Virus record (IMG/VR): IMGVR_UViG_3300043395_003109
Coordinates: 1 to 61,155 of that record
Source: a virus
Direction: 5' to 3' (one strand)
Length of the DNA stretch: 61,155 nucleotides
The position numbers and the translations under genes were made by a program. This document shows positions 1 through 61,155 of the stretch, piece after piece (the stretch's first letter is position 1; the number at the start of each line of letters is the position of its first letter). A model generated the notes under the pieces. That model ran no database searches and was not told the origin of the DNA. It saw only the letters and a program-made list of their open reading frames with translations.

Positions 1-273
1 ATGAAAGTTTATTCACTCTATCACAAAGAAACTTATGTTGCTTCCTTTCCAAATAAGGAAGATGCTATTTTCTATGGTAAGCAGTTTTATGAGGATGGAT
101 GGTCTTGTAATATTATTGAAGAGTATTTGAGTAAATCTCCACCACTTTATAGCACTCCTTATACTCCTCTCACTCCTTCTAATCCTATTCCTTGTGTTTC
201 TCCCGTAATCTCAAAACCACCTGTGAAATATCCTGATACTTATCCTCATATCTATTGTGATGGAACCAAATGA
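1..273 (+). CDS. Hypothetical protein, 90 aa, proline-rich tail
   Basis: The reading frame opens with ATG at the first base of the window, so an upstream start cannot be excluded. The N-terminal half is an ordinary small-domain sequence (FPNKEDAIFYGKQFY, then WSCNIIEEYL). Residues about 46-80 are rich in Pro/Ser/Thr/Tyr and look disordered. I recall similar small proteins in cyanophages but know no function. Its TGA lies inside the start octamer ATGACTGA of the next gene, so the two are translationally coupled. Confidence 0.75.
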   Translation: MKVYSLYHKETYVASFPNKEDAIFYGKQFYEDGWSCNIIEEYLSKSPPLYSTPYTPLTPSNPIPCVSPVISKPPVKYPDTYPHIYCDGTK

Positions 274-482
274 CTGACGAACAAATCCTCAAACTTGTGA
301 AAGAACACTTTGAAGAAGATTGGGATGAGAATGATGGTTGGGAGTATTCTGGAAACTTTGATGCCTTTGTGAAGTTTGCCCGAGCACTTTATGAAGAAGG
401 TTTCAAAGTAGGATACGATGAAGGTTGGGAAAGTAGTAATGTAAGCACCGAAATGAATACTTGGAGTTCTGATGATGACTGA
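270..482 (+). CDS. Small acidic hypothetical protein, 70 aa
   Basis: Starts with ATGACTGA at 270, overlapping the upstream stop by 4 bases. The product is very acidic (EEDWDENDGWEYSGN) with a central aromatic/helical segment (FVKFARALYEEGFKVGYDEGWE). No family recognised. Its stop (480-482) is the second TGA of the next gene's start octamer. Acidic phage proteins of this size sometimes act as host-protein inhibitors, but nothing here shows that. Confidence 0.75.
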   Translation: MTDEQILKLVKEHFEEDWDENDGWEYSGNFDAFVKFARALYEEGFKVGYDEGWESSNVSTEMNTWSSDDD

Positions 483-657
483 ACGAGTAAAATTCTCACA
501 AGTATCCAGAGTTATCTGCCCCAAGACAGGTATTCATTATCTTGATGCGATTGATGAAAATGGTATTCATTGGATGGCACAAATGTCTCACGGTGTAGAG
601 CCTTGGTTGGTTTTTACTGAAACTTGGAAAAAAGATGTGCAGGTGCCTTATGACTGA
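475..657 (+). CDS. Small hypothetical protein, 60 aa
   Basis: Two adjacent ATGs (472, 475) are possible; 475 is chosen because it begins the octamer ATGACTGA that starts several genes here. The sequence looks like a compact beta domain (GIHYLDAIDENGIHWMAQM). No recognisable family. It overlaps the previous gene by 8 bases, and its stop (655-657) lies in the next start octamer. Confidence 0.7.
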   Translation: MTERVKFSQVSRVICPKTGIHYLDAIDENGIHWMAQMSHGVEPWLVFTETWKKDVQVPYD

Positions 658-826
658 ATCACTGTGGATTGTAATGCGAGACAAACTTGGTTTCTCGATT
701 GATATGTGTGATGAGATTGTAGATGCCGTTGAAGAATGGATGCCGAAAGAACACGACACAAACTCCTACGAATGGAATAAGTGTGTTAGAATGCTGCGTG
801 AGAAACTTTGGGAGCAATCGGAATGA
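650..826 (+). CDS. Small hypothetical protein, 58 aa
   Basis: Start at 650 (ATGACTGA) is preferred to an in-frame alternative at 635 because it recreates the junction seen at neighbouring genes. The protein is probably helical (DMCDEIVDAVEEWMP, CVRMLREKLWEQ). No known family. Its stop at 824-826 is the first TGA of the following start octamer. Confidence 0.7.
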   Translation: MTESLWIVMRDKLGFSIDMCDEIVDAVEEWMPKEHDTNSYEWNKCVRMLREKLWEQSE

Positions 827-1026
827 CTGAACGCACCGATGATTGGAGAACTATCTTTGGAGACCTCACGACTGATGGTGTCTATGAGATGTGCGAAATT
901 AACGCATATCAACTCGCATCACACTTGGAGGAACTCTATCTTAAAATTAGAGAACTTGAAACACAACTCAAAGATGTTCAAGAAGTGGTGCTCGCACACG
1001 AATATGTGAGGAATATTGGATTATGA
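823..1026 (+). CDS. Small coiled-coil-like hypothetical protein, 67 aa
   Basis: Begins MTERTDDW at 823 in the octamer ATGACTGA; an alternative in-frame start at 808 would sit deeper in the upstream gene. Residues about 27-60 form a heptad-like helix (LASHLEELYLKIRELETQL) that suggests a short coiled coil. Function unknown. Coupled on both sides by 4-base ATGA overlaps. Confidence 0.7.
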   Translation: MTERTDDWRTIFGDLTTDGVYEMCEINAYQLASHLEELYLKIRELETQLKDVQEVVLAHEYVRNIGL

Positions 1027-1193
1027 CTGACGAAGAACTCGAAGATTGGAAGAAAATGTTTGAGAACCCTGAAAAGATCTATGTTTCTCAAGAAGCTTAT
1101 GATAGACTGGTGGAGATGATCAACCAACCACCATCACCAGAACAAATCGAGAGCATTCGTAAACTAATGAACCGCAAAGCACCATGGGATTAA
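1023..1193 (+). CDS. TacA/DUF1778 antitoxin C-terminus-like small protein, 56 aa
   Basis: Starts MTDEELEDWKKMF. The second half reads VSQEAYDRLVEMINQPPSP, then IRKLMNRKAPWD. This matches the C-terminal toxin-binding tail of TacA-type (DUF1778) antitoxins as I know it: 'LS-x-E-x-(6)-L-x-x-PP-x-P...L-x-x-L...PW'. The ribbon-helix-helix DNA-binding half that normally precedes this tail is absent, and no GNAT acetyltransferase toxin is adjacent. It could be a stand-alone toxin neutraliser or merely a shared short fold. Family resemblance is judged by eye. Confidence 0.6.
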   Translation: MTDEELEDWKKMFENPEKIYVSQEAYDRLVEMINQPPSPEQIESIRKLMNRKAPWD

Positions 1194-1723
1194 ACGAAGA
1201 CATGCCGTGGGTCAATCTCACACAAGAGGAAGTTGATGAACTCCGCACGAAGAAACATGAACTCACGGAATACGGTAAACAACGACTGAAACAACTGATG
1301 AACAATCAAGAACCATACCCTGATGCCATGTTTGAGGAAGCTGAGCGTCGTGAAGCAGAACGCAAGGCTCTTGATGCCCTTGATCAACTCTATGAGAAAC
1401 ACGGGGATGCTATGTTGCGTCTTGCTGAAATTGAGAAGGATCAATGGGAACGAGAACAGAGAGAAATGCGTATCCTTGAACGATACAATCAATTCTACAA
1501 TACTGAATGTTCTGGATTATCTCACGGCACACCCATCACACCAGAACATATGCAGGCAATGACACTTGAATGTATGCTTGATGCCATACGATGTGAGAAC
1601 CTCAATGATGAGTTTGATGTAGTTTCTATTGATGATATCAACGCACTGATTGAAGCATTGCATCAACAAGGTAATGAGTTCTTGGAAAGAGTAAGGAAAC
1701 TGAAGGAGCAGAATAATGGATGA
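1184..1723 (+). CDS. Charged helical/coiled-coil hypothetical protein, 179 aa
   Basis: The start ATGGGATTAA overlaps the upstream stop. Residues about 10-110 are dominated by Glu/Lys/Arg/Gln with long helical stretches (MFEEAERREAERKALDALD, RLAEIEKDQWEREQREMRI), so a coiled coil is likely. The C-terminal part (IDDINALIEALHQQGNEFLERV) is also helical. It is the largest gene of the first cluster. No enzyme motif or known family is visible. It overlaps the next gene by 8 bases. Confidence 0.8.
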   Translation: MGLNEDMPWVNLTQEEVDELRTKKHELTEYGKQRLKQLMNNQEPYPDAMFEEAERREAERKALDALDQLYEKHGDAMLRLAEIEKDQWEREQREMRILERYNQFYNTECSGLSHGTPITPEHMQAMTLECMLDAIRCENLNDEFDVVSIDDINALIEALHQQGNEFLERVRKLKEQNNG

Positions 1724-2009
1724 ACCATACTACCAGTATTATGTGATTGATTATTATGCGACTGGAGAAGGTCGTTCCATTTGGTTGATGATTTGCCCTA
1801 ATAACTCTCCATCATATCCAGTTGATTACTTACAGAAAAGGTGGGAGAAGTTTGTAGATGTAGAGTATTATCTACAAGGAACAGAAGAACTCACAGAAGA
1901 AGAGTTTATGAAAAAGTATCGTGTGTTTATGCCAGGACACATTAAGAATACTATTGAAGAGAGAAGTATGAGTATCTGGCAATCACATTATCATTTTAAT
2001 CGTTCATAA
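1716..2009 (+). CDS. Hypothetical protein, 97 aa, Tyr/Trp-rich
   Basis: Start ATGGATGA overlaps the upstream gene. It is rich in aromatic residues (YYQYYVIDYYATGEGRSIW) and ends in WQSHYHFNRS. The same WQSHY string, with a shared 16-bp DNA stretch, recurs in the gene at 4968, so the two may share a short ancestral segment. Function unknown. Confidence 0.75.
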   Translation: MDEPYYQYYVIDYYATGEGRSIWLMICPNNSPSYPVDYLQKRWEKFVDVEYYLQGTEELTEEEFMKKYRVFMPGHIKNTIEERSMSIWQSHYHFNRS

Positions 2010-2167
2010 TGAAACCACTACCCGATAAAAGAGAACTGGATATTATGTGGGCAGTTGCAACCTCAACCAGTATTGAAACTGGCATAAGACCCCACTACGG
2101 GTTCGCAAAAATGCTGTATGATGAACTCAACGACATCAAACCACCAGTAAGAATTTCTGACAAATGA
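2009..2167 (+). CDS. Small hypothetical protein, 52 aa
   Basis: The ORF reads MKPLPDKRELDIMWAV and ends VRISDK. Its start overlaps the preceding stop (TAATG) and its own TGA overlaps the next ATG (ATGA). The regular coupling on both sides is the main support. No family recognised. Confidence 0.65.
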   Translation: MKPLPDKRELDIMWAVATSTSIETGIRPHYGFAKMLYDELNDIKPPVRISDK

Positions 2168-2421
2168 TTTCTCCTTACAATATAGTTCCTGGAACTGATA
2201 TTGTTCATAGCATCACCGATGTTTATGAACTTTGTGATGAAGCAGAAGGATGCACTCATACTGTAAAACTTAATGCAGATAACGGTGGTGTTTATTTGGA
2301 AGCAACAGGAAAACAACACGATAGTGAGCACAGAGGCATCACTGAATATATGACTATCGGCAACAAAGAACTTGCGATTGTTGTTGCAAAACGGATTCTT
2401 GAACTTTATCAGGTAAATTGA
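2164..2421 (+). CDS. Hypothetical protein, 85 aa
   Basis: Likely a small alpha/beta domain: beta-rich first half (CTHTVKLNADNGGVYLEA) and a C-terminal helix (KELAIVVAKRILELYQV). Coupled to the upstream gene by ATGA and followed one base later by the next ATG. No known function. Confidence 0.75.
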   Translation: MISPYNIVPGTDIVHSITDVYELCDEAEGCTHTVKLNADNGGVYLEATGKQHDSEHRGITEYMTIGNKELAIVVAKRILELYQVN

Positions 2422-2422
2422 A

Positions 2423-2686
2423 ATGAAAATCCAATTCAAAGGACATCAAGCAACAGACCGAGAGGTGGAACTCTCACAACAAGAACTCTTCCAACTCTTT
2501 GAGATGATGCGAGAAGAGTTTGAAAATCACATTACATATTCACGATTCAATAGTTGTTATCCTAGTGATATTGAAAAGGACATTGTAGACTTTTGCAATT
2601 CTCATGGTGTTGATGTAGAATATGGTCGTGATAGAATTTCTTTCTTTAAATCTATTCTTAATAACCTTAAGAACCCATACCAATGA
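2423..2686 (+). CDS. Hypothetical protein, 87 aa
   Basis: The N-terminal strand MKIQFKGHQATDREVELS is followed by a helix (QQELFQLFEMMREEFENHI). The middle contains two cysteines (SCYPSDIEKDIVDFCNSHG). No family recognised. Its TGA overlaps the ATG of the next gene. Confidence 0.75.
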   Translation: MKIQFKGHQATDREVELSQQELFQLFEMMREEFENHITYSRFNSCYPSDIEKDIVDFCNSHGVDVEYGRDRISFFKSILNNLKNPYQ

Positions 2687-2871
2687 ATCTTACATACAGA
2701 CAACTGATTCTTTTAACAACTGCTATCACAGTATTTTATGATGAGGTCGCAAAGACTTCTACACCTGAAATGAAACAAGAACTGATGGAACTTGGTGAGA
2801 TTATTCAGGAAAATGCTATGATGAGGAAAAGGGCAGATGAACGACGGGAGAAGAAAAATGAAACTCTGTAA
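2683..2871 (+). CDS. Small helical hypothetical protein, 62 aa
   Basis: All-helical appearance (QLILLTTAITVFYDEVAK, TPEMKQELMELGEIIQENA) with a basic tail (MRKRADERREKKNETL). The first helix is hydrophobic but short, so a membrane segment is doubtful. The 3' end overlaps the next, cysteine-rich gene by 14 bases. Confidence 0.7.
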   Translation: MNLTYRQLILLTTAITVFYDEVAKTSTPEMKQELMELGEIIQENAMMRKRADERREKKNETL

Positions 2872-3073
2872 AGATTGTAAGTATTATCGTAAGGATTGGT
2901 TGGGTCATCTATTTGGATTTGGACACCGACACGATACTTGTACTTCTCCTAATACTTCCACAAATCTTATAACTGGAAACGAAAGTAGGTTCTGTGATAT
3001 GCTCCGTGCTAAATGTTGGGAATCACTTGATTATTCTTGTGGTCCTGATGGTAGGTTCTGGGAGGAAAAATGA
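2858..3073 (+). CDS. Cysteine-rich small protein, possible zinc binding, 71 aa
   Basis: Start at 2858 (MKLCKDCKYYRKDW) is preferred over the in-frame start at 2837, which lies deeper in the upstream gene. Cysteines occur as CxxC at the N-terminus, then singly around CTSP, FCDM, KCWE and SCGP, a spacing compatible with a small metal-binding fold. No exact family recognised. Ends in ATGA overlap with the next gene. Confidence 0.75.
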   Translation: MKLCKDCKYYRKDWLGHLFGFGHRHDTCTSPNTSTNLITGNESRFCDMLRAKCWESLDYSCGPDGRFWEEK

Positions 3074-3285
3074 GCAGATTTATTAAGAATCCCGATGAAA
3101 TCATCCTTGAGGATGTGAAGATGATTCACTATGAGACAATGGAAGAAGGTCGTGCCGTGTGGTTAGGAATCTATCTCAACAACGGTAAAATGTATCACCT
3201 AAACATTGGTGGTGAAAATCTTTATGTAAATTATTCTTATGAGGGTAATGATCCAAACATTACTGAGTGGGCAAAACTAAAATGA
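3070..3285 (+). CDS. Small hypothetical protein, 71 aa
   Basis: Beta-rich composition (RAVWLGIYLNNGKMYHLNI, ENLYVNYSYEG). Coupled to the upstream gene by ATGA. Its stop is the first TGA of the start octamer at 3282. Function unknown. Confidence 0.7.
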   Translation: MSRFIKNPDEIILEDVKMIHYETMEEGRAVWLGIYLNNGKMYHLNIGGENLYVNYSYEGNDPNITEWAKLK

Positions 3286-3476
3286 CTGACAGAGAGAAGG
3301 AACTTTACTTTGTTATATCTGAATGGTGGGACGAAGTATTCTCAACTTCGGTAAGAGAAGGTAGAGTGGAAAACATCAATAAACTTGTAGAATACATTAT
3401 TGAACTTGAAACTGACACTTGGGATGATCCTATTCCAGAAGGTGTTGATCCTTGGAACTTGAGAGGTAGAGAATGA
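3282..3476 (+). CDS. Small acidic hypothetical protein, 64 aa
   Basis: Starts MTDREKELYFVISEWWDEVF at the octamer ATGACTGA; the in-frame start at 3267 would precede the upstream stop by 18 bases and is less likely. A second helix (INKLVEYIIELETD) is followed by an acidic, Pro-containing tail. No family recognised. Confidence 0.7.
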   Translation: MTDREKELYFVISEWWDEVFSTSVREGRVENINKLVEYIIELETDTWDDPIPEGVDPWNLRGRE

Positions 3477-3649
3477 ACGAAAAGTCTAAAATCTTCTACA
3501 ATGTCTGGTGCTGCGCGTACCAACGCAGAGGACTATACAAAGGTACAGATAGAGAACACAGAGAGCACGAAACTGTACGAATGTGTCTTGATATGAAAGA
3601 TGTGAAGTTCTACCAGTTTGATACAGAAAAACCGCATTACCTACGATGA
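3473..3649 (+). CDS. Small hypothetical protein, 58 aa
   Basis: The ORF reads MNEKSKIFYNVWCCAYQRRG and ends FYQFDTEKPHYLR. It fills the space between two coupled genes with ATGA overlaps at both ends. The centre is basic (GTDREHREHETVRM). Unknown function. Confidence 0.65.
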   Translation: MNEKSKIFYNVWCCAYQRRGLYKGTDREHREHETVRMCLDMKDVKFYQFDTEKPHYLR

Positions 3650-3984
3650 CCTGGATAGAATACATCTTCATATACCTTATTCCTTCGTGGTTTCAATCAT
3701 TTAATGGCAACTTCCGTATCTGGAGGGACTTAATGACTGGAAAATATAAGGATTATGCTCTGATGTGGTACGATGACCCATATGAAGAGTGTTATGAATG
3801 GTTCTGGGGTTCTATCGGATATGATGATACATTAGATAAGAGTTTTCTTGAACACATACGAAAACTTGCTAAAGAAGTGGAGGAAGGTCAAGTTAAAACT
3901 TATCCAATTACAAAAGATATGATGGATAAACTTAATGATCTTGTTGGTGATATTGAAGTAGATTTGGACGAGAGGTTAGACTGA
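3646..3984 (+). CDS. Hypothetical protein, 112 aa, hydrophobic N-terminus
   Basis: Residues about 3-18 (WIEYIFIYLIPSWFQSF) are hydrophobic and aromatic and could associate with membrane. The rest is soluble and acidic with Tyr/Trp (YKDYALMWYDDPYEECYEW). The C-terminus ends DIEVDLDERLD. Starts in an ATGA overlap and ends with TGATG, coupling the next gene. Family not recognised. Confidence 0.75.
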   Translation: MTWIEYIFIYLIPSWFQSFNGNFRIWRDLMTGKYKDYALMWYDDPYEECYEWFWGSIGYDDTLDKSFLEHIRKLAKEVEEGQVKTYPITKDMMDKLNDLVGDIEVDLDERLD

Positions 3985-4376
3985 TGGGTATGTTTGACTA
4001 TGTAAGATCTTCATATGATCTTGGAGAACAATTCACTAATGTAGAACTACAAACTAAAGATATTGAAGAGGGTTATAGTGGAACTATGACTCATTTTTGG
4101 ATAGACCCTGATGGTTATTTGTGGTGTCCTGACTATAAAGGAACAAATACCTTTGAGGTTATTAAAGAAGATGATCCACGATATAATGATAAGCATCTCT
4201 TTCTAAATTATGAATGGATACCAACAGGACAGCACGGAAAGTATAGAGTTCATCCAATCACAAAATATATTGAAGTGTATCCATCAACTTGGGACGGACA
4301 CTATGATGACTGGCCCCGTTGTCGTATTCACTTCAGATATGGTAAAATAATGGACTATGAGTTTGTGTCCCGATGA
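3984..4376 (+). CDS. Conserved cyanophage-type hypothetical protein, 130 aa
   Basis: Begins MGMFDYVRSSYDLGEQF and contains TKDIEEGYSGTMTHFWIDP and LWCPDYKGTNTFEV. I recall this 'MGMFDYV...TKDIE...WIDP.G.LW.PDY.GT.TF' pattern from cyanophage genomes and bacterial homologues without an assigned role. It is probably an all-beta small domain. Coupled to both neighbours. Confidence 0.85.
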   Translation: MGMFDYVRSSYDLGEQFTNVELQTKDIEEGYSGTMTHFWIDPDGYLWCPDYKGTNTFEVIKEDDPRYNDKHLFLNYEWIPTGQHGKYRVHPITKYIEVYPSTWDGHYDDWPRCRIHFRYGKIMDYEFVSR

Positions 4377-4687
4377 TCCCAACAGAACTATTTCCTTATG
4401 AAAAGTTTGGATTTAGACTTGAATTTGGTGAAGGAAAGAATCCTACAATTTGTTGGTTTGAGTGCCAAGAACACCTTGACAAATATCTAGAAAGGTATAA
4501 ACTAGATAGTAAGACAATAAAGATTGATTATCGTGATAAACCCCCTGAGCCCAGTAAAAAACACAAGAGAAGTGTGGAACAAAAACCTAAACCAAAAAGT
4601 AAAGGAAGTTCTAGTACAAGTAAAGGACGAAAATCCAGCGTGGATCCCGTTAAGCACACTACTCGCTCTACAAAACGCAAAAAATGA
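4373..4687 (+). CDS. Hypothetical protein with basic disordered tail, 104 aa
   Basis: Two parts are visible. Residues 1-55 are a folded N-terminal domain containing NPTICWFECQEHLDKYLE. Residues about 56-104 are a strongly basic, Ser/Lys/Pro-rich tail (EPSKKHKRSVEQKPKPKSKG, ending RSTKRKK). The tail looks disordered and fit for nucleic-acid contact, but that is inference. Starts and ends in ATGA overlaps. Confidence 0.8.
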   Translation: MIPTELFPYEKFGFRLEFGEGKNPTICWFECQEHLDKYLERYKLDSKTIKIDYRDKPPEPSKKHKRSVEQKPKPKSKGSSSTSKGRKSSVDPVKHTTRSTKRKK

Positions 4688-4833
4688 TACAGGTAATTGA
4701 AAATGAAGACAGATCGTTCACTATCTCCTGGGATGAGACTTCTCCTACTGAAAGTATTCTCAACACCTGGACTGAAGACGACTTCATCAAAGTCATTATG
4801 GAACATATTCAGAAACTAAATGACAATGAATGA
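4684..4833 (+). CDS. Small acidic hypothetical protein, 49 aa
   Basis: MIQVIENEDRSFTISWDE and TEDDFIKVIMEHIQKLNDNE suggest a beta hairpin followed by a helix. It is joined to both neighbours by start/stop overlaps, which supports translation. Function unknown. Confidence 0.65.
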   Translation: MIQVIENEDRSFTISWDETSPTESILNTWTEDDFIKVIMEHIQKLNDNE

Positions 4834-4975
4834 TAAAACTAAACTCATTCTTGCTCTAATGCAGATTGATAATCTTACCAGTCTCTTAGAAGGTAATGAA
4901 TATCAAGACTTTTTATACAGTAAATTGATTTCAACGAGAGTGGAATTACAGAGGCAATTGAATCGTTATGAGTAA
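4826..4975 (+). CDS. Small helical hypothetical protein, 49 aa
   Basis: The ORF reads MNDKTKLILALMQIDNLTSL and ends VELQRQLNRYE. Helical throughout, with leucine-rich heptad-like spacing. It overlaps the previous and next genes by 8 bases each. No known family. Confidence 0.65.
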   Translation: MNDKTKLILALMQIDNLTSLLEGNEYQDFLYSKLISTRVELQRQLNRYE

Positions 4976-5186
4976 GCAGTTTTATGATGACAATGCTTTC
5001 TATGTGGAGCAAAAAAAGTATGGATTATGGCAATCACATTATCCTGATGAGAAAGGTATCATCACTTCGCTGACTGAAGAAGAATGTGTGAGAGCAACAC
5101 GTTGGTATTTGAAAGCAAAACAAGAAGGTGAGTTTGACAAATCATCTGAAAAGAGTTATTCTGGAGAAGTTGGAGGAAAACTATGA
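4968..5186 (+). CDS. Small hypothetical protein, 72 aa
   Basis: Starts MSKQFYDDNAFYVEQKKYG. It contains LWQSHYPDEKG, related to the end of the gene at 1716, and a helix with EEECVRATRWYLKAKQEGE. Coupled to the next gene by ATGA. No function recognised. Confidence 0.75.
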   Translation: MSKQFYDDNAFYVEQKKYGLWQSHYPDEKGIITSLTEEECVRATRWYLKAKQEGEFDKSSEKSYSGEVGGKL

Positions 5187-5338
5187 CAACACGCAATTTT
5201 GTAGATAAGAACGGAAACTCTTGGGAGTGGGAAGAGACTGCAGAGACTGTAAAAGCAGTTCAAGATCTTGCAAACTTTGCTGGTAATTATCCTGGACCTT
5301 TGTATGCACCGCACCCTGATTTGAAAAATGAACAATAA
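5183..5338 (+). CDS. Small hypothetical protein, 51 aa
   Basis: The ORF reads MTTRNFVDKNGNSWEWEETA and ends APHPDLKNEQ. It overlaps the upstream gene by ATGA and the downstream start by 11 bases. N-terminal beta hairpin (FVDKNGNSWEW) then a helix (ETVKAVQDLANFAG). Unknown role. Confidence 0.65.
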   Translation: MTTRNFVDKNGNSWEWEETAETVKAVQDLANFAGNYPGPLYAPHPDLKNEQ

Positions 5339-5546
5339 ACCACTGACGCCCGAAGAAGTACAGCAAGCAGCAGAACAATTCTTTCCTTTGTTTCGCATCG
5401 TTAATAGTCGTATGCCTACAAATGCCACAATAGAAGACACGCTCAAGGTAATGGAAACGGTATGTAATCTTGCACACAAACTTCGTGCAGAAGAAGAGAA
5501 GATTAAGTTTGGATTTAATAAAAATGAAAGTACGATTGAATCCTAA
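5328..5546 (+). CDS. Small helical hypothetical protein, 72 aa
   Basis: Begins MNNKPLTPEEVQQAAEQFFP. Two amphipathic helices are likely (PEEVQQAAEQFFPLF; TIEDTLKVMETVCNLAHKL). No family recognised. Its end overlaps the following gene by 23 bases. Confidence 0.7.
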   Translation: MNNKPLTPEEVQQAAEQFFPLFRIVNSRMPTNATIEDTLKVMETVCNLAHKLRAEEEKIKFGFNKNESTIES

Positions 5547-5697
5547 TCAACAGTTTTGGGCAAATATCTTTCGTTGTGCTGTAGAAAGGTCTAACATTTA
5601 CTTTCAAGAAAAAGACCTTGAAAGACACGCAAGAGAGCATACAACCGTTGTATTAGCACTACAAAAAGGAGAGGAATTTTGGAGAGAACTACTGTAG
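5524..5697 (+). CDS. Small hypothetical protein, 57 aa
   Basis: Start at 5524 (MKVRLNPNQQFW) is chosen; in-frame starts upstream would overlap the previous gene further. It is basic and aromatic with a helical C-terminal half (LERHAREHTTVVLALQKGE). It is the last gene of the first coupled cluster; a hairpin-rich gap follows. Confidence 0.7.
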   Translation: MKVRLNPNQQFWANIFRCAVERSNIYFQEKDLERHAREHTTVVLALQKGEEFWRELL

Positions 5698-5702
5698 ATT
5701 GT

Positions 5703-5710
5703 AATAAATA
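5703..5710 (+). promoter_or_regulatory. Possible T4-type late promoter (AATAAATA)
   Basis: Octamer AATAAATA just after the stop of the first cluster and upstream of the large hairpin. It matches the TATAAATA consensus at seven of eight positions. A second, perfect copy lies at 5770, so either may serve the homing endonuclease. Confidence 0.35.
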
Positions 5711-5715
5711 CTAAT

Positions 5716-5796
5716 GCTTAAGCGTCGCAACTTAAAGCAAGATGAGGAGCAGAAATGCTCCTCATTTAGTATAAATAATACTGCGACGTTTAAGAC
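5716..5796 (+). other. Nested inverted repeats: outer arms plus GAAA-loop hairpin
   Basis: The outer arms CTTAAGCGTCGC and GCGACGTTTAAG are inverted copies with one mismatch. They enclose a perfect 10-bp hairpin at 5742-5765 (ATGAGGAGCA, loop GAAA, TGCTCCTCAT). The inner hairpin resembles the phage's other terminators but has only a short T tract. The whole structure separates the first gene cluster from the homing endonuclease gene and encloses the late promoter at 5770. Confidence 0.7.
5770..5777 (+). promoter_or_regulatory. T4-type late promoter TATAAATA
   Basis: Perfect TATAAATA, 23 bases upstream of the ATG at 5801. T4 late promoters consist essentially of this octamer, recognised by gp55 with gp33 and gp45. 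It would express the homing endonuclease late. Confidence 0.7.
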
Positions 5797-5800
5797 AAGA

Positions 5801-6490
5801 ATGAATAACTATTACACTTACGCTTATTTGCGTGAAGATGGAACTCCTTTTTACATAGGCAAAGGAAGAGGCAATAGACTTTTTGAAAAAGAAAGACATA
5901 ATGTAAAAGTTCCACCTAATGATAGAATAATCTTTCTAAAACAAAATTTAAATGAAAAAGAAGCATTTAAACACGAAAGATATATGATTTTTATTCTTGG
6001 TAGAAAGGATATAAAAACTGGAATTTTAAGAAATAAAACAGATGGTGGAGAAGGTGCTAGTGGATATATTCATACCGATGAAGCAAAACTAAAAATCAGT
6101 AAGGCAAATAAAGGAGAGAACAATCCTTTTTATGGAAGAGAACATACCAAAGAAACAAAGCAAAAAATGAAGGGAAGAAAACCTCCATTAATTTCTCTTG
6201 AAGCAAGAAAAAGAATGAGTGAAAAAAAGAGAGGAATTCCAAGAGATAGGTCTATTGTAGATAAAATGATGGAGACAAGAAAAATAAATCAATCTTTTGT
6301 TGGAAAAAATAATCCAAATTCAAAAGTTTTTGTATTTACATCTCCTCAAGGTCAAGAATATATTGTTGTTGGGCAATTTCAAAAATTTTGTAAAGAGCAA
6401 AATATATCTTGCTGGGGAATGAAAAATATGATTAAAACTGGTAAAATGGTTCCTGGATGTAAAAATTGGAAAGTGAGAACAAATGATTGA
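5801..6490 (+). CDS. GIY-YIG homing endonuclease (SegA-like) with NUMOD3 repeats
   Basis: ATG at 5801 is chosen because it immediately precedes the GIY-YIG core and follows the late promoter; an in-frame ATG at 5714 would read through the hairpin. The core is YTYAYL (residues 5-10) and FYIGKG (17-22) with a following Arg-rich stretch. Residues about 95-150 carry NUMOD3-type DNA-binding repeats (NKGENNPFYGREHTKETKQK, then KRMSEKKRG). Free-standing GIY-YIG enzymes of T4-like phages cut sequence-specifically to spread their own gene. High Lys/Asn and low GC fit a mobile gene. The length (229 aa) is typical of Seg enzymes. Confidence 0.9.
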   Translation: MNNYYTYAYLREDGTPFYIGKGRGNRLFEKERHNVKVPPNDRIIFLKQNLNEKEAFKHERYMIFILGRKDIKTGILRNKTDGGEGASGYIHTDEAKLKISKANKGENNPFYGREHTKETKQKMKGRKPPLISLEARKRMSEKKRGIPRDRSIVDKMMETRKINQSFVGKNNPNSKVFVFTSPQGQEYIVVGQFQKFCKEQNISCWGMKNMIKTGKMVPGCKNWKVRTND

Positions 6491-6662
6491 CTTTAGAAAA
6501 ATTGTAGGTTATTATGACCCAAGGTATCCTGCATTAGACCCAACAACACCACATTATGAATTTAATAGTTATGTTGAGTGTTGTAAAAGTTTAGGTGTTC
6601 CTATTCGCCTTCAATCTTTTATGCGTTATCAACAGTATCTTAAAGAAATTGGTTTGGTATGA
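6483..6662 (+). CDS. Small hypothetical protein, 59 aa
   Basis: The ORF reads MIDFRKIVGYYDPRYPALDP and ends YQQYLKEIGLV. Overlaps the homing endonuclease by 8 bases and the next gene by 4. It contains CCKSLGVPIRLQSFMRY, possibly a helix-turn-helix-like segment, but this is weak. Function unknown. Confidence 0.7.
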   Translation: MIDFRKIVGYYDPRYPALDPTTPHYEFNSYVECCKSLGVPIRLQSFMRYQQYLKEIGLV

Positions 6663-6886
6663 TTAGAAAATTTATTAGATGGTTTGTATCACCATCACAA
6701 AAACCTATTGTTGAAGAAGTTGATGTTTATTCAAAATTACTTGAACTTGAGAAACGTATTGAGTATCTTGAAGCAGAGAATGTAGAGAACAGTAATTGTT
6801 TCTATGAACTTTCTAACTGTATTGATGCAGTTGATGCTCGTCTAGATATATTGACTCTTGAAAACTGGAACAATAAAGATGTATGA
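6659..6886 (+). CDS. Small coiled-coil hypothetical protein, 75 aa
   Basis: A short basic start (MIRKFIRWFVSPSQKP) is followed by a heptad-rich helix (YSKLLELEKRIEYLEAENVE) and a second one (CIDAVDARLDILTLENW), so oligomerisation is likely. No family recognised. Coupled with both neighbours. Confidence 0.75.
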   Translation: MIRKFIRWFVSPSQKPIVEEVDVYSKLLELEKRIEYLEAENVENSNCFYELSNCIDAVDARLDILTLENWNNKDV

Positions 6887-7058
6887 TCTTGACTCATTTG
6901 AACAAGCTCTAGCACACTTTGGTACACGAGTTGATGTAATCATTGCAATGGAAATGGGAGGCAAATTAGATGCTGAATCTGCTTACAAAAATATTAAAAT
7001 GGAACTCAAGGAACTCAAGCGAATCCGAAAGTCCATCAAAAAAGACAAGGATCTGTGA
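6879..7058 (+). CDS. Small helical hypothetical protein, 59 aa
   Basis: Start ATG at 6879 (MYDLDSFEQALAHFG) is the first in-frame ATG giving minimal overlap. The sequence is helical and ends in a Lys-rich tail (LKRIRKSIKKDKDL). The tail overlaps an ORF in another frame that codes for a zinc-ribbon-like protein. Confidence 0.75.
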   Translation: MYDLDSFEQALAHFGTRVDVIIAMEMGGKLDAESAYKNIKMELKELKRIRKSIKKDKDL

Positions 7059-7176
7059 TAAATGTGGAGTGGAACAACCACTTGACAAAGATCACTATCA
7101 GGTTGTAAAATACTTCCGCGATGGTTTCTCCTACTATTGCCACGACTGCTCTAAACCTAAATCAAAAAATGACTGA
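6970..7176 (+). CDS. Zinc-ribbon-like small protein, start uncertain
   Basis: The recognisable part starts near 7044: CDKCGVEQPLDKDHYQVVKY, then FSYYCHDCSKPKSK. The two CxxC pairs form a plausible zinc ribbon. The only in-frame ATG (6970) forces an 89-base overlap with the preceding gene. Residues 1-28 from that ATG are low-complexity Ser/Lys and look like the other frame's shadow. A non-standard start or a fusion caused by deletion are alternatives. The stop lies in the start octamer at 7169. Confidence 0.55.
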   Translation: MLNLLTKILKWNSRNSSESESPSKKTRICDKCGVEQPLDKDHYQVVKYFRDGFSYYCHDCSKPKSKND

Positions 7177-7606
7177 CTTTGATTATAAAAAGTATTCTCT
7201 TGAAAATCTTGAGAATTGGATGCATGATGCAATGTCCGCAGGTGAAGCAACACCGCAGGAGATTTATGATGTTATTGTTGGTGTAGTTAAAGAAAACTAT
7301 TACATATACAAACAAAAAACATCCGAAGCATATGAACTTCTTGCGTTATTGAATGGCAATGATAAGAATAAGTATGAGGATTATCTAGATAAATTCTTGA
7401 ATTCTCCTAAAGAAGACAAAGTGGTAAAGTGGCAACTTCCCGTTCAAGTTGATGGGTTAACTGGAGATTGTTATATCAATCTTCCTGATGATTTGTTAGA
7501 AGCAGCAAATCTAAAAGAAGGTGATCAAGTACAATGGATTGATCGTGGAGATGGTAGTTTTGAAATGAGAAAAATAACAGAACCTTTAGGAATGGATGAG
7601 TGTTGA
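7169..7606 (+). CDS. AbrB/MazE-like swapped-hairpin protein, 145 aa
   Basis: Start at the octamer ATGACTGA (MTDFDYKKYSLENLENWM). Residues 1-75 are helical. Residues about 88-135 (LPVQVDGLTGDCYINLPDD, then LKEGDQVQWIDRGDGSF) resemble the SpoVT/AbrB beta-hairpin fold, where 'G-D-x-x-(I/V)-x-(L/F)-P-x-x-L...G-L-K-x-G-D-x-(V/I)' is characteristic. AbrB-like proteins bind DNA as dimers or act as antitoxins. A transcriptional role is plausible but unproven. No toxin gene is adjacent. Confidence 0.75.
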   Translation: MTDFDYKKYSLENLENWMHDAMSAGEATPQEIYDVIVGVVKENYYIYKQKTSEAYELLALLNGNDKNKYEDYLDKFLNSPKEDKVVKWQLPVQVDGLTGDCYINLPDDLLEAANLKEGDQVQWIDRGDGSFEMRKITEPLGMDEC

Positions 7607-7607
7607 T

Positions 7608-7838
7608 ATGGCATTGAGTAAACAAACATTAGATCATTTGTTAGAAGCAGAATCTCATCTTCGCGCTGCGATCAAGTCGGCATCTATCAATGAAAAAGCG
7701 ACAGTTGTTCAACAACTTGCCAAAATTCTATTGAGTATGGAACAGTGTAAAAAATTTGAAGAACTTATGGATATGCTTGACGAAAGAAAACCAGGAAGTA
7801 ATGGTTTTTTCGGATCTTTCTTTAATGACGAAGATTAA
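7608..7838 (+). CDS. Small helical hypothetical protein, 76 aa
   Basis: ATG at 7608 (MALSKQTLDHLLEAESHLRA) follows the upstream TGA by one base; an in-frame ATG at 7596 is possible. Long helices and a Gly/Phe-rich tail (GSNGFFGSFFNDED). No family recognised. Confidence 0.7.
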   Translation: MALSKQTLDHLLEAESHLRAAIKSASINEKATVVQQLAKILLSMEQCKKFEELMDMLDERKPGSNGFFGSFFNDED

Positions 7839-7927
7839 CAACTGTAAAGCAATCCCGAAGAAATTGTTAAGTGTCTAGATAATTTATATGGATATGCTAA
7901 TATATCGAAGTACACGGGAGCAAAATT

Positions 7928-8092
7928 ATGACACTTTCATCAGGAAAGAATAGCAAACTTACTGAGGATGAATGGAAAGAGATGACCGCACTAAAAAATG
8001 CAATCAATCATCGTCCTCAATCAGTTGTTCCTGAAAAAATGGAAGAGTTTACTGAGTATCTTGTGCGTAGTTTGAGGGAAAAGGGTGGTTGA
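7928..8092 (+). CDS. Small conserved cyanophage-type protein, 54 aa
   Basis: Reads MTLSSGKNSKLTEDEWKEMT, then VVPEKMEEFTEYLVRSLREK. I recall near-identical small proteins ('...MEKFTEYLVRSLREKG') in many T4-like cyanophages, without known function. It stands alone behind an 89-base gap and is followed at once by a terminator, so it forms its own short transcription unit. Confidence 0.8.
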   Translation: MTLSSGKNSKLTEDEWKEMTALKNAINHRPQSVVPEKMEEFTEYLVRSLREKGG

Positions 8093-8095
8093 TAG

Positions 8096-8123
8096 AGAGG
8101 GTCAGAAATGATCCTCTTTTTTT
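8096..8123 (+). terminator. Rho-independent terminator, GAAA loop
   Basis: A 9-bp stem AGAGGGTCA / TGATCCTCT (one G-T pair) closes a GAAA loop and runs straight into T6. It ends the unit of the small gene at 7928 and precedes the late promoter of the 611-aa gene. Confidence 0.85.
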
Positions 8124-8130
8124 CTAAATA
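8123..8130 (+). promoter_or_regulatory. Late promoter variant TCTAAATA
   Basis: CTAAATA followed by CTTGAAAAAAGAATT and the ATG at 8146, the same arrangement as upstream of the genes at 16633, 19802 and 45483. Late-type expression is inferred. Confidence 0.55.
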
Positions 8131-8145
8131 CTTGAAAAAAGAATT

Positions 8146-9981
8146 ATGGCAGATACTACTAAACAAAATGAGGATCTTGCTTGTGTTGCTTTAGGATATC
8201 TGTCATTTTACCCCGAAGCATCGTATGAAGATTTTTATAATTTTATTCAAGCACCTGGTCAAGATTGGAATAAAATTAAGAATGTTTGTCAACTCGAAGT
8301 TACAACAAGTGGAGTCTTTCAAAAAAGATTTGCAAAAGAGGAGATATGGATAAAAGGATCATATATGACTGCTCTTGCAATTCGTCAAAGATTAAATTTA
8401 AATCTTTCTAATTATATTTTTTGTGGAGTGGGATCGAACACAAAAGGAGTTATAAAGCACGGTGCTAAAGGAAATATTGGGGAGATATTAAAAACAAAAG
8501 CAGCATCTGCAATAGCAAAGCTATATAAGTTTAAAACTGGCAAAAGTAGTGGAATTATTGCTAATTTAAATCCAGATAAATTAAATATTTCAGATATATT
8601 TCTATGTCCAAGAAATAATAATTCAAGATTAACAAAATTTTTAAAAATAATTCAAGATGCTGATGATATTAAAACGGATCTTGCGTCAATAAAAAATACA
8701 CTAAGTTCTTTGACTGAAGAAAAGGATATTTTAAAGTTCAAAGGTAGTGTAGTATCAAAATCTAACTTGACAGTAACAAGATACACTCGGATGATGAATG
8801 CATTTTATGAATCAAAAGATGTTATTGGAGTTTCTTTAAAAAAAATATCTCCAGTTCCAGATGATGTTTCAAAAGTACCTTTTTCTTTTCATAGTAGTGG
8901 AAATATTCCTGATGAAAATGTTGATGATGAATTTTTGCAATTCGTAGGACAACTACTTAAATTAGCAAAAAAAGGAAATGTCAAATTTCCCGAATTTGAG
9001 CAAGCAATAGATCAATTTATAACTTTAGATGATAATATTAAGTTTACTACTAATGATAGATTAGAAGTTAAGTATAGTTTTAACTATAAAAATAACACCA
9101 AACCTTATAAAATTTTTACTAATTTTGGTGCGGGTAATAATTTTTATTTCCAACCCGACAAGGCAGGTGGTTATCACGAAGGAGGAACAACAATAACAAG
9201 ATTTGAGGATCTTTGTGATGAGTTTCCACAGTTAAAAACACTTTTTTCTAATCTTTCAAAAAAGAGAGAATTTTATTTTGATAAAGCGTGTAAAAGTAAT
9301 GGATTTACTGGATCAAGTCAACTTTATCAAATTCAAAAAATACCAAGTAACTTAAGACTTTCTAGTGTAAATAAAACAATTTTTGCATCTGGAAATTATG
9401 AGAAATTAATTTCAAAAATTCTTGAAACGACTCAAGGAAAAATTGGTGCAGTGGTTTCAACTGAAAATGGAAAAACAAAAGTTTTAACTGGTGCTTTAAT
9501 TGCTAAAGCAAAAACAAAAACAACTCCTGCCCAAAGATATTATCAAACAAAGTATGAATCCGTAGAAACGAATTATCTAAAAGTTATAGAACAATTTTAT
9601 GAAGAATATACCCAATATTTGTCAAAAAGTAGTAATATGGGGAAATTTGTAAGTTTAAAAAATACTACTTTAAATGAAATGAATAGTTTAATATCAGAAG
9701 CAACTAAAGCAAAAGATAAAAATGAAACTGATAAAATTATGAAAAAAGCAGTTGGAAAAATACAAAAATCATATGCTTTGTTAAGTAATGCTGAATTTGG
9801 ATATATTTTTGCTAAGCACAATTTGCAGATTAAAAAGATACTTAAAAAGAAATTGATCTTGTCTTTATATTCTTTAGCAACTGGAAGGGGGTTTATTATT
9901 TTTAGTGGGAGAAGATTTAAAATCGATGACATTTATGCAGAGAATCTTAAAACTCCGATATATGTTAAGGTTGGTAATTGA
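8146..9981 (+). CDS. Large Lys/Asn-rich ORFan, 611 aa, late-promoted
   Basis: Begins MADTTKQNEDLACVALGYLS. I recognise no family over the full length. Residues about 95-165 read GSNTKGVIKHGAKGNIGEIL, then KLNISDIFLCPRNN; the latter weakly recalls an 'NP(S/A)DIW' segment found in several large phage proteins of unknown or nuclease-like type. The C-terminal third is helical (about 480-575). Coding is AT-rich and differs from the neighbouring early genes. It sits alone between a terminator (8096) and a sigma70-like promoter (9985), behind a late promoter, so it is probably made late as a single gene. A virion-packaged or cargo protein is possible. Confidence 0.8.
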   Translation: MADTTKQNEDLACVALGYLSFYPEASYEDFYNFIQAPGQDWNKIKNVCQLEVTTSGVFQKRFAKEEIWIKGSYMTALAIRQRLNLNLSNYIFCGVGSNTKGVIKHGAKGNIGEILKTKAASAIAKLYKFKTGKSSGIIANLNPDKLNISDIFLCPRNNNSRLTKFLKIIQDADDIKTDLASIKNTLSSLTEEKDILKFKGSVVSKSNLTVTRYTRMMNAFYESKDVIGVSLKKISPVPDDVSKVPFSFHSSGNIPDENVDDEFLQFVGQLLKLAKKGNVKFPEFEQAIDQFITLDDNIKFTTNDRLEVKYSFNYKNNTKPYKIFTNFGAGNNFYFQPDKAGGYHEGGTTITRFEDLCDEFPQLKTLFSNLSKKREFYFDKACKSNGFTGSSQLYQIQKIPSNLRLSSVNKTIFASGNYEKLISKILETTQGKIGAVVSTENGKTKVLTGALIAKAKTKTTPAQRYYQTKYESVETNYLKVIEQFYEEYTQYLSKSSNMGKFVSLKNTTLNEMNSLISEATKAKDKNETDKIMKKAVGKIQKSYALLSNAEFGYIFAKHNLQIKKILKKKLILSLYSLATGRGFIIFSGRRFKIDDIYAENLKTPIYVKVGN

Positions 9982-9984
9982 CAC

Positions 9985-10013
9985 TTGACAAAAAACCTAT
10001 GGTGTGATATGGT
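9985..10013 (+). promoter_or_regulatory. Sigma70-like promoter TTGACA-17-TATGGT
   Basis: TTGACA at 9985-9990 and TATGGT at 10008-10013, spaced 17 bases. A second TTGACA at 9978 overlaps the stop of the 611-aa gene. It would drive the small gene at 10036. Confidence 0.65.
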
Positions 10014-10035
10014 ATAAAAGTAGTTGAATAGTAAA

Positions 10036-10191
10036 ATGAAATTCAAAATACTCTACACAAAATCTGATTTAGATGAGGATGGGGAAATTTTTGAATTTAA
10101 TTGTGAAGCGGATAATTTTAATCAAGCAGTAGATAAAATCCCAGAAGATAATCCTGGAATTATTGAATGGGATTATATTGAGGACACTTAA
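10036..10191 (+). CDS. Small acidic hypothetical protein, 51 aa
   Basis: Reads MKFKILYTKSDLDEDGEIFE, ending GIIEWDYIEDT. A beta-strand, acidic loop, strand, helix (NFNQAVDKIPED) order looks like a small alpha/beta fold. It has its own promoter and precedes the helicase operon promoter. Acidity and size would fit an inhibitor or DNA mimic, but this is speculation. Confidence 0.65.
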   Translation: MKFKILYTKSDLDEDGEIFEFNCEADNFNQAVDKIPEDNPGIIEWDYIEDT

Positions 10192-10208
10192 GCAACTGGC
10201 ACACTGAC

Positions 10209-10237
10209 TTGCCACAGCACCAAATTCCTGGTATGAT
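10209..10237 (+). promoter_or_regulatory. Sigma70-like promoter TTGCCA-17-TATGAT
   Basis: TTGCCA at 10209-10214 and TATGAT at 10232-10237 with 17-base spacing, 21 bases before the helicase ATG. It is the only good promoter upstream of the helicase-nuclease-methylase run. Confidence 0.7.
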
Positions 10238-10258
10238 TACTTCATTGATTCTTAATTT

Positions 10259-11503
10259 ATGATTCCCTTTCGCGATCATCAGAATGAATGTCTTGATGCG
10301 ACTGAGATTCATCCTAAAGGTATTATCTGTGCAACGACAGGAGCAGGTAAGACTCTTGTGGGTATTGGTGACACAATAAGAGAGTTCTTGAAAGAAACTC
10401 CACAAACTGTTGTTGTTGTTGCTCCTCGCATTTTGCTTGCGAATCAACTCTCTTCTGAGTATCTTGAGCACATTGATAATGTTGCTGTTCTTCACGTTCA
10501 CTCTGGAGAAACGCATCATTTCAGCACCACTAAACCTGCAGAGATTCAGCACTGGGATCAGATAGTGAGAGTTGCATTTAATCCTGATGCTCCTAAACAC
10601 AAACTAATCTTCACCACATATCATTCCCTTCATAAAATTATGGAAGCAGGAATCAAGGTGAACACAATTCACTTTGATGAAGCACATAACAGTGTGCAGA
10701 AGAACTTCTATGTTGCTACTGAATACTTCAGCAGGAAAGCGGATCGTTGCTATTTCTACACTGCAACTCCAAAGTATTCTTCCACTCCCAAAAAACCTGG
10801 GATGAACAATACTCAGGTTTATGGTAACATCATCGCAAATGTTCCCGCTCCCCGTATGGTGCGAGAAGGTTACATTATCCCTCCCAAGATTGTTGCCAAA
10901 CAAGTGTCTTTGGACAGCAATAATGTATTTGAGCGTGACTGTAATCATCTGCTGGAAAGTATTGATGAAGCAGAAGTTTCTAAGGTGCTTGTGTGTGCCA
11001 AAGCAACCAAACAAATCACCAATCTAATCTCACAAACTGGGTTCTGTCAGGAACTCGAAGATCGTGGATATTCTTGGATGGTCATTACATCTAAGACTGG
11101 TGCAATCATTGATGGACAGAAGGTAAATCGTGAGCAGTTCTTTGATACTTTGCACGATTGGAGTCGTGATGACTCTAAGAAGTTTGTTTTGCTTCATTAT
11201 TCTATCCTGTCTGAGGGTATCAATGTATCTGGACTCGAAGCAGTAATCTTTATGCGATCTATGGATGCCATTGGTATCTGTCAGACGATTGGACGGGTTG
11301 TGCGACTGCATCACAAGGATGCTGCACGACTTCGCTCTGGAGACTTGACACCTGGACGATTGGAAGATTATCATAAGTCGTATGGTCTGGTCATCATCCC
11401 GACCTTCAACTCTGTGGGAATCTCTACTGCTAAGAAGATCCAGAGTGTTGTCGATACTGTATTTCAACAGGGGGAACCTGCAATTTCTACAATTAAACGC
11501 TGA
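10259..11503 (+). CDS. SF2 DEAH-box helicase (UvsW / restriction-helicase type), 414 aa
   Basis: Superfamily 2 ATPase. The Q-like start FRDHQNECL is followed by Walker A ATTGAGKT (residues 25-32), motif Ia VVVVAPRILLANQL, motif II DEAH (140-143), motif III YTATP and motif VI QTIGRVVRLHH (about 343-353). Length and order fit compact phage helicases such as UvsW or the helicase half of type I/III restriction subunits. There is no nuclease domain in this protein. The next gene, two bases downstream, looks like a PD-(D/E)XK nuclease, so helicase and nuclease may act as one split enzyme. UvsW-like replication or recombination helicase is the main alternative. Confidence 0.88.
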   Translation: MIPFRDHQNECLDATEIHPKGIICATTGAGKTLVGIGDTIREFLKETPQTVVVVAPRILLANQLSSEYLEHIDNVAVLHVHSGETHHFSTTKPAEIQHWDQIVRVAFNPDAPKHKLIFTTYHSLHKIMEAGIKVNTIHFDEAHNSVQKNFYVATEYFSRKADRCYFYTATPKYSSTPKKPGMNNTQVYGNIIANVPAPRMVREGYIIPPKIVAKQVSLDSNNVFERDCNHLLESIDEAEVSKVLVCAKATKQITNLISQTGFCQELEDRGYSWMVITSKTGAIIDGQKVNREQFFDTLHDWSRDDSKKFVLLHYSILSEGINVSGLEAVIFMRSMDAIGICQTIGRVVRLHHKDAARLRSGDLTPGRLEDYHKSYGLVIIPTFNSVGISTAKKIQSVVDTVFQQGEPAISTIKR

Positions 11504-11505
11504 TT

Positions 11506-12018
11506 ATGATCGACTTTAACACATTTGAATTGGATCGACTTTCTAAACTCTTGTGGAGTTTGAAAGGTTATACTACTAACAATCTTCGCTTCCCAAAAGC
11601 AGGAGAACTTGTAGAGATTGGTTATGATGTCTATAGCAAAGGACAACTTAAACGTGTCAATCTTCCTGGTGTAGATTTGATTGGAACAGATGGTCATACA
11701 TATGAATCAAAAGTGATTCAGTTCAAAAATGTCTCAAAAGAAGCAGTGAGAGGTGTAATTCTAAAAAACAGTCGCGCAAGTAGTTCTGTCAACGAAAAAC
11801 TTGCCGACTTTTTTATTTTTACTGATGTGAAACTTGGGAAAGCGTGTTGTGTTCCTTCAAATATGATTTACAACACTAAGTTTACTGGTGCAGTTCTTAC
11901 TGGAAGTTGTAATCCACAACAGGATCATTTTTTCCTTCACGGATATGAAGAACAATACGAAAAAGACTATTTTACAGAAGCAGAAGAGTTTGATTATCAA
12001 TATGTAAGGGGGTTTTGA
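11506..12018 (+). CDS. Putative PD-(D/E)XK nuclease, 170 aa
   Basis: Residues 54-70 read PGVDLIGTDGHTYESKV: Asp57, nine residues, then Glu67-Ser-Lys69. This is the D...(E/D)xK metal-binding pattern of restriction-like nucleases, with a hydrophobic strand on each side. A later strand ADFFIFTDV fits the fold's next core strand. An acidic residue in the first helix (AGELVEIG) could complete the site. Family assignment is by motif only. Position between a DEAH helicase and an adenine methylase supports a role in DNA cleavage. It ends overlapping the next start by one base. Confidence 0.6.
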   Translation: MIDFNTFELDRLSKLLWSLKGYTTNNLRFPKAGELVEIGYDVYSKGQLKRVNLPGVDLIGTDGHTYESKVIQFKNVSKEAVRGVILKNSRASSSVNEKLADFFIFTDVKLGKACCVPSNMIYNTKFTGAVLTGSCNPQQDHFFLHGYEEQYEKDYFTEAEEFDYQYVRGF

Positions 12019-12197
12019 TGGAAGGATTTATTGTTGGTAAGAACGGTGAATATGCTGCAGTGCCATTTGGTAAAAAAGGATATATAATTATCCATAATGG
12101 TCAGCAATTAGAAAAAATTTGCAGAACAGAATCATCTGCACGAAAGTATATTGCTGATCATAAGAAAGGAAAATCTGTAGCAAAGTTACCAATATGA
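12018..12197 (+). CDS. Small hypothetical protein, 59 aa
   Basis: Reads MEGFIVGKNGEYAAVPFGKK, then a helix SSARKYIADHKKGKS. Likely a beta hairpin plus helix. It is located between the putative nuclease and the methylase and coupled to both (TGATG before, ATGA after), so it is probably co-produced with them. Function unknown. Confidence 0.7.
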   Translation: MEGFIVGKNGEYAAVPFGKKGYIIIHNGQQLEKICRTESSARKYIADHKKGKSVAKLPI

Positions 12198-13030
12198 GAT
12201 ATACCTCTACAAGTTTATACCGCTATGCTGGTGGTAAAAACACTATGAAAGATGAGATCATTAAGATTATTGATGAGATTCATCCTAATCTTACGCATAT
12301 GATGTCACCTTTTATGGGTGGAGGTTGTATTGAACTTGCTCTTGCAGCAAGAGGTGTAAAAGTTCAAGCATATGATCTATTTCAACCACTTGCTGACTTC
12401 TGGGAGATTCTAACAACAGAAGGTGGAAAAAGATTGGGTGAAGAAGCAGCAAAGCATTATCCTCTAAAAGATAGAGAACACTATAAGTCTTTTCTTCCTC
12501 TTTTAGAGAGTGATGATAAGTTCACTCGCGCTTGGGCGTTTTACATTTGTATCAAAGGTGCATTTAGTGGAGATCTTGGTCATACATCAGAATCCTCCAG
12601 AAAGAATCTAAATCTTGCTGGTATTCATAAGTTAATCGGATTCTACAATCCAAACTTCTCATTCTCCTTTGGGAATTGTTTTGACACAATCCCAAAGCAT
12701 CAGAATGATTTTATGTATTTGGATCCTCCTTACTATAAAACTACATCATATTATTATGGTATTGATGGAAGCACTCACGAAGGATTCAATCACGATAAAC
12801 TTGCTGATGTCTTGAAGGAACATAAAGGTGGGTTCGTGATGTCTTATGACAACACAGATTACCTTAAAGATCTTTATAAAGATTGGACTGAGTTTCGCTA
12901 TTTGGAGTTTGATTATCAGATGGCAGGAGATGTAAGTTGCAGAGGAAAGAAAACAGAACTCATTATCATCAAATATCCAGAAGTGAAGGTGGAATCTAAT
13001 CCAAATGCTTTAGAGAGTTTATTGTACTGA
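12194..13030 (+). CDS. dam: D12-class N6-adenine DNA methyltransferase (Dam-like), 278 aa
   Basis: Transfers methyl groups from SAM to adenine in DNA. D12-class landmarks are in order: YAGGK (residues 11-15, motif X), SPFMGGG (38-44, SAM-binding motif I), and the catalytic DPPY (177-180). Length is that of Dam/DpnM enzymes. The target sequence cannot be told from these motifs. It is the third recognisable enzyme of the operon and could protect phage DNA from the putative nuclease or from a host restriction system. A hairpin follows the stop directly. Confidence 0.9.
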   Translation: MRYTSTSLYRYAGGKNTMKDEIIKIIDEIHPNLTHMMSPFMGGGCIELALAARGVKVQAYDLFQPLADFWEILTTEGGKRLGEEAAKHYPLKDREHYKSFLPLLESDDKFTRAWAFYICIKGAFSGDLGHTSESSRKNLNLAGIHKLIGFYNPNFSFSFGNCFDTIPKHQNDFMYLDPPYYKTTSYYYGIDGSTHEGFNHDKLADVLKEHKGGFVMSYDNTDYLKDLYKDWTEFRYLEFDYQMAGDVSCRGKKTELIIIKYPEVKVESNPNALESLLY

Positions 13031-13050
13031 GGACAGTTGGAGAACTGTCC
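13031..13050 (+). terminator. Perfect 8-bp hairpin after dam
   Basis: GGACAGTT, loop GGAG, AACTGTCC, immediately after the methylase stop. There is no T run, so it may attenuate, process or stabilise the mRNA rather than terminate. The GGACAGTT core recurs in the hairpin at 17314 and, with one change, at 24997. Confidence 0.6.
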
Positions 13051-13145
13051 TATGACTCTTGCGCTTCTCTCTCATTTGATCTATATTGGTTTTGTTGGAA
13101 GGCAGTTGTCACTCCAACATTCCTTAGCAAATTGCTTTTAACTTA

Positions 13146-14144
13146 ATGACTTTTCGTAAAATTGATTTCCCTTGCGGCAAACCAGAAGTAAAATGGTATT
13201 TGGATGAATGTAAGACTCCTAAGTTTAACAGCGTCTATTCTATTGGGTTTCAAGTCCGTGAGATTGGAGAACTAAAGAATGAGAATGATGCAGGTCAAAA
13301 ATTGAATCCTGCACGTTCTCAAGGTATTGACTATAATAACGTCAATACTCTTCAATATAGTTTTGTTAATCAGGGTGTTGATACTTCTATTATGCCTCCT
13401 ATCATTCTTCCTGATGGGATTGTTATTGATGGTAACAACCGTGTTGAAGCATATCGTCAAATTGGAGCACAATATGTTGTTGTATATTGTGTAGAAATTA
13501 ACGAAGGTTTTACGATTGATGATGTCTATGATGAGGTTGGTTTGGGTATGAACAATCACCTTGTCTCAAAACCAATGACTATGAAAGATTGTAAAATCCG
13601 CCTTCAAAAGTATTTTGTTCGGATTGACCAATTTGATGCTGTAAAGGGTATTGAATGGTTTAATACTTTTAATCACAGTTTCTCCGATAAAGAAATTGCA
13701 GATGCAGTTAAATCAGTTATTCAAGGTAAACGTGTATCTGATACAATGTCACCTTATAACAAAAAAACTGTTTCTGATTACATTAAACAGAGGAATCTTG
13801 ATTCCAACACAACACTGTTGCCTTTGCACGTAAATGTAAAAGATAGTCGCAGTTCTATGCACTATTTTTGTCGTGAAGTTATCAATGTTATTGACACATA
13901 TAACAAAACAGGCAAACTTCCTGAACTTGTTGGATTCCTTAGTAACTGTGAAGCAGAAGATGCTGATAATGAGCGTCAAAAAATGAAAAAAATTGTTGAT
14001 GAATATAACAAAAAAATCAACAATGTTTTGATGCTTTATAAAGCAGCAGAAACTGATGGTGAAGAGTTCAAACTTCTTAAACTTGAGAAATGGATGGGTC
14101 AAGTTACTAATGTTGAGACTGATATGATTATCGTCAATAGTTGA
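13146..14144 (+). CDS. ParB/Srx-like domain protein, 332 aa
   Basis: Residues about 84-118 contain PPIILPDGIVIDGNNRVEAY followed by RQIGAQYVVVYCVE. This is the ParB N-terminal fold signature 'G-N/H-x-R-x-x-A/Y...G' used for nucleotide binding or hydrolysis in ParB and Srx relatives. The C-terminal two thirds are helical and Lys-rich with no known HTH recognised. ParB-like domains are often encoded beside phage methyltransferases, which agrees with the gene order here. It is the last gene before a strong terminator; 115 bases separate it from dam, including a hairpin. Confidence 0.75.
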   Translation: MTFRKIDFPCGKPEVKWYLDECKTPKFNSVYSIGFQVREIGELKNENDAGQKLNPARSQGIDYNNVNTLQYSFVNQGVDTSIMPPIILPDGIVIDGNNRVEAYRQIGAQYVVVYCVEINEGFTIDDVYDEVGLGMNNHLVSKPMTMKDCKIRLQKYFVRIDQFDAVKGIEWFNTFNHSFSDKEIADAVKSVIQGKRVSDTMSPYNKKTVSDYIKQRNLDSNTTLLPLHVNVKDSRSSMHYFCREVINVIDTYNKTGKLPELVGFLSNCEAEDADNERQKMKKIVDEYNKKINNVLMLYKAAETDGEEFKLLKLEKWMGQVTNVETDMIIVNS

Positions 14145-14156
14145 GTAACTATTCAA

Positions 14157-14180
14157 GGGTGCTTATGCACCCCTTTTTTT
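14157..14180 (+). terminator. Strong Rho-independent terminator
   Basis: Stem GGGTGC, loop TTAT, GCACCC, then C and seven T. It closes the helicase-nuclease-methylase-ParB unit. Confidence 0.9.
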
Positions 14181-14185
14181 ATTCT

Positions 14186-14209
14186 TGTGACAGATGTGAA
14201 AGTGTCACA
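14186..14209 (+). repeat. Palindromic repeat, copy 1 (TGTGACA...TGTCACA)
   Basis: Inverted arms TGTGACA and TGTCACA with inner sequence GATGTGAAAG. The other copies are at 26920 and 27339. In each case it lies just ahead of a promoter-like sequence and a new gene, suggesting an operator. Confidence 0.7.
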
Positions 14210-14213
14210 AGGT

Positions 14214-14244
14214 TTGTCGCAGGGGTCGCAGGAGACCCTATACT
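14214..14244 (+). promoter_or_regulatory. Promoter candidate TTGTCG-19-TATACT
   Basis: TTGTCG at 14214 and TATACT at 14239. The 19-base spacing is longer than ideal. It lies directly downstream of palindromic repeat copy 1 and 29 bases before the gene at 14274. Confidence 0.45.
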
Positions 14245-14273
14245 TACAAGGTAATCAACGGAGACAACTCCAA

Positions 14274-14699
14274 ATGGCAACGCGAGGTCGCATTGGTATC
14301 GAACTTTCCGATGGTTCTATTCTCTCATCGTATCACCATTGGGACAGTTATGAATCTTGGTTGGGTCGCATCCTGAAAACTCATTATAACTCTTATGAGA
14401 AAGCATCAGAGTTGATTGATGGTGGTGATATGTCTTGCTGTTGGACTGATGAAAAGTTCCGCACTGCTGAAGGTGTAGAGAATAAGGTAGAGTATGGTCC
14501 TCAGTATTATTCTGAGCGTGGTGAAGATACTCCTCCTCGCCTTGATGCTGACCTTTGTGAGTATCTTCTGCCTGGTAACAGTGAAGAGTTCCACTATGTC
14601 TTCCGTAATGGCGAATGGGTATGCTATAATATGAATCAGTTCGATGATAACAAACTTCCTGAAGTTGTTGAAATCCCCTCTGCTGCTCTTGCTGTTTGA
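14274..14699 (+). CDS. Conserved cyanophage-type hypothetical protein, 141 aa
   Basis: ATG at 14274 gives MATRGRIGIELSDGSILSSY; the longer reading frame from 14187 would translate the palindromic repeat and promoter. It contains ASELIDGGDMSCCWTDEKF. I recall this 'RGRIGI...HHWD.Y..WLG..L' pattern from cyanophages and bacterial relatives without a known role. The cysteine pair may bind metal. Confidence 0.85.
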   Translation: MATRGRIGIELSDGSILSSYHHWDSYESWLGRILKTHYNSYEKASELIDGGDMSCCWTDEKFRTAEGVENKVEYGPQYYSERGEDTPPRLDADLCEYLLPGNSEEFHYVFRNGEWVCYNMNQFDDNKLPEVVEIPSAALAV

Positions 14700-14702
14700 T
14701 CT

Positions 14703-14894
14703 ATGAAAACTTCTACTGCTTTTGGTGTTCTTTTTATTGCTGTTGTTATTGTAACCGCAAGTCTATTCTTTGAAGCGTGGTTGCTTGGACTCATTCTGTC
14801 TTGGTTCAATGTATCTCTGACCTTCTGGCAGAACTTTGCTATAATCGCTCTTGCTAATCTTATCTTCAAACCCACAGGAGTTTCTGCTAAATGA
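14703..14894 (+). CDS. Small membrane protein, two TM segments, 63 aa
   Basis: TM1 covers about residues 6-26 (AFGVLFIAVVIVTASLFFEA) and TM2 about 42-58 (FWQNFAIIALANLIFKP). No signal peptidase site. It leads a coupled series of four tiny membrane or charged proteins. Holin-like size, but no holin signature is visible and T4-like phages use a different holin. Confidence 0.75.
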   Translation: MKTSTAFGVLFIAVVIVTASLFFEAWLLGLILSWFNVSLTFWQNFAIIALANLIFKPTGVSAK

Positions 14895-15049
14895 ACCGCA
14901 AGTATCTTAGCGTTGGATTGATTGGTTTTGCAGTCATTCTTGGTTGGAATGTCTTTCTAATCCAGCGTGATGACAAAATGTATGATGCTTACTATCGCTC
15001 TAAGGCAATAGAGAATCTCAAGAAACCACCCTCTATAGAAATCAGATGA
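14891..15049 (+). CDS. Small single-TM protein, 52 aa
   Basis: MNRKYLSVGLIGFAVILGWN has a basic start and one TM segment (about 5-24). A charged, probably cytoplasmic or periplasmic tail follows (LIQRDDKMYDAYYRSKAIEN). ATGA overlaps on both sides. Unknown role. Confidence 0.7.
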   Translation: MNRKYLSVGLIGFAVILGWNVFLIQRDDKMYDAYYRSKAIENLKKPPSIEIR

Positions 15050-15171
15050 GTATTGTACTCGGTGTAGCAATCTACGCAGCACTGGTTGCATTTGTATCCT
15101 CCATTATGCTATATTACTTAAAAGTAATGTATCCACGCGAAGAAGCAAAACTTAAGGAGAAATCCAAATGA
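15046..15171 (+). CDS. Small single-TM protein, 41 aa
   Basis: MSIVLGVAIYAALVAFVSSI forms one TM helix through residue about 25. A basic tail (MYPREEAKLKEKSK) follows. Coupled to both neighbours. Unknown function. Confidence 0.65.
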   Translation: MSIVLGVAIYAALVAFVSSIMLYYLKVMYPREEAKLKEKSK

Positions 15172-15305
15172 TCCCCAAACGACTCCGTGACCTTATTAAA
15201 CAAGCAGAAATGGACAAAGTAGCAGAAGAGTTCTGGAAAGAAGTTGAACGCGAAGCAGCGAAACTTGAAGTTACAGTTGACTATTATCTTGCGGAGTTTT
15301 ATTGA
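15168..15305 (+). CDS. Small charged helical protein, 45 aa
   Basis: MIPKRLRDLIKQAEMDKVAE continues as an amphipathic helix to EREAAKLEVTVDYYLAEFY. No membrane segment. Coupled between two membrane peptides, so it could partner with them. Function not recognised. Confidence 0.65.
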   Translation: MIPKRLRDLIKQAEMDKVAEEFWKEVEREAAKLEVTVDYYLAEFY

Positions 15306-15385
15306 TGACTTTTCTACTAGGAATGGGACTAGGATCTCTTCTCACCATTGGTTTTGCATTTTTAGTTGCTGCTGATGATGATTGA
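15305..15385 (+). CDS. Tiny single-TM peptide, 26 aa
   Basis: MTFLLGMGLGSLLTIGFAFL followed by VAADDD. One hydrophobic helix with an acidic end. The TGATG overlap with the previous gene is the main support. Its 3' end overlaps the -35 box of the next promoter. Confidence 0.5.
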   Translation: MTFLLGMGLGSLLTIGFAFLVAADDD

Positions 15386-15410
15386 CAATCCTATTAACTG
15401 ACACTATACT
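15382..15410 (+). promoter_or_regulatory. Near-consensus sigma70 promoter TTGACA-17-TATACT
   Basis: TTGACA at 15382-15387, 17-base spacer, TATACT at 15405-15410, 23 bases before the ATG at 15434. An AAAGAGG ribosome-binding sequence follows. Confidence 0.85.
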
Positions 15411-15433
15411 AAAGAGGTAATTTACACAAACAA

Positions 15434-15676
15434 ATGACACAAAAGTTTCTTTATCTGGTTGACCACTATATTCCTTTTCCTTCCAGTGAATATGGTGGAC
15501 TTTGGAATGTAATCGCAAAAGACGATGATGAATGTTTCGATCTTATTGCTGCAGAAGACGACGGAAACTTCTATGAACAGTATTACACTACTCTTCGTGA
15601 AAATGTGTTAAGTGCAAGGACTTATGCTCTTGCTGAGGATGTAGAATCTGCAGTAGTTGAATCCTTTACAACCTGA
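15434..15676 (+). CDS. Small acidic hypothetical protein, 80 aa
   Basis: Begins MTQKFLYLVDHYIPFPSSEY. Acidic centre (AKDDDECFDLIAAEDDGNF), then helices. It is the first gene after a strong promoter, so probably well expressed early. Family not recognised. Confidence 0.75.
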   Translation: MTQKFLYLVDHYIPFPSSEYGGLWNVIAKDDDECFDLIAAEDDGNFYEQYYTTLRENVLSARTYALAEDVESAVVESFTT

Positions 15677-15843
15677 TGACTCACCACGTTACTCACACCA
15701 ATAAAATGGTGTTTGATTTGAAGAAACAGTACCAAGAACGTATTGAACAACTGCAAAGTAAAATTGCAGAACAAGAACACGAAATCTCACAACTGCAGAA
15801 ACAAATTGAGTATATGTCGCGTGACAAGTTCTATGATTGCTGA
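15676..15843 (+). CDS. Small coiled-coil protein, 55 aa
   Basis: MTHHVTHTNKMVFDLKKQYQ leads into heptads (RIEQLQSKIAEQEHEISQL, then QKQIEYM), a leucine-zipper-like coiled coil. The start shares one base with the upstream TGA. Probably a dimer; role unknown. Confidence 0.7.
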   Translation: MTHHVTHTNKMVFDLKKQYQERIEQLQSKIAEQEHEISQLQKQIEYMSRDKFYDC

Positions 15844-16114
15844 GTTTCCACACAAAGCACCAAAGGGGTATTCTTATGAGTTTGAAGAGTTCAAGCGTGG
15901 AGTTATTGCTATATGGTTGCATTGCCATCGCAAGTTTGATTACAATAATGGTGCTGCAACAAAAACTATCTGGGGATTCTATAAATCCAAAACCAGAGAA
16001 TACTTCGCCCCCATCAATAGTAAGTCCATCGGTTCTCGTGTAAATATCAAGGACACGAGAAACTACACAGCAATGCCTATCAAGCAGTCTCCATTGGATG
16101 CGTTCTTTGTATGA
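15833..16114 (+). CDS. Conserved cyanophage-type hypothetical protein, 93 aa
   Basis: ATG at 15833 gives MIAEFPHKAPKGYSYEFEEF, preferred over an extension from 15743 that would overlap the coiled-coil gene. It contains IWGFYKSKTREYFAPINSK, which I recall from cyanophage hypothetical proteins. Beta-rich with a basic surface. An alternative-frame membrane ORF is nested inside it (15876). Confidence 0.75.
   Translation: MIAEFPHKAPKGYSYEFEEFKRGVIAIWLHCHRKFDYNNGAATKTIWGFYKSKTREYFAPINSKSIGSRVNIKDTRNYTAMPIKQSPLDAFFV
15876..16043 (+). other. Nested alternative-frame ORF with one TM segment, 55 aa
   Basis: Reads MSLKSSSVELLLYGCIAIAS in the +1 frame of the gene at 15833. An AGGGG sequence lies about 8 bases before its ATG. 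The TM helix is followed by a Pro/Ser-rich tail (NPKPENTSPPSIVSPSVLV), a composition not expected of a random shadow. It may be real or coincidental. Confidence 0.3.
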
Positions 16115-16386
16115 CATACAAACCACAAGTCAATGATTATGTTGAATGGACAAAAGGTGTTGAAGGTTGGGTTTATTTTGTTGATGACCAATATATAACG
16201 ATTGAATATATTGTACGTCCAAAAGACCAAGTAAATTATCAGTGCTGTCCCATTCACGCAAATGAAAGATTGCTTGTGGTTTGTTATAAAGAAGATTGGA
16301 AACAGTTAAAGTATGTTAAATCAAGAGAATCAATCTATGAAGAAGAACAAAACTGCTTGGAGATGGTGGGCAAAAGCGTTGGGTGA
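16111..16386 (+). CDS. Hypothetical protein, 91 aa, SH3-like beta barrel appearance
   Basis: Begins MTYKPQVNDYVEWTKGVEGW, then VYFVDDQYITIEYIV and LLVVCYKEDWKQL. The 'GDYVEW...G.V..V.....TIE' layout looks like a small beta barrel, as in several cyanophage hypotheticals. Coupled to the previous gene by ATGA; its 3' end overlaps the next gene by 50 bases. Confidence 0.75.
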   Translation: MTYKPQVNDYVEWTKGVEGWVYFVDDQYITIEYIVRPKDQVNYQCCPIHANERLLVVCYKEDWKQLKYVKSRESIYEEEQNCLEMVGKSVG

Positions 16387-16603
16387 AAAAGCATCTAAAT
16401 GTGATAAAGAATCTGATAAGGTTGCAATTATTCGCACCTTTATATTTGCAACTTATTTGATCACTAATGCTTTTATTTGTGCTGGTGTGATTCGTCACTG
16501 GAATGATGAGACTAAGATTGAAGTATTTGTTGAAACCTCCAACATTCCAGAGTATCACACTCCTCCAATGAAAGTATCTAATAGTTCTTTTGAGTTTGAG
16601 TAA
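16337..16603 (+). CDS. Conserved small single-TM protein, 88 aa
   Basis: Start at 16337 (MKKNKTAWRWWAKALGEKAS) is preferred to 16313 because it gives the basic N-terminus I recall from cyanophage homologues. TM segment about residues 35-57 (IIRTFIFATYLITNAFICAG, then VIRHWND). The C-terminal tail is outside or inside depending on topology. Function unknown. Confidence 0.8.
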   Translation: MKKNKTAWRWWAKALGEKASKCDKESDKVAIIRTFIFATYLITNAFICAGVIRHWNDETKIEVFVETSNIPEYHTPPMKVSNSSFEFE

Positions 16604-16604
16604 A

Positions 16605-16612
16605 ACTAAATA
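16605..16612 (+). promoter_or_regulatory. Late promoter variant ACTAAATA
   Basis: CTAAATA followed by TCTAAAAAAGTATAAGTAAA and the ATG at 16633. The leader is almost the same as that of the gene at 19802, and both encode proteins with capsid-targeting-like motifs. Confidence 0.6.
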
Positions 16613-16632
16613 TCTAAAAAAGTATAAGTAAA

Positions 16633-17313
16633 ATGCTAACATTTAGAGAGTTCTACGAAATCTGTGAAGGAAAAAAACCAGACACTCCACCACACGCAGT
16701 TCCTGGAACTTATGTAAGACATCCTGGTGGTATGCAAACTTATACTCTTCAAAAATATGAAGGACCAGAAGGTAAACCAAAAAAGAAAGAAATTGAGAAG
16801 TTGATTGTAAAGCGCAGTGGTGGACAAGCAGTTAAAAAATATGTAAAAAAAGTACAAAAAATCAAAGAAGATCTGCAACAAAGAAGACAAGAACTCCGTC
16901 AGAGGCAACTAGATCAAATAGCAGCACAAAAGGGTAGAGTTGCTGAATATCAGGCAGCACAGAAAGAAAAGGTAGCATCTCAAATTGAACTGCAAAAGCA
17001 AAATGCTGCAGAAAGGCAAGCAACACAAAAGGAAAAAGAAGTAGAAAGAAAACAAAGAGAAGCATCCAAAAGAGAAGAAAGAAGACAAAAAGCAAGAGAA
17101 GCAGCAGAAGCATTAAACTCTAAAATTGATGAAGAATTGCAGACAGAACAGACTCCAACAATGGAACCAAATCTTTATAGTCAGATGATTGCAAAAAGTC
17201 AATTATCAAGAAAAAGAGCAAGAGAAGCACACGCTCAGAGGGAAATGGAACACGAAGCACAAGCACAACAATCAGCAAAACGTGCAAGAATGAGAGCAAT
17301 TCTTGCACGTTGA
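16633..17313 (+). CDS. Putative internal head protein, CTS-like N-terminus, 226 aa
   Basis: The start MLTFREFYEICEG resembles the T4 capsid-targeting sequence MKTYQEFIAEA. ICE|G fits the gp21 prohead protease rule (Leu/Ile-x-Glu, then a small residue). Residues about 70-160 are a Lys/Arg/Glu/Gln-rich coiled coil (RRQELRQRQLDQIAAQKGR). Residues about 180-226 are basic (SRKRAREAHAQREMEHEA). T4 internal proteins IPI-III and Alt are targeted in this way, cleaved in the prohead and injected with DNA. A coiled-coil, basic, late-expressed protein fits that class. The function after injection is unknown. Confidence 0.6.
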   Translation: MLTFREFYEICEGKKPDTPPHAVPGTYVRHPGGMQTYTLQKYEGPEGKPKKKEIEKLIVKRSGGQAVKKYVKKVQKIKEDLQQRRQELRQRQLDQIAAQKGRVAEYQAAQKEKVASQIELQKQNAAERQATQKEKEVERKQREASKREERRQKAREAAEALNSKIDEELQTEQTPTMEPNLYSQMIAKSQLSRKRAREAHAQREMEHEAQAQQSAKRARMRAILAR

Positions 17314-17337
17314 GTGGACAGTTTGGAAACCGTCCAC
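17281..17337 (+). terminator. Two tandem hairpins at the end of the CTS-like gene
   Basis: The first stem is CGTGCAAGAA / TTCTTGCACG (17281-17309, perfect 10 bp, inside the last codons). The second is GTGGACAGTTT, loop GG, AAACCGTCCAC (17314-17337, one mismatch), starting right after the stop. Neither has a T run. They may end or stabilise the late transcript. Confidence 0.6.
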
Positions 17338-17397
17338 TGATCACAGACAAGCACTCCAATTTCCTGTATATTACATTTGTTCAGTTGAAAAACACCA

Positions 17398-17538
17398 ATG
17401 AACCACTTTGATGACATTCAGATTGAAGAATCTGCTGGTTTTGACTTTGCAGAAGCATCTTACGATGAACTCTTCGATGAAGTCGAAGATGAAGACAAAT
17501 CTTTCAATTCTTTCCTGAACTCTAACTACGATTACTGA
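17398..17538 (+). CDS. Small acidic protein, 46 aa
   Basis: Reads MNHFDDIQIEESAGFDFAEA, ending SFLNSNYDY, with a very acidic centre (DELFDEVEDEDKS). The short, strongly acidic sequence is reminiscent of DNA-mimic or host-inhibitor peptides, but no family is recognised. Confidence 0.6.
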   Translation: MNHFDDIQIEESAGFDFAEASYDELFDEVEDEDKSFNSFLNSNYDY

Positions 17539-17543
17539 AATCA

Positions 17544-17750
17544 ATGACTGACACTGTAAATGTTCTTCCGCATCTGAAAGAACTGAAAGATGCTTGGCGT
17601 CGTCAAGATTTTACCTTTACTAAACAACAGCAAGAAGAATATAATCTCTTACTTGCTGCTCGTCGTGAACGTGTGAAGTATTTTTATGACAACGATATGG
17701 TATGTAAAATTAGCAAATCTGCTCAGGATAAACTAAAGGAAGACAATTAG
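17544..17750 (+). CDS. Small helical hypothetical protein, 68 aa
   Basis: Starts at an ATGACTGA octamer: MTDTVNVLPHLKELKDAWRR. Helical and charged, with YNLLLAARRERVKYFYDN in the middle. Followed by a stable hairpin. Unknown role. Confidence 0.7.
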   Translation: MTDTVNVLPHLKELKDAWRRQDFTFTKQQQEEYNLLLAARRERVKYFYDNDMVCKISKSAQDKLKEDN

Positions 17751-17758
17751 TAAAGTGT

Positions 17759-17788
17759 CCACTCCAGTGCTCAAAGGTGCTGGAGTGG
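17759..17788 (+). terminator. Hairpin CCACTCCAG / CTGGAGTGG
   Basis: Perfect 9-bp stem with a 12-base loop just after the gene at 17544, followed by TTCTATATTATT. The T tract is imperfect, so termination may be partial. Confidence 0.6.
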
Positions 17789-17818
17789 TTCTATATTATT
17801 AAAGTTGACACCAAACCA

Positions 17819-18712
17819 ATGCAAAACAAACACATCGAACATCCAGAAGATACCATCTTGACTGGTGATCTTTCGGTGTTAGATTGGTTCACTGCTGATT
17901 CTTATGTCAGCGTAAAGATTGATGGTGCTCCTGCTATTGTGTGGGGTCGCAATCCTGCTAACGGTAAGTTCTTTGTTGGAACAAAAAGTGTCTTCAACAA
18001 AGTAAAAATCAAAATCAATCATTCTCACGATGAAATTGATCAGAACCACGAAGGTAAAGTTGCGTCTATTCTTCACGCTTGCTTTGATAGTCTACCTCGC
18101 ACAAATTATGTCTATCAAGGTGATTTTATCGGTTTTGGTGGTGATGATACTTATCGCCCCAATACGATCACTTACAAGTTCCCTGAGGTGATTGAGCAAA
18201 GTGTAATCATTGCTCCTCATACTGAGTATGAATGTGAGGATGATCTTCGCAATGCTGTTGCACATCCTATCAGCAAGCAGTTCATTGATACTTTGGATGT
18301 AAAGTGGGTGCAACCTGAAGCATCTATTTGTCCTTATCGTGATGACATTGAAGACTTCTGCAAGTTTGCTAAGCAAATGAGCACACTTTGCACTTTCGTC
18401 AATGATAAACAAGCAAGAGAACTCAAAAAAGTGATCAATTCTTACATCCGCGAGGGTAGGGAGGTTGACGAACACGAAATTGCAGAAAATTATGATGTTG
18501 ACATCAACTTGATGAGATTGTGGAAACTTGTTGAGTCTATTAAGATGGATCTTTTCTGCTTCATTGAATCTTCCACTGACATTACCTGTGAGATTGATGG
18601 ACAAATCAGCGATCACGAAGGTTATGTAATGCACAATGAGTTTGGAAGTTACAAGATCGTGAACAGAGAAGAGTTCTCTTACAACAACTTTACTATCGCT
18701 AAAAACTGGTGA
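17819..18712 (+). CDS. Ligase-like nucleotidyltransferase (DUF6267-type), 297 aa
   Basis: ATG at 17819 gives MQNKHIEHPEDTILTGDLSV; the extension from 17777 would translate the upstream hairpin. Motif I of the covalent nucleotidyltransferases is present as SVKIDGAPA (Lys33 as predicted adenylated lysine, DG at 35-36). A motif IV-like EGYV begins at about 267 and a motif V-like SYKIV lies at about 277. FVGTKSVFNKVKIKINHSH and VYQGDFIGFGG match, in my memory, the uncharacterised DUF6267 family of cyanophages. RNA or DNA end-joining is plausible; an OB-fold domain is not evident, so the substrate is unclear. Confidence 0.75.
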   Translation: MQNKHIEHPEDTILTGDLSVLDWFTADSYVSVKIDGAPAIVWGRNPANGKFFVGTKSVFNKVKIKINHSHDEIDQNHEGKVASILHACFDSLPRTNYVYQGDFIGFGGDDTYRPNTITYKFPEVIEQSVIIAPHTEYECEDDLRNAVAHPISKQFIDTLDVKWVQPEASICPYRDDIEDFCKFAKQMSTLCTFVNDKQARELKKVINSYIREGREVDEHEIAENYDVDINLMRLWKLVESIKMDLFCFIESSTDITCEIDGQISDHEGYVMHNEFGSYKIVNREEFSYNNFTIAKNW

Positions 18713-18717
18713 ATCAA

Positions 18718-19218
18718 ATGACAACTCCTGAACAAAAGTTTCAAGAACTGTTTGAGCAAATGTATCAACTCTGTGAAGAACAAGGTTGGGGCGATCCATT
18801 CTCCTATGCTCGCTCTCGTGAGATTCATCTTGCTGGTATTCTTGGACATAAAGTAGCAGAAACCTATTCTGGTGCTGATGCTGTGGATGATGATGGTGAA
18901 TGTGAGTATAAATCTACCATTGCCAATTCTATCAATGGGACGTATAATGGTATCAGTGTTCAGGATACTTGGGAAGAGCAGGAGCGTTATCTAATTGAGG
19001 AGAAACTTGGTAAATACTCTAACCACTACATTGCCCGTTATGAGGGTGGAAAAGTGGTGGAAGTGTGGAAACTCACTGGTAACGATGTGCTGATGATTCT
19101 TCTTCCAAAACTCAAGAAAGATTGGGAGCGTAAGATTCACGGTAAGCACAAAGATCCACGCCTTTCTGGTAACCTGACTAAGAAAGAAATCCAACAGTTT
19201 GGGACTCGCATTGTATGA
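18718..19218 (+). CDS. Hypothetical protein, 166 aa
   Basis: ATG at 18718 (MTTPEQKFQELFEQMYQLCE) is preferred over a GTG at 18709 that overlaps the upstream stop. Residues about 24-50 (WGDPFSYARSREIHLAGILG HKVA) begin a recognisable domain. Then comes an acidic loop with DAVDDDGECEYKSTIANS, reminiscent of 'DGxxxEYK' nuclease-like or restriction-like strands (possible D...E-x-K). Ends overlapping the NPPF methyltransferase-like gene by 4 bases, so restriction-modification-type pairing is conceivable but weak. Confidence 0.7.
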   Translation: MTTPEQKFQELFEQMYQLCEEQGWGDPFSYARSREIHLAGILGHKVAETYSGADAVDDDGECEYKSTIANSINGTYNGISVQDTWEEQERYLIEEKLGKYSNHYIARYEGGKVVEVWKLTGNDVLMILLPKLKKDWERKIHGKHKDPRLSGNLTKKEIQQFGTRIV

Positions 19219-19769
19219 CGCTTGATAGTGGAAAACTGATGTATTCTGAGGGTAACAATGACGAATGTTATACTCCTCCATACGGTGTAACTCCGATTCT
19301 CAAGTACATTCCCAAAGATGCAAAAGTTTGGTGTCCATTTGATACTGCAGAGAGTGAGTTTGTAAAGCAAATCTCTCAACAGAATAGTGTAGTTTATTCG
19401 CATATCAGTGAAGGTAAAGATTTTTTCACCTATGAACCACTCCATTGGGATGTAATTGTATCCAATCCACCATTCACAAACAAGCGTAAGTTCTTTGAGC
19501 GAGCATTGTCATTTGGGAAACCATTTGCTCTCATTATGACTAACACTTGGTTGAATGATAGTGCTCCCAAGCAGTTGTTCAAGGATAAGGACTTGCAACT
19601 GCTGATGTTTGATAAGCGGATGAAGTTTCATAGTCCTGATGGTCGTCCAAATGACAAGATTACCTTCAGTTCTAGTTACTATTGCTGGAACTTTCTTCCC
19701 AAACAAATTATTATGGAAGAACTGCAAGTTCCCAAGAGTAATTCTATCGCAAGACTCCCTATTGATTGA
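19215..19769 (+). CDS. N6-adenine methyltransferase-like protein (NPPF motif), 184 aa
   Basis: VIVSNPPFTNKR carries the catalytic NPPF (residues 84-87) of amino-methyltransferases. VWCPFDTAESEF (about 36-47) would be the SAM-binding motif I region, but the usual Gly-rich loop is poorly kept. Length fits small phage adenine methylases. Proteins like this are sometimes annotated otherwise in cyanophages, so activity is uncertain. Its partner upstream overlaps it by 4 bases. Confidence 0.65.
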   Translation: MTLDSGKLMYSEGNNDECYTPPYGVTPILKYIPKDAKVWCPFDTAESEFVKQISQQNSVVYSHISEGKDFFTYEPLHWDVIVSNPPFTNKRKFFERALSFGKPFALIMTNTWLNDSAPKQLFKDKDLQLLMFDKRMKFHSPDGRPNDKITFSSSYYCWNFLPKQIIMEELQVPKSNSIARLPID

Positions 19770-19774
19770 CATCT

Positions 19775-19782
19775 TATAAATA
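19775..19782 (+). promoter_or_regulatory. T4-type late promoter TATAAATA
   Basis: Perfect TATAAATA followed by CTCAAAAAGTATTCGTAAA and the ATG at 19802. The leader parallels that at 16605. Confidence 0.8.
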
Positions 19783-19801
19783 CTCAAAAAGTATTCGTAA
19801 A

Positions 19802-20434
19802 ATGGCAAAGGATCAAACTGTAGTAGGAATCACTGGTAAACCTGTTCCCAAACCAAGAACTGCTAAACAACAGTATGAACTTGAGAAGAAGAGAAGAATG
19901 GAAAAGCATCTTGGTAAGAATGTTGGTGGAACACAATACAAATCTGATGTAAATCCATATTACAATCCAAGAGCAAGAACTTTTAGAGAGTTTCTAGAAC
20001 TTACTGAAAAGTTTTCAATGGCAGCAGATACATCAAAACCACAATCACCCAAACCAACAGCACTTCCAAAAAGTCGTGAAGCAAATGTTGGAAAACACGA
20101 TGATTGGAAAGATAAACCATCGACAGAATGGGGTGACAGACCAACTGCAGGTAAAAAGTTAAAATCAAGAGCAAGTGCAGTTGTTGGCACTCAAAAGAGA
20201 CAAGATGTAGAAACTGGTGTAAGGGAAGAGTATGTAGATGAAGCAAAAGTAGAAGCAGGAAAAAGTAAAGAAGAGAAAAGAGCAATCAGAACTGCAAGAA
20301 GTGGTTTAACTGGTCCTCACGCAGATTATGAAAGACGTGGAGCACATAGAACTGCAGATGAAAGAAGAAAAGATTTAGCAGACATCAGAAAAGGGAAGAA
20401 AAAGGATAGTTCACACTTCAGTTACCTTCCCTGA
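19802..20434 (+). CDS. Basic late protein with internal CTS-like motif, 210 aa
   Basis: The start at 19802 (MAKDQTVVGITGKPVPKPRT) is fixed by the late promoter 19 bases upstream. Residues 59-69 are RTFREFLELTE, closely similar to the start of the protein at 16633 and to T4 capsid-targeting sequences; LTE|K obeys the Leu-x-Glu rule of prohead protease gp21. The rest is basic and low complexity (KLKSRASAVVGTQKRQD, RRGAHRTADERRKDLADIRK) and looks disordered. A capsid-internal, DNA-associated protein is a reasonable inference; the motif is internal here rather than N-terminal. Confidence 0.65.
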   Translation: MAKDQTVVGITGKPVPKPRTAKQQYELEKKRRMEKHLGKNVGGTQYKSDVNPYYNPRARTFREFLELTEKFSMAADTSKPQSPKPTALPKSREANVGKHDDWKDKPSTEWGDRPTAGKKLKSRASAVVGTQKRQDVETGVREEYVDEAKVEAGKSKEEKRAIRTARSGLTGPHADYERRGAHRTADERRKDLADIRKGKKKDSSHFSYLP

Positions 20435-20450
20435 GTGTTCCAGTTGAAAA

Positions 20451-20487
20451 GGTGTCCACAGACCCACCCAGAAGCGTCTGTGGCACC
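20451..20487 (+). terminator. Stem-loop GGTGTCCACAGAC / GTCTGTGGCACC
   Basis: A 12-bp stem with one bulged base, starting 17 bases after the stop of the late gene. CTTATACTAACT follows and may include the -10 (TATACT, 20490-20495) of a promoter for the small genes at 20533 onward. Terminator plus promoter is the likely reading. Confidence 0.6.
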
Positions 20488-20532
20488 CTTATACTAACTT
20501 TGTTGAGTCAAACCACCCAACCTTAATTGATT

Positions 20533-20625
20533 ATGTCAACTGGTGTTTTCTTCTTGATTGGTTACTGTATGGGAGCAGGAAATGTTTTCCTGATTCAGTA
20601 TCTGTCTCGGAAAGGTGTTATTTGA
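20533..20625 (+). CDS. Tiny membrane peptide, 30 aa
   Basis: MSTGVFFLIGYCMGAGNVFL then IQYLSRKGVI: one TM segment with a basic C-terminus. The start sits in the recurrent junction TTGATTATG. Short length makes it tentative. Confidence 0.5.
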   Translation: MSTGVFFLIGYCMGAGNVFLIQYLSRKGVI

Positions 20626-20627
20626 TT

Positions 20628-20795
20628 ATGAACAATTATCGTCTTCTGGTTGAGTATCGAGTTCCCAACAGTGCAGAGACTTACTATGAAGAGAAGTTCA
20701 TTCAGTCTCGTTCATCTTGTGGTAAAATCGCTGATGATTACCTAGCACAAGATCGCACAAATCTTATTCGTTCCGTTGAAGTTACCCCTGTTTGA
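20628..20795 (+). CDS. Small hypothetical protein, 55 aa
   Basis: MNNYRLLVEYRVPNSAETYY, ending IRSVEVTPV. Strand-helix-strand look. Flanked on both sides by the junction TTTGATTATG (stop TGA, then TT, then ATG). No family recognised. Confidence 0.65.
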   Translation: MNNYRLLVEYRVPNSAETYYEEKFIQSRSSCGKIADDYLAQDRTNLIRSVEVTPV

Positions 20796-20797
20796 TT

Positions 20798-20983
20798 ATG
20801 AACACTGGTTATACTCTCAACCGCGTTAAGTTCACAAAGAATGAAGAAACTTGTATTCTTCGTTTGTTGCGTGAAGCAGTGCATCCTGAATGTGACAAAG
20901 AATGGTATCCAGTAATTAACTCTATCATTCAAAAGTATTACGATTCTGACATTAAAGAAGCACAGGAGTTTCAAACACTATGA
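20798..20983 (+). CDS. Small hypothetical protein, 61 aa
   Basis: MNTGYTLNRVKFTKNEETCI followed by a helix LRLLREAVHPECDKEW. Contains two cysteines. Ends in an ATGA overlap. Unknown function. Confidence 0.7.
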   Translation: MNTGYTLNRVKFTKNEETCILRLLREAVHPECDKEWYPVINSIIQKYYDSDIKEAQEFQTL

Positions 20984-21123
20984 AATACGAAGTTCAACTC
21001 TACGTTGGTGGCAAAGTCTTCAAAGAGGAAGTGTATGCTAACTCTCCAAAAGATGCCCGCGAAACTGCACAAGCACGCAATCCTACAGCAAAAGTTATGG
21101 GAGTGAACGCAACTTTCAAATGA
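20980..21123 (+). CDS. Small hypothetical protein, 47 aa
   Basis: MKYEVQLYVGGKVFKEEVYA, then a helix SPKDARETAQARNP and a strand AKVMGVNATFK. This beta-beta-alpha-beta layout is frequent among cyanophage small proteins. Coupled to both neighbours by ATGA. Confidence 0.75.
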   Translation: MKYEVQLYVGGKVFKEEVYANSPKDARETAQARNPTAKVMGVNATFK

Positions 21124-21374
21124 CTTACTCTAATCTCTCAAAGATTCGTCCTAAATTGAGGACTCAAGGTAACATCACAGGCAACTTTGGCAAACCAAAA
21201 TCGAAAGGTGGTTCTTCACTCAATGACATTGGTGGTGATGGTAACATTGGTGCAACACAAAATGAATATCTGAATCGACTGTATTATGCTTTTGATAACA
21301 CTACCGAACCTAAACTTCGTCAGTTCATTTATCAGGAGATCAAAAAGATCCTCATTCAACAAAACAAATGGTGA
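21120..21374 (+). CDS. Hypothetical protein, 84 aa
   Basis: N-terminal half Gly/Lys/Asn-rich (RTQGNITGNFGKPKSKGGSS), C-terminal half helical (NEYLNRLYYAFDNTTEPKL). Its stop is inside a hairpin at 21371-21392. No known family. Confidence 0.7.
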   Translation: MTYSNLSKIRPKLRTQGNITGNFGKPKSKGGSSLNDIGGDGNIGATQNEYLNRLYYAFDNTTEPKLRQFIYQEIKKILIQQNKW

Positions 21375-21392
21375 CACTTCTACAAGTGGCAC
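21371..21392 (+). terminator. Hairpin over the stop codon of the gene at 21120
   Basis: GTGACACTT, loop CTAC, AAGTGGCAC with one mismatch. No T run. It directly precedes promoter/leader repeat A. Confidence 0.5.
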
Positions 21393-21452
21393 AGTAAATG
21401 AGCACAGTGCTCAAAATGATGTATTCTTAAGAAGTTCAAGGGATTTCACCCA
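21393..21452 (+). promoter_or_regulatory. Promoter/leader repeat, copy A
   Basis: AGTAAATGAGCACAG, then TGCTCAAAATGATG, then TATTCTTAAGAAGTTCAAGG and GATTTCACCCA before the ATG. The presumed -10 is TATTCT, with TGAGCA 17 bases upstream as -35. GAGCAC-A-GTGCTC forms a perfect inverted repeat. AAGGGA near the end would be the ribosome-binding site. Other copies: 21962, 23131, 24241 and 25021. Confidence 0.7.
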
Positions 21453-21896
21453 ATGACAACTGCTTTCGTTGATTTTCCTGCTCAACAACAAGCAAAGCAA
21501 CAAATTGCTGAGAATGTTGTTAAGTACACTCAAATGCTGATTGAAGCACTCAAACAGAATTATGTTGAGTATGCTATTCGCGGACATCAAAAGTTTATGA
21601 ATGATGCTGATACCCAAGAGTATCATCAGCGCAAGATTGAAGAACTGAAGAATGGTGATTGTCCGATTGATTATGTGATTGAATCTGGTAAAAAGTATCA
21701 CAAAGTTGTATTTGTTGATGGTGGTGGATCTCGTTCGGTTCATTGCTTCATCGACAAGCAAACTGGAGAAGTTTATAAATCTGCTACTTGGAAAGCACCT
21801 GCTAAAGGTGTTCGTTATGATCTGCGATTGATTACTGATCGTGAATATGTGCTTGAGAATTGCGATTGGTCGGGAGGATATTTGTACGCTCGTTGA
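21453..21896 (+). CDS. Hypothetical protein, 147 aa
   Basis: MTTAFVDFPAQQQAKQQIAE begins a long N-terminal helical region (about 8-60). The beta-rich C-terminal half contains YHKVVFVDGGGSRSVHCFID and VYKSATWKAPAKGVRYDL. I recall the 'SVHCFID..TGEVYKSASWK.PAKGVRYDL' pattern from cyanophages and plasmids; function unknown. Expressed from promoter/leader copy A. Confidence 0.85.
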   Translation: MTTAFVDFPAQQQAKQQIAENVVKYTQMLIEALKQNYVEYAIRGHQKFMNDADTQEYHQRKIEELKNGDCPIDYVIESGKKYHKVVFVDGGGSRSVHCFIDKQTGEVYKSATWKAPAKGVRYDLRLITDREYVLENCDWSGGYLYAR

Positions 21897-21911
21897 TATA
21901 AACTAAGAGAG

Positions 21912-21937
21912 GTGTGCCAGTTTGATTTCTGGCACAC
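21912..21937 (+). terminator. Perfect 9-bp hairpin GTGTGCCAG / CTGGCACAC
   Basis: 8-base loop. It begins 15 bases after the stop of the gene at 21453, lacks a long T tract and is followed by promoter/leader copy B. Confidence 0.6.
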
Positions 21938-21953
21938 GCTCTGGTTTCCTGAC

Positions 21954-21995
21954 CCAAAATCGTGTATTCTTAAGAAGTTCAAGGGATCGCACCCA
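21954..21995 (+). promoter_or_regulatory. Promoter/leader repeat, copy B
   Basis: CAAAATCG then TGTATTCTTAAGAAGTTCAA, GGGATCGCACCCA and ATG. The GAGCACAG half seen in copies A and C is missing. GGG...CCC could pair around the ribosome-binding site. Confidence 0.65.
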
Positions 21996-22244
21996 ATGAT
22001 CGAGTTTCCCACACTTCAGTCAAAGGATGGAACAATGCTCGTGGGATTCTATCCCATTGAAGATTGCTCCACTCACACTCTCAAGATTCTTTCTTGGAAG
22101 GGTGTTGATACAATCTCCCGCAAGTGCATCAGCAAGAAAGATGCAATCCGTGAGATTGATGAACGTCTCGCACTTGATTATATGATCACTGGTGATAACA
22201 TTGATCTGGTTCAAGAGTACAACTTTATGCAAGGTGCAGTTTGA
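21996..22244 (+). CDS. Hypothetical protein, 82 aa
   Basis: ATG at 21996 (MIEFPTLQSKDGTMLVGFYP) follows the leader repeat; an upstream in-frame start at 21912 would translate the hairpin and promoter. Beta-rich first half, then helix SKKDAIREIDERLALDYMI. No family recognised. Stop in the TTTGATTATG junction. Confidence 0.75.
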   Translation: MIEFPTLQSKDGTMLVGFYPIEDCSTHTLKILSWKGVDTISRKCISKKDAIREIDERLALDYMITGDNIDLVQEYNFMQGAV

Positions 22245-22246
22245 TT

Positions 22247-22393
22247 ATGCTTACTCCTAACGACATTCAGAACATTCTGACCTTGATTGATTTTCACGAT
22301 GATTGGGATGAAGTCAAAGAAGTGTGGGGGTTTGATTTAGAACCTCTTCACAACAAATTGTGTGATATGCTTACCCATTCCTCCGAAGGTTGA
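22247..22393 (+). CDS. Small acidic hypothetical protein, 48 aa
   Basis: MLTPNDIQNILTLIDFHDDW, then FDLEPLHNKLCDMLTH. Helical and acidic. Its TGA shares a base with the next ATG. Unknown role. Confidence 0.65.
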   Translation: MLTPNDIQNILTLIDFHDDWDEVKEVWGFDLEPLHNKLCDMLTHSSEG

Positions 22394-22629
22394 TGAGAAC
22401 TTTAACACTGCAAGTTACTGAAGTTTCGTTTGATTTTGATGATCAAGACTTCAGTGTTGATGAACAACAATCTGTGATAGATTCTGTTGTTGGTAATGTC
22501 TTTGAGGTTGAAGTTGATGATGACGATGATGATGAAAACATCGCTCAAGTATTAGTCGAAGAGGTGACAGATTACACTGGTTGGTGTGTCTGCGGTCTTG
22601 ATTTCGTTCACGTTCTTAACACTCACTGA
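22393..22629 (+). CDS. Very acidic hypothetical protein, 78 aa
   Basis: ATG at 22393 (MRTLTLQVTEVSFDFDDQDF). A run of six aspartates (VEVDDDDDDENIAQ) lies mid-protein. The end CVCGLDFVHVLNTH has a CxC pair. The acidic run could mimic DNA, which is speculation. Confidence 0.7.
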   Translation: MRTLTLQVTEVSFDFDDQDFSVDEQQSVIDSVVGNVFEVEVDDDDDDENIAQVLVEEVTDYTGWCVCGLDFVHVLNTH

Positions 22630-22632
22630 ACA

Positions 22633-22866
22633 ATGATTCTCTACATTCCTGAAGGTCACGGTTGCGCCTATTCTATTGATTCGGAAGGTGCAATGTATTA
22701 CACTCCACTTCTTGAAGGTGGAACACTCTATCTGGAGGAAACTGCAGAAGTAGATTTTGACAATCTAGAAAGCGTTGAAGGTATTTGTTATGAACCAGAG
22801 TTGCAAGAGATTCAAGATAAATTGATTGCAATGAACAAATCTGCAGGTTTTTATTTTCAAAAATGA
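22633..22866 (+). CDS. Hypothetical protein, 77 aa
   Basis: MILYIPEGHGCAYSIDSEGA continues beta-rich (MYYTPLLEGGTLYLEETAEV), followed by a C-terminal helix. No signal peptide. Ends in ATGA overlap with the next gene. No function recognised. Confidence 0.7.
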   Translation: MILYIPEGHGCAYSIDSEGAMYYTPLLEGGTLYLEETAEVDFDNLESVEGICYEPELQEIQDKLIAMNKSAGFYFQK

Positions 22867-23120
22867 TTTCCCTTCCTAACTTCACAAACAAAATGGAACT
22901 TACTCAAGATCAGTACGATAAACTGCTTGCCAACTATGTTGAGCAGTTGGTTGATGGAATGGATTTAGACAGTTTGGTTCAGTTTGTATCTGAACAAATT
23001 GAAATGAATCTGCGTGAAAGTTGCTCAACTCCAGATGAATTGATCGAAGAGATTTCACAGTTCTATGATGAGGATTATGTGAATGAAATGCTAGAAAGTG
23101 TAGTAAATGTGGACAGTTGA
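22863..23120 (+). CDS. Acidic helical hypothetical protein, 85 aa
   Basis: Start at 22863 gives the usual ATGA coupling; an internal ATG at 22893 (MELTQDQYDKLLANYVEQLV) is also possible. Helical, acidic, ending ESVVNVDS. Followed by promoter/leader copy C. Confidence 0.7.
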   Translation: MISLPNFTNKMELTQDQYDKLLANYVEQLVDGMDLDSLVQFVSEQIEMNLRESCSTPDELIEEISQFYDEDYVNEMLESVVNVDS

Positions 23121-23130
23121 ATAAGTGGCA

Positions 23131-23191
23131 CAGTAAATGAGCACAGCGTCCAAAATCGTGTATTCTATAGAAGTTCAAGGGATTTCACCCA
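23131..23191 (+). promoter_or_regulatory. Promoter/leader repeat, copy C
   Basis: CAGTAAATGAGCACAGCG, TCCAAAATCG, TGTATTCTATAGAAGTTCAA, GGGATTTCACCCA. One change at the TTAAG step (CTATAG). Same distance to the ATG as copy A. Confidence 0.7.
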
Positions 23192-23431
23192 ATGGATCGC
23201 AAGTTTCATCCCATCAGCATCGAAGATCGTGAGATGTTTGCTTACAATGCAAACTATCAGCAGCGTAAGCAACAACAACTTGATGCAGTTGCTCCCGAAT
23301 TGCGTATCAAGTATTGCTTTGAGTTTCTCAAAGGTTATGTTGCTGAAGGTGACGATCTGATGGCAGGTCGTTGTTACGATGGTATCGCAAAGTACAGTGA
23401 CAAACTTGACTGGTCCGAATCACACTTCTGA
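23192..23431 (+). CDS. Hypothetical protein, 79 aa
   Basis: MDRKFHPISIEDREMFAYNA, then YCFEFLKGYVAEGDDLMAG. Helical. First gene behind promoter/leader copy C. No family recognised. Confidence 0.7.
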   Translation: MDRKFHPISIEDREMFAYNANYQQRKQQQLDAVAPELRIKYCFEFLKGYVAEGDDLMAGRCYDGIAKYSDKLDWSESHF

Positions 23432-23434
23432 ACA

Positions 23435-23623
23435 ATGAACACTGCATTTGTCTCTCCTAAGAGTAAGAAAGCAAAGAACCGATTCTGTAACTTGATGCAA
23501 TCAGAATCGGAGTGTATTGTTGAACAACAGAAAGGTGATCGTGTATTTTTACGTTCACTGAATGGAAAGAACTTTTTCTGGGTTAATCTCAACAACGATT
23601 CTGATTGGAGCATTGAACTGTGA
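23435..23623 (+). CDS. Small basic hypothetical protein, 62 aa
   Basis: MNTAFVSPKSKKAKNRFCNL, then VEQQKGDRVFLRSLNGKNFF. The second half looks like a small beta barrel. Ends in a GTGACTGA octamer that starts the next gene. Confidence 0.7.
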   Translation: MNTAFVSPKSKKAKNRFCNLMQSESECIVEQQKGDRVFLRSLNGKNFFWVNLNNDSDWSIEL

Positions 23624-23823
23624 CTGAAACTCAAGAAAAACTGATTCGCAGCATTGAACAACAACTTGAGAATCTAATGTTGTTGGATGATGACCTTGCT
23701 TATCAGTACGAATGTGAATTGTATTATGATTGCAATGAGGATGAAGAACCAGTCCCCATTGTAGAAAACTTCACGCCCGAACTTCTAATCGAATTGGAGA
23801 ATCTTGTTTATGAACGCAACTGA
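23620..23823 (+). CDS. Small acidic hypothetical protein with GTG start, 67 aa
   Basis: GTG at 23620 begins GTGACTGA, the GTG form of the recurrent start octamer, and overlaps the upstream TGA. First residues are MTETQEKLIRSIEQQLENLM. Acidic tract YDCNEDEEPVPIVENF. Function unknown. Confidence 0.65.
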   Translation: MTETQEKLIRSIEQQLENLMLLDDDLAYQYECELYYDCNEDEEPVPIVENFTPELLIELENLVYERN

Positions 23824-23827
23824 AACA

Positions 23828-24064
23828 ATGAACCTCTACATTCTCAATGAAGTGCTGTATGATTACACTGATGGAATGTGTGTAATCGCTGCCGAATCTA
23901 AAGAACAGTGTAATCAAATCTTTATGGAGGAGTTTGGTCATCCTGATGATTCTGATTATTTGAAAGAACGTCGTCAAGAAGAGTTTGATTCTGCATCAGT
24001 TAAAGTTATCGAAGGTGTGAATCATCCTGCTGGTGTTGTTTCTTATGTGTATGGTGGAGGTTGA
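23828..24064 (+). CDS. Hypothetical protein, 78 aa
   Basis: ATG at 23828 (MNLYILNEVLYDYTDGMCVI) follows the upstream stop by four bases; an in-frame ATG at 23810 would overlap it. The alpha/beta layout (AAESKEQCNQIFMEEFG, ASVKVIEGVNH) is common in cyanophage small proteins. Ends GGG before the TTGATTATG junction. Confidence 0.75.
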   Translation: MNLYILNEVLYDYTDGMCVIAAESKEQCNQIFMEEFGHPDDSDYLKERRQEEFDSASVKVIEGVNHPAGVVSYVYGGG

Positions 24065-24066
24065 TT

Positions 24067-24219
24067 ATGACTGATTATGGTTTCTATTCACAACAAGAAC
24101 TCACTGAACTTGCTGATTCTGATTTATCTTTTGAGATTGCAGATACAGCACTGTTAAAGACACCAGAAGCAGATGAGTATTTGAATCAACTTATCAAAGA
24201 ATTGCAGCGTCGAAACTAA
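24067..24219 (+). CDS. Small acidic hypothetical protein, 50 aa
   Basis: Starts at ATGACTGA: MTDYGFYSQQELTELADSDL. Helical, acidic, ending LIKELQRRN. Last gene before promoter/leader copy D. Confidence 0.65.
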   Translation: MTDYGFYSQQELTELADSDLSFEIADTALLKTPEADEYLNQLIKELQRRN

Positions 24220-24240
24220 TATCATATGACAGTTCACAAG

Positions 24241-24306
24241 GTGGCACAATAAATCTCTCCAGCGTCCAAAATCGTGTATTCTTAAGAAGTTCAAGGGATT
24301 TCACCA
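24241..24306 (+). promoter_or_regulatory. Promoter/leader repeat, copy D
   Basis: GTGGCACAATAAAT, then AGCGTCCAAAATCG, TGTATTCTTAAGAAGTTCAA, GGGATTTCACCA. One C fewer before the ATG than copies A-C. Confidence 0.7.
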
Positions 24307-24633
24307 ATGACTGCTCACTTCGCAAATCTGTTTGCTGAAAACATTGATGCTTCGGTAGGTTTTCCTACTTGGAATCGTCGTTTTAAGAGTAACAGTTTCG
24401 ATATGTATTCTCAGGAAGGAAACAACATTGAGATTCGTCATTCTGTGAATCAGGAAACAAAAGGTGATGAGTTTTCTGTGCAAGCAATGATTTATGAATA
24501 CAAAGGTTGCTGGCACGGTAATCAAATGAACTTTGGTAAGTTTAACACTTTTGCTGATGCAGTTTTCTGTGCTGAAACTACAAAACTCCCAGAAGGTAGT
24601 GTTTCTGAAACTGAAGTATTTGCGTTGAGGTGA
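24307..24633 (+). CDS. Hypothetical protein, 108 aa
   Basis: MTAHFANLFAENIDASVGFP, then WNRRFKSNSFDMYSQEGNN and WHGNQMNFGKFNTFADAVF. Beta-rich. No family recognised. First gene behind copy D of the leader repeat. Confidence 0.75.
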   Translation: MTAHFANLFAENIDASVGFPTWNRRFKSNSFDMYSQEGNNIEIRHSVNQETKGDEFSVQAMIYEYKGCWHGNQMNFGKFNTFADAVFCAETTKLPEGSVSETEVFALR

Positions 24634-24704
24634 TCTAAAGAAATCAATGTTGAGTTTTTCATTGTTTGCATCTGTTCTTCTTCGTTATTACTTTCACCAC
24701 TGAA

Positions 24705-24854
24705 ATGATTGAACTTCTGCTTGCTTCAACGATTGTTGGTTCAACTCAAATTGCACCAAACATTGTGCAAATTGATTATCTTACTCCCACACAACAAATC
24801 ATCACAGTATTAGATAACATTGAATTGAAAGGTGGAGAAATCGACAATGATTGA
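24705..24854 (+). CDS. Small protein with hydrophobic N-terminus, 49 aa
   Basis: ATG at 24705 gives MIELLLASTIVGSTQIAPNI. Small proteins with a similar 'MIELLLAST' start, possibly a signal-like segment, are familiar to me from cyanophages. An 18-codon mini-ORF (24647-24703, MLSFSLFASVLLRYYFHH) ends one base before this ATG and could couple or regulate it. An upstream TTG (24666) is a weaker alternative start. Confidence 0.65.
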   Translation: MIELLLASTIVGSTQIAPNIVQIDYLTPTQQIITVLDNIELKGGEIDND

Positions 24855-24984
24855 AACTGATTATTTTATTCTTCCAACTGATCTTTATGTTCAGTGTTGT
24901 AACAATGCTGAGGAATTGGATGTTTCTTTAGATTATTTTCTAATGGAGTTTTGTGAGGTTGAAAGTGAGGATGTGTTTCTCTAA
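24847..24984 (+). CDS. Small acidic hypothetical protein, 45 aa
   Basis: MIETDYFILPTDLYVQCCNN, ending CEVESEDVFL. Acidic with three cysteines. The start overlaps the previous gene by 8 bases. Unknown function. Confidence 0.6.
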   Translation: MIETDYFILPTDLYVQCCNNAEELDVSLDYFLMEFCEVESEDVFL

Positions 24985-24996
24985 AATGTAAAGAAT

Positions 24997-25020
24997 GTGG
25001 ACGGTTCAAACACTGTCCAC
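24997..25020 (+). terminator. Hairpin GTGGACGGT / ACTGTCCAC
   Basis: 9-bp stem with one G-T pair and a six-base loop, 12 bases after the stop of the gene at 24847. Same family as the hairpin at 17314. Confidence 0.6.
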
Positions 25021-25078
25021 TGTTTTCACCACAGCACTCAAGATCCTGTATTCTTAAGAAGTTCAAGGGATTTCACCA
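25021..25078 (+). promoter_or_regulatory. Promoter/leader repeat, copy E
   Basis: ACAGCACTCAAGATCC, then TGTATTCTTAAGAAGTTCAA, GGGATTTCACCA and ATG. The -10 and leader are identical to copy D while the upstream half has diverged. Confidence 0.7.
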
Positions 25079-25393
25079 ATGCGAAAGATCGAACTCCAGA
25101 TGAATGAAGCAATCATTCAAGAGCGTGATTGGAAATCAACAAACACCGAAGTAATTAACAATGACGGTGTATCTGAAGTCTATTTGCACAACAATCTGAT
25201 CGCAAAGATTGGTGACACTTGGATGCAACTGTTTGATGGTGGTTGGCAATCTAACACCACAAAGTCGCGTCTTAATGCACTTCTTCAAGCACACGGTGTA
25301 GGTGATGAATATATTTTCCAGAAGAACTTTGAATGGTTTATTAACTATCAAGGAGCACCACTTCCTTTCTTCTCTGGTATGCGTCTGAACTGA
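25079..25393 (+). CDS. Hypothetical protein, 104 aa
   Basis: MRKIELQMNEAIIQERDWKS, then VYLHNNLIAKIGDTWMQLF and WQSNTTKSRLNALLQAHG. Looks like a small beta domain followed by a helical region. The pattern 'V.LHG..IA........L...G' is familiar from cyanophages; no assigned role. Confidence 0.8.
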   Translation: MRKIELQMNEAIIQERDWKSTNTEVINNDGVSEVYLHNNLIAKIGDTWMQLFDGGWQSNTTKSRLNALLQAHGVGDEYIFQKNFEWFINYQGAPLPFFSGMRLN

Positions 25394-25431
25394 GTACAAC
25401 TCTTAAGTAATCCTCACTCTTCATTCCTTCA

Positions 25432-25560
25432 ATGTTCACGATTCGTTACTTCACACCGTATCAGCAACAGTGGAGAACACAAAGTTTCTCTACACTTGAA
25501 GAGGCAAAAAGAATGGTAGATTTCTATCGTTCTTGTGGTTCACCTGCAAATCTTGTTTGA
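25432..25560 (+). CDS. Small hypothetical protein, 42 aa
   Basis: MFTIRYFTPYQQQWRTQSFS, then TLEEAKRMVDFYRSCG. Strand-strand-helix pattern seen in other small genes here (for example at 20980). Unknown function. Confidence 0.65.
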   Translation: MFTIRYFTPYQQQWRTQSFSTLEEAKRMVDFYRSCGSPANLV

Positions 25561-25566
25561 GTTATT

Positions 25567-25833
25567 ATGTACCGCACACTTTCCGAACTTCGTGATTCAA
25601 TCAACCAACTGATTGAGCGTCAAGGTGAGGACGCAGTTTGTGCTGCGTTCGTGTTCACTCAAGATGATGTATTTGAGATCGTTGGTGAAAACTGCGATGA
25701 AGTGCGTTTCTCTAAAGAACTCACAGATGATGTGCTCGCTGATGCAGGAGGTTCTGACTACATTTACGAACAGATTGGTGAGGTGATTGATGATGCAATT
25801 CGTATGCGTAAAGGTATGAAAGTTTATCAATGA
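25567..25833 (+). CDS. Hypothetical protein, 88 aa
   Basis: MYRTLSELRDSINQLIERQG, then CAAFVFTQDDVFEIVGENC. Alpha/beta domain with an acidic C-terminal half. Ends in an ATGA overlap with a membrane peptide gene. Confidence 0.75.
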   Translation: MYRTLSELRDSINQLIERQGEDAVCAAFVFTQDDVFEIVGENCDEVRFSKELTDDVLADAGGSDYIYEQIGEVIDDAIRMRKGMKVYQ

Positions 25834-25958
25834 ACAACTTTATCATTGGAATCATCACTGGTATTGTTCTTTCTACTGTTGGGTTTCAAGGTATAGCAAA
25901 TCTTGGAAATCGTACAGTAAACACCATTGAATCGTTCGCTATTCAGTCATCACGCTAA
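25830..25958 (+). CDS. Small single-TM protein, 42 aa
   Basis: MNNFIIGIITGIVLSTVGFQ is one TM helix (about 3-22), followed by IANLGNRTVNTIESF. This small TM family is common in cyanophages in my memory; role unknown. Confidence 0.65.
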   Translation: MNNFIIGIITGIVLSTVGFQGIANLGNRTVNTIESFAIQSSR

Positions 25959-25976
25959 CGCTCTGTCTTCGACAAA

Positions 25977-26321
25977 ATGAACACTTCCATCTTTGATTCT
26001 TCATTCTTCGGTTACAACAATCTTCCTGATAGTATTGAGATTGATGAACACAAATTGATTCCAATCAAAGCACTGAAGTTAAGGTATGAAGATCATAGTA
26101 TGGTGAGTTCTTGTAATCTTTTCTCTGTTTCTACTATTAGATCTATTTGCTCTTTTCTTGGTATTCAATTACATCGACCAGTGAAAGGATTGTATTGTGT
26201 AGAAGAAACATATGTAAGGTTCTTTGATTATCTAAATCAGTTGAGAATTGATAAGGTGATTAGTGATTATATTTGCAGAGATGAGATTAGTATTTTGTTT
26301 GAAAGTTATGCAATTCAATGA
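25977..26321 (+). CDS. Hypothetical protein, 114 aa
   Basis: MNTSIFDSSFFGYNNLPDSI, then STIRSICSFLGIQLHRPVKG and FFDYLNQLRIDKVISDYIC. Helical C-terminal half. No family recognised. Followed by a strong terminator. Confidence 0.75.
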   Translation: MNTSIFDSSFFGYNNLPDSIEIDEHKLIPIKALKLRYEDHSMVSSCNLFSVSTIRSICSFLGIQLHRPVKGLYCVEETYVRFFDYLNQLRIDKVISDYICRDEISILFESYAIQ

Positions 26322-26326
26322 TACAC

Positions 26327-26353
26327 AGAGAGGAGTTATTTCCTCTCTTTTTT
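26327..26353 (+). terminator. Strong Rho-independent terminator
   Basis: Stem AGAGAGGA / TCCTCTCT with loop GTTATT, running into five T. Ends the leader-repeat gene block. Confidence 0.9.
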
Positions 26354-26648
26354 ATTGTTTTTATGGTCAAAATAACGTTAAAAAACGTTTTTTTATTGAT
26401 TAAATGTGTTTTTAAATGTATATGCGTTGTTTAAATCATTCTCAATAAGTGTATGTTTATTGAGAATCAATAGTGTTTATTGTTGAGAATTAAGTGCTTT
26501 AATCCTCTCTATTACCTTATAAACCTTCCAGAGTCTTGTGATCTTACAGAGCATACACTAACGAACGCAATTTGTCAACTCCCGGGTCACAAAATCCCCA
26601 CAATCCCCGCAAAAAATACACAGACCCCGAATAAATATCCACCAGGAC
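26354..26648. other. AT-rich non-coding region with inverted repeats
   Basis: No supported gene. It holds a 14-base palindrome of A6-CG-T6 (26380-26393). A perfect 11-bp inverted repeat follows at 26438-26467 (ATTCTCAATAA, eight-base loop, TTATTGAGAAT), with a third, imperfect right arm near 26480-26490. After that comes a C-rich tract (26578-26630) and AATAAATA at 26630. The frame open from 26480 is not convincing as coding. It could hold a replication origin or a control region. Confidence 0.6.
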
Positions 26649-26677
26649 TTGACAAGTTCTCCCAGGCATCTTATAGT
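26649..26677 (+). promoter_or_regulatory. Near-consensus sigma70 promoter TTGACA-17-TATAGT
   Basis: TTGACA at 26649-26654 and TATAGT at 26672-26677. The ATG at 26705 follows with a GGAG ribosome-binding sequence (26695-26698). Confidence 0.85.
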
Positions 26678-26704
26678 GTTCACATACACCAACGGAGCGT
26701 ACTT

Positions 26705-26878
26705 ATGTCAGTTGCATATCAACAAGCGCAGAAGCAGCGTTATAGGATCACTCTTGAATTGGATGTTCTAGGTGATTTCGATCCGCATCAACTTGACTGG
26801 GAAAAGTTATTCAAACTGGAACCTGCAGAAAAGTGTAGAGCATACGTGGAAGATCTAAGTTGTCCTGACCGTTGGTGA
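26705..26878 (+). CDS. Small hypothetical protein, 57 aa
   Basis: MSVAYQQAQKQRYRITLELD, then LDWEKLFKLEPAEKCRAYVE. The longer frame from 26480 lacks support because promoter and ribosome-binding site lie inside it. The strong host-type promoter suggests high early expression. Confidence 0.75.
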   Translation: MSVAYQQAQKQRYRITLELDVLGDFDPHQLDWEKLFKLEPAEKCRAYVEDLSCPDRW

Positions 26879-26919
26879 GTTAGGTATAACGAACGTGTTG
26901 TGAGTTGTTATAAAGAATG

Positions 26920-26943
26920 TGTGACAGATGTAGAAGTGTCACT
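26920..26943 (+). repeat. Palindromic repeat, copy 2
   Basis: TGTGACAGATGT then AGAAGTGTCACT; the last base differs from the other two copies. The promoter at 26955 follows. Confidence 0.7.
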
Positions 26944-26954
26944 ATAAAATACCA

Positions 26955-26983
26955 TTGTGCCTCGATGTGTGCAATAGTATAAG
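26955..26983 (+). promoter_or_regulatory. Promoter TTGTGC-17-TATAAG
   Basis: TTGTGC at 26955-26960, 17 bases, TATAAG at 26978-26983, just downstream of palindromic repeat copy 2. Drives the gene at 27028. Confidence 0.65.
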
Positions 26984-27027
26984 GGTGGTTGAGACACCTC
27001 TACACAAACTCACCACACATTCTTCCA

Positions 27028-27366
27028 ATGAACAACACAATCGGTTTCCCTCCTGCTGATGCTCTTCTGGAGATGATTAGCAGTGTTGACTATAAGAAAC
27101 ACCTGCAACAGTTTGTGATGCTCTCTGCGACGCTTCTGGGTATCACTGTGGGTGTGCTGCAGTTCTTATACACTAAGACTGCACAATGGTATAACAACGG
27201 TGGTAAAGAACTGCTGGTGAATTATATCAATCGTGCAGTTCTGTTTATCAACAACCGCACTGGTCTGTTTGATAAACTTTATGCTGCAACGGTTTCTATC
27301 TACAATCAGGTGGAACTTCTTGCACATCGTATCAGTGATGTGACAGATGTAGAAGTGTCACAATAA
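27028..27366 (+). CDS. Single-TM protein with palindrome-encoded C-terminus, 112 aa
   Basis: ATG at 27028 (MNNTIGFPPADALLEMISSV); the extension from 26989 lies in the 5' leader. TM segment about residues 33-52 (FVMLSATLLGITVGVLQFLY). The amphipathic C-terminal half ends VTDVEVSQ, which is translated from palindromic repeat copy 3. No family recognised; a membrane role is likely. Confidence 0.75.
   Translation: MNNTIGFPPADALLEMISSVDYKKHLQQFVMLSATLLGITVGVLQFLYTKTAQWYNNGGKELLVNYINRAVLFINNRTGLFDKLYAATVSIYNQVELLAHRISDVTDVEVSQ
27339..27362 (+). repeat. Palindromic repeat, copy 3, inside coding sequence
   Basis: TGTGACAGATGT then AGAAGTGTCACA, overlapping the last eight codons of the gene at 27028. 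AATAAATGAGCACAG follows at once, linking this repeat to the leader-repeat family. Confidence 0.7.
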
Positions 27367-27400
27367 ATGAGCACAGTCCCAAAAATCTGTTATTGTATTC
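27363..27400 (+). promoter_or_regulatory. Promoter related to the leader repeats, copy F
   Basis: AATAAATGAGCACAGTCC, then AAAAATCTGTTATTG and TATTCT. The upstream half is as in copies A and C. The leader after the -10 has diverged (TGTGGTTGAGAG...). Confidence 0.6.
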
Positions 27401-27448
27401 TTGTGGTTGAGAGATCAATCACACAAATCACACCCGATCTTCAGAACA

Positions 27449-27697
27449 ATGAGCACCACTTACCAGCACAATGTTCTCTCCACTGAGTATAACGGTTGGG
27501 AGAATTATGAGACCTGGAATGTTGCACTCTGGATCGACAATGATCAGAGTCTTTATGACATCGCTCGTCGTTGTGTTGATTATAAGCAGTTCGTTGAATA
27601 CATCAGTGAGTTTAAGACACAAACTCCTGATGGTGTTGAATGGAACGATCCTGCAATCAACGTGATTCAGATTAACTCTGACGTGTTCGATTTCTGA
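27449..27697 (+). CDS. DUF7249-like conserved protein, 82 aa
   Basis: ATG at 27449 (MSTTYQHNVLSTEYNGWENY). The segment NGWENYETWNVALWIDNDQS is a hallmark I associate with a small family of unknown function (DUF7249) found in bacteria and phages. Helical C-terminal half. Expressed from promoter copy F. Confidence 0.8.
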   Translation: MSTTYQHNVLSTEYNGWENYETWNVALWIDNDQSLYDIARRCVDYKQFVEYISEFKTQTPDGVEWNDPAINVIQINSDVFDF

Positions 27698-27734
27698 TCT
27701 TCGTTATCAGTAACCACTTCACTTCTTCGTGATT

Positions 27735-27926
27735 ATGACAGTCTCTGAGTTTGCTTCGTTGTCTACACTGGATCTCGTGATTGCTGAGGTTCAAGGTAAA
27801 GTAAAGGTCACACGGTTAGCAACAGTCAAACCCCGTAAGTCTCACCTGGTGATGACACAAACCAAGGGGAATCGTTGTAGAACTAACCGCTCCAGTGGCA
27901 CTAACTTTGTGACACAAGTTCGCTGA
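27735..27926 (+). CDS. Small basic hypothetical protein, 63 aa
   Basis: ATG at 27735 (MTVSEFASLSTLDLVIAEVQ) in the GATTATG junction. The C-terminal half is basic (LATVKPRKSHLVMTQTKGNR) and may bind nucleic acid. No family recognised. Confidence 0.65.
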   Translation: MTVSEFASLSTLDLVIAEVQGKVKVTRLATVKPRKSHLVMTQTKGNRCRTNRSSGTNFVTQVR

Positions 27927-28001
27927 GTTAGTTACACAAACAGTCCTGGGTTATGACTATAAACTAACCCACACACAGTTCCTTATTCTTTCTTCTTGAT
28001 T

Positions 28002-28142
28002 ATGTCTAAGTCGATGATGCTTTCTCTGCTTGCTCAAGGTAACACTGGCAGCGAAATTATGTCCATTCTGGATGTAATCGTGGAGAGTGAATCTGCAAGT
28101 GATTCGATTAACGAACCCACTGCAGATAGCATCGAGTTCTGA
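28002..28142 (+). CDS. Small conserved cyanophage-type protein, 46 aa
   Basis: MSKSMMLSLLAQGNTGSEIM, then SILDVIVESESASDSI. I recall the 'LAQGNTG.EI..ILD' pattern in cyanophages. Acidic, Ser-rich tail. A terminator follows. Confidence 0.75.
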   Translation: MSKSMMLSLLAQGNTGSEIMSILDVIVESESASDSINEPTADSIEF

Positions 28143-28148
28143 TCAGTT

Positions 28149-28192
28149 ACTGTGCGGTCTCTGAGTTATACTTAGGGGTCGCACAGTTTTTT
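28149..28192 (+). terminator. Rho-independent terminator ACTGTGCG / CGCACAGT
   Basis: Perfect 8-bp stem with a 23-base loop, followed by TTTTT. It lies six bases after the stop of the gene at 28002. Confidence 0.8.
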
Positions 28193-28265
28193 ATATTGTT
28201 ATCGGAGCAGTTGTGTATTATAATTACTTTGTGAGTTGTTGATTCTTTATAGTGACAATCGTGAT

Positions 28266-28294
28266 TTGACAGTATAGTGAATTAGCAGTTAATT
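28266..28294 (+). promoter_or_regulatory. Sigma70-like promoter TTGACA-17-TTAATT
   Basis: TTGACA at 28266-28271 and TTAATT at 28289-28294. It is followed by 125 bases of leader before the TTG start at 28420. The rest of the interval 28193-28419 shows no gene; ATATAAAAACG at 28330 could be a second -10 region. Confidence 0.55.
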
Positions 28295-28419
28295 TATGTT
28301 GTTTGTTATTGTTTATAGCGGGCGTTGCGTATATAAAAACGTCTCACTACCCTAACCTACAGAGGTGACAAAACGCGAACGATATATCAATTTCATAAAA
28401 ATTTTCCGGAGTAAAAAAA

Positions 28420-28557
28420 TTGGCACCTAAAAAGAAAGCAAACTGTCACGGATGGGGAATCTTTGGAGGAAAGCACAAAAGAAATAAAAGTTGCGCCACT
28501 GGTATTTTCCGAACTCCTGCACAAAAAAGATCCTCTTCAAAAAGAAAGAAAAAGTGA
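28420..28557 (+). CDS. Small very basic protein with TTG start, 45 aa
   Basis: A GGAG ribosome-binding sequence (28408-28411) is spaced eight bases from TTG. The product reads MAPKKKANCHGWGIFGGKHK, then RNKSCATGIFRTPAQKR and a run of basic residues (SSSKRKKK). It resembles nucleic-acid-binding tails. There is no ATG in frame, so automatic callers would miss it. Its stop overlaps the GTG of the next gene. Confidence 0.55.
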   Translation: MAPKKKANCHGWGIFGGKHKRNKSCATGIFRTPAQKRSSSKRKKK

Positions 28558-28697
28558 GACGAAAATCCCCCTATTGGAATTTCTGGAAGGTAGTCTTTGC
28601 AGGATGGTTAATAAGGTATCCACGACAGTGCTTTACGATTTTCGGAGGTACTATTGGATTTTTATTAGTACTGATATATAATGCGGTAACGAAATAA
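28554..28697 (+). CDS. Small basic single-TM protein with GTG start, 47 aa
   Basis: GTGA overlap with the previous stop. MRRKSPYWNFWKVVFAGWLI, then RYPRQCFTIFGG and a C-terminal TM helix (TIGFLLVLIYNAVTK). Basic aromatic N-terminus followed by a hydrophobic end. Coupled to the basic protein before it. Function unknown. Confidence 0.55.
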   Translation: MRRKSPYWNFWKVVFAGWLIRYPRQCFTIFGGTIGFLLVLIYNAVTK

Positions 28698-28728
28698 AAG
28701 CACTGAAAAAATTCCGGAAAATATTTTT

Positions 28729-28923
28729 ATGACTGAAAAGGTTTATCACATTTATGCAAAGGATCGGTGCATTTATCACAGTTTATCAGAGAGTAAATTC
28801 TCTGAGACATGGGAGATGATGCACAGAATGATTGATCTGCTTGATTTAGATCTTACAAAAGAAGATTTAAGTTATGAAGAACTTTATGTAAATAAGGAAA
28901 TAGTTCTCAATTCTTCTCATTGA
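28729..28923 (+). CDS. Small conserved cyanophage-type protein, 64 aa
   Basis: Starts at an ATGACTGA octamer: MTEKVYHIYAKDRCIYHSLS. Contains TWEMMHRMIDLLDLDLTKED. I recall the 'VYH.YAK..C..H.L...F...W' pattern from cyanophages; unknown function. Confidence 0.8.
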   Translation: MTEKVYHIYAKDRCIYHSLSESKFSETWEMMHRMIDLLDLDLTKEDLSYEELYVNKEIVLNSSH

Positions 28924-28929
28924 GTCGAA

Positions 28930-28959
28930 TTGACAAAAGCATATATAGACTGATAAAAT
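28930..28959 (+). promoter_or_regulatory. Sigma70-like promoter TTGACA-18-TAAAAT
   Basis: TTGACA at 28930-28935 and TAAAAT at 28954-28959, 24 bases before the glycosyltransferase ATG. Confidence 0.75.
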
Positions 28960-28982
28960 TGATCTGAAGGTTCATTTAACTT

Positions 28983-29750
28983 ATGGCAAAAGGATTTACA
29001 GTAAAAGCAACAGCACCTAAACCCAAAACTGAAGATTGGGATTATGATGCGATTAAAGAAAGAATGAAAGGTAAGTCGATTGTTTTCTGTCTTCCTGGTA
29101 GAGGATGTTCATTTATTTTTCTAAAAGCATTTGTACAACTTTGTTTTGATCTTGTACAAAATGGAATGAGTATTCAAATTTCTCAAGATTATTCTTCAAT
29201 GGTGAACTTTGCACGTTGTAAAGTTCTTGGAGCAAATGTTCTCCGTGGTCCGAAGCAGATTCCTTGGGATGGTAAACTAGAATATGATTATCAACTATGG
29301 ATTGACTCGGATATTGTCTTTAACACAGAAAAGTTCTGGCAACTCTGTGATATGGCTCTGAATGAAGAAGGAGAAGAGAAAGAAGTTGTTGCTGGTTGGT
29401 ATGCCACAGAAGATGGTCACACAACCTCAGTAGCACACTGGTTAGAAGAAGAAGATTTCCGCAAGAATGGTGGTGTGATGAATCATGAGACCGTTGAGTC
29501 TATCTCAAAGCGTCGTAAGCCTTTCACAGTTGATTACACTGGTTTTGGTTGGGTATTGATTAAGAAGGGTGTCTTTGAGAATCTTGAGTATCCTTGGTTT
29601 GCACCTAAGATGCAACAGTTTGAATCTGGACAAGTTCAGGATATGTGTGGAGAAGATGTTTCATTCTGTCTTGATGCAAAAGAGGCAGGCTTTGAAATCT
29701 GGTGCGATCCTCGTATTAGAGTCGGACATGAAAAAACTCGCGTAATCTAA
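28983..29750 (+). CDS. Family-2-type glycosyltransferase (GT-A fold), 255 aa
   Basis: Residues about 30-115 form a GT-A-type nucleotide-sugar domain: KSIVFCLPGRGCSFIFLKAF, then FARCKVLGANVL and LWIDSDIVFN, where DSD (about 108-110) is the metal-binding DxD motif. CGEDVSFCLDAKEAGFEIWC near the C-terminus is the usual 'E-D-x-x-F' catalytic region. Such enzymes in cyanophages may modify virion or host glycans. It has its own promoter and leads a coupled set of small genes (TAATG junction). Confidence 0.85.
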   Translation: MAKGFTVKATAPKPKTEDWDYDAIKERMKGKSIVFCLPGRGCSFIFLKAFVQLCFDLVQNGMSIQISQDYSSMVNFARCKVLGANVLRGPKQIPWDGKLEYDYQLWIDSDIVFNTEKFWQLCDMALNEEGEEKEVVAGWYATEDGHTTSVAHWLEEEDFRKNGGVMNHETVESISKRRKPFTVDYTGFGWVLIKKGVFENLEYPWFAPKMQQFESGQVQDMCGEDVSFCLDAKEAGFEIWCDPRIRVGHEKTRVI

Positions 29751-29911
29751 TGAGTACTCTTTACAATCTTTTATATAAAGGGCGTAAAATTTATACTAAT
29801 CTCACTATGGAAGACTGTAGTGAGATTTTACAAGACTTCTCTGAGCGTTTTTACTCGGGAGAAGATATTGATCCTAATTTAATTGAAATGGAGGAAATTA
29901 CAAATGGCTAA
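29750..29911 (+). CDS. Small acidic hypothetical protein, 53 aa
   Basis: MSTLYNLLYKGRKIYTNLTM, then EDCSEILQDFSERFYSGED. Strand, strand, helix. Coupled at both ends (TAATG before, 8-base overlap after). This small gene next to the one at 29904 is familiar from cyanophages. Confidence 0.75.
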   Translation: MSTLYNLLYKGRKIYTNLTMEDCSEILQDFSERFYSGEDIDPNLIEMEEITNG

Positions 29912-30044
29912 AGGTGGAAGTAATAAGACTATTTTTGAACCAGGAGCACCAAAGAAGACTCGTCAAGGACGGTCTGCTCGTACACTACTCAGTGCGACCT
30001 CTCGTAATGGACGTAAGAAAAGGTATCGCGGTCAAGGTCGGTGA
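29904..30044 (+). CDS. Small very basic conserved protein, 46 aa
   Basis: MAKGGSNKTIFEPGAPKKTR, then QGRSARTLLSATSRNG and RKKRYRGQGR. I recall this as a highly conserved cyanophage protein near the baseplate genes. Arg/Lys-rich and probably nucleic-acid binding or virion-associated; no assigned role. Confidence 0.85.
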   Translation: MAKGGSNKTIFEPGAPKKTRQGRSARTLLSATSRNGRKKRYRGQGR

Positions 30045-30268
30045 TTCAACTTAATCCTCAAATCCCAGTCATTACTCCCAAAGGTAATGGTTGGGCTTTT
30101 TTTATGATCGATCGATCTCAAGAACACGATCTTGAATGGGTTGTCTTTCTAGATAGTAATGGGGAATGTTGGACTTTTAAAAATTCTGATATTCGCATTC
30201 AGAAGAACTATACTCTTCATAGAAACAATCCATCAGGATTACCAATATGTACTACACAGATCCAGTAG
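30041..30268 (+). CDS. Small hypothetical protein with GTG start, 75 aa
   Basis: GTGATT overlaps the preceding TGA. Product starts MIQLNPQIPVITPKGNGWAF; beta-rich (HDLEWVVFLDSNGECWTFKN). Its last residues overlap the next gene by 22 bases. I recall homologues in cyanophages beside the basic protein upstream. Confidence 0.8.
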   Translation: MIQLNPQIPVITPKGNGWAFFMIDRSQEHDLEWVVFLDSNGECWTFKNSDIRIQKNYTLHRNNPSGLPICTTQIQ

Positions 30269-30918
30269 ATGAATGGAATTCAATTCATAAAGATGATTTG
30301 TGGGTATATAACAAACTCTTTTTATCACACTCTCTAGGGTATCTGTGTGGTCCTGTGGGGACTTCTGTTCCATCTCCAGATCATTATATCGTCCGACCAA
30401 GTATTAATTTGCTGGGTATGGGACGATTTTCTCGTATTGAATGGATTTACAAATATACTGATCACTTTCATCCATCAGAATTTTGGTGTCAGAGGTTCTA
30501 TGGTAATCATATAAGTGTTGATTTTAGAGATAAAAAAGCAGAACTTGTAGTATTAGGTGAACGAGATGATGACAATTTGTTGTATAAATGGGAAAAGTGG
30601 ACTAAGATAGAGAAAGAAGTTCAATTTCCAGAGGTATTAAACAACCTAAAAGGAAATTATGAATGGATTAATTGTGAATTTATTGGAAATAAACTCATAG
30701 AAGTCCATTTTAGACGTAATCCAGACTTTCGTTATGGTAATTCTGTTGCAATCCCTGTTTGGAAAGGAGAAGAATTAGAGAAAATAGATAGTTTTATATT
30801 TGTTGATGATCAAGATTACCTTCGAAAAGGATTTTATATCGATACTCGGGATAGCAACCCCGTAAAAAGTTCTGATTTTAACGAATCAGGAGCAAACAAT
30901 GACCAAAAAAGTCGATAA
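30247..30918 (+). CDS. Conserved cyanophage-type protein, 223 aa
   Basis: MYYTDPVDEWNSIHKDDLWV, then CGPVGTSVPSPDHYIVRPS and INLLGMGRFSRIEW. I recall the 'P-D-x-Y-I-V-R-P...N-L-x-G-M-G' block from cyanophage hypothetical proteins. The middle (VDFRDKKAELVVLGERDDD) could be an ATP-grasp-like core, but no catalytic set is certain. Confidence 0.8.
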   Translation: MYYTDPVDEWNSIHKDDLWVYNKLFLSHSLGYLCGPVGTSVPSPDHYIVRPSINLLGMGRFSRIEWIYKYTDHFHPSEFWCQRFYGNHISVDFRDKKAELVVLGERDDDNLLYKWEKWTKIEKEVQFPEVLNNLKGNYEWINCEFIGNKLIEVHFRRNPDFRYGNSVAIPVWKGEELEKIDSFIFVDDQDYLRKGFYIDTRDSNPVKSSDFNESGANNDQKSR

Positions 30919-31156
30919 AGATCAAAATTTTATGCGAAATGAGTGGGGAACTCAATATTTGAGCAGTGAATATGGGTGGGAAACTCAAATTCAGAAGCAA
31001 AAAATGCTTCGTGAGATTGCAAACGATGAATTAACTCCCAAAAAACACGATTTTTACCATCAAAATGAAATTCATTCAAAAATACGCAATGATGAGGACT
31101 ATGATGACTGGGATTATGGGACAGAACCTCTCTATGAATCCAAAAAACCCGAATAA
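30899..31156 (+). CDS. Small conserved hypothetical protein, 85 aa
   Basis: MTKKVDKDQNFMRNEWGTQY, then QKQKMLREIANDELTPKKHD. Acidic end. Conserved position just before gp25 suggests a link to baseplate assembly, but nothing in the sequence shows it. Confidence 0.75.
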   Translation: MTKKVDKDQNFMRNEWGTQYLSSEYGWETQIQKQKMLREIANDELTPKKHDFYHQNEIHSKIRNDEDYDDWDYGTEPLYESKKPE

Positions 31157-31159
31157 ATA
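31152..31159 (+). promoter_or_regulatory. Late promoter AATAAATA before gp25
   Basis: Overlaps the stop of the upstream gene and lies 20 bases before the gp25 ATG. One mismatch to TATAAATA. It would start the structural operon. Confidence 0.55.
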
Positions 31160-31179
31160 ATACAGATTTTGTACTTTTT

Positions 31180-31581
31180 ATGCCTCTAGAGCGGGTCAGT
31201 AAAGGATTTAAAGACCTGAGTATGACCTTTCAGGCCAATCCACTCAACTATGACCTTATTGCACTCAAAAATGAGACTGCTATTGCTCGCTCTATTCGAA
31301 ATTTAGTATTAACTTATCCAGGAGAACGCTTTTTTAACGAAAATTTAGGTTCAAAAGTAAGTCGTTCTCTTTTTGAAAACATTGATGAAATATCTTCATC
31401 AATAATTAAAGACGAAATTGAAAATACTATTAGAAGTTATGAGCCAAGAGTGAATTTAATTTCAGTAATTATATCTCCAGATTATGATCAAGGCGAGTTT
31501 AACGTAACCATAAATTATAGAATTGTAGGTATTGATGTTTTACCTCAACAGTTATCATTTGCACTTCAGCCAACACGATAA
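31180..31581 (+). CDS. 25: gp25-like baseplate wedge subunit, 133 aa
   Basis: Contractile-tail baseplate protein of the gp25 family, the sheath initiator of the wedge. Characteristic segments: DLSMTFQANPLNYDLIALKN, IARSIRNLVLTYPGERFF and LGSKVSRSLFENI. Length equals T4 gp25 (132 aa). Directly precedes gp6 with only the stop between them, the usual gp25-gp6 order. Confidence 0.92.
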   Translation: MPLERVSKGFKDLSMTFQANPLNYDLIALKNETAIARSIRNLVLTYPGERFFNENLGSKVSRSLFENIDEISSSIIKDEIENTIRSYEPRVNLISVIISPDYDQGEFNVTINYRIVGIDVLPQQLSFALQPTR

Positions 31582-33492
31582 ATGGCATTAGTTAATTTTA
31601 CTAATTTAGACTTCGATCAAATAAAAAGTTCAATTCGCGAATATCTAAGAGCGAATTCGAACTTTACTGATTATGATTTTGAAGGATCGAATCTTTCAAC
31701 TTTGGTTGATGTCTTAGCATACAATACATATATTTCCTCATATAATGCTAATATGATTAGCAATGAGGTTTTTATTGATGGTGCGACACTCAGAGAAAAT
31801 GTAGTTTCTCTTGCAAGAAATATTGGATATGTTCCACATTCTCGCGCATCATCAAAAGCAAATATCTCATTTTTTGTAGATACGACAGGATTTACTACTA
31901 ATCCACTTACACTAACAATTAAAAATGGAGTTATTTGCACTTCAAGTAGTTCTTTTGGAAATCAAAGTTTCTCATTTACAATTCCACAAGATATTACTGT
32001 TCCTGTAGTAAATGGTATTGCTTTATTTGAAAATATTGATGTTTATGAAGGAACTTACGTTGTTAATAGTTTTACGGTTGATGCCAACAATCCAAATCAA
32101 AAATTTATTTTAGACAACGCAAATATTGATGTAGATTCAATTCGTGTTTTTGTACGAAACACTCAGTCCAGTACAGTTAAGAGTGTATATAAATTATCCA
32201 AAAATCTTTTTGAAATTACTTCAGAATCAAGAGTTTTCTTTATCCAAGAAATAGAAGATCAAAGATATGAATTAATTTTTGGTGATGGAGTGTTTGGTAA
32301 AAAACTTGAAAATTTAAATTATATTGAAGTTTCTTATAATATTACTAATGGGGAGAGTGGAAATGGAATATCCTCTTTTAATTTTAATGGACGTATTGTA
32401 GATAATAATAACAGAGTAGTTACAACTGGTATTTCTTTAATCACAACAAATTCTCCATCACAAAATGGAAGAGAAATTGAATCTGTTGAGTCAATTAAGA
32501 AATATGCACCAAGAAAGTATTCTGCACAAAATCGTGCAGTTACTGCCACAGATTACGAAACTATAATACCAACAATCTATCCAGAAGCAGAATCAATTTC
32601 TGTGTTTGGTGGTGAAGATCTTAATCCACCAAAGTATGGAAGGGTTTTTATAAGTATTAAACCAATTAATGGGCCATTTGTTTCAAGTCAGGTTAAAGAT
32701 AATATTGAAAGAGACTTAAGAAGGTATGCAGTTGCAGGTATAGTTCCTGAAATTATTGATTTAAAGTATCTTTACTTAGAAACAGATACAACTGCTTATT
32801 ATAACTCAAATTCTACAAATAATTCAAATAATTTAAAAGATTCTATTTTCAACAATATTAAAAATTATGCAAATTCAAAGGAACTTAATAAGTATGGTGC
32901 AAGATTTAAATATAGTAAATATCTCAAAATAATTGATGATTCAAATAGCGCAATCACTTCCAATATTACCAAAGTTGTAATGAGACGTGATTTGGGGGCA
33001 GCGTTAAATAAGTTTGCTGATTATGAAATTTGTTATGGAAATCAGTTTCACATTAAAAATATCAATGGATATAATATTAAATCATCAGGATTTCGTATTG
33101 CAGGGGTGAATGATACCCTTTATATGTCAGACCTTCCAAATTCAAATGGATTAACTGGAAGTATTTTCTTTTTTAAATTACAATCAACGACACAACCAAT
33201 AATTGTAAGAAAAAATGTCGGAACAATTGATTATGTTAAAGGAGAAATTAGATTATATCCAGTAAATATAAGTTCTACTTCAAAAACTTCTTTTTCTCAA
33301 CCAATAATTGAAATTTCTGTCATTCCAAAATCAAATGATGTGATTGGATTGCAAGATTTATACTTGCAATTAGATGTCAATAAAAGTGTATTAAATATGT
33401 TATCGGATGAAATTTCTTCTGGTTCAGATGTATCTGGATCAACATATAAAGTTACATCAAGCTACACTAACGGAGACCTCGTAAGAATATAA
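31582..33492 (+). CDS. 6: gp6-like baseplate wedge subunit (J-like), 636 aa
   Basis: Main connector of the baseplate wedge ring. The N-terminus ALVNFTNLDFDQIKSSIREY, then LRANSNFTDYDFEGSNL and LVDVLAYNTYISSYN, is typical of gp6/gpJ. RYELIFGDGVFGKKLENLNY and DYETIIPTIYPEAESISVF are further conserved blocks. Similar in length to T4 gp6 (660 aa). Located between gp25 and the giant structural protein. Confidence 0.9.
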   Translation: MALVNFTNLDFDQIKSSIREYLRANSNFTDYDFEGSNLSTLVDVLAYNTYISSYNANMISNEVFIDGATLRENVVSLARNIGYVPHSRASSKANISFFVDTTGFTTNPLTLTIKNGVICTSSSSFGNQSFSFTIPQDITVPVVNGIALFENIDVYEGTYVVNSFTVDANNPNQKFILDNANIDVDSIRVFVRNTQSSTVKSVYKLSKNLFEITSESRVFFIQEIEDQRYELIFGDGVFGKKLENLNYIEVSYNITNGESGNGISSFNFNGRIVDNNNRVVTTGISLITTNSPSQNGREIESVESIKKYAPRKYSAQNRAVTATDYETIIPTIYPEAESISVFGGEDLNPPKYGRVFISIKPINGPFVSSQVKDNIERDLRRYAVAGIVPEIIDLKYLYLETDTTAYYNSNSTNNSNNLKDSIFNNIKNYANSKELNKYGARFKYSKYLKIIDDSNSAITSNITKVVMRRDLGAALNKFADYEICYGNQFHIKNINGYNIKSSGFRIAGVNDTLYMSDLPNSNGLTGSIFFFKLQSTTQPIIVRKNVGTIDYVKGEIRLYPVNISSTSKTSFSQPIIEISVIPKSNDVIGLQDLYLQLDVNKSVLNMLSDEISSGSDVSGSTYKVTSSYTNGDLVRI

Positions 33493-33496
33493 TAAA

Positions 33497-36400
33497 ATGA
33501 CAGAAACCAGAATTAAAATCAGTTCCATCGTTGAAAATCAACTACCTCAGTTTGTTTTAGAAGAGTTTCCTCTTGTTTCCGAATTTTTATCACAGTATTA
33601 CATTTCCTTAGAAAGTCAAGGAAATGTAAGTGATATACTTCAAAATATTGATCAATATATCAAAGTTGATCAATTAACAAATTTAGTAGAATCGACAGTT
33701 TTAACATCTGATGTAACTTTTTTTGATTCTACGATTAATGTCTCCTCTACTGCAGGATTTCCAAATTCTTACGGTCTTTTATTAATTGATTCCGAAATCA
33801 TTACATATACTTCAAAAACCCCTACAACTTTTGAAGGATGTATTCGTGGTTTTAGTGGCGTAACTTCTTATAAAATAAAAGATGAATTAACTTTTACAGA
33901 AACTGAGTCACAAGAGCACATTGCTTCTGCAACTGTAACAAATTTAAGTATTCTTTTTCTAAAAGAATTTTTAATTAAGGTCAAAAAACAAGTAACTCCT
34001 GGATTTGAAGAAAGAGAGTTATATTCTGAATTAAATGAAAATCTTTTTATTAAACAGTCTATAGATTTTTATTCCTCAAAAGGAACTGATAATTCTTTTA
34101 AAATTCTTTTTGGTGCCTTATATGGACAAGAAGTTGAAGTTATTAAACCTAGAGATTATTTAATTCAACCATCTGATGCACAATATAGAATTACTTCGGA
34201 TTTAGTTGTAGAAGAAATTGAAGGAAATCTAGAGAATCTTGTTAATACAACAATTTACCAAAAAAATAGTGATGATGAGATAATTGCACAAGGAACTGTC
34301 TCAAAAGTCGAAAAAATTAGAAGGGGATCAAAAAATTATTATACATTATCTTTAGATTCTGCGTATAATAATGATATTGGCGCAAATGGCACTGTTTATG
34401 GAAATTTTGTTATTCACCCCAAAACAAAGACTATTCTAACAACACTTTCTGGTTCTAATACCTTAGATGTGGATTCTACTGTTGGATTTCCAAAAACAAA
34501 TGGAAATATTACTATAGATCTTGAAAATGGAACTTCTTTAAATATCACTTATACTTCAAAAACATTAAATCAATTTTTTGGATGCGAAGGTATTAATCAA
34601 GATATTCCAGAATCCACAGAAATAAAGATAAATGAATTTGCTTATGGAAATTTTTCTACAAATACCATAAAATTTAGAATATTAGGTGTATTATCTGATG
34701 TCAATGTTCCAGGTAATACTATCTTTTATTCAAAAGACGATACTATAAAGATAAAGACCTTAGGCATAGATCTTAAAGACTATAAAGCAAATAATTGGTT
34801 CTTTAACATTCCGGTAAAGTATGAAGTAAAATCTATAGAACTTTTAGATAACTCCGATAAATCATATAGAGTTAATCTCTATGATGATCATTTCTTTAAG
34901 ATTGGAAATTCGGTTTCATTATTGTCTTCAAGTGGAATAGAGTACACTGGATTTGTTGTTTCATTTATTAACGAAAAATCATTTAGTATTCAACTTGGTT
35001 CTAAAAGTGACTTATTGGATACAAATCTTCTATATTTTGCTAGAAAAAATGTAACGAAAGTATTTTCAGAAAATTATCCTTCAGTAAATCAATATACGTC
35101 AAACGTTCAAAATATTTACTATGAAAATAGTAAATCTTTATATGTTTCTTCACCATCACTTCCAACTTATTTAAATCAAACCTTAAAAATAAACGACCGT
35201 TCAACATCTTTTAGTGGATCTTTCAGTGGCACTACTTTAGAAATTGGAAAGCATGGATTTTATACAGGTGATTCAATAGTTTATAAACCAACATCCACAA
35301 ACACTTTAGGAATATCTACTGGTGTTTATTTTATTAAAAAAATAAGTGATACTCAAGTAAAAATCGCAAGAAGCAGAAATAATATCTTCACGGAAAATTT
35401 TGTTTCTGTTGGTGGAACTGTTACAAATGCAAGGTTTGAACTTACAGATTTTACTTATAGAGATTTAAGTACTCAATTACTAGAATCCCAAAAGTTAATT
35501 AGAAAAATTGCAACTCCAGAAAATGATGGAAATACATATGAAACACATCCTGGGTTAACTGGTATTTTTGTAAATGGTGTTGAAGTTCTTAACTATAAGT
35601 CAAAAGATAATGTTTATTATGGTCCAATTGAAAAAATTATTCCAATAGCACCTGGATCTGGATATGATATCATTAATCCACCAGTCGTAACTATTACTGA
35701 TCCTGTTGGAACAGGAGCAGTAGCAAATTGTTCTGTTGTGGGTGGTTTAAAAAGAATTGATATTGTTGATCCTGGATTTGATTATCTAGAAGATCCAAAA
35801 ATCAATATTACGGGAGGAAATGGATCAGGTGCAGTTGCTGTTGCAAAATTAATCAGTTTTGATCACTCTATTTCTTTCAATTCACAAGGATCTGCAGGTT
35901 TGGTAAAACTAAATCCAACAAATACAATTGGATTTTCGAGTCATCATAAGTTTAGAGATGCGGAAGAAGTTGTTTATGTTACTGATGGTCAATCATCTAT
36001 CGTTGGTGGAATATCAACAATAAGTGGACTATCTACAAACTCAACTTATTATGTTTCAGTCCAAGATGCATTTAATATAAAACTTCATAAATCATTTGAA
36101 GATGCTGTTGCTGGCATTAATACATTTCAAATTACCTCTTACGGAATAGGAAATCATTCGTTTAAATCCAAGAATAAAAAGAAAAAAATTGGATCTATTA
36201 TAGTAGAAAATAGTGGCGTCAATTATCAAAATAAGTTAACAGCAACAAGTATAAGTGGAATTAATACTGCGCTTAACGTTGTTACAATAACGGATCATGG
36301 ATATCAAAGTGGAGAGATTATTGTATATAATGCAACAGAAACTCCTGTTGGAGGTCTCTCATCTAACACTTCTTATTATGTAACTAAAGTAGATGATAAT

Positions 36401-39400
36401 CATTTCAGACTATCTCAACTTGGAATTGGTACTATAGGAGTTACAACTTCTTTTTACTATGACACCAAACAATACATTAATTTAACTTCTGTTGGTAGTG
36501 GAACACATAAGTTTAATTATCCAGAAATTCAAGTAACTGTTACTGGAAGAATTGGAGTCTCTACACTTTCTGGTCAAAACTTTGATGCAGTTCTTCAACC
36601 TGTTTTTAGTGGAGAAATTCAATCTGTATTTGTTCAGTCTGAAGGTGAGAAATATGGATCGGAAGAAATTATAAACTATAATCGGCAACCACTATTTGAA
36701 TTAAATTCCGGCTCAGGAATTCAACTAACTCCTATCATATCAAATGGGCAAATCGTTGATGTTTTAATCAATAGTCCTGGAAGTGGATATAATTCTCCAC
36801 CAACTCTTCAAATTAATGGAACTGGTGTAGGTGCAATATTGACTCCTATATTATCAAATGGATCTTTAGTTGAAGTAAAAGTAATTTATGGTGGAATTGG
36901 ATACCAATCTTTAAATACTTCGATAGATGCAATACCTGCAGGAAGTGGTGCTAAACTAGAAGCTCAAATAAAATCATGGAAAATAAATTTAGTTGAAAGG
37001 TTAATACAAAATTCTCAAATAGCAGAGGACGATGGAATATTATCATCGGGATTAAATGCTGATTATGGTTTAGAATATTCTCATGCATATGCTCCTAGAC
37101 AATTAAGATCTTCTGTTCAAGCAACAAGGTTTAGAGATGGAAAAAATGTATATGTACCAGATTTACAACTTTTAGATAACAAGGAAATTAATTCGTCTGC
37201 ACACTCTCCGATAATTGGGTGGGCATATGATGGAAATCCAATTTATGGTCCTTATGGATATACATCAAAAACTGGAGGTGCAGTAAAATGCCTGGTTTCT
37301 AGTTATCAACTATCATTAAAAGCAAATAGACCAAAAACTTCGATTTATCCTCAAGGATTTTTTGTAGAAGACTACACTTATTTTGAAAATGGTGATCTTG
37401 ATGCGAACAATGGCAGATTTGGAGTTACTCCAGAGTATCCAAATGGAGTTTATGCATACTTTACAACCATCAATCCAGGTTCAATTGAATCATCTGGTCT
37501 ATTCTCAAATTACAAAAAACCAGTCTTTCCCTATGTTATAGGACCTTCATATAAGTCTAGACCAATTGATTTTAATTTTGAAAGCGTTTCCAATCAAGAT
37601 AATATTGATATAAACCAAACTGGATGGAGAAGAAATATTAGTCCTTACAATATTTCACTATATGATTATATTTTAAATCCAAATTCAATCAAATCTCAAA
37701 ATTCAATTGTTAAAAGTATTTCTGCAGGATCTGTAGATTCTATAGGAATAGAGACCGGAGGACAAAACTATAAAGTTGGAGATAAAGTTTCCTTCAACGG
37801 ATCTTCTATACAGAGTGCTAAAGCAAAAGTCTCATTAATAAAAGGAAAACTAGTTAATCAAATTAGTGTTGCAACTTCTTCCTTTGATGATGTTCAATTC
37901 TACCCTTTTAATAGAGAATTTATTGGATTTACCTCAGTTCCACACAATTACTTAAATAATGATTTGGTAACATTTACGGGTAAATATGACTATAAGAGAT
38001 CTGGTAATATAACTGTTAATACAAATAACCTTTCTCTTACTGCAGGCGTTGGATCTGCACAATATACTGGTCTTGTTACTTACTTTAGTGTCGCAGGGAA
38101 CTTAAATTATCCCAATATCAAAGAAAATGATACATATCAAATTGGAAATGAAGATGTTAAAGTTTTAAATATTGATCTTCAATCAGCAAGAATCAGAGTT
38201 CTTCGTAATCAAAATGGAACTTCAGGAATAACTTCTTATTCTGCAGGAATTGCACTCACAGAAAAAACCAGAAAATTTAAATTGAATTTTGGAATTTCAA
38301 CCTCATATAATTTTGATATTGATAAAGAATTTTATTTTGATCCAAAAGAATCTGTTGGACTGGGAACAACTTCGGGTGTTGGAATAGTAAGTACAATTTA
38401 TTTTTCAAATCCAGGTGTGGGAGTTACTCAACTTACAATTCTTCCACAGTCCATTTATATTAAAGATCATAATTTAAACACAGGAGACTCTTTAGTTTAT
38501 TCTTCAAATGGAGGAACTAGAATATCAGTCTCTACTGATGGTTCTTCTTCTTTTGTACTTGAAGAAAAATCAATTGTTTATGTTGCGAAAATTTCCAATG
38601 ACCTTATTGGTATTTCTACAATTAAAGTCGGAGTAGGATCAACAGGTTCTTTTGTTGCTGTAGGGGTTGGATCAACACTTCAAAGTGGTATTTTATATTT
38701 TGCCTCCGTTGGTACAGGAAATACTCATAGTTTTAAAACAAATTATTCAAATACTTTATCTGGACAAATTAATAAAAACGTAGTAACTGTTTCTACTGCA
38801 GAAACTCATGGACTGTCTTTACTCGATAATGTAACAATTAATGTAAGACCAGGAATTTCTACTACATTTGCAATTAACTACAATGATTATAATAGAAGAC
38901 TAGTAGTAAATCCAAGAATTTTCTCTACAATCGATACAACAAATAGTATCATTACAATTAACAATCACAGATATTATACTGGCCAAAAAGTCATCTATAC
39001 TGCAACAACTCCTGCATCAGGACTGGTTAATCAGGGAATTTATTATGTTGTAGTAATTGATTCAAATAAAATTAAATTATCCAATTCTTATTATCAAGCG
39101 ACAAAATCTGTTCCAGAAGTTATTAATATCTTAACTTCTCAACCAGGAACTATTTCTCCAATAAATCCACCAATAAGTTTGATAAAAAATCAAACTATAG
39201 TTTTTGATCTCTCTGACACATCTCTATCATTTATTGGTGCTGGTATTACTTACTCTGCATTTGATTTTAGACTCTATAAGGATCAACAATTTAAAGAAGA
39301 GTTTAATACTACAGAATCATCAACTATTTTTGAACTAACTAAAAACGGAAATATTGGGATAGATTCAACTGCAAAGGTTACATTATCATTAAATGATGGT

Positions 39401-42400
39401 GTTCCAACCAACTTATATTATAAATTGGTTCCTATTAATTTAGATCTAAATTCTCAAATTAAAAAAGAAATTATAATTGATAGTGATATTTCAGGGTACA
39501 ATCAACTTACTTTATTAGAAAGTGGATATAATGGAAACAAAACTGTTGTAGGTGTTTCCTCTACTTCATTTAAATACAATATTTTAGAGACTCCAGAATC
39601 TAGTTTATATTTCGATGGAATAGAGTATTTTACAAATTCAAATTCAGTAACTGGTTCAATTCATCAAATTAACTTAGTAAATGGAGGAAGAGGTTATAGT
39701 TCTTTACCAGGAATTACTTCTGTTATATCGGAATCTGGAACTGGAGCAATTTTAAATCCCAATAGTAATTCTATTGGAAAAATTACTTCTACTGAAATCC
39801 AGGATATTGGATTTGAATACCCTTCAGATTACAGCATAAGACCAACATCAAAACTTCCAGAAATATTAATTCTTGATTCCTTATCAACTTTTGATTATAT
39901 TGGAATTAGTTCTTTTGGTAGAAATTATAATACTACACCAAATCTAGTAGTCATTGATGGGTTGACAAACAAAGTTATTAATGATGTTATTTTAACTTAT
40001 CGCAGAGGGGACTCTCAGGTAACTATCTTAAAAAATAGCACTGAAATTAGCAAAGCAACTCCAAAAATAATTCCAGTAAATAATTCAAATGGTGTTAAGA
40101 TTAAAAATATAACTTTTAATAATTCTACGAAAGATGTTACAGTAACTTTAGGTGCTAGTTTCAGTAATGCTCAAGACTTTCCATTTTTTGTAGGCGAACA
40201 AGTTTTAATTGAAGGTGTTACTGTTGGAATAGCAACAACAGGGAAAGGATACAATTCAGCAAATTATGACTATGCACTGTTTACTATTAAATCTGTAGAT
40301 CCAAACATTGGTGGGGTGAATGGAATTGTTACTTATAGTCTATCAAATTATATTTTAGATGGTGAAATTCCAGGTAACTTTAATAGTTTCTACTCCTCTG
40401 GAAAGATTGTTCCCAAATCACACTTCCCAGTATTTAATCCAGTCCTTAAGAAAAATAATTTTTATGAAGGAGAAGTTGTTTATTCATCTTCTGCTTCAGG
40501 AAATGTAGAATCTTGGGATCCCAATAATCAATATTTAAAGGTTAGTACTGTTGGTGATTTTAATACAAACGAAATTTTAAGAGGTGAAGCATCAGGTTCA
40601 GCAGCTCTAATTAAGAGTGTAATAACACTGGACTCTAGTTATACGGTAAGTTCATATTCTAAACTGAGAAAAGGGTGGAATACTGAAACTGGATTTTTGA
40701 ACAACAATTTCCAAAGAGTACATGATAGTGATTACTATCAATATTTCTCATATGCTCTTAAGTCTCAAAAAGATTTAGATACTTGGAATAATCCGGTAAG
40801 TAATTTAAATCATACAGCAGGATTTAAAAAATTTGGAGATTTAGTAATTGAATCAAATTCACTGTCTTCTGGAATTACAACAGAGCAAAATCTAGGTGAT
40901 TTCTCAGGAACAGCAGATTTATCAAGATTTATTGATCTTAATTGCGTGCCAGATTTTGATCTTGCAAGAGAAAATAATTTACTTATTGATGGAGTCGTTT
41001 CCTCTGATGAAATAATCTTTAATTCTAGAACTATACAGGATTACATAGAATCCATTGGCAATAGAGTTTTGATGATTGATGATATTTCATCTCAATTCAA
41101 TAGTAATCCAAGATCAACCACTTTTAGTGTTGTTGATTCCTTTATCCTTAACGATTTTAGATCTCAAAAATATTTTATTTTAGTAAAAGACCGGAAATTA
41201 ACTACCGAAGTTCAAGCCTCTCTTGTATCATTAGTTCATGATGGTAGCACTGGATTTTTGAATCAATATGGAATGTATTCCTCAAATGATTTGGGATTCT
41301 TTGATTTTAATATTACTGGAAGCGAAGGAAATCTAGTATTTTATCCAAATAAATTTAAGTTTGATGATTATTATACTGCAAATCTATCATTCTCATTAAA
41401 TGATGTGGTTAGTGGAGTTGGAACAACTGATTTGGGAGATTCTGTTCGTATTAGAACAACCACTTCTACTATATCAACTGGAACTAGCACCTCAACAACA
41501 ATCGTTGGTATTGCATCTACCTATAGATCATCAAAAGTTTTAGTTCAAATTGGTGCAACAGATTCTTCTTACTATGAATATGATGAAATTACATACATTC
41601 ATAATGGATCTGAAGTTTTCTTCATAGATTATGGCCAGATAACTACCGATAATTTACTTTCAAAATCAACCTCTGGAATAGGAACGTATAATGCATATAT
41701 TTCTGGTAATAATGTAGTAATTGATTTGATACCAAGTAGTTCCACAACAGTTGATTATGTAGTTAATACTTTTAACGTTTCCCTCGCAAACACAAGTTTA
41801 AGTGGAGTTGGAACACAAACAATTGGAGGTGCTAATCTAAACTCATCTTCCGTATCGATTGCGTCCAGCACTTCTCCAATTGCAAACATAATTTCAAGTT
41901 ATTCTAATACAACTAATGATTGCTCATACTCAATTATTAGTATTGAAGATAAAACAAATTCTCAATATCAAATTTCTGAATTTTTAACAATTACGGACTT
42001 AGTTAACAATAATTGTTACATATTAGAATTTGGAACCTTAAATTCTGGTAATTCTCTTGGAATAACAACCGCCGGTATTTTGGGTTCAACTACAAAAACT
42101 TATTTTACACCAATATCAAATATTGATGTTGATGTTAAAGTATTCCAAGTTGCACTATACTTATCAAATGAATCAAGTCAAATATTATTGACTAACGGAG
42201 GTATTCATTATGATTATGGAACTTATGTGGGAACTGATAATGATATTAAAAAGAATTTTAATTTAACTCATAAAAATGATCCCATCTTCCAAAAATATTT
42301 TGATGGAAGTAGTTCTTCTATTGTAAGAACAAATACTGATGTCATTAGAATTCCAAATCATTTCTTTGTTACTGGGGAAGAAGTTCAATATTCTTATTCA

Positions 42401-45400
42401 GGAACAGGATCGGGTTCTATTGGAATTGCAACAACTTCTATAGCAGGAATTGGAACGACCGATAAACTACCATCGACACTATATATCGTCAAAATTAATG
42501 ATCTAGATGTTCAAGTAGCATCTTCAGCATCTAATGCTCTAAAATCTATTCCCAATGTTTTGGATATAACCTCAGTTGGAATAGGAACTTCCCATATTTT
42601 CACATCAAAAAAACAAAATAACAAATCAATCATTAGTATTGATAATTTAATACAATCACCTGTAACATCAACTGCGGTTACAACCACTCTCTCAAGTAAC
42701 CTTGGACTTTTTAATTCGCAAATATCAGTTTCTGGTATTACATCAATATTTGGAGGGGATTTAATTAAGATTGATGATGAAATTATGAGAGTTACTTCAG
42801 TTGGTGTTGGAAGTACAAACTCAATTTCTGTTTTAAGACCTTGGTTAGGGACTGGATTATCAACACATACTTCTTCTGCTCTTGTTACAAAAGTTTTAGG
42901 CAATTACAATATAATTGAAAATACAATTTATTTTGATGAAGCGCCATATGGAAAAGTTCCCATTTTAAATCCATCAAATAGAGGAGATGAGATTGATTTT
43001 GTGGGAATTGCCACTGGATCAACATTTACGGGAAGAGTATTCTTAAGGTCGGGAGAAGAAGATACATCTATAGAACCTTACACCAAAAATTATATATTTG
43101 ATGACATTTCAAATCAATTTAATGGTATCGATAAAACTTTTGTTTTAAAATCTAGTGGATCAAATGTTACTGGAATATCAACTGATAATGCTATTGTTTT
43201 AATTAATAGTATATTCCAAGGACCAAATTCACCAAGCATTACTGATAATTATGATTTAGTAGAAAATGCAGGAATTACTACGATCACTTTTATTGGAAAT
43301 TCCGCTTCGTCCACTTATGATATAAACACTGCAGGTGTTCCTAGAGGTGGAATTATTCTATCAATAGGTTCTAGTCAAGGGTTTGGATATCAACCACTTG
43401 TAGCGGCAGGTGGAACTGCCATTGTATCCTCTGCGGGAACCATCCAATCAATTAGTATTGGAAACAGTGGTTCTGGTTATAGGGTTGGAATTCAAACTTT
43501 TGTACGTGTTGGAGTTAAAACTGAAAGTACTGGAATTCCGAACATTGAATTCATTGGAACTGCATCGGTTAATAATGGTCGCATAGTTAGTGTTGCTATT
43601 ACAAATCCTGGCATTGGATATACTTCATCAAATCCTCCTATTGTTGTTTTTGATTCTCCATTATCATATTCCAATTTACCTTTAGTTTATAGTTCCCAAT
43701 CATCTGGTATTGGAACTGGTGCTATGGTAGATATCGTTGTTGGACAAGGATCTAGTGTGATTTCATTTGAATTGAAAAACTTAGGTTATGGTTATAAACA
43801 AAACGATATCTTAACAGTTTCTATTGGAGGAACTGCTGGAATTCCTACAGATACTTCCTTAAGTTTTTCAGAATTTGAAATCTCTGTTGATAAAATTCAG
43901 TCTGATAACTTTGCTGCTTGGTCAGTCGGAAGACTTCAAGTAATAGATCCATTAGATAATTTATTTGATGGGAACAGAAAAACTTTCCCAATTCTTATAG
44001 ATGGAAATCAGACGACAATTAGGTCTAAGAAAGGATCAAACATTGATGTTCAAGCAACCCTATTAGTCTTTATCAATGAAGTTCTTCAAATCCCAGGAAA
44101 AGGATATACCTTCAGTGGAGGAAGTATTATAAGATTTACAGAAGCTCCAAAAGAAGGTGATACTTCAAAACTTTTATTCTATAGAGGAACTGGAGATTTA
44201 GATACACAAACTGTAGATATATTAGAGACAATTAAAGTTGGTGATAGTGTAACACTAAAAGATGATACGCCTCTTCTAACACAGGAAGGAAGAGTTGTAA
44301 CTGAAATTACTTCTTCCGATGTGATTAATACCAATCTTTATCCTGGTCCAGGAGTAACTGAAAATGAAACATTACTTAGACCATTAACATGGTGCAGACA
44401 AACCGAAGATATAATTGTAAATGGATCTTATGTGGGTAAAGACAGAACCATTTATGAACCTTATGTCCAACCAAGCACAAACATCATTCAAAATGTGAGC
44501 ACCGCATCTACAGAAATTTTTGTAGAGAGTGTTAAATCATTCTTTGATAGTGAAAGAGAATACGTTCATGATGGGACAACGGAAAAACCACAAAATAAAA
44601 TTCTGATTATATCTCAAGATACCATAACATCTGCTGCCGCTACTACTGTAGTTTCTTCTTCAGGAACTGTTTCTTCGATTGTTATTTCTGATGGCGGAGT
44701 TGGATATTCAACCACACCTACGATAACAATCGCAGCTCCAATTGGTTTTGGAACTACTGCTGCACAAAATACAGCAAAGGCATCTGCAACTATATCTGGG
44801 GGAGTTGTAACAGGAATTGCAGTAACAGTTGCTGGACTTGGTTATTCATCATCAGAACCACCTTCTATTTTAATTGAATCACCTGTATTTAAATATGAAA
44901 TTATAGATAGAATTTCTTATGAGGGTGACTTTGGAGTAATTACTGGAATTAAGACTACCACTGTTGGAGTTGCATCAACTGGAATTGTATTTGATTTCTT
45001 TATTCCCAATAATTCCCCCCTAAGGGATGGGAGTAGTGTAAAGGTTGGTGTCGCAACGACTGGAATTAGTGGAATTCAGACAGGTTACTATTTTGTAGTG
45101 TCCAAATCAAACGTCGGAAAAGGACTCACATCACTCAATTTATCTGGTGGCGCTGTGGGCGTAGGAACAACATTCATAGACAATATCTATCAAGTCGCTG
45201 CAGTATCAATCGCACAAACTGCAGTGCCAGGTGTTGGTATTACTAATGTTGCTAAAGTTACAGTAAGTGTCTCTGGATATAATGGTTTAACGGGTCTTGG
45301 ATTCAGTGGTTTCTATGGTGAATATAGTTGGGGAAGAATCTTAACACCAGTTCGTTCTACATCAGAACAGTTTACAACATATGCAAATACAGGCGGAATT

Positions 45401-45463
45401 TCAACTTCACCAATAGTCCAAAGATATAATAGATTGAAGTACATTGGTTATTCAACCTCATAA
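33497..45463 (+). CDS. Giant virion structural protein with YHYH-type domain, 3988 aa
   Basis: One uninterrupted frame of 11.9 kb. The N-terminus (LPQFVLEEFPLVSEFLSQYY) is typical of the large cyanophage structural protein next to gp6. It carries three recurrent units: 'E-I-I-T-Y-T-S ... R-G' modules (for example residues about 95-125 and 3095-3130); repeats of type PGSGYNSPPTLQINGTGVG (several copies, near 720, 1100, 3300, 3730); and 'H-x-F-x-(T/S)-G' turns. At about residues 1170-1330 lies the YHYH-like segment HSPIIGWAYDGNPIYGPYGY. A baseplate-attached fibre or adhesin scaffold is the most likely role. YHYH domains occur in bacterial surface proteins. No chaperone-release peptidase motif was recognised. 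Confidence 0.85.
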   Translation: MTETRIKISSIVENQLPQFVLEEFPLVSEFLSQYYISLESQGNVSDILQNIDQYIKVDQLTNLVESTVLTSDVTFFDSTINVSSTAGFPNSYGLLLIDSEIITYTSKTPTTFEGCIRGFSGVTSYKIKDELTFTETESQEHIASATVTNLSILFLKEFLIKVKKQVTPGFEERELYSELNENLFIKQSIDFYSSKGTDNSFKILFGALYGQEVEVIKPRDYLIQPSDAQYRITSDLVVEEIEGNLENLVNTTIYQKNSDDEIIAQGTVSKVEKIRRGSKNYYTLSLDSAYNNDIGANGTVYGNFVIHPKTKTILTTLSGSNTLDVDSTVGFPKTNGNITIDLENGTSLNITYTSKTLNQFFGCEGINQDIPESTEIKINEFAYGNFSTNTIKFRILGVLSDVNVPGNTIFYSKDDTIKIKTLGIDLKDYKANNWFFNIPVKYEVKSIELLDNSDKSYRVNLYDDHFFKIGNSVSLLSSSGIEYTGFVVSFINEKSFSIQLGSKSDLLDTNLLYFARKNVTKVFSENYPSVNQYTSNVQNIYYENSKSLYVSSPSLPTYLNQTLKINDRSTSFSGSFSGTTLEIGKHGFYTGDSIVYKPTSTNTLGISTGVYFIKKISDTQVKIARSRNNIFTENFVSVGGTVTNARFELTDFTYRDLSTQLLESQKLIRKIATPENDGNTYETHPGLTGIFVNGVEVLNYKSKDNVYYGPIEKIIPIAPGSGYDIINPPVVTITDPVGTGAVANCSVVGGLKRIDIVDPGFDYLEDPKINITGGNGSGAVAVAKLISFDHSISFNSQGSAGLVKLNPTNTIGFSSHHKFRDAEEVVYVTDGQSSIVGGISTISGLSTNSTYYVSVQDAFNIKLHKSFEDAVAGINTFQITSYGIGNHSFKSKNKKKKIGSIIVENSGVNYQNKLTATSISGINTALNVVTITDHGYQSGEIIVYNATETPVGGLSSNTSYYVTKVDDNHFRLSQLGIGTIGVTTSFYYDTKQYINLTSVGSGTHKFNYPEIQVTVTGRIGVSTLSGQNFDAVLQPVFSGEIQSVFVQSEGEKYGSEEIINYNRQPLFELNSGSGIQLTPIISNGQIVDVLINSPGSGYNSPPTLQINGTGVGAILTPILSNGSLVEVKVIYGGIGYQSLNTSIDAIPAGSGAKLEAQIKSWKINLVERLIQNSQIAEDDGILSSGLNADYGLEYSHAYAPRQLRSSVQATRFRDGKNVYVPDLQLLDNKEINSSAHSPIIGWAYDGNPIYGPYGYTSKTGGAVKCLVSSYQLSLKANRPKTSIYPQGFFVEDYTYFENGDLDANNGRFGVTPEYPNGVYAYFTTINPGSIESSGLFSNYKKPVFPYVIGPSYKSRPIDFNFESVSNQDNIDINQTGWRRNISPYNISLYDYILNPNSIKSQNSIVKSISAGSVDSIGIETGGQNYKVGDKVSFNGSSIQSAKAKVSLIKGKLVNQISVATSSFDDVQFYPFNREFIGFTSVPHNYLNNDLVTFTGKYDYKRSGNITVNTNNLSLTAGVGSAQYTGLVTYFSVAGNLNYPNIKENDTYQIGNEDVKVLNIDLQSARIRVLRNQNGTSGITSYSAGIALTEKTRKFKLNFGISTSYNFDIDKEFYFDPKESVGLGTTSGVGIVSTIYFSNPGVGVTQLTILPQSIYIKDHNLNTGDSLVYSSNGGTRISVSTDGSSSFVLEEKSIVYVAKISNDLIGISTIKVGVGSTGSFVAVGVGSTLQSGILYFASVGTGNTHSFKTNYSNTLSGQINKNVVTVSTAETHGLSLLDNVTINVRPGISTTFAINYNDYNRRLVVNPRIFSTIDTTNSIITINNHRYYTGQKVIYTATTPASGLVNQGIYYVVVIDSNKIKLSNSYYQATKSVPEVINILTSQPGTISPINPPISLIKNQTIVFDLSDTSLSFIGAGITYSAFDFRLYKDQQFKEEFNTTESSTIFELTKNGNIGIDSTAKVTLSLNDGVPTNLYYKLVPINLDLNSQIKKEIIIDSDISGYNQLTLLESGYNGNKTVVGVSSTSFKYNILETPESSLYFDGIEYFTNSNSVTGSIHQINLVNGGRGYSSLPGITSVISESGTGAILNPNSNSIGKITSTEIQDIGFEYPSDYSIRPTSKLPEILILDSLSTFDYIGISSFGRNYNTTPNLVVIDGLTNKVINDVILTYRRGDSQVTILKNSTEISKATPKIIPVNNSNGVKIKNITFNNSTKDVTVTLGASFSNAQDFPFFVGEQVLIEGVTVGIATTGKGYNSANYDYALFTIKSVDPNIGGVNGIVTYSLSNYILDGEIPGNFNSFYSSGKIVPKSHFPVFNPVLKKNNFYEGEVVYSSSASGNVESWDPNNQYLKVSTVGDFNTNEILRGEASGSAALIKSVITLDSSYTVSSYSKLRKGWNTETGFLNNNFQRVHDSDYYQYFSYALKSQKDLDTWNNPVSNLNHTAGFKKFGDLVIESNSLSSGITTEQNLGDFSGTADLSRFIDLNCVPDFDLARENNLLIDGVVSSDEIIFNSRTIQDYIESIGNRVLMIDDISSQFNSNPRSTTFSVVDSFILNDFRSQKYFILVKDRKLTTEVQASLVSLVHDGSTGFLNQYGMYSSNDLGFFDFNITGSEGNLVFYPNKFKFDDYYTANLSFSLNDVVSGVGTTDLGDSVRIRTTTSTISTGTSTSTTIVGIASTYRSSKVLVQIGATDSSYYEYDEITYIHNGSEVFFIDYGQITTDNLLSKSTSGIGTYNAYISGNNVVIDLIPSSSTTVDYVVNTFNVSLANTSLSGVGTQTIGGANLNSSSVSIASSTSPIANIISSYSNTTNDCSYSIISIEDKTNSQYQISEFLTITDLVNNNCYILEFGTLNSGNSLGITTAGILGSTTKTYFTPISNIDVDVKVFQVALYLSNESSQILLTNGGIHYDYGTYVGTDNDIKKNFNLTHKNDPIFQKYFDGSSSSIVRTNTDVIRIPNHFFVTGEEVQYSYSGTGSGSIGIATTSIAGIGTTDKLPSTLYIVKINDLDVQVASSASNALKSIPNVLDITSVGIGTSHIFTSKKQNNKSIISIDNLIQSPVTSTAVTTTLSSNLGLFNSQISVSGITSIFGGDLIKIDDEIMRVTSVGVGSTNSISVLRPWLGTGLSTHTSSALVTKVLGNYNIIENTIYFDEAPYGKVPILNPSNRGDEIDFVGIATGSTFTGRVFLRSGEEDTSIEPYTKNYIFDDISNQFNGIDKTFVLKSSGSNVTGISTDNAIVLINSIFQGPNSPSITDNYDLVENAGITTITFIGNSASSTYDINTAGVPRGGIILSIGSSQGFGYQPLVAAGGTAIVSSAGTIQSISIGNSGSGYRVGIQTFVRVGVKTESTGIPNIEFIGTASVNNGRIVSVAITNPGIGYTSSNPPIVVFDSPLSYSNLPLVYSSQSSGIGTGAMVDIVVGQGSSVISFELKNLGYGYKQNDILTVSIGGTAGIPTDTSLSFSEFEISVDKIQSDNFAAWSVGRLQVIDPLDNLFDGNRKTFPILIDGNQTTIRSKKGSNIDVQATLLVFINEVLQIPGKGYTFSGGSIIRFTEAPKEGDTSKLLFYRGTGDLDTQTVDILETIKVGDSVTLKDDTPLLTQEGRVVTEITSSDVINTNLYPGPGVTENETLLRPLTWCRQTEDIIVNGSYVGKDRTIYEPYVQPSTNIIQNVSTASTEIFVESVKSFFDSEREYVHDGTTEKPQNKILIISQDTITSAAATTVVSSSGTVSSIVISDGGVGYSTTPTITIAAPIGFGTTAAQNTAKASATISGGVVTGIAVTVAGLGYSSSEPPSILIESPVFKYEIIDRISYEGDFGVITGIKTTTVGVASTGIVFDFFIPNNSPLRDGSSVKVGVATTGISGIQTGYYFVVSKSNVGKGLTSLNLSGGAVGVGTTFIDNIYQVAAVSIAQTAVPGVGITNVAKVTVSVSGYNGLTGLGFSGFYGEYSWGRILTPVRSTSEQFTTYANTGGISTSPIVQRYNRLKYIGYSTS

Positions 45464-45466
45464 ATA
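45460..45466 (+). promoter_or_regulatory. Late promoter ATAAATA before gp8
   Basis: Overlaps the stop of the giant gene. Followed by GATAAAAAACGGTAAA and the ATG at 45483, the same leader type as at 16605 and 19775. Confidence 0.65.
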
Positions 45467-45482
45467 GATAAAAAACGGTAAA

Positions 45483-47033
45483 ATGTCTGCAATTATAACT
45501 GACCAATTAAGAATTTTGAATGCGAAGAATTTTGTTTCAGCAGCAACTTCTTCTTCTAATTCTTATTATGCTTTTGTTGGTTTAACTAATGCAACGGATT
45601 ACTCTTCTGGTTGGGAAAGCAATCCACCATCCCCCAAAGATAGTTTTGATCAAGAGAATGATTATTGGGATACAATGGTTGCACTAAAAAAAATTAAAGC
45701 ATCCGATGTAAATCAGGTAATTAGAAAAACAACTTGGTCTTCTGGAACTACTTATGACATGTATCGTCACGATATTAGTAGATCCAATACATCAAAGCCA
45801 TCTGGAGCAACTAGTTTATATTCTGCAGATTATTATATTGTCAATAGTGATTATAAAGTTTATATTTGCCTTCAAAATGGCACTGATCCCGAAAACCCAA
45901 ATGGAAGACCATCTCTCGATGAGCCAACTTTCACCGACTTAGAACCAAAATCTGCAGGAGACAGTGGTGATGGATACATTTGGAAATATCTGTATACAAT
46001 TAAACCAAGTGAAATTATAAAGTTTGATACAGTAAACTTTATATCTGTTCCAAAAAATTGGGAAACGAGCACAGAGAATGCAGCAATTAGAAATAATGCG
46101 GCCGCTTCAAACAATCAACTTAAAATAATCACAATTACAAATCGTGGTGTTGGACTAGGTACAGCAAATAGAACTTATACAAATATTCCAATTAAAGGCG
46201 ATGGAACTGGCGGAAAAGCAACAATTGTAATTAATAATGACTCTAAGGTAGAATCCATTACTGTTTCTTCTGGTGGAGATGGATATACTTATGGAACTAT
46301 AGATTTGGTTGGAGGTAACGTTCCAACTGGAACAACTACACCAACTTTTGATGTAATTATTCCACCAAAAGGAGGACATGGAGCAGATATTTACAGAGAA
46401 TTGGGTGCTTATAATGTTTTAATTTATTCTAGAATTGAAAATGATTTAGAAAATCCGGATTTTATCACTGGCAATAAAATTGCTAGAGTTGGAATTGTAG
46501 AAAATCCACAGGCATATAATTCAACATCACTATTAGATGTGGATAAAGCAAGTGCAGTTTATGCGTTAAGACTTGCAGGAACTGGATATGATACCGCTAC
46601 TTTTACCACAAATTCAAGATTTACTCAAACTATCAGTACAGGCACAACCGCTGTTGGTAGAGTAATTTCTTATGATCAAAATACTGGAGTTTTAAAGTAC
46701 TGGCAGGATAAAAGTCTTGCCGGATTTAACACTGACGGATCTCAAAATGCTTCTCCAACTTATGGTTCCAACTTAAATAGGTTTACAAGTTCCGTTGGCA
46801 CTGGAGGAACAACAATTATAACAGGCACCAGTCTCTATATCGATACATCTTTCACTGGTGTGTCTACCTCGATAAATAATAGGACATATAATCTTGGACA
46901 GTCTTTTATTAGCGGTGTAGCAAATCCAGAGGTTAAAAAATACTCGGGAAACATTGTTTACGTAGATAACAGACCTTCGATCACTAGATCCTCAAATCAA
47001 AAAGAAGATATCAAAGTCATTTTGCAATTCTAA
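45483..47033 (+). CDS. 8: gp8-like baseplate wedge subunit, 516 aa
   Basis: The N-terminal domain (YYAFVGLTNATDYSSGWESN, then DTMVALKKIKASDVNQVI and DYYIVNSDYKVYICLQNG) and WKYLYTIKPSEIIKFDT match cyanophage gp8. Longer than T4 gp8 (334 aa). Residues about 215-310 hold inserted Gly-rich repeats (ITVSSGGDGYTYGTIDLVGG) of the kind found in the giant protein. The C-terminus (VYVDNRPSITRSSNQKEDI) closes like T4 gp8. In T4 it links gp6, gp7 and gp10. Confidence 0.88.
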   Translation: MSAIITDQLRILNAKNFVSAATSSSNSYYAFVGLTNATDYSSGWESNPPSPKDSFDQENDYWDTMVALKKIKASDVNQVIRKTTWSSGTTYDMYRHDISRSNTSKPSGATSLYSADYYIVNSDYKVYICLQNGTDPENPNGRPSLDEPTFTDLEPKSAGDSGDGYIWKYLYTIKPSEIIKFDTVNFISVPKNWETSTENAAIRNNAAASNNQLKIITITNRGVGLGTANRTYTNIPIKGDGTGGKATIVINNDSKVESITVSSGGDGYTYGTIDLVGGNVPTGTTTPTFDVIIPPKGGHGADIYRELGAYNVLIYSRIENDLENPDFITGNKIARVGIVENPQAYNSTSLLDVDKASAVYALRLAGTGYDTATFTTNSRFTQTISTGTTAVGRVISYDQNTGVLKYWQDKSLAGFNTDGSQNASPTYGSNLNRFTSSVGTGGTTIITGTSLYIDTSFTGVSTSINNRTYNLGQSFISGVANPEVKKYSGNIVYVDNRPSITRSSNQKEDIKVILQF

Positions 47034-47039
47034 AGAATT

Positions 47040-50000
47040 ATGCCACAGGAAACTAATCTCAACGTCTCTCCATATTTTGATGATTTTGATCCAAATAAAG
47101 ACTACTATAAAGTCTTATTTAAACCTGGATATCCTATTCAGGCAAGAGAATTAACAACTTTACAGTCTATTCTCCAAAATCAAGTTGAACAATTTGGAAA
47201 TCATATTTTCAAAGAGGGATCTGTTGTAATTCCTGGACAACTTTCTCTTGATAATCCTTTTTATGCGGTAGAAATTGAATCTACCTTCAATGGAGCACCA
47301 ATTTCTTTATATTTTGATCAACTTCTTGGAACAACTTTAAGGGGAGCAACAAGCGGAGTTTCTGCTAGAGTAGTATATCTTCTTAATAATTTAGAATCTG
47401 AAAGAGGAAACTATACTCTATATCTCCAATATCTGGAAAGTGGTGGAGCAGATTTTACTAATAAAGTTTTTAATGATGGAGAAACTTTAATTGCAGAAAA
47501 AGAAGTTTCCTATGGAAACTTTACTATACAGATTGGTCAAGGAGTATGTAATACAATCTCCACAAGTGCAACTTCAGATGGATCTTCAGTAAAAGTTGCA
47601 AGTGGTATTTATTTCGTAAGAGGAGCATTTGTCAGAGTTCGTGAACAAAGAATTCTTCTCGATCAATATGGAGTTACTCCTTCCTATAAGGTTGGTTTCA
47701 ATATTATAGAAAGTATTGTAACATCAGATGAAGATGAATCTTTATTCGATAATGCACAAGGATTTTCAAACTATGCAGCTCCTGGTGCTGATAGATTTAA
47801 AATCGAACTAGAGTTATCTAAAAAAGAAATTGATGAAGACGTAGATAATTTTGTAGAGATACTTAGAGTTCTGAATGGAACACCTCAGTTCTTTAATAAG
47901 AACCCCCAATATAGTTTAATTAGGGATGAACTTGCAAGAAGAACTGCAGAAACTAATGGAGATTACTACGTAAAACCATTTACTCTATTTGTTCAGGACA
48001 GTTTGAATGATAAAGTATTAAATAATGGTATCTATTTTGAAGGTCAAACAACAGTAAATGGAGATACGCCATCTGAAGACAAGATGGTTTATCAAATTGG
48101 ACCAGGAAAAGCATATGTAAATGGGTACGATGTTGAAAGTATTGCACCAAAACTTTTAGATGTTACAAAACCAAGAACCACAAAAACACTAAACAATCAG
48201 ATACTTCCATACAATGCAGGAAATCTTTTTGTAGTTAATAATACATACGGATCAGCACCTATTGGTCTTGGGACTACATCATATGTAAGTTTAATTGATT
48301 CGAGAATTGGTGATACTCCACACGTAGCGACTGGGACAACAATTGGTGTTGCTAGAGTTTATGATTTTGTTCCAGAGTCCAACTATGTTAATGATACAAG
48401 TAGATCGTTTTTAAGGTTATATGATATTCAAACGTTTACAAATATTGGATTAACTACATCAATTACACAATCACTTCCAGCATTTATCCAAGGTAAAAAG
48501 AGCAATGCCAGTGGATATTTAAGAACCGCAGTTACTGGTTCTTCATCTTTAACTTTATATCAAGTCTCTGGAAGGTTTTTAGAAAATGAAGCAATTACAA
48601 TTAATGGAATTGATAATGGAAGACTGATTAAAACCACAAGAGATTACACCATCTCTGATATAAAATCAGTGTATTCGCAGGTTGGAGTATCAACTTTTAA
48701 TGCCGATTTAGTTTTAGATTCGAGAACTTTAATTGCACCTCAAGGAACAACATTTTTTATCAGTATAAATTCTGGTGGAATTAGTACAGTATCTTCTGGA
48801 CTTGGTACTAACTTTATTAATAAAATTTCTGCCGGTGATATTATTTCATATCCCAATCCAAATCTAGGATTTGATGTAGTATACAATAAAGTAAATTCAG
48901 TTAGTGTAGGTGGTACTAATTTTACGATATCTGCACTTTCAACAGTTTCTGGAATTTGTTCTGGCAATCTACCAACTTCTGCAGTTACGGTTACAAACAT
49001 AGTTAAACTTTCTGCATCATCTTACGGACAAGATACTTCTCTTCTTACTAGATTAAACAGAGAGAATATTTCTTCAGTATCACTAGAAGATAATGAAATA
49101 GTTCAGAGAAGATTTTTCCCCAATGTCTCATTCTCAGGAAATAGTATAACACTCACTATCCCTGTTTCCGATGCAGATATTTACTTTGATTCTTTTGATG
49201 AAGATAGATTTGTTATTACTTACTCTAATGGATCCGTAGAACCACTCCGAAGAGACAAATATAATATTGATGTCACCGGAAAAGTATTAACTTTTAACGG
49301 TTTAAATACTCCAACCTCTACTGGAGTTGCTGATGTAATTGCAACTGTAAGAAATCTTAAACCAAATTCAAAGATTAAAAAGTTAAGTAAAGCAACCACA
49401 TTAGTTGTAAGTAATTCAAAGTTAACATCATCCGGAATTGGAACTACTACTTTAAATGATGGACTAACTTATAGTCAAGTTTATGGAACAAGAGTTCAAG
49501 ATAACGAGATATCATTGAACGTTCCTGATGTTTTAAATGTTCTGGCAGTTTATGAATCATCAACTACTTCAGATCCCTCTCTACCAAATCTAAAACTTAC
49601 ATCATTCACCGGACCAACTAATAATAATCAGGATTTTATTATTGGTGAACAAGTTATTGGACAAACTTCCGGAGCGGTTGGACTTGTTGTTAATCGTATT
49701 TCAACAGATACGATTGAATACGTTTATCTGAACCTAAATCAATTTATAGAAGGTGAAGTTGTAAGAGGCAAAGATTCAATAACTCAAGCATTAATAACTG
49801 AAAAAGGATTAGGCGATAAAAATGTAACTCAAAACTTTACTCTTGATGATGGTCAAAGAAACCAATACTATGATTATGGTAGAATAATAAGAAAGAAAAA
49901 TGTTCTAGAACCGTCTAGAAAACTCAAAATTGTTTTCCAAAATTATACAATCGATTCAAGTGATACTGGAGAATTTATTACAGCAAATAGTTATCTAAAT

Positions 50001-53000
50001 TCCAACTTCAAGACAGAAGTTCCTTATATTAACGGAAGAAGGGTTTCTGATTTTATTGATATTCGTCCAAGAGTTGCTCCATATACTACATCTACAAAAT
50101 CTCCTTTTGAGTTTGAATCTCGTATTTTTACAAATGCTGGTCAGTATTCGCAATATACTCTTGCTCCAGATGAAAATATTGTTCTAAACTATTCCTATTA
50201 TGTTGGAAGAGTTGATAAAGTTTTCTTAAATCAAGATGGAACTTTTGAAGTTGTTTCCGGTGAGCCCGATGACTATCCAAAACCACCTACAGTAAAAGAC
50301 AACTCTTTTCAAATTGCTACTATAACTCTTCCACCATATCTTTACAATCCCAAAAATGCGATTGTAAATATGGCACAACACAAGAGATATCGAATGTCTG
50401 ATATTTCTTTACTTGAAGATAGAATTCAAAGAGTTGAAGAATTTACAACACTTACTGCATTAGAGTCAAAAACTGAAAACTTTACAATTAAAGATGCAGA
50501 AACTGGTCTTGATAGATTTAAGTGTGGCTTCTTTGTTGATGACTTTAAGACTCACATTTATCACGATCTTCAAAATCCAAGCTTTAAATCTTGTATTGAT
50601 AAAGATAGAAAACTTTTAAGGCCTTTACATTATACTACTTCTTTAGATCTTCAACTTGGTTCAGAAGCGATTTCTGGAGTTGGTCAAACATTCTCCCCAA
50701 ATGTAGATCAAAGTTACGTAACAGATTTGGGTTCTCCAGGAGTTAGAAAAACTGGAGATTTGATTACCCTTGATTATACTGAAGTAATGTATGATCAACA
50801 ACTTTTGGCAACAAAGACTGAAAGCGTAACTGCATTCTTGGTTAGATATTGGAGTGGACTGCTTCAATTAAATCCACCAATTGATACTTGGATCGATGAA
50901 AAAGCAATTACTACCACAAGTTTTAATGAAATTAAAACTACAGTAGATCCTCTCCCCGACCAAAATATTACTATTGTTAATAATGTAACTGATAATAAAA
51001 CTGTTTATACAAATCCACCTATTGCACAGGTTGGAGATCAACCATTTGATTGGTTAGGTGCTGCTCGTAATGCTATTGCAACTATTGTAGAAAGAGGAAG
51101 TGTTAGAGGTGGGACAGGGATACGCGACCTGGCAGGTTCCAGTGCATCTATAAATGCAACAGTCATTGGAAGGGGTGGTAATGCAAATGAAATAAGAACA
51201 ATCGAAATTGTTAATGGAGGAACTATCAGAATTAATGGACTTCATTGGAGTGGAGCCGCTGATAGGCAACTACTAGAAAGATACGTTCCTGCTGACGTTG
51301 CAGAACAATTCTTAACAAGAATGAATGGTAGGGGTGGTAATTTAGACTTTACTCCTGGCGGCATGGTTGAAACAAGAAACACTACAACTACTACGACATC
51401 TGCTAGCAATACCACAACAACATTTACACCTCAACAAATTATTCAAAAGGATACTACATCAGAATCTTTATCCCACTACACTCAACCAGTAAGATACCTA
51501 AGAAGTAGAAATATTGAATTTGATGCAAGAGGATTAAAACCACGCACTAGATTCTATAGTTTCTTCCAAGGTATTGATGTTAAGGATTATATTATTCCAA
51601 AACTTCTTGAAGTTCAAATGATTTCGGGTAAGTTCCAAATTGGAGAAACTGTTGAAAGTGATCCTCATTTTACCTCTGCACAAATAAAATTTAGACTCTG
51701 CAAACCAAATCATAAAACAGGACCTTTCAATAGTGATGGTACTCCTATTATTGCAGCAGTTTTAAATCCAGATGGTACTATAAGGACTATTCCTCCAGAT
51801 ATCTTTACGTTGAATCCATATAATCAACAACCAATGCCTAATGATTATAGTGAGTCTTCAACATTCTTAAATGTGGATACAAGATCATTAGAACTTCCAT
51901 CAGAAGTTGCATATTATGGACAAATTGCACCAAATATGAGACTTATTGGAAAAACTTCAGGTGCTGTTGCAAGAATCTCTAACATTCGATTGCTCTCCGA
52001 TAATAATGGAAGATTATTGGGATCTTTGTTTGTTCCAGATCCAGGTACAGTAGGTAATCCAAAATGGATTAATGGGGAAAATACATTTACTTTAATTGAT
52101 ACGGAAAAACTTGAAAATATTAAATTAACTGAATTTATTGCAAACTCTAGAATTAATGAAAGTAGTGCGGAGGCACCATTTACTTCACGCGGAATTGTTA
52201 ATATTGCAGAGACTAATATTCTAACAACGAGAAATATTACAATTATTCCACCACAAAAAATTAATACCACAACAATTACAAATACTACAACAAATATAAC
52301 TACAATTACACAGACTGCTCAACCGGGAGCAGTAACAATAGGACAACCTCACGACCCATTAGCACAATCATTCTATGTTTTTGAAGATACTGGCATATTC
52401 TTAACTTCGGTTGATATATGGTTTGAAACAAAAGATCCTGATAATATGCCCGTTACTCTCCAAATTAGACCATTGATTGCTGGTGTTCCAAGTAATATTG
52501 TTGTTCCATTTTCCGAAGTTACTCTGACTCCAGATCAAATCAATCTATCCGTTGATGGTACTGTTCCAACTAAGTTTATTTTCCCATCACCGGTATTTTT
52601 AACTGGACCAAAGCAACAAACAGTCCGTCAAGCACCAATTGCAAGTCAAACACAAGCAGAATATGCAATTGTTTTACTCTCCGACAGCCCAAATTTCAGA
52701 GTATTTGTAACTGAACTTGGCCAAAATGACATTCTTTCTGGAGTAAAAGTATCAAGACAACCAACATTAGGAAGTCTCTTTAAGTCACAAAACGGAACTG
52801 TTTGGTCTCCAGCGCAACTTGAAGATCTCAAGTATAGAATTAATAGAGCAAACTTTGTAAATGAAGGTTTGGTTAGATTCTTTAATCCAAAACTATCTCT
52901 TGGAAACAAAAAAGTTTCTGTAACAGGTCCTAATCAAATTCAAACTATTTCTAAGAGAATTGTTGTTGGACTTGGATCAACTGGATATGATCCAAACCTT

Positions 53001-54881
53001 ATTATTCCGGGGGTCACAATTAAGCAAGGATCTTCATCATCAACTCTAATTGGTATTGCTGGAAGTATTACTATTGGTACTGGTGTTACTATAACAAATG
53101 CTGGTGTTGGATATACTCCAGCTTCTGGATCATTGACATATTCTAATATTGATTTAACTACAGAAACTGGATATGGTCAGGGGGCAAAAGCAAGTGTAAC
53201 TGTAAATAATGGTTCAATCAATACAGTCAATATTACATCTGGAGGAACTGGATATCAAGTTGGAGATTCTCTATTGATTCCAAATATCGGACAAAATGTT
53301 GGATTTGGTGGAAGAGTTGTTGTCTCCACAATTGCATCAAATAATACATTTGTTCTTGATAATGTTCAAGGGTCTTTCTCTGCAGGAATCAATACAATTA
53401 GTTATGTTAACTCCTCCGGTGTTACAACTTATGTTGGTACTGCTGTAACAATTTCTAGTATTGCAGCAGATCAATATTATACAGGCACGCATCTTAAGAT
53501 TTATCAGCAAAATCATGGTATGCATTCATCTGAAAATTATGTAAAGATCAGTGAGATGCGACCAACTAACAGTGAAGTAAATTCTAGAACTACATCTGCG
53601 ATTACTTCCACAGAAGTCAATTCAATTCCTGTTGTTTCTGGAGTAGGATTTACTAACTTTGAAGGAGTTGCTGTAAGTGCTTCAAATCCAGGTTATATAA
53701 TCATTGGAAATGAAGTTATTAAGTATACTGGTGTTTCTGGCAATTCTCTCACTACTCTAACAAGAGCAATTGATGACACTCAAGCAATTGCATATGATTC
53801 TGGTGTTTATGTTTATAAGTATCAATTCAATGGTGTATCTCTAAGAAGAATTAATAAAGTACATAATTTTGCTGAGGTTGCTGATACTACAATTCATCCA
53901 ATTGATCTTGATAGTTATTACATCAAGATTGATATGGATTCTACTGATTTTGAAGGAACTGGAATTGGATCGGATAGAACTAATGATCTTTATTTTAATT
54001 CAACAATTCAAACGGGTAATTCTGGTACAGTAATTACCAATAATATTCAATATGAATCAATCACACCAAATATTGCAAATATTACTCCAGCAAAAACTAA
54101 TTTAACTGCAAGAATTAGAACTTTTACTGGAACCAGTATTGGTGGAAATGAAAAGTCATTTATTGATCGCGGATTCGAATCAATTTCTCTTGCAGATACA
54201 ACGTACTTCACTGAACCTAAACTTATTTGTTCTGATGTCAATGAAGAAAGATTCATTACTGAAAGTCCAGGAAATCGCTCATTGACAATGGAATTCTTGA
54301 TGACTTCATCGGATTCAAGAGTTTCGCCCGTGATTGATACTATTTGCACTTCAGTAATTACAACTTCTAACTTAATTAATAACCCAGTTGGAATTCAAAC
54401 AGCATCTCTCTATGCAGATGACGATACTGTCAGAAGTCTTTATTTTGATAATCATAATGCAATTTACATTTCAAAACCAGTTAGACTAAAACTTCCTGCT
54501 AACTCTCTGAAAGTTCTTCTCACTGCAAGTAGAAATGATTCTAATGATATTAGGGTTCTTTATAGAATATTCAGAGATGATGCTCCAGATTCTTCTCAAA
54601 ATTATGAATTGTTCCCTGGATACTCTAATTACAGAACAGATGGATTTGGAATTAAGAGAGTTATAGATTCTTCAAAAAATGATGGTTCTGCAGATTCTAT
54701 GGTAAAAGAAACTTCTGATAGATCATTTAAAGATTATGAATATAGTATCGATGATCTTCCAAGTTTCAATGCGTTTTCAATTAAAATTGTAATGGCAGGA
54801 ACTAATCAAGCAACTCCTCCACTAATTTCTGATTTGAGAGCAATTGCCACAATAAAACCCGAAGCACCTAAACCATTATAA
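47040..54881 (+). CDS. DUF4815-type large virion structural protein, 2613 aa
   Basis: The N-terminus YFDDFDPNKDYYKVLFKPGY followed by QARELTTLQSILQNQVEQFG is the DUF4815 signature of cyanophage tail or baseplate proteins. Residues about 1100-1160 contain a coiled-coil-like stretch (ISLLEDRIQRVEEFTTLTAL). About 1790-1900 there is a beta domain (LAQSFYVFEDTGIFLTSVDI). Gly-repeats occur at about 2010-2090, and an 'I-G-N-E-V-I-K-Y' module at about 2220. It follows gp8 as gp9/gp10-type proteins do in T4, so it is probably a baseplate-peripheral or fibre-attachment protein. Confidence 0.85.
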   Translation: MPQETNLNVSPYFDDFDPNKDYYKVLFKPGYPIQARELTTLQSILQNQVEQFGNHIFKEGSVVIPGQLSLDNPFYAVEIESTFNGAPISLYFDQLLGTTLRGATSGVSARVVYLLNNLESERGNYTLYLQYLESGGADFTNKVFNDGETLIAEKEVSYGNFTIQIGQGVCNTISTSATSDGSSVKVASGIYFVRGAFVRVREQRILLDQYGVTPSYKVGFNIIESIVTSDEDESLFDNAQGFSNYAAPGADRFKIELELSKKEIDEDVDNFVEILRVLNGTPQFFNKNPQYSLIRDELARRTAETNGDYYVKPFTLFVQDSLNDKVLNNGIYFEGQTTVNGDTPSEDKMVYQIGPGKAYVNGYDVESIAPKLLDVTKPRTTKTLNNQILPYNAGNLFVVNNTYGSAPIGLGTTSYVSLIDSRIGDTPHVATGTTIGVARVYDFVPESNYVNDTSRSFLRLYDIQTFTNIGLTTSITQSLPAFIQGKKSNASGYLRTAVTGSSSLTLYQVSGRFLENEAITINGIDNGRLIKTTRDYTISDIKSVYSQVGVSTFNADLVLDSRTLIAPQGTTFFISINSGGISTVSSGLGTNFINKISAGDIISYPNPNLGFDVVYNKVNSVSVGGTNFTISALSTVSGICSGNLPTSAVTVTNIVKLSASSYGQDTSLLTRLNRENISSVSLEDNEIVQRRFFPNVSFSGNSITLTIPVSDADIYFDSFDEDRFVITYSNGSVEPLRRDKYNIDVTGKVLTFNGLNTPTSTGVADVIATVRNLKPNSKIKKLSKATTLVVSNSKLTSSGIGTTTLNDGLTYSQVYGTRVQDNEISLNVPDVLNVLAVYESSTTSDPSLPNLKLTSFTGPTNNNQDFIIGEQVIGQTSGAVGLVVNRISTDTIEYVYLNLNQFIEGEVVRGKDSITQALITEKGLGDKNVTQNFTLDDGQRNQYYDYGRIIRKKNVLEPSRKLKIVFQNYTIDSSDTGEFITANSYLNSNFKTEVPYINGRRVSDFIDIRPRVAPYTTSTKSPFEFESRIFTNAGQYSQYTLAPDENIVLNYSYYVGRVDKVFLNQDGTFEVVSGEPDDYPKPPTVKDNSFQIATITLPPYLYNPKNAIVNMAQHKRYRMSDISLLEDRIQRVEEFTTLTALESKTENFTIKDAETGLDRFKCGFFVDDFKTHIYHDLQNPSFKSCIDKDRKLLRPLHYTTSLDLQLGSEAISGVGQTFSPNVDQSYVTDLGSPGVRKTGDLITLDYTEVMYDQQLLATKTESVTAFLVRYWSGLLQLNPPIDTWIDEKAITTTSFNEIKTTVDPLPDQNITIVNNVTDNKTVYTNPPIAQVGDQPFDWLGAARNAIATIVERGSVRGGTGIRDLAGSSASINATVIGRGGNANEIRTIEIVNGGTIRINGLHWSGAADRQLLERYVPADVAEQFLTRMNGRGGNLDFTPGGMVETRNTTTTTTSASNTTTTFTPQQIIQKDTTSESLSHYTQPVRYLRSRNIEFDARGLKPRTRFYSFFQGIDVKDYIIPKLLEVQMISGKFQIGETVESDPHFTSAQIKFRLCKPNHKTGPFNSDGTPIIAAVLNPDGTIRTIPPDIFTLNPYNQQPMPNDYSESSTFLNVDTRSLELPSEVAYYGQIAPNMRLIGKTSGAVARISNIRLLSDNNGRLLGSLFVPDPGTVGNPKWINGENTFTLIDTEKLENIKLTEFIANSRINESSAEAPFTSRGIVNIAETNILTTRNITIIPPQKINTTTITNTTTNITTITQTAQPGAVTIGQPHDPLAQSFYVFEDTGIFLTSVDIWFETKDPDNMPVTLQIRPLIAGVPSNIVVPFSEVTLTPDQINLSVDGTVPTKFIFPSPVFLTGPKQQTVRQAPIASQTQAEYAIVLLSDSPNFRVFVTELGQNDILSGVKVSRQPTLGSLFKSQNGTVWSPAQLEDLKYRINRANFVNEGLVRFFNPKLSLGNKKVSVTGPNQIQTISKRIVVGLGSTGYDPNLIIPGVTIKQGSSSSTLIGIAGSITIGTGVTITNAGVGYTPASGSLTYSNIDLTTETGYGQGAKASVTVNNGSINTVNITSGGTGYQVGDSLLIPNIGQNVGFGGRVVVSTIASNNTFVLDNVQGSFSAGINTISYVNSSGVTTYVGTAVTISSIAADQYYTGTHLKIYQQNHGMHSSENYVKISEMRPTNSEVNSRTTSAITSTEVNSIPVVSGVGFTNFEGVAVSASNPGYIIIGNEVIKYTGVSGNSLTTLTRAIDDTQAIAYDSGVYVYKYQFNGVSLRRINKVHNFAEVADTTIHPIDLDSYYIKIDMDSTDFEGTGIGSDRTNDLYFNSTIQTGNSGTVITNNIQYESITPNIANITPAKTNLTARIRTFTGTSIGGNEKSFIDRGFESISLADTTYFTEPKLICSDVNEERFITESPGNRSLTMEFLMTSSDSRVSPVIDTICTSVITTSNLINNPVGIQTASLYADDDTVRSLYFDNHNAIYISKPVRLKLPANSLKVLLTASRNDSNDIRVLYRIFRDDAPDSSQNYELFPGYSNYRTDGFGIKRVIDSSKNDGSADSMVKETSDRSFKDYEYSIDDLPSFNAFSIKIVMAGTNQATPPLISDLRAIATIKPEAPKPL

Positions 54882-54886
54882 TATTC

Positions 54887-55111
54887 ATGGAATACATTAA
54901 AGTAAAGGATAAAGATCATCTTGAAAGAGACACTTACTCTCATGGAATTGTAAGCACGGATGTTGATAGTTACAATGCTTACATTCAAAGTTATAAAAAA
55001 GCGTATAATGAATCACAGAGAATAAAAAATCTAGAAAGTGACGTAAGTGAAATGAAAAATGATTTGAATGAAATTAAAAACTTATTGAGGAATTTAGCAA
55101 ATGGATCCTGA
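54887..55111 (+). CDS. Small coiled-coil protein, 74 aa
   Basis: MEYIKVKDKDHLERDTYSHG, then NLESDVSEMKNDLNEIKNLL: a clear C-terminal coiled coil. The segment VSTDVDSYNAYIQSYKKAY is common to small cyanophage proteins in front of gp13. Possibly a virion or assembly factor. Overlaps the next gene by 11 bases. Confidence 0.8.
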   Translation: MEYIKVKDKDHLERDTYSHGIVSTDVDSYNAYIQSYKKAYNESQRIKNLESDVSEMKNDLNEIKNLLRNLANGS

Positions 55112-55271
55112 TAAAATATCTCTAGAAAATATGAGTAAACTATTTGAATATGAAAAACTTTCTAGAGATATAGATAGTATAGAAGATATTGAAACTTTGA
55201 GAAATCTAGCAAAATCTTATATTAAACTATACTTTAAACAACAAGAAGTAGTTGCAGGTTTTAAAATCTAA
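55101..55271 (+). CDS. Small helical protein, 56 aa
   Basis: MDPDKISLENMSKLFEYEKL, then ETLRNLAKSYIKLYFKQQEV. Pure helix. Conserved position between the coiled-coil gene and gp13 (TAATG overlap). I recall equivalents in cyanophages, function unknown. Confidence 0.75.
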   Translation: MDPDKISLENMSKLFEYEKLSRDIDSIEDIETLRNLAKSYIKLYFKQQEVVAGFKI

Positions 55272-56125
55272 TGGCACAACCATCCACTCGACAAGAACTT
55301 ATTAATTACTGCAAAAGAAAACTAGGAGCTCCTGTTCTAGAAATTAACGTTGCAGATGAACAAATTGAAGATTTAGTGGATGATGCCGTTCAGTTTTTTC
55401 AAGAAAGGCATTTTGATGGAGTATATCCAACTTTTTATAAGTATAAGGTAACCCAGGCAGATATTGATAGAGGAAGAGCAGGAACTGCAAGTAATGCAGT
55501 TAGTTCTGTAGGTATTGCAACTACTTCAGCGACAGCAAATATAGTCGGAACTGCCACGACTTTTTCATACTATGAAAATAGTAATTATCTACAAATGCCT
55601 CCAAATATTATTGGAGTAAACAAAATTTTTATTTTTGATGGTGCAAATACTATTACACATAATATGTTCAGTGTAAAGTATCAATTATTCTTGAATGATA
55701 TCTATTACTGGGGAACAACAGAACTTCTAAGTTATGCAATGGTTAAGACATATCTAGAAGACCTGGATTTTCTCCTGAATACACAGAAACAAATAAGATT
55801 TAATAAGAGACAGGATAGGTTGTATTTAGATATTGATTGGGGATCTGTAAGGGAAAATCAGTTCTTTATTATTGATTGTTATTCAACCCTTGATCCCAAT
55901 GATTATTCAAGAGTTTGGAATGATTCTTTCTTAAAACCATATCTAACTTCCCTCATTAAGAGGCAGTGGGGTCAAAATATGATGAAATTTACTGGGGTTA
56001 AACTTCCAGGTGGTGTCGAATTGAATGGCAGACAAATGTATGACGATGCTCAGAGGGAAATTGATATTCTAATGGAAAAAATGTCTAGCACTTACGAACT
56101 TCCACCTCTGGATATGATAGGTTAA
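55271..56125 (+). CDS. 13: gp13-like neck protein, 284 aa
   Basis: Closes the portal after DNA packaging together with gp14. STRQELINYCKRKLGAPVLE, QIEDLVDDAVQFFQERHFD and WGSVRENQFFIIDCYSTLDP are typical. The C-terminus ends ELPPLDMIG as in other cyanophages. Length is near T4 gp13 (309 aa). Followed four bases later by gp14. Confidence 0.92.
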   Translation: MAQPSTRQELINYCKRKLGAPVLEINVADEQIEDLVDDAVQFFQERHFDGVYPTFYKYKVTQADIDRGRAGTASNAVSSVGIATTSATANIVGTATTFSYYENSNYLQMPPNIIGVNKIFIFDGANTITHNMFSVKYQLFLNDIYYWGTTELLSYAMVKTYLEDLDFLLNTQKQIRFNKRQDRLYLDIDWGSVRENQFFIIDCYSTLDPNDYSRVWNDSFLKPYLTSLIKRQWGQNMMKFTGVKLPGGVELNGRQMYDDAQREIDILMEKMSSTYELPPLDMIG

Positions 56126-56129
56126 TCAT

Positions 56130-57542
56130 ATGCTTAATCCATTCTTTCTTCAAGGTTCTAAAACAGAGCAAGGTCTCATTCAAGATCTTATTAATGAACA
56201 GTTGAGGATGTATGGCGTTGAAGTTCATTATTTACCAAGACAGTTTATCACAGAAAAAACAGTCATAAGAGAAGTTATCGAATCTGAATTCAATAATGCA
56301 TATCCTATTGAAGCATATGTAGACACGTATGATGGTTACAGTGATAATCCAACTATTTTATCAAAGTTTGGAATTCAAGCACTCAATGAAATAACATTAA
56401 CTATTTCTAGAGAAAGATTCAAAAATTATATTTCACCTTTAGTTCAAGATCAACCAAATATAAAAGTATCATCAAGACCAAAAGAAGGAGATTTAATTTA
56501 TTTTCCTTTGGGTAAAAGGTTATTTGAGGTTAAGTATGTAGAACACGAAAAACCATTTTATCAACTTCAAGGATTATACACATATCAACTTAGGTGCGAA
56601 CTCTTCAGATATGAAGATGAAGTTATTGATACAAGTATTGACGAAATTGATGAACTTATTGGAGGAAATGACTCGACAGATTCTGATAAGGTTTCTGTTG
56701 GAAATATTGTAAACCTTACTATGGTTGGAGTTGGTTCTACTGCAACTGCATCTGTAACTATAGTAAATGGTGGAGTAAGATATATTACAGTAACAAATCG
56801 TGGTGGAGGATATACAAGCACACCAACAGTTGGAATTTCTTCTGCACCTTCTGGAGGAAAAACTGCAGATGCAATCGCTAAAATGATCAGTGGAATTGTT
56901 GCATGTAATTCAAACGTAAATCCAAAAGCACAATCTGTTCAGAGTGTTGAAATTGCAAATGCAGGTTATGGATATACTGTTGCACCATCTGTGAGATTTA
57001 TTGGTGGTGAGGGTAAAGGTGCGACAGGCATTGCATCAATTGGTAACGGTATAATTGGATCTATTACGGTTACAAATTCAGGATCAGGATATGTAGCGCC
57101 ACCTTCTATCATATTCACAGGAATATCTACAGTATCAGCAGCTGCGACAGCTGTTGTCTCTGCTGCAGGAACTATTACATCAATTAGAATTACAAATGCA
57201 GGACTAGGATACACTGTTGCCCCAACAATTACAATTGGAAATCCAGCACTTACTTCATCTGGAAATTTTGTATTTAATGAAACGGTGACAGGATCTCAAA
57301 GTGGAGTTACTGCAAGAGTTAAATCTTGGAATTCTATTACCAATGTTCTCCAAGTTTCTAATCTTACTGGAGAATTTAAAGTTGGAGAAAATATTGTAGG
57401 GTCTGCTTCAAGTGCTTCACATTATTTGAGATCCATTGACGTATTCCCAACTAGAGACGGATATGCGACAAATGATGAGATTGAAGAAGAAGCGGCCGAC
57501 ATTATTGATTTCGATGAATCAAATCCTTTTGGAATGCCGTAA
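56130..57542 (+). CDS. 14: gp14-like neck protein with inserted Gly-repeats, 470 aa
   Basis: Residues 1-180 match T4 gp14: YGVEVHYLPRQFITEKTVIR, ILSKFGIQALNEITLTISRE, RPKEGDLIYFPLGKRLFEV. T4 gp14 is 256 aa; the excess here is residues about 190-390, an array of beta repeats (NRGGGYTSTPTVGI, NAGYGYTVAPSVRFIGGEGK, NSGSGYVAPPSIIFTG, NAGLGYTVAPTITIG). The C-terminus (FPTRDGYATNDEIEEEAADI) is again gp14-like. The repeats probably project from the neck and could bind glycans or form whisker-like decoration. Confidence 0.9.
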   Translation: MLNPFFLQGSKTEQGLIQDLINEQLRMYGVEVHYLPRQFITEKTVIREVIESEFNNAYPIEAYVDTYDGYSDNPTILSKFGIQALNEITLTISRERFKNYISPLVQDQPNIKVSSRPKEGDLIYFPLGKRLFEVKYVEHEKPFYQLQGLYTYQLRCELFRYEDEVIDTSIDEIDELIGGNDSTDSDKVSVGNIVNLTMVGVGSTATASVTIVNGGVRYITVTNRGGGYTSTPTVGISSAPSGGKTADAIAKMISGIVACNSNVNPKAQSVQSVEIANAGYGYTVAPSVRFIGGEGKGATGIASIGNGIIGSITVTNSGSGYVAPPSIIFTGISTVSAAATAVVSAAGTITSIRITNAGLGYTVAPTITIGNPALTSSGNFVFNETVTGSQSGVTARVKSWNSITNVLQVSNLTGEFKVGENIVGSASSASHYLRSIDVFPTRDGYATNDEIEEEAADIIDFDESNPFGMP

Positions 57543-57546
57543 ATCA

Positions 57547-57554
57547 TATAAATA
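57547..57554 (+). promoter_or_regulatory. T4-type late promoter TATAAATA before gp15
   Basis: Perfect octamer five bases after the gp14 stop. ATG of gp15 is 46 bases downstream. A second partial match (TTAAATA) follows near 57570. Confidence 0.75.
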
Positions 57555-57599
57555 TTAGTTATTAATTTGATTAAATAGTAGTACTATAAAGTTAGAAGT

Positions 57600-58601
57600 A
57601 TGTTTGAATATTTTTATAACGAAATTTTAAGAAAAACTGTAATTGCTTTTGGATCATTATTCAATGAAATAAGTATCAAGCATACTAATAACTCTAATCA
57701 AACCGTTAGCGTTGTTAAGATTCCTCTTGCATATGGACCAACACAAAAGTTTCTTGCAAGATTAAATCAATCTCCAAATCTAAACAAACCAGTTCAAATT
57801 ACATTACCAAGAATGTCATTTGAATTTACTGGTTTAACTTATGATCCATCAAGAAAGTCAACAACTACTCAATATTTTACTACCAAGTCTGCAGTGGACG
57901 GGACAGAAACTAAAAAGGCATATCTCCCTGTCCCATACAATATGCAGTTTGAACTTAGTATTATGTCAAAATTGAACGACGATGCTCTTCAAATTGTGGA
58001 GCAAATTCTTCCATATTTTCAACCAGCATATACAATGACTGTAGATTTAGTTGATACTATTAATGAAAGGAGAGACATTCCCGTAATTCTTGAAAATATT
58101 ACAATGCAGGATGATTATGAAGGTGATTTTACTACAAGAAGAGTATTAATTTATACATTGAGATTTACCGCTAAGACTTATATTTTTGGCCCTATTTCTT
58201 CCGCATCGAAAGATATTATCAAAAAAGCAACTGTTGGATATATTGCTGGGGATCTTGCTTCATCACCAACTAGAGAGATTGTATATTCAGCAGAAACAAG
58301 AGCAATTCAAAATTACACCGGTATTATTGTCACTAATCTGACCAATGACATATCAACTACAGACACTTTAATTACTGTAAATGATGCAAGCACAATTTCT
58401 ACAAACACATACCTCGATTTGGAGGGTGAAGAAATTTATGTAATTTCAAAGTCAGAAAATGTTCTTAAAGTTGAAAGAGGTAAAGATAATACAAATATTA
58501 CTTCTCACTTAGCAGGTTCTCCAATAAAATCAATAACTGCGGCAGATGATGCACTTATTGAAGAAGGTGACGATTTTGGGTTTAGTGGATCTTATAGTTA
58601 A
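57600..58601 (+). CDS. 15: gp15-like tail sheath terminator, 333 aa
   Basis: Ring protein that caps the tail and joins it to the neck. MFEYFYNEILRKTVIAFGSL, VVKIPLAYGPTQKFLARLNQ, NMQFELSIMSKLNDDALQIV and EQILPYFQPAYTMTV align by eye with T4 gp15 (272 aa). The extra C-terminus (residues about 255-320) is an 'L-E-G-E-E-I-Y-V-I-S ... V-E-R-G' module also found in the two giant structural proteins. Confidence 0.92.
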   Translation: MFEYFYNEILRKTVIAFGSLFNEISIKHTNNSNQTVSVVKIPLAYGPTQKFLARLNQSPNLNKPVQITLPRMSFEFTGLTYDPSRKSTTTQYFTTKSAVDGTETKKAYLPVPYNMQFELSIMSKLNDDALQIVEQILPYFQPAYTMTVDLVDTINERRDIPVILENITMQDDYEGDFTTRRVLIYTLRFTAKTYIFGPISSASKDIIKKATVGYIAGDLASSPTREIVYSAETRAIQNYTGIIVTNLTNDISTTDTLITVNDASTISTNTYLDLEGEEIYVISKSENVLKVERGKDNTNITSHLAGSPIKSITAADDALIEEGDDFGFSGSYS

Positions 58602-58603
58602 TT

Positions 58604-59035
58604 ATGAAAATGACAAAAAAGTTTGATAAACTCAACGAAACCTTCAATGTCGATGGAGAAATAGTTCCTATCGAATCAGAGGCAGTTATTGAAAAAATTG
58701 AAAAAATATCAACAGTAGTTGATGATATTAAAAAAGATTATGATTATACTAGAGGTAATTTATATTCACTTATAGAAAAAGGTCAAGAAGCAATTAATGG
58801 AATTCTTGAACTTGCACAAGAAAGTGAGATGCCTCGTGCTTATGAAGTTGCAGGACAATTGATTAAGAACGTCGCTGATGCGACTGATAAATTAATGGAT
58901 CTTCAAAAGAAACTCAAAGATATTGAAGAAGAGAAGCAAAAAGGTCCGACAACAGTAAATAATGCACTATTTGTTGGTTCCACAGCAGAATTAGCAAAAC
59001 TACTAAAACAACAAACAGAAAATGAAAACGTTTAA
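58604..59035 (+). CDS. 16: gp16-like small terminase subunit, 143 aa
   Basis: Regulator of DNA packaging that pairs with large terminase gp17. The central coiled coil (YDYTRGNLYSLIEKGQEAIN, AGQLIKNVADATDKLMDLQK) and the C-terminal NALFVGSTAELAKLLKQ match T4 gp16 (164 aa; there VFMGSPTELM). gp17 is not in the window; two extra genes lie downstream first. Overlaps the next gene by 14 bases. Confidence 0.92.
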   Translation: MKMTKKFDKLNETFNVDGEIVPIESEAVIEKIEKISTVVDDIKKDYDYTRGNLYSLIEKGQEAINGILELAQESEMPRAYEVAGQLIKNVADATDKLMDLQKKLKDIEEEKQKGPTTVNNALFVGSTAELAKLLKQQTENENV

Positions 59036-59177
59036 ACAGTTTCAAGAAGACTGGAGTAATAAATATAAAAAGAGTATTGATTGCTCAAATCCGAAAGGAT
59101 TCTCTCAACGTGCTCATTGTGCAGCGAGAAGAAAAAGAGCAAAAGGTGAGCAGACTAAATCAAAACCAGTTGAATAA
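59022..59177 (+). CDS. Small basic Cys protein with CTS-like start, 51 aa
   Basis: MKTFKQFQEDWSNKYKKSID starts like T4 capsid-targeting sequences (MKTYQEFIAEA). The rest reads CSNPKGFSQRAHCAARRKRA, with two Cys and many basic residues; I recall this 'CSNPKGFSQ(R/K)AHC' unit from short cyanophage proteins and as a module in larger ones. It is translated with gp16 (overlap) and followed by TAATG of the next gene. Internal head protein is an inference. Confidence 0.7.
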   Translation: MKTFKQFQEDWSNKYKKSIDCSNPKGFSQRAHCAARRKRAKGEQTKSKPVE

Positions 59178-61155
59178 TGCCCAAGATCAAGTCACATAAA
59201 ACAGTTGAGCAAATTGCAAAGAAGCATCGTCTTGATGTTTCTTTCATACAGAAGCAACTTGATATGGGCGAACCCATTGAACACGAGCATACAAAAGATC
59301 ATGAACTTGCAATGGATATTGCACTTCAACATCTGGATGAAATTCCAGATTATTATACTCGTTTGAAAAAAATGGAAGCAGATGCTAAAAAGCATCATAA
59401 AAAGTTTAAAGATGTAAAAGAAGATGTTGATGGTGTTGATGATATGGATTCTCCAATCCAATATCATAACGCACATTCTGTACATTTAGAATTTGATAAA
59501 AGATACTGTCCAAAGTGTAAAAAAGTTCAGTTAAGAAGTGAATGTAAATATGGTCCAACTTGTTGGGATATATACTCAATTCCTGCAAAGTTAAAAGAAG
59601 AAACTAAATCTGGAGATGAAGGTCTTCATGACTGGTTTGGAAAATCAAAATCATCTGACGGTAAAAAAGGGTGGGTTCAACTTGGTGGTAAATGGTCAGG
59701 TAAACCATGTGCTCGTCAACCTGGACAAACTTCAACACCAAAGTGCGGAAGTTCTAAAATAAAAAGAGATTTAAGTGCTAAAGAAGAGGAAGCAGCAAGA
59801 CGTAGAAAAAATATTCAAGATCCAAATCAACCACAAAAAACTGGTGCAGCAAAACCAACAAACGTTAGAACTGAAGAAATGGACTTACAAGAAGTAAAAG
59901 ACAAACCAGGTAAAGGTAGTGGTAAAAAAGACGCCTGTTACCATAAAGTAAAGTCTAGGTATGATGTTTGGCCAAGTGCATATGCATCAGGAGCACTTGT
60001 CAAGTGTCGTAAAGTTGGTGCTGCAAACTGGGGAACAAAATCGGAGGAAACTATGCACGAAGAAGAAAGATATTGTCCTTTATGTGATAAAAGAGAAACA
60101 AGATCTGAATGCTCTTACGGAGGAAAAGCATGGGATAAAGTTTCCGTAAAAGATGAAGAATATTCAATGGCAAGATCGGAACTTAAAACGATTGAAGATG
60201 CAGTAAAGAGACTTAAAGCAAAAGTTGGTAAAGGAGAAGGTGATATAGAAGCATGGGTACAATCAAAGATTACCAAAGCAGCGGATTATATCGATACTGC
60301 AGCAGATTATATTGCAAGTGGTGAAATGGAAGAATCTGTTGGGTTTGAGATTGACCCATCAGCACATAAAATTGCAAGAAAAAGAGAAAAAATTAGAACT
60401 TTAGTTTCTAAAGGAATAGGTGGAGAAAAAGATGTTGCATCTAAAAAGTTAGGTGCAACTACAGAACTACCAAAAATCAAAGAAGAAAAATTAGTTGATA
60501 AAATTTTAGATGATGCTTTATCCGAAAAGTGTTGGCCTGGTTATAAAAAGAAAGGTATGAAAACTATGTTTGGAAAAAGATATCCAAACTGTGTAAAAGT
60601 CGAAGATGTTACCATTGAAGACGCTGATGGTAATACTTTTGCAGAAGTAGTTGATTTAATCAAACCAGAACCAATTAAAGGATTTAAGTCTCAAGTAGAT
60701 GAAGCAACAAGACTTCAAGCACAAACAGGTAACGTTGTTGCAGTAACTCTTTCCTGGAGAGGAAAATATTATTCTATGAAGGTGTTCTTTCCTCAAGTAA
60801 AGACTCCCACAAGAAAAGAAATAAACGATGAACTTCAAAAAGTTTATCCAGGATCAATGGTTGTTTATCATTCAGTATCAGAAATTCAACCAGGCCAACC
60901 ACTTATTCAAGCATTTGGACCTCAAGGAGGAAGTGTAGCAAAACCAGGACCAAATAAAAATTATGTAAAACCAATGGGAGAAGAAGTTGAGATTGATGAA
61001 GATTGGCAAAAAGTCAATCGTCAAGATAAAACTGCAGGATTAAGCAAGGCTGCTGTTGCTGCTTATCGTAGAGAAAATCCGGGTTCAAAACTTCAGACTG
61101 CAGTTACTGAAAAAAACCCAGAAGGTAAAAGAGCAAAGCGTCGTGCATCTTTTTG
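59177..61155 (+). CDS. Mosaic multi-domain protein, at least 659 aa, partial at window end
   Basis: Open from ATG 59177 to the window edge. Modules in order: DUF5661-like start (VEQIAKKHRLDVSFIQKQLD, HTKDHELAMDIALQHLDEIP); zinc-ribbon 1 (RYCPKCKKVQLRSECKYGP, about 112-130); DUF5872-like basic part (KPCARQPGQTSTPKCGSSKI); DACYHKVKSRYDVWPSAYAS block (about 255-290); zinc-ribbon 2 (RYCPLCDKRETRSECSYGG); CWPGYKKKGMKTMFGKRYPN; a KVFFPQVKTPTRKEINDELQ domain; and GLSKAAVAAYRRENPGSKLQ. These units recur in unrelated combinations in marine phage proteins. It separates small terminase from the expected gp17, or is fused to it downstream. Confidence 0.75.
   Translation, partial: MPKIKSHKTVEQIAKKHRLDVSFIQKQLDMGEPIEHEHTKDHELAMDIALQHLDEIPDYYTRLKKMEADAKKHHKKFKDVKEDVDGVDDMDSPIQYHNAHSVHLEFDKRYCPKCKKVQLRSECKYGPTCWDIYSIPAKLKEETKSGDEGLHDWFGKSKSSDGKKGWVQLGGKWSGKPCARQPGQTSTPKCGSSKIKRDLSAKEEEAARRRKNIQDPNQPQKTGAAKPTNVRTEEMDLQEVKDKPGKGSGKKDACYHKVKSRYDVWPSAYASGALVKCRKVGAANWGTKSEETMHEEERYCPLCDKRETRSECSYGGKAWDKVSVKDEEYSMARSELKTIEDAVKRLKAKVGKGEGDIEAWVQSKITKAADYIDTAADYIASGEMEESVGFEIDPSAHKIARKREKIRTLVSKGIGGEKDVASKKLGATTELPKIKEEKLVDKILDDALSEKCWPGYKKKGMKTMFGKRYPNCVKVEDVTIEDADGNTFAEVVDLIKPEPIKGFKSQVDEATRLQAQTGNVVAVTLSWRGKYYSMKVFFPQVKTPTRKEINDELQKVYPGSMVVYHSVSEIQPGQPLIQAFGPQGGSVAKPGPNKNYVKPMGEEVEIDEDWQKVNRQDKTAGLSKAAVAAYRRENPGSKLQTAVTEKNPEGKRAKRRASF

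Follow-up and report, generated by a model that had tools for sequence, protein, structure and literature searches.

Restriction-modification (R-M) is usually regarded as a bacterial defence against phages. Virus-encoded, type II-like systems occur in chloroviruses (Chlorella viruses), whose restriction endonucleases and methylases are thought to degrade host DNA and have an experimentally shown function. Here we analysed a window of 61,155 nt (positions 1 to 61,155 of IMG/VR record IMGVR_UViG_3300043395_003109), in which computation points to a comparable arrangement in a lytic T4-like cyanophage, built from proteins unrelated to those of the chloroviruses, which infect eukaryotic algae and for which the proof is experimental. 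We consider it fairly probable that the window carries a modular R-M island in which a small putative nuclease, P0002, cuts unmodified DNA while phage D12 methylases protect the phage genome.

The locus comprises five plus-strand ORFs between positions 10209 and 14180, all recovered by ORF calling where the first-pass annotation had placed them: helicase P0001 (10259–11503), P0002 (11506–12018), a 59-aa phrog_33194-like protein (12018–12197), methylase P0003 (12194–13030), and the ParB-like P0004 (13146–14144). Consecutive ORFs overlap or lie 2 nt apart, except for a 115-nt gap ahead of the ParB-like gene. The sigma-70-like promoter described ahead of them, TTGCCA-17-TATGAT, is present at 10209–10237 (plus strand) with 10 of 12 matches and an extended −10 (TG preceding the −10). 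Matches of this type are frequent in the region (16 found vs. 14 expected from shuffling), and the promoter is kept 5′ of most aligned related helicase genes, whether or not the nuclease is present. The strong terminator annotated at the other end was likewise found, as an intrinsic terminator with the sequence GGGTGC-TTAT-GCACCC-CTTTTTTT (14157–14180, plus strand). A further strong hairpin, AGGACAGTT-GGAG-AACTGTCCT, which lacks a T run and was absent from the earlier description, lies immediately 3′ of the methylase stop on the same strand (13030–13052; −14.1 kcal/mol for 13026–13062).

P0002 (170 aa, plus strand) is very probably a PD-(D/E)XK endonuclease, as first proposed from its motif and now suggested by invariant residues, a predicted fold, and structural matches. 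All 98 full-length copies (a set redundant across samples) have E37, D57, E67, and K69, as do 41 non-redundant homologues, including that of S-SM1 (35% identity). The AlphaFold2 model (pLDDT 86.8, pTM 0.86) recovers a PD-(D/E)XK core in which E37 lies in helix 26–43, D57 begins strand 56–60, and E67 and K69 sit on strand 65–70, i.e., an Asp and a (D/E)xK motif on adjacent strands together with a helix Glu. The same active-site geometry has been described for NhoI, Eco15I, and other PD-(D/E)XK enzymes (PMC11347163). Foldseek PDB matches 1–25 are PD-(D/E)XK-type nucleases throughout and include NhoI, Eco15I, PvuII, NaeI, Hjc, I-Ssp6803I, and the SPARDA nuclease, with modest scores (best PDB E-value 2e-3; low TM-scores of 0.35–0.41). 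The gene is under strong purifying selection (dN/dS ~0.05–0.12). No convincing match was obtained for the single sequence against Pfam, PHROGs, NCBIfam, PADLOC, or PDB, nor for family members or a family profile against Pfam and PDB, and P0002 represents a putative nuclease family unannotated in the libraries searched. A pattern-based search found no P0002 relatives in bacterial or archaeal genomes, and a search of 11 P0002-lacking contigs, which had no positive control, found none.

The best structural matches of P0002 are NhoI and Eco15I of the BisI family and PvuII. P0002 shares with PvuII the D-X9-E-x-K spacing (D58/E68/K70 in PvuII), a Y-E-x-K strand, the fold match, and a length of ~160 aa, but has no HMM-detectable sequence homology to it. 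The likeness to the BisI family extends to a helix Glu, an Asp opening the second strand, and a catalytic Lys; however, the invariant E67-S-K69 of P0002 is an ExK motif, whereas NhoI and Eco15I carry QVK/QIK and require methylated cytosines (PMC11347163). P0002 could accordingly be a modification-dependent, BisI-like nuclease directed against modified host or rival DNA, in need of no protecting methylase, a reading consistent with the cytosine-methylation requirement of its closest solved structures, with the many P0002 loci that have no methylase nearby, and with the lack of an avoided palindrome shared by carriers. We consider it improbable given the PvuII-type ExK active site, the fact that the next Foldseek match, PvuII, is not modification-dependent, and the coupling of a P0002 homologue to a methylase in three contigs (L066, L069, and L099).

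P0001 (plus strand) is an SF2 DEAH helicase of cyanophage cluster T4-GC 36, in agreement with its original assignment: it matches ResIII (2e-16), DEAD (1e-11), and phrog_16 (5e-52), with Walker A at residue 26, DEAH at 139, TAT at 168, and motif VI at 342. It was also considered as UvsW and rejected, as Syn19 encodes uvsW (GC138) and a GC36 helicase as separate genes. A ResIII-family SF2 helicase adjoining a PD-(D/E)XK nuclease recalls type III Res/Mod enzymes, and helicase and P0002 might together form one ATP-dependent nuclease, a type III Res in two halves with the methylase as modification partner. Their gene order is indeed that of Res, the helicase lies directly 5′ of P0002 in 80 of 85 P0002 loci (from contigs that are not independent), mostly with a 4-nt stop/start overlap, and helicase and nuclease identities are correlated (Spearman 0.86, 48 loci). 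This reading is nonetheless unlikely, since the helicase is nearly a core gene of cyanophages (present in 421 phage records, P0002 in one isolate) and stands without P0002 in 41 of the 52 closest IMG/VR loci that could be assessed, as well as in almost every isolate. Conversely, four contigs carry P0002 beside the core Dam gene with no adjacent helicase, the helicase of one of these genomes being ~74 kb distant, and the nuclease of L012 has joined another helicase, as identity there jumps right where the nuclease gene begins. PvuII-fold enzymes moreover have no ATP requirement, and the slot also takes up unrelated R-M pairs that are complete in themselves. The window further differs from type III enzymes in having separate proteins and a D12-class methylase, and no type I HsdM or HsdS subunit was found among the proteins scanned. 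The earlier suggestion of a type I/III enzyme split over helicase, nuclease, and methylase is therefore not supported, with the helicase mostly lacking the nuclease, the nuclease also found away from the helicase, and the methylase and ParB-like genes independent; P0001 is probably outside the restriction module.

Comparison with related phages revealed a variable island whose edges are marked by the helicase upstream, by the 59-aa ORF as a second anchor, and downstream by a phrog_1987 protein (14187–14699, plus strand), which probably starts at 14274 because its homology begins at about residue 30. In sister phages whose helicases are 81–91% identical, P0002, P0003, and the ParB-like gene are all missing. 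At the same place, L128 (helicase 84% identical) encodes an MvaI/BcnI enzyme (PF15515, 5e-40), a nuclease family other than that of P0002, directly overlapping an N6_N4 methylase, and in L123 (helicase 91%) the gene of a 217-aa protein with E..GD..EIK overlaps that of an N6_N4 methylase, another PD-(D/E)XK–methylase pair. In the more distant L189 and L194 (helicase ~45%), an HNH-like protein overlaps a P0003-type methylase. Other cargo includes Mom proteins, and L130–L135 carry little. The general idea of an R-M-like cassette in a lytic phage thus stands, with other R-M-like pairs in sister-phage islands, while that of a single five-gene machine does not: the five genes are not a fixed set, and apart from the frequent helicase–nuclease adjacency they are scattered, even as the D/E/K residues of P0002 stay constant. 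On balance, lytic T4-like cyanophages appear to swap type II-like R-M modules at a hotspot behind the helicase. That the GC36 helicase acts as a docking motor for exchangeable nucleases (PvuII-like P0002, MvaI-type, HNH-like, and Mrr-like), giving an ATP-driven restriction machine in these phages, seems a long shot.

The same slot could also be the target of a free-standing homing endonuclease, with P0002 spreading itself to a site behind the helicase and the methylase unrelated to it. Several features fit such behaviour, including an insertion site constant in most phages, a patchy distribution across divergent helicase backgrounds, deletion remnants in L025 and L026 (a 217-aa pair beside a frameshifted P0002 that has lost residues 25–134), a homing-type NUMOD3 protein in the slot of L147, and the presence of I-Ssp6803I, a PD-(D/E)XK homing enzyme, among the Foldseek matches. 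We nevertheless give this scenario a low probability: no co-conversion tract was seen at the helicase 3′ end in the one comparison made (L012 vs. the window), P0002 has a second location ahead of the Dam gene and is under strong purifying selection, and several other cargoes of the slot are R-M pairs rather than homing genes.

P0003 (plus strand) is a D12-class N6-adenine DNA methylase with a DPPY motif, its annotated class being borne out by PF02086 (2e-19; 70.7 bits vs. a cutoff of 22). Its assignment as a Dam methylase (NCBIfam TIGR00571) was rejected, the score of 57.3 bits being far under the curated cutoff of 114.85. In the window, a single 59-aa ORF separates P0002 from P0003, yet P0003 was dropped as an obligate partner because each occurs without the other, and P0003-type methylases are frequently found without P0002. 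At most helicase–P0002 loci no methylase lies within a few kb downstream, so any partner there must lie elsewhere, and no D12 or N6_N4 methylase was found in one 153-kb P0002-bearing contig, which may be incomplete. A candidate is the core Dam methylase (GC161), whose gene sits between gp44 and gp62: in L066, L069, and L099 the P0002 homologue is coupled to it at this position, and in L105 the homologue follows gp44, where the contig ends. About 1 kb further on, L069 and L099 also carry homologues of the annotated R.RsaI of Syn19 and of its methylase; these adjacent or overlapping genes resemble the proposed P0002 module in pairing nuclease and methylase in T4-like cyanophages, but belong to another nuclease family and another place in the genome. 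P0004 (plus strand; phrog_27790) is separate cargo. Its ParB-like annotation draws weak support from sequence (ddrB-ParB 6e-4, under cutoff), and its top Foldseek matches are ParB N-domains, consistent with a ParB/sulfiredoxin N-domain (ParB-N 5e-5, from a low-confidence AlphaFold2 model, pLDDT 49). It was dropped as a system component, since loci of the window type numbered only two, alongside versions of greater divergence, and methylase and ParB-like genes are gained and lost independently across related loci.

The methylase might instead only shield the phage from host restriction, with P0002 a general host-DNA-degrading or recombination nuclease that has no link to R-M. T4-like phages do encode host-degrading nucleases, and methylases, both P0003-type and core Dam, are often found with no nuclease gene beside them. 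The fold and motif of P0002 are, however, of the sequence-specific restriction type, and clear R-M pairs occupy the islands of sister phages, which leaves this account with little likelihood. As for a recognition site, none of the 4- or 6-bp palindromes is missing throughout the P0002-bearing genomes, so that avoidance points to no target common to carriers. Phages with P0002 and phages without it alike avoid AGCT, CATG, and GTAC; carriers show no avoidance of the PvuII site CAGCTG, and CCGG is missing also from stretches of P0002-lacking phages such as Syn19. GTAC, which looked like a candidate target in S-SM1 because it is totally absent there, occurs three times in 5.6 kb of the relative L112, whose nuclease is 84% identical.

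Under the favoured R-M island reading, the helicase, a near-core phage gene, marks the upstream edge of the island, and nuclease and methylase modules are exchanged between phages behind it. P0002, as a small predicted PD-(D/E)XK endonuclease of PvuII/BisI fold, would most likely cleave a short sequence if unmodified, and may thereby destroy the host chromosome or competing phage DNA. The phage genome would be shielded by its own D12-class adenine methylases, i.e., P0003 and/or the core Dam.

T4-like cyanophages rank among the main killers of the marine cyanobacteria Synechococcus and Prochlorococcus. These lytic phages seem to exchange complete R-M modules at one fixed genomic position, involving three or more nuclease types, and P0002 represents a nuclease family that was unannotated; restriction goes unmentioned in a 2010 comparison of 16 cyanophage genomes. 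If P0002 works as proposed, it may matter for the breakdown of host DNA, for exclusion between co-infecting phages, and for the strong palindrome avoidance of these cyanophage genomes.

Proteins of the 61-kb window, a virus record from IMG/VR, match those of T4-like cyanophages infecting Synechococcus and Prochlorococcus (Kyanoviridae), and the cassette (10209-14180) is identical in L002, the closest contig of the collection. The five genes, promoter, and terminator of the first-pass annotation were all confirmed at their positions: an SF2 DEAH helicase (P0001, 10259-11503), a 170-aa protein (P0002, 11506-12018), a 59-aa ORF (12018-12197), a D12 methylase (P0003, 12194-13030), and a ParB-like protein (P0004, 13146-14144). 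Matches to the promoter consensus number 16, against 14 expected by chance; this one is assigned to the helicase gene because its sequence is kept ahead of most aligned related helicase genes, including ones without the nuclease behind. A perfect 9-bp hairpin without a T run (AGGACAGTT-GGAG-AACTGTCCT, 13030-13052) lies directly 3' of the methylase stop, with a 115-nt gap 5' of the ParB-like gene, which thus need not share the transcript. Elsewhere in the window, a 611-aa protein (8146-9981) without significant matches in Pfam or PHROGs recurs in L123, L125, and L128, where it lies upstream of the helicase with identities of 83% and about 31%, and two very long ORFs (33497-45463 and 47040-54881; 3988 and 2613 aa) probably encode virion or tail proteins.

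P0002 had no match in any profile library searched, and its relatives occupy 85 viral-contig loci with a single isolate among them (cyanophage S-SM1, 35% identity). Residues E37, D57, E67, and K69 are invariant in 98 full-length copies, which are redundant across samples, and also in 41 non-redundant sequences. An AlphaFold2 model from this 41-sequence alignment (pLDDT 86.8, pTM 0.86) shows a helix Glu, a strand-start Asp, and an ExK strand in canonical order, and ranks 1-25 of a Foldseek search against the PDB were all PD-(D/E)XK-type nucleases: NhoI, Eco15I, PvuII, NaeI, Hjc, the SPARDA nuclease, and I-Ssp6803I (best E 2e-3; probability up to 0.99). TM-scores were low (0.35-0.41), therefore supporting the fold class and not close kinship to the matched enzymes. 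The active-site geometry described for NhoI and Eco15I, whose closest canonical relative is PvuII, is the same as in the P0002 model (PMC11347163). The dN/dS against six relatives was about 0.05-0.12, with synonymous sites near-saturated. Together, these residues, model, structural matches, and dN/dS bear out the earlier nuclease call computationally, which makes P0002 a predicted nuclease.

The helicase, which matches 421 phage records, belongs to cyanophage cluster T4-GC 36 and is distinct from uvsW (GC138 in cyanophage Syn19). Genes found in 14 of the 16 cyanophages compared in a 2010 paper include an N6A-methylase and a helicase, and the paper does not contain the word "restriction" (PMC3037559). 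The first-pass annotation had likened helicase, nuclease, and methylase to a type I/III restriction system split over separate proteins. The helicase does lie directly upstream at 80 of the 85 P0002 loci, most often with a 4-nt overlap, but this split type I/III reading was not borne out, since 41 of the 56 closest IMG/VR helicase loci lack P0002 (11 carry it, and four end too early to judge). In L123, a 91% identical helicase with the same upstream genes occurs without the nuclease, a P0003-type methylase, or the ParB-like gene. DNA identity between L012 and the window is about 0.5 up to the start codon of P0002 and 0.75-0.9 from exactly that point on, and P0002 in L012 is therefore joined to a different helicase.

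Across the compared loci, a recurring order of helicase, slot 1, 59-aa ORF, and slot 2 frames an island, closed in nearer relatives by the phrog_1987 gene (14187-14699 in the window). P0002 is one cargo of this frame. It also occurs with a second ParB-like gene in L003-L010; in L129 it is accompanied by an Mrr-like protein and by a second helicase of the ResIII type, and in L014 by a helicase-like protein of 766 aa, a 294-aa protein, and a Mom protein. Other cargo includes Mom plus an MvaI/BcnI restriction enzyme (PF15515, 5e-40; R.MvaI, 3e-14) overlapping an N6_N4-type methylase (L128), a 217-aa protein with a conserved E..GD..WEIK likewise overlapping an N6_N4-type methylase (L123, L203-L205), and a protein overlapping a P0003-type methylase (L189, L194) that is HNH-like by a motif seen by eye, with Pfam silent and PADLOC weak; L130-L135 carry little. 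In L025 (8001-8228) and at the same place in L026, a P0002 remnant adjoins the unrelated 217-aa nuclease-methylase pair; it is frameshifted and has lost residues 25-134, and with them the active site. A NUMOD3 (homing-type) protein occupies the slot in L147 (1787-2503). Mom-family DNA-modification proteins were seen twice in this island of lytic cyanophages (PF25680; L014:11926-12600, match 2e-36; L128:4394-5053). A second ResIII-type helicase adjoins a nuclease-like protein in L129 (4954-6920; weak Mrr_cat_2 match) and in cyanophage Bellamy gp85-gp87 (L032:7513-10811), the latter also with an Eco57I-type methylase; as a split system of helicase, nuclease, and methylase, these sets are better candidates than the window cassette.

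P0003 belongs to the D12-class adenine methylases (PF02086 above cutoff; closest structure 7m6b, 2e-19) but scores far below the Dam family model cutoff, and many loci carry P0003-type genes without P0002. P0003 shares 28% identity with P0010, the methylase of core-Dam type to which a P0002 homologue is coupled in L069. Such homologues lie 3' of gp44 in L066, L069, L099, and L105, and in the first three directly 5' of the core Dam methylase GC161, followed by gp62. In L069 and L099, both read gene by gene, the two reading frames overlap, and next comes a gene pair whose homologues in Syn19 are the annotated R.RsaI and its methylase; the GC36 helicase of the L069 genome is about 74 kb away. In S-SM1, L003, and L107, P0002 follows the helicase, and these genomes too contain core Dam (frame-split in L107); a methylase elsewhere in the genome could therefore be the partner even where none lies nearby.

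Most likely, P0002 provides the nuclease of a type II-like R-M (restriction-modification) module, and would cut DNA without the phage's adenine methylation. This reading is supported by the methylase-adjoining homologues of L066, L069, and L099, by the R-M pairs replacing P0002 in sister phages, and by the decayed copy beside another pair. It is weakened because most P0002 loci are without a nearby methylase and because, among the genomes compared, carriers share no avoided palindrome. The rival readings are a split type I/III enzyme, a homing endonuclease, a modification-dependent nuclease, and a general host-degrading nuclease. Among individual genomes, S-SM1 (L223-L226, L266-L268, L027; 140 kb) has no GTAC (about 387 expected) and no CCGG (about 113 expected); the 100 kb of Syn19 read likewise contain no CCGG, but do contain GTAC. 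In G008, the phage of L003 (120 kb read), ACGT occurs 8 times against 138 expected, a strong depletion not seen in the other genomes compared. Judged against the open-access literature, and allowing for an earlier description elsewhere, both the island at which lytic cyanophages swap R-M modules and the nuclease family without annotation within it are new.
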